Part shown: positions 1 through 49,477 of the stretch, one piece after another | How the letters are laid out: each line of letters opens with the position of its first letter | Numbering within the stretch: the first letter of the stretch is position 1 | Assembly: GCA_000310025.1 (NCBI GenBank) | Contig: FN648476.1 | Location: 147,973 to 197,449 of the forward strand | DNA length: 49,477 nt | Direction: 5' to 3' | Source of the DNA: Ectocarpus siliculosus | Taxonomy: Eukaryota > Sar > Phaeophyceae > Ectocarpales > Ectocarpaceae | The notes under the pieces: generated by a model | The model's input: only the letters and a program-made list of their open reading frames with translations | Told to the model about the DNA's origin: nothing | Database searches by the model: none | Program-made: the position numbers and the translations under genes

Positions 1-163
1 AGGGTCGGGGGGGTTTTTTAACCCTTTTGTTTGGGTTGGGGCAAGGAAAAACAAATTTGGGGGGTGGCAAAAAATGGCGTTTTTGGCCCCTTTTTTTTGG
101 TTAAAAGGGGGACCTTTTTTGGGGACCCTTTTTTGGAAATTTTCCCCCCCCCCCCCCCCGCGC
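1..163. repeat. Homopolymer-rich low-complexity DNA at the window edge
   Basis: The stretch consists almost entirely of runs of T, G and C and ends in a run of about 17 C. No gene is visible. The composition is unlike the rest of the window and could be a genuine poly-C tract next to a repeat or a poorly resolved consensus at a contig end. Confidence 0.6.
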
Positions 164-283
164 GAGCCTGGTCCGGTGAGAACCCGGCGTGCTCCGTCCC
201 GGCTTTGTAGGGATGGGAGGTCAATGGTTTAAGGATTACGGCATGCACGATTATGAGTACCCCGCCCCCCCCCCCGCGCGCCC
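164..283 (+). repeat. Dispersed repeat family A, partial copy 1
   Basis: This stretch matches 778-895 nearly base for base, from GAGCCTGGTCCGGTGAGAAC through TTGTAGGGATG and CATGCACGA to the poly-C tract. Inverted copies occur at 30606-30690 and 42006-42214. Four copies in one window mark a dispersed element. No coding capacity is seen, and the class is not recognised. Confidence 0.75.
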
Positions 284-288
284 CCCCC

Positions 289-413
289 GGTGTTTGCCAT
301 CGGGGTTTGGGTTTTCGTCGCTTGGCAACGACGTTGTAAAACAAGCCCCCCACTCGGTGTTTGCCATCGGGATTGGGTTTTCGTCGCTTGGCAACGACGT
401 TGTAAAACAAGCC
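289..413. repeat. Two tandem copies of a 58-59-bp unit
   Basis: Positions 289-346 and 355-413 are almost identical. Each runs from GTGTTTGCCATCGGG to GTTGTAAAACAAGCC and contains an inner inverted motif (CGTCGCTTGGCAACGACG). No gene is seen from here to 670. Confidence 0.8.
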
Positions 414-670
414 AATTCACTTAGTGAACTCGGCAACCAGGTTACCGTTTTTTTTTTTTTACCTCGGTTTTTTTTTTGGCGGTAACCATAATGGTGGTCG
501 AGTAGATCATGTTGTGCGGGGTGGAGAAACCTCACTCCGCGCAACGGGGGATGATCGCACCACGTTGTGTTAAAATGGTCAAGCTTCCTCGAGGCAGTTA
601 CACCGTGCTTACAACTGTCTCTGGAAGTGAAAGCACCAGAAAATATATTAAGTCATACGTAGCTGTCATC

Positions 671-895
671 CGTACGCAAGGAAGTAAGCACAAGATGCCG
701 AACACCCTTTGCAGGATGCAGCTCACCCTTCATGCGACTCGCCAAATACCTCACGGCGCTTCGCGCTTGGTGATGTGAGAGCCTGGTCCGGTGAGAACCC
801 GGCGTGCTCCGTCCCGGCTTTGTAGGGATGCGAGGTCAATGGTCAAACGACTACGGCATGCACGACTATGAGTACCCCCCCCCCCCCCCCCCCCG
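671..895 (+). repeat. Dispersed repeat family A, long copy 2
   Basis: About 210 bp correspond in reverse complement to 42006-42214, including the blocks CTTCATGCGACTCGCC, GGCGCTTCGCGCTTGGTGA, the CCTGGTCCGGTGAGAACC block and the terminal poly-C. Homology stops near GTACGCAAGG at the left and at the poly-C tract at the right, so these are probably near the element ends. No target duplication was recognised. Confidence 0.8.
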
Positions 896-1789
896 CGCGG
901 GGCGTGCCCCCGGCGACCACCTTGTCTTCAGCTTTTGTGTGCTGCGCGTTTTTTCGGCGCTTTGCACCGTTCACGCTTTTGGGGGCTTTGGTCGTCAATC
1001 ATGGGGAGGGGTAGAACATATTATTGACAGCGACACACTCCTTCCTGTTGTTTGCTGTTGATTCTATTGCATGCATCAACGTGTTACGCTCAACTGGACA
1101 TGACGAGTAGTTGGAGGTGTCGACACACCCAGAGACACATGACGTGGTCTTACGACACTGAGAAAGTAGCGGAAGCAACAGAGGAATATCGGAAATCAAG
1201 AATCCTTCAAGATCTTGTAGCCCATAAAAACAAGCAACGGTATATAAAGAATCGACCAGGGATATACAACAATCAGTAATCAAAGCTGACCACTGGACGC
1301 TGCCGCCGTGAATACCGGCGAGAAAACCGGAGAAAATTGCTCACGGCATTTCTCGCTCATGTGCACAAGGGCACGCTCATTATCTCTCCTTGTGTTCCTC
1401 ACTTCCCGGGGCCCCTTTCATTACAGAAAGGCATGCGTACCCAAACAGGGTGTACGTGACTGTGGTCACCGAATTAATGCCAGCTTTAATGGAGCTTGCG
1501 TTTGATAAATAGGTGCCACCTCGCAATTGGCGTCCAACCTGGGTACTGTATTGCCGACACCGTCTAATACCGGGTCAGACTGGTGCCAGTTGCAGTCGTC
1601 TTAGATCGGACAACCGCCTTGCTGATATCGCCGTATATCGGGACCCCCACGGAGTGCACAATTTCTATTTTATTTTCTTGTTTTTGGGGGGTAGGAAGAA
1701 GAAGGAGAGAGAGAGAGAGAGAGAGAGAATGAGGGACAACACTTGAGGAGCTCATTGCAGCGGGGCACCGGCCAAAGCGCTACTCGTTA
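896..1789. other. No gene recognised; short GA microsatellite
   Basis: No exon with recognisable protein similarity was found on either strand. A (GA)n microsatellite of about 12 units lies at 1704-1728. The stretch ends where the inverted duplication begins. Confidence 0.5.
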
Positions 1790-2242
1790 CGAGTTTTCAG
1801 CGTTCGGCGCGAGGATTGCGTGCTACTCGCTGCCGCATGGTGAGCGAATGCCTTCACGGCCGGTCTTATTTCACGTGAGTACGTGTGACGAGGAAGAAGA
1901 AAACGTAATGTGACGTTCGTAGAAACGGCCGTGCGGCAACGCTTGCCGGGACCAGGGACATGTTTTTCCCCGCCGCACGAACGGCCGTACCCAAGACAAT
2001 GACCACCATCCACCTCACTCAATGCACTCTTGGGAACTACAGCATAGCCCATTCATCTCTCTTCCTCAACAGTTTCGTCCGCAATTCTTCTACTAAATAC
2101 GTGTACAATATTCTACGTTTTTGGGTTGTTTCTCGCTGTTCGACACCGTCCTGGTCGAAATTTTACAGTATATCTAAATCTACAGAACTGTTGCACAGTT
2201 TCACCCCGCGCGGCAGGTGGCGCTCGCGGGTTCAAGGGGCCC

Positions 2243-5200
2243 CTAAGCAGCGCATGCTCGCTCGAACACCGGCCGACTAGGCATCTCGACAATTTCTCCC
2301 TCCTCAATCTCGTCATCGTCTGTGCCGTCCGCCTTCCCAGGAGATGAAGTTGACGTCGAATCACCTTCGGAACCTGATGCACCCTCCGAGTCGCTGCCTG
2401 TCTTAGGTCTCTTGCCCCCGCTACCCTGCGTTGCGGCCGAGGTATCCTCCGTAATTTCGTCACGGGACCGCTTCCTGTTGTCGCGACCATCCTGTGCCAA
2501 TATCCCGGACTCCCTTCTATCCATGGCCTTGCCGTCGAGACCACCGCCTCGTATCGAATCAGCGTCACAGTTAGATTCCATGCATGCATCCTCCTTCGCT
2601 TTGAAAGCCATCTGACTGCTCCCGCCGTTGCACTGCTGCCTGCCATCGGCAGAGTCTTGAGCGCGGCCAGTCTTCGTCAACGCAGAGGCACCAATGCTGT
2701 CGGGTCGGCTAAGGTGAGTCTTCGACGGGAGGCTCGGGCATGGCAGAGGTCTCGGCTTCGTCGCCGGTGGGGCTTTGGCGAGGGGGCTTGGGCGGGCCGT
2801 CGAGGGTGACCTTGGTGCTTTGCCGTAGGAGGGAAGGCGAGAAGAGCCGGCCGGGGCCACAGAGTTGGTCCCCTTAGGCATCGAGGGCGGCTTCGGCCAT
2901 GTGCAGGATGTGGGCTCAGACTTCGGCTCGGGGGCGCTTGGTGTTCGGGGTGTAGGAGTCACCGGGAGCATTAGCGTGCTTACCGGCAGGGGCGCAGACG
3001 ACGTCAGTGACTTCGGCGTGCATGGCGGCGGGGGTGTGATGGGCATCCTTATCGGCTTGGGGGTGCTCGGCGGTCGGTGTGTGAGCGATTCCAGACCCTT
3101 GATCGTGGATACCGTCAGGGGTTTAGACGTCTGAAGCGGCTTGGGGGTGGTCGGCGGCCGGGGCGTTGGCTTCTTGACCAGGTTAGGCGTGCATGGCAGT
3201 CGGGGTGTGAGCGACTCCAGACCGATGGTCGTGGTTACCGGCAGGGGTGTAGACGTCTGAAGCGGCTTGGGGGTGGTCGGCGGCCGGGGTGCTGGCTTCT
3301 TGACCAGGTTAGGCGTGCTTGGTTGCCGGGGCTTTGGCGTGGTGGGTGGCCGGGGCTTGTGCGTGCTTGGTGGCCTAGCTGCGAGAGTCACCGGTAGCTT
3401 GGGGGCGTTTGGGGGCGGGGGGGTGAACGACTTCTTCGGCTTGGGCGTGTTGGGTGGCAGCGGCGTAGACCTCCCCAGTGGCTTGGGCATGTTTGGCGGC
3501 CGGGGTGTGGTGGGCGGGCGGGGCTTAGGTGTGTTCGGCGGGCGGGGCTTAGGCGTGTTCGGCGGGCGGGGCTTAGGTGTGTTGGGCAGGCGGGGCTTGA
3601 GCGTGCTTGGCGGCCGGGGTGTACACGCCTTCGGCTGGGTCGTGGTAGCAGGCGGTCCGGACTTCGAAGTCCAAGATGAGCTCGACCTAGCGTTGTTCGG
3701 GAGCACCCCCCGGGGCAGTGGTGGTCGCGGACGAGGTCGCTTCTCCGCGGTGTTGCTCGCAGTGCCAGCGCCAGCCTCCATTCGTTTTCTCTTGCTAGTC
3801 GATGCGTGCGTGGGTGGTTTGCTCGAGTACGATGCGCGCTGCTGGCCCTTGCATGAAGAACCATCCTTGGTCGAGACCTTGCCGCACGTCAAACCACCGC
3901 CAGTAGCCCCACGACTGTGCAATAGCAATACCTTCGGCGGCGGCGGTGGAGGCATCGACGGCCGCCGTCCATCAACCGTCTTGTTCGTCGTCATCGAGGG
4001 TCGGCCTAGCGCCGAAGCTATCCTCTTTCTCCGTTGTGCGTCGTCTCTCTGCTTAGCTAATGCCTTCGTCACGCGGTGCCGAGTGATCTTGGTGCCCGAT
4101 TTGCCTGTGTCGTTGTCCAAGGTTTCCAGCCATTCTTCCGTCGCTCCTGTTCAGCATCGACACACAGCAGTTGCAGCGGAAAAAATGAAGCGAGTTCTCC
4201 CCCGATATCTGCATTTTGCCCTATTGAATGAAAAATCCGTGCGATGAATGGGCTGCTTGCCTAATACCAGGGACCATCCAAGGATCACCCAACCAGGAAG
4301 ACACCTATTTCAGGTCTGACAAGTCCGCGAGCGGGGCCACTCTTCCCGAACCGTTGCTACCCAGCTATATTCACAATGGCGCGGCCTTGTTCGTAGTTCA
4401 GCATGGGGCTGAGCCTCAACTGCAAAATTGGAGGTTGGTTTGCCATACCGAAAAAGCGCCTACTTCCTCGCCTTCATACGTTTCGTTCGAAACATAGCGC
4501 CCGTTGAAACAAAAAAAACGAACTGCGATAAACGATGCTCGTTTGATCCCGAGGTTTTGGGCTATGCAACTTGGGCTCGTATTTGCGTCAAGCGCTCCGA
4601 CTCGGCCGCAGACGACTCCCACGGTAAGCACAGTTGTCCAACGACATCTAAGCCTCGGTTGAAACCATGCGCACAAAAGCCAATCAAACACCAATGCGAG
4701 AGCATCGTTCTAGCAAACAAGTTTTGAAAATTTCTGCACGAGTGGCAGGGGAGAGTCAGGCTCACGCTCGAGTTGGCCGGGGTCCTTGAACTGCAGAACC
4801 TCCGTCCACTCGCCCGACTGTGGCGGCGGAACGTTGTTGACAAGCAGGGATAGGTACGTCGCTAGCCTCGCGCGGAAGGTCGGGGGGTACTCGAGGCACA
4901 TCGTCCACTTCAAACTGTGGGAGGAATCAAGTAACGCAGGTGGGAGTGCGTGTGTCAGAAACTCAGACAATACGACCCCCGCCATATGCGTCAAAAAATG
5001 TGGGGGCTGGCGGAGATGGGCGGAAAGCTCTTGGGGTTGGGACGGACCACCAAAACATCGACGCGCTGGAGGACAACTGTGAACCTCGTGCGAATTTGGT
5101 CTTGACCAGGCACCCCTGCTGGTCATGCTTTTCGGATGCGAATGATGCCCCTGCGCTCGTCCAAATAAACCGCAACCTGCGGCGCACGACCATTGTCCCA

Positions 5201-8200
5201 TAGTCCGTCCACAGCTGTTAGTTTCACGCCGTTCTCAGGGTTCGCGCAACGTTACGCGCCGATCTCGATATTCTACCCACCACAGTATACCGCCAGCGTA
5301 CATCGCGACCCCGTGCTGAGCTGTACCCCCGCACGCTTGAATAACGCACCTCTGACTTAGCAGGTGGCAGCAGCCCTTGGAGATCAAGGCCCCCATGTTT
5401 TCCCGTACCCAGCCTTTAGGGCCGGTTAGGGAAAGGCGGTTTTGAGGCATAAGACCATGGTATGGCTGTGGGTATCGCACGATATCTCACGCGATAGTCC
5501 CGGCATGCGGCCCCAGACGCGGAAAAGGCGAAAACCACGTCTCTAACACAGGACACTTGGAAACGCCGGTGTGGTTGGTCGGTCGAGCTCCTATTCAGCG
5601 GTGGTGAGCACCTACTTGTCACGTTTTGCTCTTCTTGTGTCGAGATCGGACAAACCTCAACCGCTTCTTTCACCACTCTACAAGGCTCAAGGGGTCACCG
5701 ACAGACAGGATCAACCCGACCACTTGATATCGAGGAGTGTCGTACACCCAAGACGCTAATAGAGTGTGTTCCCCAGCCCCTTTCCCTCTCCCCCAAATCT
5801 CGACACACAACCTATTAGACGCGGCAGCCCGTCCCTCACCCATTCTTTGAAAGTGCAGGATCAGGTCGTTGGCGTGCGGGTAGGCGTGCTCGATCAAGAA
5901 GTCGAACCCCAGTGCACTCATAATCTTGTTCTCGACTTTGACCACCCGGGTTTTGAATCTTTTGTACGCCTGGCAATCGAGGCATGGGGCCGCGGAGGAG
6001 GGGAAATGAACGACTCCGGGTGCGGCTAACGATTATCATGTATCTCAACGGTTGACAGTACTTCGAGAAGCTCAACAACGGAAAGAAGCCGTCCTCGGTA
6101 GCACTGCGATGCAAGTGAACTGGTCGTGTTAGTTTCTCGCCGGTCTCATCTCGTCCACAGGTTGGTGCCGAAGCTTTCTTGCCGGTAGTGGGCGCTATTT
6201 CTAAACTCACTTCCGAGGGGTCCGAGCGCCCGATGATGGCATAGTTGGCGACTTTGTTTGTGACGATGAGGACGTCCTTGATGTGGATTTTGAAGTCCTC
6301 CACCTTGCTGGCCAGCAAGACTGACGCCGCCACCGTGTCCTGATCGAAAAACCACAACAACGCACACAAATCAGGAACAGCCAGCGAGGTTTCGAGGCCA
6401 GACTCCGTTACCCACGGGCGTCTTGACTACCGTTGAAAAAATCATATCCGAGGTGTTCTTCTGTTCCTTACAGAGCCCAGTGCTTGTGGGTGGTCACACT
6501 TCAACCGTCCGTAGAATTCGGTTGTTTGGAGTTGTCTCACCCCACAACGTATACCACAAATGGGTGTGAAAAGTACTCGACTAGCCCCGGGCCGAGAGCA
6601 AGTTAGAATCACTAGAATCCTCCCTTCTCCTTGTGAAAAAGCGTTAATACCCGAGGTGATGTGTTCTGTTGCTTACGTTCATGCACGTTGCGACAAAAAA
6701 AAAAAAATCCACAACCACCTTGCGATAAGTCGGAACCCGGAGGGCAATGGCGTCGTCTTGTTCGTGATGTCAATACTTGCGATGCCCGTAGCTTCGAAGT
6801 TTCGAACGCATGGGCCCATATGCTCTAGGCTACAAACGTGTCGTTGTTGTTGTTGTTGTTTGTGATGGTCATCGTTTTGCTATTGGCCAGACGTTTAATT
6901 TGTTGGTAGTTAGTAGTTCCTGTCGGGGCACGTTCCTCTACTACTATGGTACACACACAACCCCCCTCCCCCTCGCAGAATTAATGTCGGACCGGGTTGC
7001 TACGGTGCGTTTGTCGACCATCGCACCTTCCAATTCTGAACAGATTCTTGCTGCTGAATGATTTTTGTTTTTCTCTCTTTCGGTAGTATCGAAGGTGTGC
7101 ACCTCACAAATGATTTCATGTAGCGTAGCTGGAGATGACACGCTAATCGTAGCCCATGGTCATGGCGAGCGATGGAGTAGATGACACCACTCGTCTTCCA
7201 AAAACTTGGGCACCAAAAAATATTCGACACAAATACCGTCCCACGCAAAACAGAAAAAATATTAGTATACAGTAGTCCATCCATACACGGCATTTTTTGC
7301 GCCCTACAGTGGTGGTACCTCTAGTGGTACATGGTCACACTACCTGAAGGAGGAAATACTCTCGTCTAGAGAGCAGCTGGGATCTCGATGCTTGCAGCAA
7401 TAATCTTCATGAATATTACCAGTGAATGTTCGGTGTTGGCGGGCACCGCAAAGAAAATAGGAACTTGATTGGAGGTGCCAAGTACTCCTCGCGGTGGTCT
7501 GATGGTATGCGCGTTAAAAAATTGAGAATGACTGCGAGGGACCGACGGCTCAGACGAGTTCCAACGGCAGAGTTTTGAGTGCTGGCGAGATCGCTGCTGC
7601 ACGACGGTCGCGGGAGCCGCAGCTTGGTCGGCATAGCCCGCGTACTGGCATTGGATGGGACATAACTCCAAACACGCAGCGACCCATCTACTGTAGCTCG
7701 TTTTGCGCACAGGCATTGTGACAATTTGGTGCATCTATCGGTCATGTGTCCCACAGGGTGAACACGAAACCTGACAGAGGCGAGCGGTTTTGGCACCAAG
7801 TACTACTGCTGTTGTAGGAGTGAAGTAATTCCTAAAGCCAAACAGTTGCGGCGAAGTTTCGCAGCCAAGAGTAGTGATACAGGCCATTTTCCCTGGGAAC
7901 GCAAACCATATGTTATCCACATGCTGACGCAGAGGGAATATGCAGCCCAATATCAGGGATATCACGCAAAGAGCTAGCTACATAGAACGAGAGAGTTTAC
8001 TCTAGTGAAAAGTGAGGTTCACGAAAGTCTCGGTTGGAAAACTAAAATCTGACGGATATTCATTCGAAAATTTGAATGCACCAGCAACAATTATTATAGC
8101 ATTCTGTCGGGGGCTGTAAAGAATATGTGTGCACCCACCACCAAACACAGAAGCTATGGCACAACCCGTGGCGTGACTTCTTTCTATTCTCCCTGGGCTT

Positions 8201-9629
8201 ACACACCGGCTTCAATATGCCAGCAGCTATTGATTGGCGGCGAGTTGTAGAACAACCGCACTGCTGCTGTTCAAAGTCACTTTCTCCGCGACGGCATGCT
8301 GCGATGGGTACGTTTTGGTGTAGTGTTAGAAACGGAAGATAGTACGACAAGAAAGACACCTCCCTCGCTCACATGTAAGTTGATGTCCGTGAAGGATACT
8401 AGTGCGAGGAAGCGCTGGTAGATTGTCATCGCCCCAGCTATCACCACCGCCTTCGTTTTCAGCCGCTTGCAGATCTCCAACATGAGCTTGTGCGCCTGCG
8501 CGCGGTGCTCTTTGTCGTAACGGAGTTGTTTCGCCCGCCAGAGGGGGTCGACTTGGCCGCATCCCATCCTACAAGACACAACACACGGACGAGCAGCAGT
8601 ACGGGCGCAAGCAGCCGAGAGCGAATGAATATCAAGTGAACAGAGAGACCGCCTGCGAGCGCGTACCAGGTTCCAACCCCATACCAACGACTACAAAGCA
8701 AGCGCTGCACTCCTGGAAATTGCGGCTACAGTCGAGATCGATTGAACGGCGGACTTTTCCCACGGAATGATCATGATCATCCAGCACTGCTGCTGGTTGT
8801 CGATTGCTATGGCCCACGTTGGACAATGTGTACTGATACCTGAGAGTGATGAGCATGCCAACATTCTCTATCGAACTGGTTCCTCCGTGTTGTTCACAAA
8901 CATTTCGGCGGAACCTTACAGTGCGGCTTGAGCCGCGCGCAGGTCGTGGCGGGCCAAATAGCTATGTACCACCTTTCGGAATAATGTAATGACGCAGCGA
9001 CGGTGACCAAACTGGAGGAAGTCTCCATACTTCTTGCTGCGGTGCACTTAATCTTCACACGAGAAAGGTGTCCCCTCCCTCACGAGTGTGCTCTTTTCAC
9101 TTGTAATCTCGAGGTTTTAGAACGCACACGCGCGTGGTTTGGCAGGCTATTACGGCGGTACCTGTACAACGTGAGCATGATGGCATTCCTCACCCAAAAC
9201 AGCAGCACGTGATGTTTTCGCCAGGAGAAGGGGCGTTGAAGAACAACAGCGCTTTTCCATACAGCAACCAATATCAAAGTTCTGCAGACGGGTGAGAAAG
9301 TCACAGAGAAGAGCGGGCATCACACAGCTCCCCCAGGCACTGCAGATGAAAATATCGTTACCACTGCTGTACAGCAGCAGTACAAATGTGTCTCCTCACC
9401 TGCTGCTCTTCTTGACGAAGGGGGGATTTTCCAGCTCCTCCAAGGTGAACTTCCACCCACGGTCCTCCCAACCAAAGTCGGAGCGCCTCCCAACCCTCGT
9501 CATGACCGCTTGCTCCTTTCCATCGTCTACCGGCTTCGCTGCGGCTACTCCTGTGTCAGTCATCGCCCCAAGTGCGGCGGCGAGCGGGTGAAGTGGCTGA
9601 TTGTGTGATCTGCCGAGGGAGTTCCTCAC
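2243..9629 (-). CDS. Transcriptional-type cyclin (K/T/L-like) with a long TPKP-repeat tail; intact copy
   Basis: Seven exons on the minus strand keep phase throughout: 9629-9400, 8568-8373, 6339-6211, 5969-5840, 5413-5350, 4914-4766 and 4146-2243 (stop TAG). All introns are GT-AG, and the product is about 933 residues. Exon 1 carries WKFTLEELENPP, resembling the entry motif of cyclins K, T and L. Exons 2-4 form the first cyclin fold (AHKLMLEICKRLKTKAVVIA, DTVAASVLLASKVEDF, then KVENKIMSALGFDFLIEHAY). Exons 5-6 resemble a shortened second fold (ALISKGCCHLLSQ, LKWTMCLEYPPTFRARLATY). Exon 7 encodes a disordered basic, Pro/Thr/Lys-rich tail with many TPKP units, nuclear-type basic clusters (KRPRPRPP, RKRSRD) and an acidic end containing DDDEIEEGEIVE. 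In known families such cyclins activate CDK9/12/13-like kinases on RNA polymerase II; that role is inferred here. A second in-frame ATG at 9563 would give about 911 residues. Confidence 0.85.
6663..9208. other. 2.5-kb segment with exon 2, absent from the right arm
   Basis: The segment is bounded by direct copies of GTGATGT at 6656-6662 and 9209-9215. In the right arm the flanks are joined at about 11910-11918 with one copy of the short motif. It contains part of intron 1, all of exon 2 (8568-8373) and much of intron 2. Because it holds an exon needed for the cyclin fold and for reading phase, it is read as ancestral sequence deleted on the right, not as an insertion on the left. Nothing else coding is visible in 6663-8372. 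Confidence 0.85.
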
Positions 9630-11498
9630 AGGACCCGATCGATCCTACCCTTCTCCAGGAGCTTGTCTAGTCAGGTCGTTCCTTGGCTTATCGCTTACAC
9701 TGGTCTCACGTGCTGGGAGCTGGCGCCTCTGTATCAAGCTATTTAGAAACCACAAGGAGAAGTGTGGGGCGGCCACCGGCGCAAAACATGGCGGAGCGGG
9801 GGGCTCTGTGACGTGTGAATCGTTTTAATCCGGGGGGGTCTACAGAAGAACCAAGCCGCTGTCCAATGAAACCACTCTGTACGTCAGTCATTTTGCGGCG
9901 GAACAGACGCCCCACGCTCTCTCTCCCCGGGGACTATTTAGTGACATCCCCTTGTTTTCAAACAGAGGCGTTGTCCATTGATCGCTAGCGCCGCACTGGC
10001 GGGCATTCACACCAACGATTTCTACCGGCTGGCTGTTCGCGCCTCGTTCGTTGGGCGACCCACCTGTCTGTCCCGTTCACGAATCCACTCTCACGAACGA
10101 CGGAACAGGGCACGATGTCCTTGGAGTTCCTCTAACCTGGCGAACGTACTGTATTAGTATTTGGGAAAAGTGTTTATCTTTGGCTTGTATCTTGATGGGC
10201 ATGTTGTCGCCTCGCTCGTGTCCCCGCTTGAAACACGGGCAACCCTGTTCTCGGGGTTGATTTAGAATCGGGGACATGGGCACTGATAGCCCGACGGGAG
10301 TGAAGGGTCTCAACCACACACTCTTTGTCCAACCGCCTACAGGTACAGTACATTTGGCACAAAACGCAGAAAGAGGTCACCGCAAAACCCTGTGATGTTG
10401 CATCAAACGGGTGAACGCAGCACTGAAAAAAATGTGTCATTGTTAAGGAGGACCCGATTCGCAGGGTATTAGTCGATTGACTTTTACCAGAATCGGTACA
10501 CCTTCGCATATGGCGTCAGCAGGATGATACTGGTTCGAATCTCCTTGGGTGCACGTTTTTCTCCTGACTTGGACATTTTCCCATGGACACAATGTGTGTC
10601 AGTCCTGAGAACACCTCTTGGAATCGATCCTATAAAGAACCTTGTGACACATTCATCGAATACCCGTCCTGGCCACAAGAGGTTCCCAGTTGAGGGTAAT
10701 TCTGTGGGTGGAGAGTGTTAAGGAGGACCCGACTCGCAGGGTATCAGTCGATTGACTTTTACCAGAATCGGTACACCTTCGCATCATTGTACGAGCGAGC
10801 ATGTGCATCCGGTCGTCAGGCGGTTGCCACATCGCATCATACCAGCAGTTAAACTAAGTCTTGTGGGTGGGCCTGTGACCACAGCTCATCGAAACAACAT
10901 ACCTGTCGGTGGGGTGATGATGTGGAACATCTCTGAGAAGCCCAGTAGCCTAGACTATGGTTCAGACCGTACGAAACAAAAGCAACAAGGACACGGGCAA
11001 CATTTGCAGCAGCAGCATTCGTCCCGACCACAAACGAAGCGCTTTCATAACAGAGCATGCGTGCTGCAGTGAACGTCACAGCCATGCAACCACATCCCCG
11101 AGGTGTGCATACATACGCAAGAACAAGGCCGCGAAGATTGGATCCAAATGCTTACTCTTTGTACAAGATTCCCCTTCGGACAACGAGTGACATTGCTTGG
11201 GTTACACGCAGGGAGTCAGGCAAGATGGGAGGAATGTAGAATATGTTTCTGTGTGTATGGCGGGTGATCAGACGGTAGCACCCTGGTAGCCGGTGCGGAT
11301 TGAAAAGATTCACACGTCACAGAGCCCCCCGCTCCGCCATGTTTTGCGCCGGTGGCCGCCCCACACTTCTCCTTGTGGTTTCTAAATAGCTTGATACAGA
11401 GGCACCAGCTCCCAGCACGTGAGACCAGTGTAAGCGATAAGCCAAGAAACGACCTGACTAGACAAGCTCCTGGAGAAGGGTAGGATCGATCGGGTCCT
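9630..11498. promoter_or_regulatory. Shared divergent upstream region of the two head-to-head cyclin copies
   Basis: The start codons of the left gene (minus, 9629) and the right copy (plus, 11499) face away from each other across about 1.87 kb. About 200 bp beside each start is duplicated as part of the arms, so both copies kept the same proximal upstream sequence. No defined promoter element was recognised. Calling it regulatory rests on position alone. Confidence 0.35.
10441..10784. repeat. 69-bp direct repeat pair in the spacer of the duplication
   Basis: Positions 10441-10509 and 10716-10784 share 67 of 69 bases, beginning TGTTAAGGAGGACCCGA and ending GGTACACCTTCGCAT. They are 206 bp apart. 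The remainder of the spacer (9832-11301) is single copy and holds no gene I can recognise. Confidence 0.9.
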
Positions 11499-14400
11499 GT
11501 GAGGAACTCCCTCGGCAGATCACACAATCAGCCACTTCACTCGCTCGCCGCCGCACTCGGGGCGATGACTGACACAGGAGTAGCCGCAGCGAAGCCGGTA
11601 GACGATGGAAAGGAGCAAGCGGTCATGACGAGGGTTGGGAGGCGCTCCGACTTTGGTTGGGAGGGCCGTGGGTGGAAGTTCACCTTGGAAGAGATGGAAA
11701 ATCCCCCCTCCGTCAAGAAGAGCAGCAGGTGAGGAGACACATTTGTACTGCTGCTGTACAGCAGTGGTAACGATATTTTCATCTGCAGTGCCTGGGGGAG
11801 CTGTGTGATGCCCGCTCTTCTCTGTGACTTTCTCACCCGTCTGCAGAACTTTGATATTGGTTGCTGTATGGAAAAGCGCTGTTGTTCTTCAACGCCCCTT
11901 CTCCTGGCGAAAAAATCACCTCGGGTATTAACGCTTTTTCACAAGGAGAAGCGAGGATTCTAGTGATTCTAACTTGCTCTCGGCCCGGGGCTAGTCGAAC
12001 TCCTTGAGTACTTTTCACACCCATTTGTGGTATACGTTGTGGGGTGAGACAACTCCAAACAACCGAATTCTACGGACGGTTGAAGTGTGACCACCCACAA
12101 GCACTGGGCTCTGTAAGGAACAGAAGAACACCTCGGATATGATTTTTTCAACGGTAGTCAAGACGCCCGTAGGTAACGGAGCCTGGCCTCGAAACCTCGC
12201 TGGTTGTTCCTGATTTGTGTGCGTTGTTGTGTTTTTTCGATCAGGACACGGTGGCGGCGTCAGTCTTGCTGGCCAGCAAGGTGGAGGACTTCAAAATCCA
12301 CATCAAGGACGTCCTCATCGCCACAAACAAAGTCGCCAACTATGCCATCATCGGGCGCTCGGACCCCTCGGAGGTGAGTTTAGAAATAGCGCCCACTACC
12401 GGCAAGAAAGCTTCGGCACCAACCTGTGGACGAGATGAGACCGGCGAGAAACTAACACGACCAGTTCACTTGCATTGCAGTGCTACCGAGGACGGCTTCT
12501 TTCCGTTGTTGAGCTTCTCGAAGTACTGCCAACCGTTGAGATACATGATAATCGTTAGCCGCACCCGGAGTCGTTCATTTCCCCTCCTCCGCGGCCCCAT
12601 GCCTCGATTGCCAGGCGTACAAAAGATTCAAGACCCGGGTGGTCAAAGTCGAGAACAAGATTATGAGTGCACTGGGGTTCGACTTCTTGATCGAGCACGC
12701 CTACCCGCACGCCAACGACCTGATCCTGCACTTTCAAAGAATGGGTGAGGGACGGGCTGCCGCGTCTAATAGGTTGTGTGTCGAGATTTGGCGGAGAGGG
12801 AAAGGGGCTCGGGAACACACTCTATTAGCGTCTTGGGTGTACGACACTCCTCGATATCAAGTGGCCGGGTTGATCCTGTCTGTCGGTGACCCCTTGAGCC
12901 TTGTAGAGTGGTGAAAGAAGCGGTTGAGGTTTGTCCGATCTCGACACAAGAAGAGCAAAACGTGACAAGTAGGTGCTCACCACCGCTGAATAGGAGCTCG
13001 ACCGACCAACCACACCGGCGTTTCCAAGTGTCCTGTGTTAGAGACGTGGTTTTCGCCTTTTCCGCGTCTGGGGCCGCATGCCGGGACTATCGCGTGAGAT
13101 ATCGTGCGATACCCACAGCCATACCATGGTCTTATGCCTCAAAACCGCCTTTCCCTAACCGGCCCTAAAGGCTGGGTACGGGAAAACATGGGGGCCTTGA
13201 TCTCCAAGGGCTGCTGCCACCTGCTAAGTCAGAGGTACGTTATTCAAGTGTGCGGGGGTACAGCTCAGCACGGGGTCGCGATGTACGCTGGCGGTATACT
13301 GTGGTGGGTAGAATATCGAGATCGGCGCGTAACGTTGCGCGAGCCCTGAGAACGGCGTGAAACCAACAGCTGTGGACGGACTATGGGACAATGGTCGTGC
13401 GCCGCAGGTTGCGGTTTGTTTGGACGAGCGCAGGGGCCTCATTCGCATCCGAAAAGCATGACCAGCAGGGGTGTCTGGTCAAGACCAAATTCGCACGAGG
13501 TTCACAGTTGTCCTCTAGCGCGTCGATGTTTTGGTGGTCCGTCCCAACCCCAAGAGCTTTCCGCCCATCTCCGCCAGCCCCCACATTTTTTGACGCATAT
13601 GGCGGGGGTCGTACTGTCTGAGTTTCTGACACACGCACTCCCACCTGCGTTACTTGATTCCTCCCACAGTTTGAAGTGGACGATGTGCCTCGAGTACCCC
13701 CCGACCTTCCGCGCGAGGCTAGCGACGTACCTATCCCTGCTTGTCAACAACGTTCCGCCGCCACAGTCGGGCGAGTGGACGGAGGTTCTGCAGTTCAACG
13801 ACTCCGGCCAACTCGAGAGTGAGCCTGACTCTCCCCTGTCACTCATGCAGAAATTTTCAAAACTTGTTTGCTAGAACGATGCTCTCGAATTGGTGTTTGA
13901 TTGGCTTTTGTGCGCATGGTTTCAACCGAGGCTTAGATGTCGTTGGACAACTGTGCTTACCGTGGGAGTCGTCTGCGGCCGAGTCGGAGCGCTTGACGCA
14001 AATACGAGCCCAAGTTGCATAGCCTAAAACCTCGGGATCAAACGAGCATCGTTTATCGCAGTTCGTTTTTTTTGTTTCAACGGGCGCTATGTTTCGAGCG
14101 AAACGTATGAAGGCGAGGAAGTAAGGGCGCTTTTTCGGTATGGCAAACCAACCTCCAATTTTGCAGTTGAGGCTCAGCCCCATGTTGAACTACGAACAAG
14201 GCCGCGCCATTGTGAATATAGCTGGGTAGCAACAGTTCGGGAAGAGTGGCCCCGCTCGCGGACTTGTCGGACCTGAAATCGGTGTCTTCCTGGTTGGGTG
14301 ATCCTTGGGTGGTCCCTGGTATTAGGCAAGCAGCCCATTCATCGCACGGAGTTTTCATTCAATCGGGCAAAATGCAGATATCGGGGGAGAACTTGCTTCA

Positions 14401-16680
14401 TTTTTTCCGCTGCAACTGCTGTGTGTCGATGCTGAACAGGAGCGACGGAAGAATGGCTAGAAACCTTGGACAACGACACAGGCAAATCGGGCACCAAGAT
14501 CACTCGGCACCGCGTGACGAAATCATTAGCTAAGCAGAGAGACGACGCACAACGGAGAAAGAGGATAGCTTCGGCGCTAGGCCGACCCTCGATGACGACG
14601 AACAAGATGGTTGATGGACGGCGGCCGTCGATGCCTCCGCCGCCGCCGCCGAAGGTGTTGCTATTGCACAGTCGTGGGGCTACTGGCGGTGGTTTGACGT
14701 GCGGCAAGGTCTCGACCAAGGACGGTTCTTCATGCAAGGGCCAGCAGCGCGCATCGTACTCGAGCAAACCACCCACGCACGCATCGACTAGCAAGAGAAA
14801 ACGAATGGAGGCTGGCGCTGGCACTGCGAGCAACACCGCGGAGAAGCGACCTCGTCCGCGACCACCACTACCCCGGGGGGTGCCCCCGAACAACGCTAGG
14901 TCGAGCTCATCTTGGACTTCGAAGTCCGGACCGCCTGCTACCACGACCCAGCCGAAGGCGTGTAAGCCCCGCCCGCCAAACACACCTAAGCCCCGCCTGC
15001 CCAACACACCCAAACCCCGCTCGCCGAACACGCCTAAGCCCCGCCCGCTGAACACACCTAAGCCCCGCCCGCCCACCACACCCCGGCCGCCAAGCATGCC
15101 CAAGTTGAGGAGGTCCACTCCGCTGTCACCCAACACGCCCAAGCCAAAGAAGTCGTTCAACTCCCCGCCCCCAAACACCCCCAAGCCACCGGTAACTCTC
15201 GCGGCTAGGCCACCAAGCACGCCCAAGCCCCGGCCACCCACCACGCCAAAGCCCCGGCAACCAAGCACGCCTAACCTGGTCAAGAAGCCAGCACCCCGGC
15301 CGCCGACCACCCCCAATCCGCTTCAGACGTCTACACCTCTGTCAGTAGCCAAAACCATGGGTCTAGAGTCGCTCCCAGCCGCCATGCACGCCCATCGTGC
15401 TCAAGAAGCCAGCACCCCGACCGCTGAGCACCCCCAAGCCGAGAAGGATGTCGATCACATCCCCGCCGCCATGCACGCCTAAGCCACTGACATCGTCTGT
15501 GCCCCTACCGGTAAGCACGGTAATGCCTCCGGTGCCTCCTACACCCCAAACACCAAGCGCCCCAAAGCCGATGTCGGAGTCCATCCCCTGCACAGGGCCG
15601 AAGCCGCCCTCGATGCCTAAGGGGGCCAACTCTGAGACCCCGGCCGGTTCTTCTCGCTTGCCCTCTTACGGCAAAGCACCAAGGTTACCCCCCACGGCCC
15701 GCCCAAGCCCCCTCGCCAAAGCCCCACCTGCGACGAAGCCAAGACCTCTGCCATGCGCGCGCCTCCCGTCGAAGACTCACCTGAGCCGACCCGACAGCAT
15801 TGGTGCCTCTGCGTTGACGAAGACTGGCGGTGCTCAAGCCGATGGCAAGCGGCCGCGCAACGGCGGGAGCAGTCAGATGGCTACTATAGCGAACGCGGAG
15901 GCATGCATGGAATCTAACGGTGGTCTCGACGGCAAGGCCATGGATAGAAGGGAGTCCGGGATATTGGCACAGGATGGTCGCGACAACAGGAAGCGGTCCC
16001 GTGACTAATCAACGGAGGATACCTCGGCCGCAACGCACGGTATCGGGGGCAAAAGACCTAAGACGGGCAGCGGCTCTGAGGGTGCATCAGGTTCCGAAGG
16101 TGATTCGACGTCAACCTCATCTCCTGGGAAGGCGGACGGCACGGACGATGACGAGATTGAGGAGGGAGAAATTGTCGATATGCCTAACCGGCCGGTGTTC
16201 GAGCGAGCATGCGCTGCTTAGGCGGCGCCTTGAATCTGCGAGCGCCGCCTGCCGCGAAGCATGAAACTGTGCAATAACTTTGTAAATATTTTATGTGCTG
16301 TAAACTATCGACCAGGACGGTGTCGAACAGCGGGAAACAACCCACAAACGTAGAATATGGTACACGTATTTAGTAGAAATGTGGTGAACGAAACTGTTGA
16401 GCTTGAGAGATAAACGGGGGGGCTATGCCGTAGTTCCAAAGAGTAGATGGAGGTGGCTGGTGGTCGGTGTCTTGGGGGCGGCCGTTCGTGCGGCGGGAAT
16501 ATACATATACCTGTGGCCCCGGCAAGCGCAGCCGTGCGGCTGTTTCCGCGAACGTCACATCACGTTTTACTCCTTCCCCGTCACGCGTACCTACGTGAAA
16601 CGAGACCGGCCTTGCAAGCATTCACTCACCCCGTGGCAGGTTGTAGCACGCAATCCTCGTGCCGAACGTGAAAAAACATC
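11302..16680. repeat. Right arm of the large inverted duplication
   Basis: Reverse-complement counterpart of 1790-9831, shortened by the 2.5-kb deletion near 11914. Homology continues about 450 bp beyond the cyclin stop, through the block with GACCAGGACGGTGTCGAACA, and ends near 16680. The third partial copy that follows repeats the 3' flank again at about 19000-19480. Confidence 0.93.
11499..16222 (+). pseudogene. Second cyclin copy, decayed: exon 2 deleted, frameshift and early stop
   Basis: Exon remnants are at 11499-11728 (exon 1), 12245-12373 (3), 12615-12744 (4), 13171-13234 (5), 13670-13818 (6) and from 14440 (7). They are nearly identical to the left gene and retain its splice sites and phases. 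Exon 2 is gone. Joining exon 1 (ends in phase 2) to exon 3 (starts in phase 0) shifts the frame and removes half of the first cyclin fold. In exon 7 a net 5-base loss near 15376 shifts the frame, giving a stop at 15480-15482. In the restored frame a TAA at 16006-16008 replaces GAC/GAA-type sequence, ahead of the conserved acidic tail that ends near 16220. It could be transcribed but should not make a normal cyclin. Confidence 0.85.
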
Positions 16681-16857
16681 GTCGCGTCTAGCGCTTTGGC
16701 CCTTTGGGCCGCTGGAATGAGGTCCTCAGCTGTTGCCCTTCCCTCCCTCATCATGTTATCTATATGCTCACAGGATGGTCGTCGTGACGTGATACATTTC
16801 TTGTTATTAGTATGGAAAAAAAAAAAATGGCTCAATTTGTTTTTTCTACAGCATTCT

Positions 16858-19480
16858 TGACTCCTCCCACAGCTTGAGGTGGACAACGTGCCTCGAGTAC
16901 CCCCCGACGTTCCGCACAAAGGCTGGCGGCGTACCTATCCCTGCTTGTCAACCGCTTTGACCCGTCACCGTTGGGCGAGTGGATGGAGATTCTGCAGTTC
17001 GAGGACCGGCCGACTCAAGAGTGAGCCTGACTCTCCCCTGCTATGTGCACAACATTTTCACAACTTGTTTGCTAGAACGGTATTCTGAAATATGGTGATC
17101 GGCCGCTAATCTGTGAATTAAGGTGGATATCAACCGTTCGGCGAGAAACGCTCCCTCTCCAACACGTCGGATTGGAAACAGGTGTCTCTGTTGTAACCGC
17201 TGGCATTCGGCATGCAGCCGATTCATCGCACAAATCTTGGCCTGTACACTAGAGCATGTTGCAGATGTCGGCCGAGGATCCACTTCACGGTTTCGCTGCG
17301 TCCACTGCTGTGTGTCTGATGCCGAGCAGGGGCGGCATGTCGTCTACTGGACACCTTGGACAACGAAGAGGGCAAAACGCGTCACATGCAAAAGAGTGTC
17401 GGTAGCGTTGTCTGGCCAGAGCGCATCGTTTTCAAGCAAGCCACCGACGCACGCTTCGACCAGCAGGAAGCGAGTGGAGGCTGACGCTGGCACCGCGAAC
17501 AACACCGTGGAGAAACGAACTCGCCCGCGATCACCTCTGCCGCGGGGGCTGCCCCCTAACAACGGTAAGTCAAGCTTCTCTTGGAGCTCAAAGTCGGGAC
17601 CGCGTTCTACCACGAAGGGGCCGAAGACGTGTACACCGCGGCCGCCCACCACTCCCAAGCCCCACCCGCCCACCACAACCAAGCCGGTGAAGATGCCTTT
17701 CACAGCCCGGCCGCCTAGCACGCACAAGACATCGGTCACTACCACACCACGGCCGCCGAGCAGCGGTGGCCTCCACTCGCTTCCTCTTGCTGGTCGAAGC
17801 GTGCGTCGGTGGCTTGCTTGAAAACGATGCGCTCTGACAACACTACCGACACTCTTTTGCATGTGATATTGGTGCGCGTTTTTCCCTCTTCGTTGTCCAA
17901 GGTGTCCAGCAGTTGATATGCCGCCCTTGTTCGGCATTCGACACACAGCAGTTGACGCAGCGAAACCGTGCGAGTGGATCCTCGGCCAATATCTGCAACA
18001 AGAGGTCTATGCCGCTGCCATCGAACATGCCTAAGCCACTGAAGTCGTTCACCCCCCCGCCGCCAAGTGCCCCCAAGCCACCGGTGACTCTCGTAGCTAG
18101 GCCGCTAAGCACGCCCAAGCCCCGGTCACCCACCACGCCCAAGCCCCGGCAACCAAGCACGCCTAACCTGCTCAAGACGCCAGCACCCCGGCCGCCGAGC
18201 ACCCCCATGTCGATAAGGATGTTCATTCCAACCCCCACGCCTAAGCTGAAGACGTCTGCGCCCCTGCCGGTAAGCACGGTAAAGCCACCGGTGACTCTCA
18301 CACCCCGGATGCCAAGCTGCCCCAAGCCGGCGTCGGAGCCCATCTCCTGCACAGGGCTGAAGCCGCTATTGATCCCCAAGGGTACCAGCTCTGTGGCCCC
18401 GGCCGGTTCTTCTCGCCTGCCCTCCTATGACAAAGCACCAAGACCACCTTTGACGGCTCGCCGTACCCCTCTCGGCAAAGCCCCACCGGCGAAGAAGCCA
18501 AGGCCTCCGCCATGCCCTCGACTCCCGTCCAAGACTCACCTGAGCCGACCCGACAGCATTGCTGCGTCTGCGTTGACGAAGACTGGCGGTGCTCAAGACT
18601 CGGCCGATGCAAGGGGCAGTGCAGCGGCGGCAGCGGTCAAATGGCTATCAAGGCGACGGTGGATGCATGCATGGAACCTAACGGTGGTGCTGATTCGGCG
18701 CGAGGCGGTGGTGTCGACGGCGAGGCCTTGGACAGAAGGGAGTCCGGGATATTGGCACATGATGGTCGCGACAACAGGAAGCGGTCCCGTGACGAATCAA
18801 CGGAGGACACCAACGCAACTGGGGCAAGAGGCCTAAACTGCGACTCGGAGGGTGCATCATGTTCCGAAGGTGATTCGACGTCAAATCCATCTCCTGGGAA
18901 GGCGAACGGCGCCGGAGATGACGAGATTGAGGGGGGAGAAATTGTCGAGATGGCTAACCGGCCGGTGTTGGAGCGAGCGCGCATGCGCTGCTTAGGGGGC
19001 GCCTTGAACCCGCGAGCGCCTCCTGCCGCGCGGGGTGAAACTACGCAGCAATTTTGTACAACTAGATATACCGCTAGGTATCGACAGAGATGGCGTTTAA
19101 GAGCAGGAAACAACCACAAGCAAAGTAACATTTAGTGCACGTATCCAACACTTCCAAGTATTGGGTAGAAGCGTTGGTGGATGAAGCTGTTGAGGGAGAA
19201 GAGGTGCAAGGCGGTGCTTCCGGTAGTTCCCAACAGGACATTGGGTTTGCTGGAGGTCGGTGCCTTGGGTGCCGCCGTTTGTGGGACGGGAATAAACTTT
19301 TACCGCCCGTCGGCAGTCGGAGAGGCCAGGCCGTAGGCATCGACGTCACGCAATATTTCATGTCCTCGTCAAACGTGCTCATGTTAAGCGAGATCGGCCT
19401 TGCAAGCACCCGCTCACGGGACAAAGATTGCAGCGCAACTCTCGCACCTGACGCTTGGAACTCGTAGCGGCTAGTGCTTC
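16858..19480 (+). pseudogene. Third cyclin copy: 5'-truncated tandem fragment with internal rearrangement
   Basis: The fragment begins just before an exon-6-like piece (16873 to about 17020, preceded by TCCTCCCACAG). That piece has an extra base after TTCCGC that breaks the frame. Pieces of exon 7 follow at 17420-17770 (start of the tail, TPKP-type codons) and 18003-19030, ending in the same acidic tail and the 3' flank up to about 19480. Exons 1-5 are absent. Sequence divergence from copies 1 and 2 is clearly larger than between those two, so this is the older duplicate. The open frame 17913-18836 contains readable TPKP repeats but no cyclin fold. Confidence 0.8.
17259..18002. repeat. Inverted duplication inside the third cyclin copy
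   Basis: Positions 17259-17485 recur in reverse complement at 17768-18002, separated by about 280 bp of exon-7-like sequence. The shared block includes GCTTGCTTGAAAACGATGCG on the right arm and its complement near 17420. The rearrangement places part of exon 7 and the end of intron 6 on the opposite strand and is not present in the other two copies. Confidence 0.88.
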
Positions 19481-20929
19481 GGCCGGTGCGTCGCTGGAAG
19501 GAGCTGCATAGCTGTTATCCCTCTCATTTCTTCTGCCCCACGTAGTCCTACCAAAAGAATAGAAAAGCAACACAGCGACTCCACCAAAGTGGGGGTCCCG
19601 ATATAAGGCGATATGAGCAAGGTAGTTGCCCAGTCTAAGGTGACTGGAATTGACACTACAAGTAGTTCAGAGCCGGTATTCCGCGATATCATGTCCAGGC
19701 TAGACCGTACTCGTGAGGTGGTACGAAATACGAGCCCCCCTTAAAGCGGTGATCATCTGTTTGGGCACGGGTATCTTTCTGTCGCGAGGGAGTTCCAGGA
19801 AAGGAAAGGACACAACGAGAGAGAAACGCCGGGGCCCTTCTGCACGTCAGCACAATATCCCGCGAGAAACTGTCTCTCGGTTTTACTGAAGCCGTATACA
19901 CGGCGGCAGCGTCCCCGTTCAGCTTGCAATACTTGTGCCAATGTCACCCTCACTGATTCTTGGCATACTGTTTCTTGGTTATGGGCTCCAAGATCTTGTT
20001 TGATTCTTGATTTCCCGAATTTTCGCTGCTACTTCGCCCCTTGCTCTGTGTCATGAGACCGCTTTGTCTTGCCTCTGAAATATTAAATGTCGATGCAAAC
20101 ACTACAGTAGAGTCAATAGCGAACACCGGTGCGTGTGTCGCTGTCGTTCGATCAGCTAACCCCCCCCCAAAAGAAGTATTAACACCGCAATAGAGATACA
20201 ACATCACTTCCCGACCACTAGCTCGGGGTGGCGAACGTTGGGGGATGTCGTACATATCTCTGAACTTCCTGACCCCCTATTCTGGTGTAGGTCCATCACC
20301 ACCGGCGCTCCAACGGCATTGTGTCTTCGTCAGTGCGCTACGACCGATAAGGCAACGATGCTACACTCAGCGTGCAGTGCGGTGCGCGCAAACTCAGGCC
20401 AACCCAGGGGGCGGGAGTTGGCACCGAAAATCACCCGCAACACTCCGCCCTAGATCCAATGCTCTGGAGAATACGAACAAGGCGGGAGGGGGGGAGTCAT
20501 CACGAGAAACGCTTCGTATTCTTCACACTCCCCGCTTTACCGCTCATGGCGGTGTCTTGGGGGTTTCAGGGGCGTTCTGTTCTTCTTGCTATAATTCGTA
20601 ACCCGACCACGACATCTTCGGGCGCATCGAAACCCATATTTTCAGCGACGTGTAGCTCAGTGTTCCTTGCTGCTTGCCACAACTATCTGCACATTGAATT
20701 TGCGATATTCCCGAGTTGAGTAGGATTATTTGTTGTTTTGGCCCTCATTCGATGGGGCCGCAGTATCTGCCTATTGCAACGAAAGTTATCCACGGTAAAC
20801 CATAGGGAAGGTCGCGGAATCAGGCGTACTGTCACTGGGCAGAAGGCAAAGGTGGTTTGAACGAATGTTGACAATATATCAGTACACCTCGGTACTAGGT
20901 TTTTAGGCGGGTTCAGGCGGGGCAGTACT
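19481..20929. other. No gene recognised
   Basis: Several short open frames exist on both strands, but none shows domain features, splice-site logic or similarity to the other genes. No repeat shared with the rest of the window was seen. Confidence 0.4.
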
Positions 20930-21240
20930 TCAATGTGGCGGTACTTTTTTGGCTGTAGGCGGTATTTCGTTTCCCGGCGGTACCGCCTTTGGCGGTTCCC
21001 GGTACTGCCAATTTTGACGGTACTTTTCTCGCGGTACTGCAATATGGTGGTTTTTTTAGGCGGTTCCCGGTACTTCGTTTTTTGGCGGTACTTCTTCGGC
21101 GGTACTGCAATATGGCGGTACTTTTTTGGCGGTAGGCGGTATTTCGTTTTTCGGCGGTACCGCCTTCGGCGGTTCCCGGTACCACCGAATGTGGCGGTAA
21201 TTACCGTCAGTACCTGGACCGCCCACCACGGCGGGAAAAA
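20930..21240. repeat. GGCGGTAC-rich repeat block
   Basis: The motif GGCGGTAC and its complement recur more than ten times, often as the palindrome GGCGGTACCGCC. Two longer near-identical units occur at about 20935-21003 and 21113-21182 (GGCGGTACTTTTTTGGC, then GGCGGTATTTCGTTT, then CCGCCTTTGGCGGTTCCCGG). The 211-residue open frame across it is an artefact of the repetition. Confidence 0.85.
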
Positions 21241-21651
21241 AACGGCGGGAATTTTCCCGAGGTGTATCCTGAAATGAAAAAAAATATTTATAATGTACGG
21301 CAATGCTGTTTGCTCCACCGGTGGAGTAAGTTCTTATTTGCTCCACCAGGCAGATCTCCACCCACAGAGCTTCAATCGACCTCAAACCAATTGCATCGTG
21401 TAGGTATGGACTACAGCTATCTGCAATGCTACTTACAAGCTAAATCCGACCGGTGGCTACAGAGATATGCTGAAAAAGGGGGTTCCACAGCATGTCAGGA
21501 AGCAGTACGTCTCGAACCTCCGTCCACACCGCTTCAATTGACCTCAAATCTTTTGCATCGTGTGTGCACGGTCCATGCCGTTCTTCTAAGCTATCGGACA
21601 CTCACATCCGATATATTCCCGCAGAGATATGGTCAACCGAGGGGGTTCCGC

Positions 21652-21845
21652 AGCATCTAGGGGGGGGTAACTGGCAATAGTCCCGCTATACCTCCCGCCA
21701 TATAGCTGAACCACGCCTATCTCGGCCCGCATCGTGTTGACACGGAGGGGGTCCGCAGCACCTAGGGGGGGGTAACTGGCAATAGTTCCGCTATACCTCC
21801 CGCCACATAGCTGGACCGCGCCTATCTCGGCCCGCATCGTGTTGG
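21652..21845. repeat. Two tandem 100-bp units in the left foldback arm
   Basis: About 95 bp starting at GCATCTAGGGGGGGGTAACT is repeated from about 21755, ending each time in GCCCGCATCGTGTTG. The right arm has only one copy (about 24240-24330, inverted), so the arms differ in unit number. Confidence 0.85.
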
Positions 21846-22520
21846 CACGGCTCACAGCTATCATTCAAGCCATCCTCCACCCCAATCGGACCAGTGGGTG
21901 CAGAGAAACGCCCCCACGCGGGGGCTCAGTGGGTCAAGGGCCGGTGGAGCAGATAAGCTTATCTGCTCCACCAGGCCAACTCTTCGTTAAGGGTACTGTT
22001 TATCCTACTACGGCTTGTATTGTGTCGGCACCGTTCACAGCTATCATTCAAGCCATCCTCCACCCCAATCGGACCAGTGGGTGCAGAGAAACGCCCACCC
22101 ACGGGGGTTCAGTGACTCAGGGGCCGGTGGAGCAGAAGAGTTAACTGCTTCACCAGGCCAAACTCCATTTACCGGGCGCTGTTTGTCTTACGAAGACTTG
22201 CCTTATGTTGGCCTGGCTCACAGCCATCACACAAGCCATCGGACACCCCGATCGAACCAGTGGTGGCAGAGAAACACCTACCCACGGGGGTTCAGTGACT
22301 CAACGGCCGGTGGAGCAGATAAGCGTAACTGCCCCACCAGGCCAAACTCTATCTACACCGGGCGCTGTTTGTCTCAAGAAGACATTCATTGTGTTGGCCC
22401 GGCCCACAGCTATCATACAAGCCATTGGGCACCCCAATGGGACACGTGGGTGCAGGGAAACGCCCACCCATGGGGATTCATCGCCCAAAGGCCGATGGAG
22501 CAGATATGTGGCCTCTGAGC
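21846..22520 (+). repeat. Four roughly 180-bp tandem units, left arm
   Basis: Each unit contains CACAGCTATCATTCAAGCCA or a close variant, a CCAGTGGGTGCAGAGAAACG block and GGCCGGTGGAGCAGA, followed by GTTTGTCTTACGAAGAC or similar. The first unit has the perfect palindrome GCAGATAAGCTTATCTGC near 21950. Open frames here are repeat artefacts. Confidence 0.85.
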
Positions 22521-22539
22521 CATTTCCTCGTCACATTCA

Positions 22540-23335
22540 CTGTATCCTTTAGTCATATTCACTGTATTCCCTGATCACATACTACGCTGTCATGGGATAT
22601 ACACTGTATTCCCAGATCACACACGCTGTATTCGCTGAGGGGACACACTGTATTCCCTCGTCAGATACACTGTATTCCCTGAGCAGATTCACTGTATTTC
22701 TTCATCACATACAATGTTTCCCTTATCAGATTCACTTCATTCCCTGATCAGAATCGCCGTATTCCCTGGTCAGATACACCGTATTCCTTGATCAGATACG
22801 CTGTATTCCCAGAGCAGATACACGGTATTCCCTCGTCAGATAAACCTTATTCCCAGAGCAGATTCATTGTGTTCCCTCATCAGATAAACTGTATTCCTTC
22901 ATCACATTCACTGCATTCCACGGCGTGCACATCTGATGAGGGATACATTGAATCTGATTAGGGAATACAGTGAAAAGTACAAGGAATACGGTAGTGTATT
23001 TGAAGAGGGAATACGGGGATCGTGACCAGGGAATACAGTGTATTTGATGAGGGAATACAGTGAAACAACGAGGCAGTACGGTGTATCTGATGAGGGAACA
23101 CAGTAAATCAGGGAATACAGTGAAAAGTACGACAAGCACTGTGTATCGGATAAGGAAATACAGTGATCCTGACCAGGGAATACAATGTATTTGATGATGG
23201 AATACAGTGAAATGAGCGAGGGAATACGGAGTATCTGATGAGGGAATACAGTGAATCTGCTCAGGGAATACAGTGTTTAGCGTATCTGATCAACAAATAC
23301 AGTGTATGTGATCAGGAAATACAGTGTATACTACA
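22540..23335. repeat. Central array of 22-28-bp units that switches orientation
   Basis: On the left (22540-22915) about 14 units read roughly CACTGTATTCCCTGATCAGA. On the right (22935-23335) a similar number read the complement. Many contain the palindromes TGATCA or CTGATCAG. The orientation flips once, at the dyad centre, within about 20 bp of single-copy sequence (CACGGCGTGCAC). Confidence 0.88.
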
Positions 23336-23639
23336 TACAGAGCACTGCACCGTCCGAACACGGCGCCAAGAGGTGTCCGTGAGCAGAGAGGAGTACCGAC
23401 AATGGAGGTGGGGTGGCCGTTGTTGGCGGAGAGTGCCGTTAGTTGAGGGGGAGTGCCCCAAACCACCAGGAGGGGGGCGTTATTGGGGGGGTGCCCGTTC
23501 GTTGGGGTGGGTGGGGAGGAGTGCCCGTTAGCCCGGAGGGGAGCCCGTTTAAGAAAATTTCCCATACCCAGGGGGTGCCCCTATCCTGTCACAGTCTTCG
23601 TACGACGATCAGCGCCCGGTGGAGATAGAGTTTGGCCTG

Positions 23640-24240
23640 GTGGAGCAGTTAAGCTCCACCGGCCCTTAAGCCGCCGAGCCCCCGTGGGTTGGCGTTTGTC
23701 TGCACCCACTGGTCCGATTGGGGTGTCCAATGGCTTGCATGATAGTTGTGGGCCGGGTCAACACAATGAATGTCTTCGTAAGACAAACAGCACCTGGTAG
23801 ATGGAGTTTGGCCTGGTGTATCTGCTCCACCGGCCCTTGAGTTACTGCGTCCCCATGGGTGGGCGTTTCCGGTCCCATTGGGGTGTCCGGTGGCTTGAAT
23901 GATAGTTGTGAGCCGTGCCGACACAATACAAGCAGTTAAGCTTATCTGCTCCACCGGCCCTTGAGTCACTGAACCCCCGTGGGTGGGTGTTCCTCTGCAC
24001 CCACTGGTTCGATCGGGGTGTCCGATGGCTTGTATGATAGCTGTGAGCCGGCCAACACAAGGCAAGTCTTCGTAAGACAAACAGCGCCCGGTAGATGGAG
24101 TTTGGCCTGGTGGGGCAGATAAGCTTATCTGCTCCACCGGCCCTTGAGTCCCTGAGCCCCCGTGGGTGGGCGTTTCTCTGCACCCACTGGTCCGATTGGG
24201 GTGGGGGGTGGCTTGAATGATAGCTGTGAGCCGTGCCAAC
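23640..24240 (-). repeat. About four 120-180-bp tandem units, right arm
   Basis: These are the inverted counterpart of 21846-22520, with the same GGTGGAGCAGATAAGCTTA palindrome (complement near 24117-24140) and the GGTGCTGTTTGTCTTACGAA-type block. Units are shortened by different internal deletions, so the arms have diverged since they formed. Between this array and the central array (23336-23640) is a GGGAGTGCCC-rich stretch with no gene. Confidence 0.82.
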
Positions 24241-24400
24241 ACGATGCGGGCCGAGATAGGCGTGGTTCAGCTATGTGGCGGGAGGTATAGCGGGACTATT
24301 GCCAGTTACCCCCCCCTAGATGCTGCGGAGCCCCCTCGGTTGACCATATCTCTGCGGGAATATATCGGATGTGAGTGTCCGATAGCTTAGAAGAACGACA

Positions 24401-25150
24401 TGGACGCCCTTTTGGAGCGGCTGTGACGCAGACATAGATTGAATGAAGCGAACATTACGCACCTTCAAGATAAGGAATGTCGTGCTCTCATATGTATGTA
24501 GGGGCATTGCACGACAGCTTTCTGACCACCAATCTCGAAAGAGAAACCGGAGCGGAACGACCGGAGGCAAGGAGAAATGAAACACCATACAGAGCTATCG
24601 TCAAAGGGTCGTGAGGCATACAACATACGGATGGTTCAGATTCTCACACGTTGCTTCCGAACACAACGAAAGCAACTCCCTCTGGATAACACAAAGATCC
24701 TTGAAAAGTTGCGATGGTATGAACTATAGATATGACAACCTCGGACATGGTGCACAGCATCTCTAAATCCAGACGGCTAGTGATCGTGGCATCCTGGCCT
24801 CCCGAATAGACATGACTTGTTCTCAACGCCGCTGCGACTGAGAGCATGCAGTCATTGTCTGCACAATAGGTGGCGATGAGGACATCCTGGGAAATCGAAT
24901 CGGGGGTAGACTAAGTCTATATGTACAAACACAAACACAAACACGCGTACGACAATGAGTACATCAATACATCACCGCGAAAATCATGTCACGCGTCGTT
25001 TCTCACACCTGAAAACCATTTCCTCGTCAAACATCACAACAGCCACGATCCGCCCTACACAATCACCGAGGAACGATCTTACCACCATCCAGGGAACCCA
25101 AGTTGATTTCCTTCTGCCCTTGCGAGGAGGGACCGGTACAGGAAGCAGCC
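24401..25150. other. No gene recognised
   Basis: Short open frames only. A brief CAAACA-rich tract is at about 24922-24940. Nothing shared with other parts of the window was seen. Confidence 0.4.
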
Positions 25151-25153
25151 CGA

Positions 25154-25231
25154 TATAGTGGCAACTTGAACAGTGGCAATGCCTATTATAGTGGCAACTT
25201 GAACAGTGGCAATGCCTATATAGTGGCATCA
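25154..25231 (+). repeat. Tandem 31-bp repeat
   Basis: TATAGTGGCAACTTGAACAG followed by TGGCAATGCCT occurs at 25154-25184 and again at 25187-25217. A third truncated start (TATAGTGGCATC) is at 25219. Variants of the GTGGCA / GCGGCAT motif continue to about 25320. Confidence 0.85.
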
Positions 25232-25806
25232 GAATCTCTGGTCACAATCTCAACATGTAGACTACATGAACCCGATATATTGCCTACAGTAGTGGCACTG
25301 CCCTGAATAGCGGCATATTCTCCTCTTGCCCCAACATGCAACTTATCGGGCCACCTTTTGCAGTGGACCTCGCGCCGAATCTGCCGCCAAAAAGAAGTGG
25401 TGATACAAGGCATTGCCGCGTCCTCGTCAGAAAACATTCTCTCACAAGAATCGACGGATGTATGCGTATCATCGTGGATACGGTGGTAAACCATCTGTCT
25501 GTGCGGCGGCGTTTCACCCCAAACATTTACTGAATGGCACTTTCGGCGAAGACACCAGATAATGCTCGAGTGTCGTGTGTCGCGAGGGTAGATACCGAAG
25601 GAAAATGGAATACCGCAACGTCAACATCACTAAACGCAAGGCACCGCATACATCGCTGGCAGGGGCCCATACAGCGCGGGCGTTAGCAAGTCAACATGCG
25701 GTGTGTCCCTCATTGGCGACCAACGACAAGCTCCAGCCCACAATCAAAGCACAGCCCGGCGTTCCTCACGGTTCGCCAAGCTTGATGGCACACACACACG
25801 GCATGG

Positions 25807-28800
25807 TTAAGCCGCAGCCACTTCAAAGTCCCAATCTGTGCAGGCTCCCCAGGAGTCGAACTTGTCATACACGTAGGGCAGCCTGGGGTTCGTCGGGAAC
25901 AGGAAATCGATGATCTCTTGGTTCGTCAGGGGCTCGTCGCCGTCGCCGAAGCCGAAGTCCCGCTCTGAGCACCAGACAGGCAAAGAGGGAAAAATAACGT
26001 ATACGAACATACAGACGTAGGGTCGCCTCCCCCATGGCGCCCCCTCACGGGGCCCCAGATCACGGCCTTAAGAAGCATTTCGTATTATACTGAGACTGAC
26101 GTCTTTTCACTAGTCAGCCGGTTAGCGCGGTCGGTCCCACCGATACAAATCAACGTGAGGCGTGGGTGGAAGACGAGCGGGAAAACACCAGGCGACGCTG
26201 CGCCGGGGCACGCATCGAGCGCTCGACTCCGGATGTCTGGATGATGTTGATGCGGACAATACGAAAACGTCCAACCCCAAAGTGCCGACGAGAGGTACGG
26301 AGGTAGGCGACACGTCCGAGGGCGAAGCTGGAACAAGTGCTGTGAAACGGTCGTCATTGGAGCGGCCCTACTACTGAGGTCGGTGAAATTACCGTGCTGT
26401 GACACATGTGATGGCGATCTCATGCGGCTCGCTCGCTGCATTTAGGGTCATTGTCATTGGCGTGAGGTTGTTGGACTAGCCAGGAGTCTTGTTGCTGGGG
26501 GTTACGTTTTGGTATGGAAATCCCGCGGTGACCCTTGCGTTGAGACCAAGCACTCGAGCGTTAGCCTACCTCATACGCACTAATCTTGTCAAGCACCCAT
26601 GCACATGTGTCTTTTCCTAGTCAACCGTCGGTGTTGAAGGGTCGAGGTTAGGTCGTTTTACTATCCGAAAGAAAGCGGAATCTTGACCGATTAATGGGTG
26701 TCATTTCCATCAAATCCACTTCGAGAGCGCGAAGGCAGCGGCCTACCGCAACACTGGCTTATCCTCTTCGAGAGCCCAAAGGTGGCTGCCTACCGCAACA
26801 TTGGCTTATTCTCCGTACCAGCACTCGTCTTGGGAGTCAGCCTGTGCTATTGGCTATTCTGTGTTTCGCCGAAATTTCGTGTGGCTCTCCTCCGCTGTTA
26901 TTACATCTGGTGAATAGCCTGCTTCAGAATGTTGTCCGTTCGGTATGCTTGTAGCTGAACGGTGAAACCTTCTGGAAGGCTTTTCTCAGGAGAAAGTAAT
27001 ATTGTCAACATTGTTTAGCGAGTTGAACGAATATATGTATTGTTGAGTCATCATTTTCTTTCGGCGGTTCCGGAGGGGGGGTTGACCTACGCCCGAGCGT
27101 CGCCGAGTGCCCGTTACTCGCAGCGCACGACTGTCCGGCGTCGGAGCCCTTGGAGAAAACAAGTGTCACAATCTAACCAAATAGCGGACCCCCTCCTGGC
27201 GACAACTTCAAAAAGAGGGGAGGTGACCGCGACCGCCATCGTTTCCGGAGACGCCCCTCGCGACTCGTGCACGCGCGTCGGCGGCGACAACCGGTGTGCG
27301 CTCGTGTTCTCGTTGTATGTTGTAGACTGTCGTCCCCCGCCCGAAACCGTTGAAGGGGCAGGATGCCCAGAAACACATGCGCCACTTGATGGGCGACAAT
27401 GCGCGGTCGATGATGGGAGGAAATATCTCGCCAAAGCATGGGTATCGTTCGTCGCAAGCTTTTCTTAAGGCGTGAAATCGTAACCAAGCCGTACCTGTAA
27501 ACGGCATGGTCTCGTCCACCTGCCCGCCGGACACGCCGTCGCCGCAGTCCTTCCCGACCCACGTGAAGTCGTAAGTATCCTTGTAGGTCGGGGAAAGCTG
27601 TAAGATCTGCGTGGCTTTTTCGAAGATCGGGTGGAGTGCCCAAAACACTGGAGGATACGGGCAGGCGGAAAGCGGGGCCGGAAGGAGGCGGAAGACGGTG
27701 CTTTGCGATCATTCTTGTGGAGACGGCGAATGAGGATTATCTTGAGATGAAAACGTATCTTTGCTTCCGTCAAAGTCACCTAAGTTGTGTAGCAATTTTG
27801 CGGTGCTGTCCCATCGAGTGTGGTGGCAGTGGATTGCGCCGCAAAAGAACACCGGCGAACACCAAACTACATGGCACAACAGCATGTCAGAAGCGGAAGG
27901 AGGGGGGAACACTGGCGGAATCGGCACTGAGAGAGCGGGAAGAGGAACACGCCTTCTCGGAAACGAACGTGAGAAACACGAGGCGGAGGAGTGGGACGCA
28001 GAAAGCACGAAGGAGGACTTCGCCGGGAAAAAAAAAAAACGGGCCTCGATTCCCCGGAAGCTGAAGCATCAAACAGATAAGAGGGGGAGGAAGAAAATGC
28101 CAGAGACTAAGCGTGATGGCAAGGTGAGACTGAAGAAGAAAAGGTGAACATTCCGGCAAAGGAACAGGGCAAGTGGCGCATGGTTACCTGGGTCGAGGAT
28201 GCTGGGTCCGACGCTCATTGCCCCCAAAGCGCCCGGTTCACAGGCGAGCGTCAAGAGGGTGCGCATGAGCAGCATGTTATCGTCGTGTTCCAGCCTAACT
28301 CCGTTCTGTTTAGGGCGTGCAGAAGGTGGCACGGGTATCAGTCGGGGCAAAGTGGGTTTCGTGGTGGCAAGTCGTGGAACGCCAATGCGAGGGGCATAGG
28401 GTAACACACAGCAGTGGGTCTGGTGTGTGCTCACCTGCTGGAAGCCGTACTGATAGGTGGCGCCGTCGTCCCTGTAGACGTACTTCGTGCCGTGGGCCCT
28501 GTTTTGCATCGTCTCCATTTGTGACTCCATTTTGTCGTATACCTGGGGCGACACATCCCACCAGCAAAAAACGCCGTTGTGAGCTTCATGGGCCAACGAT
28601 GAATAGTACCCTTGCTGCCGGTGCTTCAATTCCGTATCCATTCCTGGTCTGACGTTATGATGACGACCTCGCTATTTTTTGTGAAGTCGAGGTTGCTCTT
28701 TATCCTACAAGAAGCGCCGTACTATGCAAAGGAAGGGCGGCGCAATCAATGAGCACACCAAGGGACGACCACGGTACGTCAGCCTCATGCACGCACTGCG

Positions 28801-31800
28801 TGTACAACGCTACAGCAGTAGGCTGTCAACCTCTTTCTTCAAGAGTTTTTGGCTTCTGGCGAACCCTTCAGCCGCTATCTCATGTCGGCCACGCGGAGAG
28901 ATCAACATATCGGTCCAGACCTTCGCGGACAGATTCCGGACATATTTTCAACACCGGACGCTGCTGCCCGCCATTGCCAGGCACGCGGGCATTTAGTCGT
29001 CTCATTGGCTTTGCGCTGTTTCGACGAGAAGACACAACGAGTGGCCCAATTCGGCATCAACTCTTTTTTCAGGAACGGCAACGATTTTCCGTCTTCGAAG
29101 CGCGCGTACACAACAGAGCCTGGCATTCACCTCGTCGTCGGACCAGTCGTGGAAATCCGTGTCGCAAGTGCACCCGCAGTCCTGGGTCTGCCCCACGGTG
29201 CAGGACGTGTCGCATGTGTTGTGGTCGCCCATGAAGGAGTTGCTCGGCCACATGCCGACGAGGATGTACTCCAGCGCGAAGGACAGCAGCCCGGCTTTGA
29301 GCCCAGGGTTGTCCTCCTGGAACTGCACCATGTCCACCTGTGGTTGAGGATAGCAGCGTGCGCATTGAACGACACGTGAGTATTGGACAGTCATTGGAAA
29401 AATGGGAAAGTAGGAAACAGTCAACACTGGCGTTTCAGCCACCGTGGACAAGGGCACCTGCCTCGGTAGCCGTTTCGTCCTTCCTTCTTGGAATGCCAGC
29501 CATACCCTTTGTTCAGCCCTTGGGGGGGGCGACGCGAAAGACTTGGACGCGAATGCTCCATGGGTAGTTTTCTTTTCCCCTTCCGTTCGGATTTCCAACC
29601 AAGATTTCTTGAAGACACACGACTGACAAGGATACTGCAGTGCTGACTGGAGTGAGATCCCACCCGCGAGGCGCAGACGGGACAGTCGCAATCGAGCACT
29701 GGGTCTGTGATGTTGGGGTGTGGAGTACATACCGATGCCCCAACAACCCGAAGGGGTTTTGACGTACAAAGGTCCACGTTTCGCGACCCAACCATTCGAA
29801 AAAACATTTTGCTCTCAAGTGCACCAGGTCAGCATGCGAAGCCCCATCTCCGCAAGTTGTCACATCGCGCCTGTGGCTTCCACAAGTACTAACGTCGAGC
29901 AGGTCAAATATGCGTTCCCTTCGCCCATCACCCACATGCGACCATCCCAAGTAGATCAACTCACGTTGCAGTTGAACGCTCCTCCCATCATTCCGTGGTT
30001 TGCCGCGTGGACCTAGAAAAGCAGTGTTTCGCCGACGGCCGGAAACGGACGGCAAATGGGAGGCAAGGTTAGACAAGGCTGGAATCATGCACGACAGCGG
30101 CAAGAAGAGAGAGCTCGGAAGGGGGACCAAGCGGATATCCCTTAGGAGGGCGCCCTCTCTCAGGGCGGTACTAAATTGCAGAATTATTTTGCCGTAGTTG
30201 CTATTGTTGTCGTTGCTGTTGTGGTTTACTTCCAAAATGTCACCTGTACAGTACCCTTTCAACGCAAAGAACCGAACCAGGCGGCGGGGGCTAACATCAG
30301 CGCGTCGTGCTCTTGTTTGTTTGCCTTGGTACTCCGAGCAGAATGCTGCATGAATGACTACCGCGGCCGCACACCGCTCACGGAGAGCAACTTATTCTGC
30401 GCGTCGAAACGAAGAAGTTCTGACTCTGGTTGTACCTGATTTTCCATGCACTCGTTCCACTCAGAGATGTTGTCGTATTGCTCGAAGCAGTTGATGATTA
30501 CATTACACGTGGCGAACTCAATCTCGCCTCTCACCCCACAGTATGAGGCTGTACGAGAGACCCCATCCACTGCCTGTGAAACGGCGCGGGAAGTTGGCGG
30601 GGGGGGGGGTTCTCATAGTCGTGCATGTTGTAATCGTTTGACCCATTGACCTCGCATCCCTACAAAGCCGAGACGGAGAGGTTGGCGAGGGGGGGGGGAG
30701 ACAAAGACACAAACCACGCCGAGGGGAGAACCGCTCAGATTTGGCCGGCGTTTCTAGAGGGCATCCACACGCGACTGTACACTTGGCGCCATGCACCTTG
30801 TCTACCTTCTGCCAGCTCCGAGGCTGCCGATGCCGCTAAGATCGGCTCTTTTCTCGAGCGCGACAAGCGCTGTGGGTGCTGAAAAGAGACCACTCGTGCC
30901 ATTGCGAATGCGGCGGTGATAGGTTGTTTTGGCGACTGCGTTCCAGACGTGATTTATTTCGTCCAATTGCGCACCGCTCCTCAATGACGCCGGCAACGTA
31001 TGGCCTTATATCCCCGAGGGCGCATGTTTGGTGGCGTTGAGTCCACGATGGGCAAAATGTATGCGGTGACAAGAGCATTCCAGGGGGCGGGGGGACTACA
31101 ACGTGCGGTGTAGGAAGAGGCCAGCGAGTTTCGTACCTGGATGTTGTACCTCGCGTCAATGTATCCGTAGAGGCTGTAGCCAGGGTTGATTTGTTCTTTC
31201 AAGAACGTCTCGTCCGGGTCGTAGATGGACTTCACGTCGGCGAACCAGCCCTCGGAGATCTGGTAGCCGTTGTCGGGGGACCCCAGTGCCGACCCGTACA
31301 TGTCGTTGCTGAAAATTACGCTGTCCGCCCAACTGCGGTGTGTCGTCGAGTTTGGGTGTTGGCCATTGGGTTAGTCTCCTATTGAACGGTCCGCGGAGAA
31401 GACATGCCTGCGTCTACGAAAGTCCACCTTTCGAAAGCCTGACGCCCGTTGGATAACAGTGCTCAACTCTCCATCGAGAGCAGTCGGTGTTGCATCTTGC
31501 ATCGATACGCTGACTTCCCTCTCGGCGGGAGAAAAAGGAACCGCGTCTTCCTGCTACCGAGAAAGTTGGAAAGCCGGTGCCGCAAGTACTGCAAACCAAC
31601 ACACGGTGATTTTACCTGGGGAACCGGCTCGTTTACGGTAACAAAAACACCGAGTGGTTGGGGATGTAAAGCACAACTGTGTCAACTTACAGCAGCACGT
31701 TTTTGTAGGGATGTCGGCGTTTGAAAGACGTGCATCTTGCATACGAGGAGTGACACCGGAGGTGCCGCCTGGTGGCACCGTGGAAGGGTGTGGGCGTGCA

Positions 31801-34719
31801 ATAACACGATACTGTTGTGTCCGACTTGGAGGGCTGGACTTGGATTGCTGGTTGGCCAAAATGGCTGACCAAACGATGGTGCACACTAATGGCCTGCCGC
31901 GGTTATTCTTCGCACCATCGTGCATAGCACAGGCACCTTGTGTAGGGCATAGCGCGGACAACATTGCGTAGGGAAGTTGACAGAGCGTTTCTTTATTTTT
32001 GACTTGCGCAACTTTGTCGCCGCCCACCCCCAACTTGAGCGGTGGCTCGTAGGACCGTGTAGCCAGCAATGGTTTCACAGTGGATGCCTCTCTTACTCTT
32101 GGCCTCCAACATGCCCCAATGGCTCTTGAACGGCGTCAGCGGGGAGACAACGGCTAGTGGTTGTTGCACTACAGCAGCACTTGATCTCACTCTGGTCCGA
32201 GGGTGGCGGCATCGATGGTGAAGTCCCAGTAGTGCATCGCCACCGTAGGGTCGATCATCTGCAGCGACCGCTCGGCCCACAGGTCGAAGGACGCATGGGC
32301 GTTGAGGAAGTGCATCCCCGAGTGGAAACAGTAGTTCTGAAAAAGGGCGATAACGGAAGGAAAAAAAAATCAACTGGAGAGCGAAGGCAAGCGGCCGTTC
32401 AACAGACTCAGTTCATCGTAAGAGCACAAAATAGCGGTTATTTGGGACAGGATACGGTAGCGCCAACACGGTCCGTGAGCAACATGTCCGAGTTTATTCT
32501 TCCGGTTACGAGCTGTAATCCCGCTACTCCTGTGTCCGCTCGGAAAACCAATCGTGCTAACCTAAAGCCGTGGATGTTCCAAGGATAACCCTGTTTGCAT
32601 TCCAGAACGTGAATCATGCACCAAAGCCTGCTGCGCTGAACGGATGGTGTTTCCCCCCGCACTTACCCGCGTGTTGTGGTAGGTACTAATTATCTTGGAA
32701 TTGGCGAACGTCTTCCCGTACTTCTCCTTGCCGGCCTCCAGGTTGACCGTGTAGAACTCCCGCATGGCCGAGAAGAACGCCGTCCTGTCCGCGGAGGTCA
32801 GGTCCCGGAGCTCCCGCCGCACGTGCTTGCAGGCCACCTGTATCGTCTTCTCCGAGACTACGACCGCGACCGAGGCGTCGCCGCCGCCTTCCGGAGCGAG
32901 CTGCTGCTGCTGCACGTGCAACGCGTAGGTCGCCCCCGCCTCGGTGAGCGTGACCTTGACCGACGAGCCGCTGGGGGTGTCGTCCTGCTCGACGACCTCA
33001 AGTTCGACCGCCTCGGGCTCGTCGTCGTCCTCGCGCACGAGCAGCCACGAATACGAGATGCTTCCCGACGAGGACGCAGGACCGGTCACTGAGATCGTGG
33101 TCTTCTTGTAGGGTTCCACCAGCATGTCAAACCCATACAGCGCCAGCGCTCCCCGGTCGTACTCGCCGTACTCGTTGGTAGCCACGAGGGTCAGCCCGCT
33201 CGAGGAGCCGCCCCTGACGCTGCGGCCTTCCTTGTCAAGCTAGCGTGCGGCGACGACGAGCGACGTATGTTATTAGCTGTTTTTTCGTCCGTGGCGTTGG
33301 TTTCGGTTGTTTGTTGTTGATCACGTAGTCTAGGTGGTGTGGTGTAGTCATTGTTGATGGTGTTGTTGCGGTAGTTGTGGCCGTGGTTGTCTCAGCAATG
33401 TTAGCGTTTTCGGAAGTAGTGTTGATGTTGGCGTTGGGACCTGGCGTTGGGACTTGGTGACGGTGACATTGATTCGTTGCTCTTGTTAGTGTTAGGGGAT
33501 CATTGTCAACTTCTAGCCAATGTCGTGTACACCAGAAACGCGACAAGGGGTATCGTCAACAGAGCGAATCCTCTGCGCCACCTGAATATACAAAAGTTGC
33601 TCTTCGTCGTACGTTTTCTTGTAGGTCAACTTGTGGCGACAGCGATTCGTTTCTTCGCCTTGAAGAGCAAGCAAGAAGAGGAACTGCACAGATCGGATTT
33701 CCGGGACGATTTGTACTTTGTACCATCAAGAGAACAACCGCAACCAACAACACGCTCGAAAAAGCAACAGAGAAACGCACAACAACTGAAAAGACGAACC
33801 ATGACAAGCTACGATGGTTGGTGTGTTTTAGGCTCATGCTGCCCAGATGCCAGTCTACACCTACCTATCGGCAATTGGACATGGCATGAGCACCGCCTAC
33901 AAACCACGGCAATTCAGTCTACCACTCACGACCCCAATATGATTCCTGTAATTTGCGCCACTTGTGTCTTGTGTGTGTGTCTGTCTTACATGTAGCACAC
34001 ACTTTGCGTTCTTTGGGCCATGGCGCATACATCCGAGCTACAGTATGTACTTCTCGCAAGCCGTGATGGCGGGCAATCGAGAGTGCTGGGCGGGTATCTA
34101 CACTACTGCTGTACGTATCTACACCGCTGCATCGTTTTTTGGGGGATCTCAGCCTCCGAAAGGTACGAGCAAGGAGAGTTATCAATGCATGAAACTTTCA
34201 TTGAAATCCAGGATCTCTCGCGTGCACAACAAGTGTAAGTGCGATGTACCACGGTAATCGGTAAATGCATACAGACTATGTTGAACAGCAGTAGTTGGAC
34301 AATACCGTGATCTTTCCGAACATTTGATGAATGAATGAATTACAGCTGTAGGTAAGTAGATGACTAGTGCAAAGTCCTTCTATTTAGTCTACCATATAGA
34401 TCGCGTCCTTCCAGCCTACCTTCAGCACCCCGCGGTACGAGCTTCCTGTCGACTGCTGTGGGTCGACCCTGGAGAAAAGGGTGACCGCGGCGACGAAGCC
34501 AACACACACGGCAATAGCTGCCAGTCCCCGCCGAGACGAGCTTCTGTTCATGGTTTCTCGCCGCGCCTCGTCGTCTCCTACCGCCGCAGCCGCCGTCTCT
34601 CGACCGATCGAAGCGTACTGGTTGGGGCGCTGGCCGTGCCTTCCTCCGTACGACCGGCCACCCAGCGCTCGCGAGTGTCGCGGGACGTGAGCGATTCCAA
34701 TGGGGTTGGCTTCAGTCAT
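25807..34719 (-). CDS. Tyrosinase-domain (type 3 copper) protein with N-terminal signal anchor
   Basis: Exons on the minus strand: 34719-34420, 33239-32667, 32336-32191, 31332-31137, 30522-30436, 29337-29131, 28671-28435, 27647-27495 and 25964-25807 (TAA), about 686 residues. Exon 1 ends with a basic stretch and a hydrophobic segment (GLAAIAVCVGFVAAVTLF), typical of a type II membrane anchor. Exon 2 encodes a roughly 100-residue beta-rich domain of unknown type and then RRELRDLTSADRTAFFSAMR, the usual entry to a tyrosinase fold. Exon 3 holds the CuA-like site (CFHSGMHFLNAHASFDLWAE, then MHYWDFT). Exon 7 holds AHEAHNGVFCWW and exon 8 VFWALHPIFEK, the CuB-like site. Several cysteine pairs fit an extracytoplasmic location. 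Exons 7 and 8 do not join in phase, so a small unseen exon is likely between them. The starts of exons 5 and 7 are less certain. The ATG at 34551 is an alternative start. Oxidation of phenols is the family role; substrate unknown. Confidence 0.8.
26033..26135 (+). repeat. Dispersed repeat family B, copy 1
   Basis: About 100 bp in the last intron of the tyrosinase-like gene align to 42501-42606. Shared blocks are CCCTCACGGGG, CACGGC, ACTGAG and CCGGTTAGC. No function is apparent. Confidence 0.55.
26719..26812 (+). repeat. Tandem duplication of a 47-bp intronic unit
   Basis: CTTCGAGAGC through CCTACCGCAACACTGGCTTA occurs at 26719-26765 and again at 26766-26812 with a few substitutions. It lies in the last intron of the tyrosinase-like gene. 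Confidence 0.85.
30606..30690 (-). repeat. Dispersed repeat family A, partial copy 3
   Basis: This stretch carries the poly-C side of the family inverted: a G tract, TCTCATAGTCGTGCATG, ATTGACCTCGCATCCCTACA and AAGCCGAGACGGAG. It sits in an intron of the tyrosinase-like gene next to a second G tract at 30690-30699. Confidence 0.8.
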
Positions 34720-35310
34720 TACCTCGCGCTGTACGTACAAGTATGGCCTGTCCAACCTTGCTGCTGCAACAGGTGTATCTACCACCTCTGGTACCCCTAC
34801 CGTGCCTTGCGTGTAGAAATTACGGCGAAGTTTCTCTCGGGTCCGCGGTGTTTTCATCATGTGGGTGCGCCGTGGTGGTCCACGGACAAACTGCTGTATC
34901 ATACATTACGAAGATCTCCTCCGTTGTCTTTTCGTCGAGACGATGGTTGTCTAAAAATCAAGCGGCTTTGGCCCACCCGCCCCAATACCCGGCGGGGGGG
35001 CGGTCTCGCGTACGGGGGGGGGAAATGGAAGTATCATTCTTCTTTTGGATGCATAGACTACAACATGTACGTACCTTGGGGATCAGGAGTGAGCAACTAA
35101 TTATTGACACACGTATGTATTACATGTATACATATGTTGTTATCGTATTTATTTGGAGGTAGACATGTCAATGTGATCTTGGTTGACCATGGTTATTTGG
35201 CGTCGTCAGATTCTATGACGTGATGTCAGCAACATTATTAGATTATTTAGGGCGTCATTCCCTACTGCAATGCGCGAGCTCTTCTTCTGACTAGATACAT
35301 ACATACCAGA

Positions 35311-35560
35311 AGTGAGTTTTTCTCTCGCGAGTTTTTCTCTCTCGCTTCCGTTCTGGCCTGGCTGCTGAGTGGACAGCGCTAAATATCAATTGGTTCGAGT
35401 GTACACTGAGGGAAGGGAGTGCTGCACTCCTCTCGCAATCAAAACACCGCAGGAGGGAGGGGTGGGTAGGGGGCCGCAGGGAGGGGAGCCCTTCTGTGTG
35501 ACCACGGACGGGTTGGAGCAAAAGGCACAAAAAAAATGCTGTGCTGTGAGCACGGATGGA
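35311..35560 (+). mobile_element. tRNA-derived SINE-like element, copy 1
   Basis: Near the 5' end an A-box-like stretch (GCTGCTGAGTGGACAGCGC, 35361-35379) is followed by a B-box-like GGTTCGAGT at 35392-35400. The body (GTACACTGAGGGAAGGGAGT, then a G-rich block, GACCACGGACGGGTTGGAGC and GCTGTGAGC) is shared in inverted orientation with 37415-37660 and 36785-36925. An internal RNA polymerase III promoter plus dispersed copies is the SINE pattern. The parent tRNA is not identifiable. Confidence 0.65.
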
Positions 35561-36784
35561 TGTACAAGTAGATACTATTAATAATATTGAAGTCAAGCAA
35601 CTGATAAGACAATAAAAAAAAAATGCCCGGGGCATGTGCCCTTTTCTGTTCAGTGCAGACGATCGGGTGATTGTGTGTGCTTGGGATCTGTGCGAAGTGG
35701 CCTGAGAAAGGGTCAACCAAGGGAAAGACAAGAAGAACGGAATAAACAATCACCTATCCCTCCCTCCTGTCGGTGGTCGGACAGGAGAGTTCCACAACAC
35801 ATGGTCGTGATCCTCAACTACTGCTGCGTATGTACACACACACGCCAACAGCAAGGCATATCGTCGATGCAGGTTCGCAGTCAGTCAGAGATAAAAATGG
35901 TGCGTGCGTTATACGGCTGAGCCTTCTGAGCTTCTGATCACATGTACGGTACTAAGCAGCGTCCTCTTCAAGGGGGGCGCTGATGCGACCCCGCACTTTT
36001 TTTACGGAAGGTTGGGAAAGCTCACCACGGGCCGAAGGCCCAGGTGTGGCTTTCGAACCATTGGACGCGAAGGGTTAGACTACCCTGTGGTAGAAAAGCG
36101 ACTCTGCCGGGTACTACAGTACATAATAGGAGTATTCAACAGCGTGAAATGAACCCAGATGATTGGTAAAGCCCCACTTTCACCCCGCCGCGTCGTGAAA
36201 AGGGTGGGGTAAGGGACGTGGCTACTTCTATCTCCAGAAGTGTATCCTGATTTTGAAAATTACCCCGATGTAACGAGAAAATTGACCGTTTCATTGGTTT
36301 CACCAACCATTTTAGCCGATTCCTTTCCCAGTAAGTAACACACAATTACACAAAACAATTATCTTCCCCTCGAACCATTGGATACCAACCATCAACTTTG
36401 CCCGTCCGAAAAACAATCAATCACTGGAAGAAACCCGAACCCTTTTGGAGCAATTTACCTAGACATGTCTACACAATATGCGAGATTCGGGTAACACTTT
36501 GAACGCGAGACTGGTTCAGCATGATTGAGATATTTTCCGGTCGATGTGTGGTGGTGTGGTGGTGTATCGGCGGCGAGCTCGCGGCCGAAGAGAGGGGAGG
36601 AAGGACACACACATTGAGTCTTCTACTCCAGAAGTAGGGCACTGCTGTGTCATCGAGCTCCTGCACTCTCCCTGTCTCGGTAGAGTTGGCGTTTGTCTTT
36701 AATCCCGCCGAACTGTCTGACGACGCGATGGTATTCATTGGTCGGCTGGTACTACAGTACAGTACTTGTAGGCGCGATGATCAT
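35561..36784. other. No gene recognised
   Basis: Intergenic DNA with poly-A and poly-T runs. No exon, repeat copy or RNA gene was recognised. Confidence 0.4.
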
Positions 36785-36925
36785 TTTTGTTTTTTTTTGT
36801 CTTCACTTCACATCAGCGCTCACAGAACTAGTGCCGTTTACTCCAACCCGTGGTGACACAGAAGAGCCCCCCTCTACCCTCCCCTCCTGCGGTACTCTGG
36901 CTTCGACTTTTAATGCAAGAAGAAG
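36785..36925 (-). mobile_element. SINE-like element, 5'-truncated copy 3
   Basis: About 140 bp match 37415-37560: CTAGTGCCGTTTACTCCAAC, CTACCCTCCCCTCCTGCGGT and, at the 3' end on the minus strand, an A-rich tail (complement of TTTTTGTTTTTTTTTGTC). The tRNA-like head is missing, as in a 5'-truncated reverse-transcription product. Confidence 0.65.
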
Positions 36926-37414
36926 ACACGAGGATATCACGAGAGAGAACCAAAACACCCTGATTCCCGGGGCAGTATGCCGGCGATCCAGAGCGTGTAG
37001 CTCTCGGCACGGCTCACCTACTCTCGGGTTATTGTGCCCGTTAGATTATCCCGTCCGGGAGCCAAAGAACGACACGAATCAGTAAAAAACGACGGCACCT
37101 AAATATAATTGGGCGCACCATAGAGAAGCACGTGCAAACCGGAAAGAGGAAATCCTAGAGGTCGATACACCCATGGGTAGCATTCCTACAATACCGACAG
37201 GTGGGTAGAGATAGCACCCTCTCTAGGCCGACATTGAGAGCTCCATTCCTCCACAACCAAGTTGGTGCGGAAAGAGCCCGATACTCCTACCGAAAGCCCA
37301 CGGTATGGTTAGACTTTTTTGGTGTTGGCACAAACTTGCTTGGTATTGGAGTTATCCCGCTTCCACAATCAATCGGTGTAAGGAGGGGGTGCCATCTCTC
37401 TGCTTTATACGGTA

Positions 37415-37739
37415 ACGTTGTGTTTTTGTTTTTTTTTTGTCTTTACTTCAAATCAGCGCTCACAGCACTAGTGCCGTTTACTCCAACCCGTGGTCACATA
37501 GAAGAGCCCCTCTCTACCCTCCCCTCCTGCGGTACTGCCTTCGATTTTTAATGCGAGAATAGTTCAACACTCCCTTCCCTCTGTGTACACACGAACTAGC
37601 GCTATCCACTAGGCCAGGAGCGGAAGCGAGAGAAAAACTCACTTTGCGAGAAAAGCTCGCTTACGCCGGGATTCGAAGCCCTGACCTGACCTCTAGAAGG
37701 TTTCGAGGTTACCACAACTAGATCACCGGGGCGACCGGC
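37415..37739 (-). mobile_element. SINE-like element with two tRNA-like heads, copy 2
   Basis: On the minus strand 37739-37665 reads as a tRNA-like unit: A-box-like GATCTAGTTGTGGTAACCTC and a good B box GGCTTCGAATCC, preceded by CGCCCCGG and followed by CGGCG. A linker rich in TTTCTC leads to a second head with TGGCCTAGTGGATAGCGC (37618-37601 region). The body shared with the copy at 35311 follows, ending in an A-rich tail near 37420. The second head has a shortened A-to-B spacing. Either a dimeric SINE or one SINE inserted beside another would give this arrangement. Confidence 0.6.
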
Positions 37740-39363
37740 TATTGGGTCCAACCGAGTTGGGCCTAGAAAAAAACACGTTCCATGGAGCACCTTAGGCGGC
37801 ATGCCCGAGGCTCCACGAGGCTCCATGAGTCAGGTTCCATTACCTCCGTGAAAAAAAATGATCTCATTCATGGTGCACCACGATCATTTCCATGGCATAC
37901 CATACCGCCCCAAGGGAAACCTCATCTGAATTTGTTCAAGGACTCCCCATAGGGTGCACCACGAGGCGACATGAAACATCTCATGGCGGGATTCAGTAAC
38001 AACAATAATGCAAACCAACACAACCAACCGTTAGTTCGAATCAGATTAGGGATCACGTCCTCTGTAATATCCTGTTTTGGAAACAGAAACACACTCATTC
38101 ATTAATCCAGTACTGTTACTCACTTGCCAGATCACCCATCCATCTACTTTCGCACAAACTAACACCACCGACGCATCACGCACGGTGCATTACGGTCTTA
38201 GGATTACTACCAAACACTTTGAACATCAACAAGCAAGCTACCAAGCTTAACAAAACCCTTTCTTCCCTTTATCGGCAGACTGCGATTGTTTATATTTTAT
38301 CACGCCAGTCACGCATCCGCCATGCTTTGGCTCGCTTAAAAACCTGCGCATAGCTAGCCCTGGTAGCCTGTCACTGCATGCAGCAATTAATTTGGTTGTC
38401 CTTTGAGGCTTTGGCCTCTCCATACTACATTGTACCAACGAAAAGTTGTAAGACTCTAGCAACAACTGCTTGCGCGGGTTTCTGCCTCTCCACTACTTTG
38501 AATTTGCCGCGTGAACGTTCCGAAACGGCCTCACATAACGTCAACAACACCAAGAAGCTTCAGCTACTACGTACGTATCCCGAACCCATCTCACATGCAT
38601 ATCATTCAGAACACCTGCGGGCAAACGCACCAGCCTGACAAATGAATCCTTCCTCTGCGCGGGCAGCAGGGGGGATGAGGTTAGACCATTCTCAGCCGTT
38701 CGAAAGTTATAAAGGTCGACACAATACCCAGCCTTTGGCATCTCAACTACAAAACTGCAAGAAGCTACAATCACGACAGAAGTCCGGCCATCCTCGCTTT
38801 CTTGCCTCTTCGACAACTACGTTGTTTTCCCAGGCCACTTTCCGGCAGAAACATCCGTTAGTCACTCCATAGTGGTGTAGTTCGGCAGACAAAATGCTAA
38901 AAACATCCATCTATAGAACGCCCCTTGGTACCCAATGTTGAAGTCTCAGACGCACATCTTCCGGCCTGTTTTGCATTCAAATAGGTCCACGGAAATAATA
39001 GCGAGTGTTCATTCCCGCGCAAGGCAAAATGCTGCGCCGCCGGGATGTCCAAAGCGCATGGACTACGCCGCTGCTGTTGCAGCACCCTTCAGCGCGTGGC
39101 AAGCGCTCCGAGCCCCACCAAAATATCTCGACTCTTCTTCGCGTGCCTGACATGAACAGGAAAAGGTGGAGAACGTTGGGAGAAGAGGAGTCAGTCATGC
39201 GGCACGCCGACACAGCCCAAAAAAGCGTCGTGGCTAATGGATGGTGCCGAAACGAGTCTAGAACGAACGCTGGTGCTACGAATACGCCAGTCTTGGTTCG
39301 CTACACAGCGTCGTCACCACGGCAAGTTTTCTAACCCTATCTTTCTGCACCTCTATCCCCACA
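37740..39363. other. No gene recognised; hairpin-forming GTGCACCA motifs
   Basis: Between 37790 and 37990 the motif GGTGCACCACGA occurs twice (37879, 37956 regions) together with repeated GAGGCTCCA. The rest is single-copy DNA without a supported exon. Confidence 0.4.
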
Positions 39364-40936
39364 TCACACACGTCCCCCAACGGCAGGTTGTCGCAACGAG
39401 AGCAACGGCACAAAAAGCATCCGCGCGAAGTCGGGTCGACGTCCTTCCCAAAACGTAACCTGCATGCAGTAAGTACGACGACCTCTGTCGCATATCGAAC
39501 AGAGATCGGTGCAACCCATCCCTAAATACCTGCACATGGCGCCGGTGAATCGCTTACGGCCCTCCGCTCGGTAGGTACGCACGCGTGGCAACGTCGTTGA
39601 TGTCGTCCCGCTGGGTGAGGGGACCATCAGCGCACCGGTGGAGCCTGGGGTTGGCCACGCCCAAGACCTGGCACGAAACGCCGGCCCTCGCTTCAGAGCT
39701 CGGCGAATGGCCGATTCATTTCGTGCGTTTCTTTCACAGGTGCCCAGGTGCAGTCCAATAATGCTGTCTGGCTTTGGCCCATAGTCGTGTGGAACAGACT
39801 CGTTCGCGCCGGCGGCTAGAAGTACGGACACCGCTGCGTACGAGCTACATGCCGCGGCCCAGCCAAGCAAAGGGGTGAGCTGGAATCAGCTCCTCGCCCA
39901 ATACCGCTGCCTTGCGTCTCCCTCCGCGGCCAGCAGCATGCGAACCATTTTTCTCACCCCCGTCGGATTCCTCACGGCGTCGCAGATAGCTTGTAGCTTG
40001 GGGAAGCACGAGCGAGCCGCCGATGGCATGCAGCCCGTCGCTGAGTAGCACGCGCACTACGTCTGTGCGGTTCTGTCTGACGGCAACGTCCAGCGGACAC
40101 TTGCCCTTCTCGAAGGACAAGCGAGTTTGCTTAGCACCAGCCGACAGAAGCAGGGACACTGCCTCGTACTGGCCAAACCCTGACGCCATGTAGAGGGGCG
40201 TCGAACCGTCCGGGGCTACCTGGTTGACTGTTGTCGGCGCCACAGATAAGATTGTTTGAATGGTACGAATCCGTCCGAGATTGATCGCGTACCACAAGCA
40301 GGCCCAGCGTTTGTTGTCCTGGATAAGAGGATTCGCGCCGGCTTCGATAACCTCTTTCACCATTTCTATGCCGTGCTCCTCGACCCTCATCTTGCAAGCG
40401 GCCATGAGAGGTGTGACGCCCCCAGAATACGTAACGTCGAGGTTTGCTCCTGCGTCAATAAGTACCTTGAGGCACTTTCGGTCGTGGTGAATCACGGCGA
40501 CATGAATAGCTCGAACCCCTTGACAGAGAGACATTCTCCCGTCCTCTCCCTGGTGTAGCATGAGCGGCGAGGCAGCATTGACGTCAGCGCCGTTGTTGAG
40601 AAGGCACTCGATCATGCTTGCCCTACCGGTGTTGACAGCACACAGCAGCGGCCGTTCATTTTCCACCGTAGGTCTGGCAGGTCCGTCAACATTTGCGCCA
40701 GCGCGAAGCAGCTGCTCGACGCGCCGAGCGTCACCAGTCTCTACCTTCTGCAGGAGCGCCAACTCTCGTGCAGCCACTTCAGACGCAGGCATGGCCCCTC
40801 GGTTTTGTCGTAGCTCCCCAGCCGAAGACGCCTGCATGTTGCACCGGAAGCCAGAGATTGCGAGGCGGGCTAAGAATAGCAAAGGAGTGGTGATGACCTC
40901 TCCTTTGTTGACACATTCGACGATAAAACGGAACAA
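39364..40936 (-). pseudogene. Ankyrin-repeat gene interrupted by a frameshift and an in-frame stop
   Basis: The frame from 40936 (or the ATG at 40837) encodes at least seven ankyrin repeats, for example RVEQLLRAGANVDGPARP, GVTPLMAACKMRVEEHGIEM and GSTPLYMASGFGQYEAVSLL. Near 40000-40003 a run of four G (CCCC on the coding strand) shifts the frame. In the next frame the coding sense continues without an intron (LPKLQAICDAVRNPTG, then MVRMLLAAEGDARQRYWARS) to a TGA at 39886-39888. The same frame resumes with TPLLGWAAACSSYAAVSVLL and reaches a stop at 39364. One extra C and one nonsense change therefore explain the break. A sequencing error in the homopolymer could account for the first but not the second. 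Ankyrin repeats bind proteins; no specific partner can be named. Confidence 0.75.
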
Positions 40937-42005
40937 AATCTAGGGTTGGCGCATCGTCATGGCAGCAGAACGCGTGCTCAAATACTATGATTTAGTCACA
41001 TAGGGCTAGAGAATGTCTCATATGCCTCAATCAACTGCGGAACCCCCATGACTCCGCCACAACACGCGACTCTTGTCGCGACCCTGAACCAAGGAAGGAA
41101 CCGCAGCCAGTTGTGAACAACTAAGACTGAATGCCAATGTATACCCAGTCAAGATCAGTGTCGGATGCATCATTGTCTAGCTAGAATTGGCTGCCGTTGT
41201 CCTTAGATATTGAAGATGTTTATCACCCATCCATGAATTAACCCCGAGCTCACCGAACAACATATGATCTCTAGCCAGCGGATATCAAGCTAAAGTAAAG
41301 GGTATCTACCTTGCTTGATTACTGTCTCATGGTGGAGGATAGGGCTCTCTCTGGTGTGACTGTCTACTCTCCCCCCCCCGTTGAGCCGGTTTTCGTTAGC
41401 GGTTGGAATGGAAAAATTTCGAACGAAATCTTGAACGTCACGATCGTCTCAAAGTACTTCCTTCGTACGTAGTACGTTCGAGTAACGTGGCCATCCTCGT
41501 GTGCCACAATGGCGTAGGATATGATGGTGACCGGTATACAAGACGATCGCGACTTTCAAGATTTCGTTCGATAATTTTCCGCTCCAACCGCCAATGAAAA
41601 TCGGTTCAACGGGGGGACAGCCAGAACAGAGAGTAAATGGAGGATGAAAGGCGTGTGCTGCATGCTATCAGTACTGAAGGGTGGGCGTAAATATTACTAT
41701 ATTACAGGCGTGATAGAGACTGCCACGTAGCGCAAACCCAGAACGGGTCGAGGAAATTTGACTGCATGCCAGGGGACCAACCCAGAAGAAAAGGAAGCGA
41801 TCAGCAACAACGTGGGCGACCCGGGCCCACCAGTTGACATTCCGTCCACGGGACACTGTGAAAGGTGCCAGCGACACTCTAAGGTTGCCGTGCAACGAGA
41901 GGCTGAAACGGTAACAGTGTTTCAGATTTCTGCAGGTAGGTTTTTCAAGGCACGTTCTGTACGATATCATGATGCTTGAGCTTTTCTACTAGACGGGAGG
42001 GGTTT
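40937..42005. other. No gene recognised
   Basis: Short open frames only, with no shared repeats. A poly-C run lies at about 41373-41381. Confidence 0.4.
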
Positions 42006-42214
42006 TGTACTCATAATAGTCGTGCATGCCGATGTCGTTAGACCATTGACCTCGCATCCCTACAAAGCCAGGACGGAGCAGGCCGGGTTCTCACCGGACC
42101 AGGCTTTCATATCACCAAGCGCGAAGCGCCGTGGGATATTCGGCGTGTCACATGAAGGGTGCGCTGCATCATGCTAAGTGTGTTTGGCATCTTGTACTTG
42201 CTTCCTTGCGTACT
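42006..42214 (-). repeat. Dispersed repeat family A, long copy 4
   Basis: Inverted counterpart of 671-895: TAGTCGTGCATGCCG, TTGACCTCGCATCCCTACAA, GGTTCTCACCGGACCAGGCT, TCACCAAGCGCGAAGCGCCG and ATGAAGGGTG, ending near CTTCCTTGCGTAC. Sequence differences to copy 2 are scattered, so neither is a recent duplicate. Confidence 0.82.
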
Positions 42215-42500
42215 ACTGTAGAACTGGAACACAATGGCAGCATGGAGTGGAAGAGAGCAAGAGCTTCGAGCCAGATGGCCTTCCCCACAACAAATGACGC
42301 AGGGCTAGAGAAGAACTGCCGAAAAACAGCTGTAAAAACGATGATGAGAGTTGATGGTGGTGAAGCAAGGAGGATGATGATGGTGAAGGCACTCAAAACG
42401 AACTCGAGTGCAAGGCAGCAGCCTTGATACACACGTCCAGTTTTTTTCTTCTGCTGGGACCGTTTCTATCTTTATTTCGGAGAATAGCTTAGACTCCCTC

Positions 42501-42634
42501 ATGCCACCCCCTCAGCCCTCACGGGGTCGCAGTTCACGGCACTTGGTATTAGTGTTTTGAGTTTCAACCGCACTGAGTCTATTTTTTTTCAATGGTCACC
42601 GGTTAGCAACAACAACAACAACAACAACAACAAC
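42501..42634. repeat. Dispersed repeat family B, copy 2, followed by a (CAA)n tract
   Basis: Bases 42501-42606 align to 26033-26135 (CCCTCACGGGG, CACGGC, ACTGAG, CCGGTTAGC). A (CAA)n microsatellite of about ten units starts right at the end of the alignment. Confidence 0.55.
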
Positions 42635-42901
42635 ACGCGCGAGCGCCACACACGCGTGCGCCGTCACAATACCTGCTCTTGATCGATTCTGCAGCAACTA
42701 ATGGTAGTCGAGCTGTCCTTGGCTGTGTGGTTCAACGTATCATGTTTTGCCCACCGTATCCATCCGTGGCTGCTAGTCAGTAATTTTTGGAACCTGTTGG
42801 TGACTCTTCCAATCTACTCAAGCGGTTTCACGCCCTCTGATTGGTCCGGCGTTGGTTCCTAGCCTTGACCCTCTCCAGCGCCCTCTCGCCGTTCCGCATT
42901 T

Positions 42902-42928
42902 CGAGAACGCGGCGCAGCCGCGTTCTCG
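42902..42928. other. Perfect 12-bp-stem hairpin
   Basis: CGAGAACGCGGC, a three-base loop GCA and the exact complement GCCGCGTTCTCG. No T tract follows and no gene is adjacent, so a terminator reading is not supported. Confidence 0.8.
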
Positions 42929-42929
42929 G

Positions 42930-43766
42930 CCAGTTTGCGGCCCCTAGGCCGTGCTTTGGTCGTGGGCGAGGGTTAGGGTAGATGTGGGGTGAGGAACCTA
43001 TTTAGCCTTGCTCGAGTGAGGAACCGAAGCCTTGAAAAGTGCAACATCGGTTAGACCTAAAGAGTCACTATAATAACAGAGTGTAAATAGATCTCCTGTT
43101 AGTGTTGCGCGCGCGCCGGTGCGCCTGTGCCGGTACTTGTTACTGCTGTATGCATACGCGCGTACGTTGAGGACCACACTTATCGGGTCCTCGGGTAGGC
43201 TACATAGTCTACGCGTTTAGAGTACTTGGTGGTATCCAAAAAAATTGTCCTGCTTTGGAACACAGATGATTCGTGGTGCGCAGTCGCCTTGCCACTTACA
43301 GCGTGCAGAGTTACCTACCTGCTGTGAAGCAGCCAGATGGTTCCGCCCGCGGGTCCTCCCAGGCAATGAACGTGGACAGCACTCACTCCCCTGCTGTTCC
43401 CCTTGCTACTGCTACTGCTGCTGCTCCTATTGCTTTTGGCCGCGTCCGCAGAGCACGCGCGGAGTACGGTACGATTTGTTCCGCCACCTACTGCCAGGTC
43501 GTCGCTCGCGATGCTGAAAGTGTAGGAAGAAGTCAGAAAGTGATGTGCAGCACCGGGAGACTCCGCCGTCAAGTGTGTGCCGTGTGCGTGCCCGAGCAAC
43601 CACACGAGAGTGCCATCGGCGGCTGAGACAGGGGTTCGGCAACTTGGGTTCGGCAAGATTCGGTGGGTTCGGCGTGGGGGGGAGCACCCAGACAGTATAT
43701 TTAGCAGTTTCCCCGCGTGCCAATCCTGTGACGGTTTCACTCTTTTGTTTTGCGTGCTGAGTAAGA
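42930..43766. other. No gene recognised
   Basis: Includes a short GCGCGCGCCGG stretch near 43106 and a (TGC)n tract near 43407. No supported exon. Confidence 0.35.
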
Positions 43767-44114
43767 GTGCCAAGACGAGGCCAGTTGCTATTACCTATAC
43801 TTTCTGCTTTTCTGTGCGGTTTTTACCTTGCTTGCCTTTTCTGCTTGCGTGGTGTGTCCCCACACGACATCCTTGTGCGAAGTGGTGCAGTCACTCGCCA
43901 GCAACCAGCAGCGTCAGCCGAGCCAGAGTTTTGGCCATCAGAAGTTGAAGAGGTGAAAATAAATAAATATGGTCCTACCGGCCCGACGTACATCTATCTA
44001 CGAAAAGTTGACAGGCCAGTGCCGCGAAGAAAACGTTCATATTGTCACCTGAGCTACCGGCTTGCTGCATTCTGTACCAGCAACAGGATTACATATGATC
44101 CATCGCCGAGATAA
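43767..44114 (+). CDS. Doubtful 115-residue open frame with hydrophobic N-terminus
   Basis: The frame starts with a short basic stretch and a hydrophobic segment (LLLPILSAFLCGFYLACLFC) that could act as a signal or anchor. A Pro/Arg-rich part with KVDRPVPRRKRSY follows. Not recognised. It has no splice partners or conserved neighbours, and it could be a chance frame. Confidence 0.2.
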   Translation: MPRRGQLLLPILSAFLCGFYLACLFCLRGVSPHDILVRSGAVTRQQPAASAEPEFWPSEVEEVKINKYGPTGPTYIYLRKVDRPVPRRKRSYCHLSYRLAAFCTSNRITYDPSPR

Positions 44115-44662
44115 GTAAGTAGAAAATAAATGTAGACTATGCACGTACATGGAATTACGGAACGATTGCCCATTCGAGTATAATGCCCAGATTGAACGGA
44201 TGAGATGCTCTATTTGGGAGTGTTAATTTTAATAAGTGAAATTCTCGACAATAAAATATCGATCAAGACTTGGTCGCTCGTGAACCTACAGCACGACTCG
44301 TTCACATGCGTTCTACATAGCACTTGGTTTCTAGTCAATGTCCGTACAAGCAACCCCGCACACTACGTCTCAGGAAAATTAACAGCGATTGGTAGCGTCC
44401 GAAATTGGCCAATCAATAATTTATAGGCGGGAGATTCTAGACACGCGCTGTTTGGGTGGCGCCTTGTTCACAGAATATTCATAGTGTGGCTTCCGCATTC
44501 ATGGGTGAAGGCCCTCCAGCCGCGCATAAAACAACGGCAAAAACAACGTTCGCAGAAGCCAAAACATCAACACGCGTGCGATAAGCATCCACCCAAAGAA
44601 AGAGAGAAAACATTTGCCGCTAGATGTTGCTCCACAAAACCGACACTGGTGGCCAGAGGGGC

Positions 44663-44867
44663 AGGTTGGGCGCGAACTACAACCTGGGGGGGGGGGAGGT
44701 TGGGAGGACGAGTTCGACCTTGAATCCAATTTTTCTTCAGGCTTGCAGCCGCAGCCCACCGTGTTGATTGCAATAACGCCACTATCCAAGATGCGGGATA
44801 ACTTGCACGCTTTGGGCTGCAACCTCCCTACAACCTCCCCCCCAGGTTGTAGTTGGTGCCCCAACCT
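44663..44867. mobile_element. MITE-like element with about 30-bp terminal inverted repeats
   Basis: The left end (44663: AGGTTGGGCGCGAACTACAA then CCTGGGGGG) is matched in reverse complement by the right end (CCCCCCAGGTTGTAGTT, then GGTGCCCCAACCT at 44867). About 145 bp of non-coding sequence lie between. There is no transposase frame, and a target duplication was not evident. Confidence 0.6.
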
Positions 44868-46010
44868 ACGCACAGCCTGCCTCTGGCCACCCGTTGAGGG
44901 ACTGGGAGACAGTCGGTTTGGTTGTTGGGCGGGGACGGCCCCGCAAGCGCAAGAAAAACCACACTCACGCTACCCTTGCTTGAGGGAGTTTACTACCTCT
45001 TCCTGTTATCCGACGCACACGTGTGTGTGTGCATGGACTTCATCAGCAGGTTCGATTTCCCCTAGGACAATCGACAGTGTGCTCTTCAATGGGACACCGC
45101 GAGAGGACAAACACACTCCCCCACCGTCCCACCGTCCATTCCGATAGAGCTGGCGCTGGGGTCCAAACCAAGCGGAAGGATGGTGCTGTAAGCAGGTGTG
45201 CACGACCCAACACACCACAAAGTGTGTGGAGAGCCACGATGCGCCACCCAAAGGACAACAGCGCGACAGCCACCCGCCGCCACAAAACAGTTAGTTAGCA
45301 TTAGGTGGAAACCTTTCCCTTGATAAAAAAAATACCCCGCCAATTTCAACGGTCTTCCCCGCAAGTCCAACGGCCTTCTCGAACGGACAAAAACGGCAAC
45401 AGACACGAATTTCCTGTAATTTACTTTATTTGTACTTGAGAGGCTCCCCGCCGTGTGCGCAATGACGAAGCGCATGCATACCTACACGGGAGGACGCGAG
45501 TTATGCCAACCGAAAATCGCCGCAAGCGCCAATTGCCTCGGGCTTGGCTGCTGTGTATGGGGGATCTACGAGTTGCGTTTCGGAGGCTCCACCGCAAGGG
45601 GGATGTAAGCATGGCGTGGATGGGCTTGTGGCGGCACTCGATCAAACTCCCCAGCTCACCCCTCCAGGCCAAGGAATCAGACCATATTTTGCTCGCCAGG
45701 TATCTCTACCACAAGGTGCGCTTCTCTCACCCGCTGCCTCCCTACTGGCCTACTACAGCTCCAAAGGGTGAGAGGAATTCAATCAACACGGCCGTCAAAC
45801 ACTGCCGTCAGAATAAAATACTCCTTCGGGTACACGCCAGGACGCGTTGCCCTTCAACTCAGACCCCTACTTGAACAAAACAAAACTCCCCCAAGGCCAA
45901 ACACTTCCCTCGGGAACAACCAAGACTCACTCGAATCAACGCCGCCTGCACGGCAAACGCGCGCGGCTAACACGCTAACACCCAACAGGTGCGGGCACCC
46001 CCCCATCGCG
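44868..46010. other. No gene recognised
   Basis: Intergenic DNA downstream of the minus-strand gene that ends at 46011. No supported exon, although its 3' UTR may extend into the right part. Confidence 0.35.
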
Positions 46011-46662
46011 CTAGCGAGGCGGACCTCCGGTCCACGGAGCTCCTCCCCAGGTGAGGTTTCCCTTCTCATCGTATCGGATGTTTTGGCCCGGGTATCCGGT
46101 GCCTGCGGCTGCCGCAGGCTGTGTTACTGGGACAGCTGCTCCGGCGTGCGGCTGCTGGGGGATGGGCGCCCCCTGCTGAGGGGGGTACGCGTAGAACGCC
46201 CCCTGGTTATTAGAGCGGGCAATCGTGGAAAGGGAAACTTGATTAGTTGATTAGCCTTGGGCTCCAACAGACCGGTGCGAGCAAGGCCCGGAGGCGTAGG
46301 CAAAGATGGGGGAGTCAAGCAGCGAGGAAAAAAAAAAAAAAGTGGAGCATCAACCTCTGTGTCAACACCCCCTTACGCCAAAGTTGGTGTAGGCGAGATG
46401 CATGGCCGCACGCAATAGGACTGCGCTTGAAAGAAAAACCCACAGCTCCCACGACAAAACAAAGAATTATCAGCATTTATGTACGGTAGGAACGGTGACA
46501 GCACCTCCGGGATTTGATTGGTGGGGGGATACCTTCGCCACGTCGAAGAGGGTTCTGGTCGAGAAAAACCGCTCACCACCGAGACAGAGTCAAAACGTAA
46601 AAAAAAACAAAACATTGGGCTACCGAAATAGGTTCAAAAGGTTCGACATAACGATATCATCT

Positions 46663-46716
<54 letters not shown>

Positions 46717-49431
46717 CAGAGACAGAGACAGCATATTAACCGGCCGCCTCACCGGGGATAACAAAACAACTTGGTGCGTGGCGTCCTCTAAACTGAACAA
46801 AAACTCTCAATATACTAAATAAAAAAACGAAAAACGAAAACAATACATCCGTACAATACAACAATGGAGTATTTACAAGTTCATGTAGCGTGCTTCCGAA
46901 TGAACAGACAAACGTGCAAAAAAAAAACATTGCAAGCACCACAAATGTGCCTCAGGCGACAAGAAACGCGGGGCAGTGTTGGCCTACATACCTGGGGCGC
47001 AGCCGTTGTGGGTGCCTTCGTCTGCAGGAGCGCGTTGGCGAGCTTCGAGCGCAGCGAGTCCATCGTGGGGAAGCCCGCTGCCCCTGGAGGGACCTGCTGC
47101 TGCTGCTGTTGCGGCGGAGGCTGCTGTAGCGGCTGTTGAAGCAGCTGCGGCTGCTGCTGCACATACCCCGGGTGTTGGAAGCTGTGGGCAGCCTGTCGCA
47201 GCAACCGGCCAGGGCATGCACACCAAAGAAAAAAAAACGCCCTATGGTTAGTGGTCTCTGCGTTGGGGGTGAAGAGCACAACATTTTCCAAGCTTGTGAC
47301 CAAGGCAAATGGAGGTAATCATCAACAAAGGCGTGAGAAGCTGCTCATGACAAGACGTCACCCACGTTGAACGCATGCGGGATTCGGGATTACTACATGC
47401 AAGGATCCGTCGCACGTGTATTGAATGCACACACTCACAAATCTCATCTTGGTCGATCTTCAAGGTTTCATCAACGGCTAAGACCCCGTCTGTTGCTACG
47501 TTGTGGCTAGGAGAGACGACACGCTGCTGCTGCTGTGAAACACCGACACCACCGTATTGATGTATTGAGAATAGACGGCGGCTCTCCCCTCCGCGATCCG
47601 TTTCTCTGTGTCGCACGCGGTTCCAGGAACTCTTACCTCCACAGCGCCAACAGAAACAAGTAGCTTCACCAAACAGCGCAGAAAAAACAAAACAACGACA
47701 ACGACAAGCAAGAAGCTACAACAACAACAACAACAACAACAACAGCAACAGCAGGCAAGATGCAACAACAACATGGCAGCAGCAGCTCACCACAGGCTGG
47801 GGTGCTTGCTGGGGAGCAGTCACGTAGTACGCGGTAGGCGCCACCGTAGACACCACGGGTGCCGGCTGCTGGTAGTACACCGGCGCCGCCTGCGGCGGTT
47901 GCTGCCCGTAGAATACCGGCTGTTGCTGCTGCTGCTGCGGGGGGGCCGCGACCAGCGGCGGTGCTGTCTGCCCGTAGTACCCCTGACATGAGGGGTCACC
48001 GTGAAAGACGGAGTTTTTGGCGAAGGAATAACGTTGTGACAGCTGGCCGTTAAAAACACAAGAGAGAAAAACACTACCGATACGGTGTATACGAAGGCTG
48101 AAAAAAACAAAAGCAGCTCTTATCGATCGGAGAAATACTAGGTGACGCGTTTGGAGTCAAACATCGCCATGTGCACGGCATGGAAGGTGGTGTGACATAC
48201 TTCGGCGATAACTTTGAACGTTTCTGGTTCAGGCTTTAGAGCCTAAACAGACGCAAGGGTCCGGTGCGCCAAACCTTGGCAAGACAGACACCCTCGGACC
48301 ATGGAACCCAGAGTCAGCAGTGCGCGACCCGACACCTCATCCGTGTTGTCGGGGAGAGTTCCATGATACAGCAGTATAATAGTCCGACTGACTGCCTGAA
48401 GGGGGGATATATATCTTTTAACCTGCCATGCCGTTCGTTACCGGCGTCGGTTGTACACACGTTAAGGTACAATTAATGCTGGACGCACCGATCGGGGTCA
48501 CACCGGAAGAAGGCCAACACAGAATACCCCCAAACAACGCTCCGTACTTTCCATGACCTAGAAGTGTCAGGCTCAGCAAGCCTGGCACACACGAATACCT
48601 GGGGAGGCGGCGCCTGCTGCTGGTGCTGATAGTGCGGCTGGTGCTGGCGTTGGTGCTGCTGACGCCCCTGGTTGTTGCGCCCCTGGTGATTACGGCCCTG
48701 GTTTCCTCCGTTGCGCCCTCCCCGCCCGCTGGGGTTGGAGAGAGAAATGAGACGCGATCAGCAGATGGGGTAGGCAAGCGGACGACCAACCGACAAACCA
48801 CACGTCATTTTCAAGAAAGAAGGCTTGTCTGGGCAGAGGGGTTTAACGAAAAAGAGGAGAACCGTGTGGACACAACCGGCCAGTTGGTGGACCCAGCCCA
48901 CCGAGATAAGTCGGTCTAGCATGAATCTTCGGGAAGGGGACTGGCTCTGTTGCGAAGGGGATTGCCAAGACAACAACAACAACAACAACAACAACCAGAA
49001 ATGATGACGTAAGCAACAAAAAAATAAAATTCACCTGTTCCGCTTGGGGGTCGGCTCCTGAGAGCCCCAGCGTCGATTCCCCGTGGGCTGGTGCATGTGA
49101 TGCATGTCCTCGTAGCCCCCGTGGTAACCCCCCCTGCCACCTCTTCCGCCCTGCTGGTGGCCATACCCCTGCTCGAACAGCAAAAAACAAATAAGCCACA
49201 AAACGTAGTTTCAACATTTATTGAGGAGCTTGCAACTTCAGGATATTTGTTCCTGTGCATCGTGAATGGTGGAGTATACCCATGCATCCCAAACCTCTCT
49301 CTCTCTCCCCCACCCTCTCTCTCGTCTCATTACCTGCGACTGCCCGTGGTATCCTCCTCCGCCGCCGCCCCCTCCCAGCTGATGCCTAATCATCCGCTGC
49401 CCGGCGCCGAAGCCACCCTGGTGACGTCCGC
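46011..49431 (-). CDS. RGG/Gln/Pro-rich low-complexity protein, 3' six exons (5' end outside window)
   Basis: Minus-strand exons that join in phase: 49431-49334, 49168-49035, 48728-48599, 47982-47791, 47192-46992 and 46202-46011 (TAG). They encode about 315 residues. Order: a glycine run with QRMIRHQL; an RG-rich part (QQGGRGGRGGYHGG) and GNRRWGSQEPTPKRNR; a GRGGRNGGNQGRNHQGRNNQ tract rich in Gln, Arg and His; a Tyr/Pro/Gln part with repeated YYGQ and FYGQQ; a Gln-rich part followed by a possible helix (MDSLRSKLANALLQTK); and a C-terminus with NIRYDEKGNLTWGGAPWTGG. RGG and Q/Y-rich tails are usual in RNA-binding and granule-forming proteins, so an RNA-related role is plausible. The N-terminal part that would hold any RRM or helicase fold is not in the window. 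The acceptor at 49432 shows at least one more upstream exon. Confidence 0.75.
46663..46710 (+). repeat. (GA)n microsatellite
   Basis: About 22 uninterrupted GA units followed by imperfect GACAGA units, in the last intron of the RGG-rich gene. Confidence 0.95.
47716..47746 (+). repeat. (ACA)n microsatellite in an intron
   Basis: About nine ACA units starting near 47718, followed by CAGCAACAGCAGG. It lies just downstream of the exon 47982-47791. A similar (CAA)n tract of about eight units lies at 48970-48994 in another intron. Confidence 0.9.
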
Positions 49432-49477
49432 CTAAGTCGGTTAACAACGCCATGCAACAATTATTAATAGTGAGTGA

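Follow-up and report, generated by a model that had tools for sequence, protein, structure and literature searches.

In this study we determined that the inverted copy of a cyclin gene in Ectocarpus siliculosus (contig FN648476.1) is a mosaic of two ages. The 5' part of this copy is nearly identical to the intact gene beside it, the 3' part is several times more diverged, and the step between the two coincides with the edge of a coding repeat array. A third, older copy served as a control on both sides of the step. All positions refer to the window, which is the whole stretch of 49,477 nucleotides that was analysed.

Three copies of a cyclin gene

The copies and their parts are placed as follows.

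9563-2243, minus: coding part of copy 1, the cyclin gene
9563-9400, 8568-8373, 6339-6211, 5969-5840, 5413-5350, 4914-4766 and 4146-2243, minus: exons of copy 1
1723-9832, minus: copy 1 arm of the inverted pair, which also takes in 269 bp of sequence before the ATG and, at the 3' end, about 520 bp of flank
9833-11295, no strand: spacer between the arms
11296-16749, plus: copy 2, inverted, broken and mosaic (self-BLAST, exon alignment)
11565-11728, 12245-12373, 12615-12744, 13171-13234, 13670-13818 and 14440-16221, plus: exons 1, 3, 4, 5, 6 and 7 of copy 2, exon 2 being missing
6656-9213, minus: segment of copy 1, about 2.55 kb, missing from copy 2
16856 to about 20060, plus: copy 3, older and partial
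17257-17489 and 17761-18000, no strand: inverted duplication inside copy 3

Copy 1 is an intact-looking gene, with seven exons and GT-AG introns that give a single frame of 912 amino acids. A seven-exon cyclin on the minus strand had been placed at 2243-9629 in the first-pass annotation; the gene and its end at 2243 stand, while its start moves to 9563, where coding begins. With the first 290 residues as the query, Pfam Cyclin_N matched residues 67-186 at 49.2 bits (E 5.5e-13; cut-off 23 bits), and the best match among solved structures was cyclin-T1 (2.3e-10). The best 13 of 39 solved sequences were T-type (2.3e-10 to 2.6e-8), followed by L (3.1e-8), K (7.8e-5) and C (8.6e-4), which is a ranking of matches rather than a tree. 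Copy 1 carries the N-terminal cyclin box of the transcription-type cyclins (T/K/L). Like the transcription cyclins T, L, K and C, it combines this box with a W-x-F-T-x-E-x-L-E-N start that aligns to cyclin-T1, but unlike them it has a long tail of proline repeats: exon 7 contains a 24-bp unit and also a 126-bp tandem repeat. The latter comprises two units, 90% alike, at 3069-3322. In the alignment, 84 bp of this region are missing in both copies 2 and 3. Since copy 3 also does not have these 84 bases, although within a larger gap, the difference may be a gain in copy 1, whose tail may have grown recently.

Self-BLAST confirmed the head-to-head inverted duplication claimed earlier, matching copies 1 and 2 in inverted orientation at 3137-6666 / 15441-11909 (96.8%), 9209-9832 / 11919-11296 (98.2%) and 1723-3205 / 16749-15252 (82.7%). 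Introns and flanks align in both arms, and 269 bases upstream of the ATG are common to the two copies, so the view that this was a DNA-level duplication is upheld. A retrocopy was rejected, since the introns align in copy 2 (1.6-1.7% differences) and partly in copy 3. Copy 2 points away from copy 1 across a spacer of 1,463 bases, in which self-BLAST and a sensitive search found no residual arm homology. The spacer holds a 69-bp direct repeat (10441-10509 / 10716-10784).

Copy 2 had been recorded as a broken copy, and we agree. Exons 1 and 3-7 keep their splice dinucleotides, and the segment missing from copy 2 contains all of exon 2 (8568-8373). The motif GTGAT stands at both edges of this segment in copy 1 (6656-6660 and 9209-9213) and once in copy 2, near 11915-11919. 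With one repeat copy left, the loss of exon 2 appears to be a microhomology end-joining deletion with 5-7 bp of microhomology. Two differences between copies 1 and 2 at 6661-6663, on the deletion edge, may be alignment artefacts. Insertion of a 2.5-kb element into copy 1, instead of a deletion from copy 2, was rejected because the segment contains exon 2, which carries part of the cyclin box. When exon 1 of copy 2 is spliced to exon 3, the frame is lost and stops are met. Compared with copy 1, exon 7 has a 5-base gap, an 84-base gap, and an in-frame TAA at 16006-16008 where copy 1 has a sense codon. Copy 2 appears, from its sequence, to be dead as a cyclin and a pseudogene.

Copy 3 starts about 17 bp before exon 6 and comprises that exon, intron 6 in shortened form, exon 7 and 3' flank; it has frame-shifting gaps. 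Self-BLAST matched it inverted to copy 1 (1146-3081 / 20060-18184, 72.7%) and directly to copy 2 (15374-16734 / 18145-19516, 73.9%). An older truncated copy sharing the 3' flank had been reported at 16858-19480; its nature and the shared flank hold, and its extent is now 16856 to about 20060. The claim of at least two duplication events is likewise supported by self-BLAST and the alignment of copy 3. Because the flank homology of copy 3 runs past 16749, where the flank of copy 2 ends, the join between them looks like a tandem duplication of a unit from exon 6 to the flank. The inverted duplication inside copy 3 (211 of 245 columns identical) is a second, separate inverted duplication within this gene family. 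Neither this duplication nor the divergence step described below figured in the first-pass annotation.

The window has a G+C content of 54%. No tRNA was found in it, nor any Rfam match at the gathering threshold. For relatives in other genomes, 6 pattern stretches in viral_contigs (viruses) and 30 stretches in genome_contigs (prokaryotes) were considered, none of which was confirmed. Units of 68 bp rich in GGCGGTACTT are tandemly repeated at 20890-21202. A large inverted repeat, perhaps a foldback-type element, lies at 21571-24405 (21571-21745 / 24405-24231 at 97.7%); its inner arms are built from tandem units of about 183 bp, and its centre (22522-23330) from 22-bp units that run in both orientations. 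A short dispersed repeat at 164-281, 779-896, 30584-30678 and 42007-42213 (89-92% alike), with C runs after two of the places, could be a small transposable element; it had no exact match in viral_contigs. An open frame on the minus strand at 39845-40939 encodes ankyrin repeats (Ank_2 3e-36). Positions 1-480 contain many long homopolymer runs and resemble poor consensus near a contig end.

The divergence step within copy 2

The divergence between copies 1 and 2, taken from piecewise alignment either side of the deletion, separates copy 2 into two zones.

11296-14965, plus: young zone, facing copy 1 from 9832 to about 3621; 59 of 3,658 aligned bases differ (1.6%), introns like exons
14966-16749, plus: old zone, facing copy 1 from about 3621 to 1723; 205 of 1,771 aligned bases differ (11.6%)
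3504-3638, minus: divergence step (3638-3621) and the adjoining 24-bp coding repeat array (3504-3619), from the change-point and array searches; the array in copy 2 is at 14963-15082

The old-zone count starts at 1723, and a start at 1700 gives 222/1,794. A model with two rates gained 119 log units over a model with one, compared with at most 9.7 in 2,000 shuffles. The change-point was estimated at 3621 (two-unit interval 3639-3620, about 20 bp), which in both copies falls at the edge of the 24-bp array. This estimate was unmoved when tandem repeats were left out (gain 116) and when only coding bases outside repeats were used (gain 29.8). Noncoding bases alone put the step somewhere in 4152-2230, a span with no noncoding bases in between; they differ between copies 1 and 2 at 40 of 2,497 positions in the young zone vs 95 of 514 in the old (Fisher 3e-45).

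The order of three neat decay stages given in the first-pass annotation does not survive this result, for a copy with a 5' part at 1.6% and a 3' part at 11.6% has no single age relative to copy 1. A mosaic of two ages requires a further recombination event as well as the deletion.

Copy 3 was used as a control in a corrected three-way alignment, which leaves out its inner inverted piece (17761-18001). Across 771 columns of the young zone, copies 1 and 2 differ at 16 and copies 1 and 3 at 184; across 1,584 columns of the old zone the counts are 177 and 317 (young vs old, Fisher 2e-15). Copy 3 is the outgroup throughout both zones. In intron 6, copy 1 differs from copy 3 at 84 of 303 columns (28%) and from copy 2 at 9 of 303, and in the 3' flank at 156 of 500 (31%) and 90 of 500 (18%), respectively. 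The step is therefore not explained by a shift in mutation rate. Old exon 7, with 8.0% between copies 1 and 2 and 14.9% between copies 1 and 3 over 1,084 columns, is partly constrained, which makes the coding contrast partly non-neutral. Private changes in the old zone number 89 in copy 2 vs 61 in copy 1 (p 0.027).

Jukes-Cantor distances were 0.016 for young noncoding bases, 0.21 for the flank between copies 1 and 2, and 0.40 for the flank between copies 1 and 3. At an even rate, the young event would have about 1/12 to 1/13 the age of the split between copies 1 and 2, and the split of copy 3 would be about twice as old as that split. Among 386 codons of the young zone, copies 1 and 2 differ by 10 synonymous and 9 nonsynonymous changes (dS 0.037, dN 0.010). 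Since synonymous change exceeds nonsynonymous, this suggests that copy 2 was possibly under constraint for a time after the young event. Two stretches of the old zone, of 93 and 88 columns, are free of differences between copies 1 and 2, and in the same three-way alignment copies 1 and 3 differ there at 4 of 72 and 5 of 88 columns. These stretches may be small further tracts, or may reflect constraint.

Origin of the mosaic

We propose that copy 2 is a chimera, in which an old inverted pair or 3' fragment had its 5' part recently rebuilt or overwritten, likeliest by break-induced replication; we hold this with about even confidence. A partial or complete inverted cyclin copy would have been present long ago (3' flank 18%), with copy 3 branching earlier (31%). 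Much later, a recombination event extending into the array of 24-bp proline repeats in exon 7 would have copied the 5' part between the copies: the 269 bp upstream, exons 1-6, the first part of exon 7 and the introns between them. In the likeliest form, the old 3' fragment would have had a broken end that paired, within or beside the array, with its inverted neighbour, and copying would have proceeded outward until 9832, a point without homology. Copy 2 also lost about 2.55 kb that included exon 2, apparently by end-joining at the 5-7 bp microhomology, either later or in the same event. We assume that copying ran from copy 1 to copy 2 because copy 1 is intact.

The young zone is a local block of high identity relative to the control copy, as either interlocus gene conversion or break-induced replication would leave. 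We lean towards replication because the inner edge lies in homologous repeats, the outer edge has no diverged tail, and the tract is long for the C. elegans range. The arm ends at 9832/11296 while still at about 98% identity, and a sensitive search found no diverged tail beyond it; copying that stopped where homology was lacking would leave such an end. Against this reading, the history is fixed by two points only, copy 3 cannot show the direction of copying, and the coding contrast is in part non-neutral. The two difference-free stretches of the old zone also count against it, as there may be more than one tract, and the excess of dS over dN in the young zone would be odd if copy 2 had been dead since the event.

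A substantial share of our confidence, though a smaller one, goes to an old full-length inverted pair whose 5' part was later homogenised by ordinary gene conversion, in one long tract or several. This would yield the same divergence pattern, the difference-free stretches could be its extra tracts, and conversion of adjacent inverted paralogues and within palindromes is well known (PMC3966223, PMC6790999). However, the tract must then end exactly at the arm end, 9832, with no diverged tail left. Its 3.66 kb of aligned sequence also exceeds the 12-2,958 bp quoted for tracts in C. elegans (7,829 pairs), although tracts of more than 12 kb in yeast are quoted in the same source (PMC3966223).

The remaining explanations are improbable. 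A recent whole-gene inverted duplication, with the 3' part of copy 2 then overwritten by a third, diverged paralogue, would give the same two ages, but copy 3, the sole other copy in the window, was rejected as the donor because it differs from copy 2 in the old zone by 21.8%, more than the 11.2% between copies 1 and 2. Slightly less probable still is an assembly artefact in which haplotypes or chimeric reads were joined inverted. The window does begin with a few hundred bases that resemble poor sequence, yet the arms differ blockwise (1.6% and 11.6%) and by the 2.55-kb deletion, and each ends in unique sequence of its own. The arms of a read-through palindrome would match almost perfectly, and haplotypes would normally share one orientation. 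Finally, we give almost no credence to a single inverted duplication in which the step reflects only a shift in constraint or in mutation rate. Exon 7 does have fast-changing tandem repeats, but the step persists without them, the young-side introns stand at 1.6% against 18% in the 3' flank, and copy 3 is about equally far from copy 1 on both sides.

Relation to known systems

The locus resembles the adjacent inverted paralogues of Caenorhabditis with interlocus gene conversion (PMC3966223): the copies are head-to-head neighbours, and within one stretch, including its introns, they are much more similar than elsewhere. Unlike those cases, the aligned tract of 3.66 kb reaches the outer arm end, and the recipient is apparently a pseudogene. 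Inverted gene copies are also involved in rearrangements of human Y palindromes (VCY/P8; PMC6790999). There, an inverted duplication with recombination in a 92-bp repeat was attributed either to non-allelic recombination or to break-induced replication, while junctions with 2-6 bp of microhomology were put down to microhomology-mediated replication. The cyclin locus is much smaller than these palindromes, and a coding repeat array marks the inner edge. In yeast foldback inverted duplication (PMC10622511), an inverted repeat near a break likewise leads to an inverted copy. There, short inverted repeats give dicentric chromosomes, whereas at the cyclin locus long diverged copies would pair and both flanks remain.

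Literature searches, which gave general work on gene conversion, palindromes and duplication, turned up no paper on this locus. It is a new, clearly recorded example of known processes. It indicates that overall identity misdates inverted paralogues, since two ages can coexist in a single copy; here the edge between them is placed to about 20 bp. As a long shot, the proline-coding minisatellite could be a recurrent recombination anchor, which catches the broken ends of partial copies and lets the 5' part and promoter be rebuilt from the inverted neighbour. Pseudogene fragments might then be repeatedly re-armed, and the inner inverted duplication of copy 3 might be one more outcome of the same tendency to fold back. 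If the array is such an anchor, the idea that a coding minisatellite steers repair and rebuilds the front end of a pseudogene could be put to the test at this locus.
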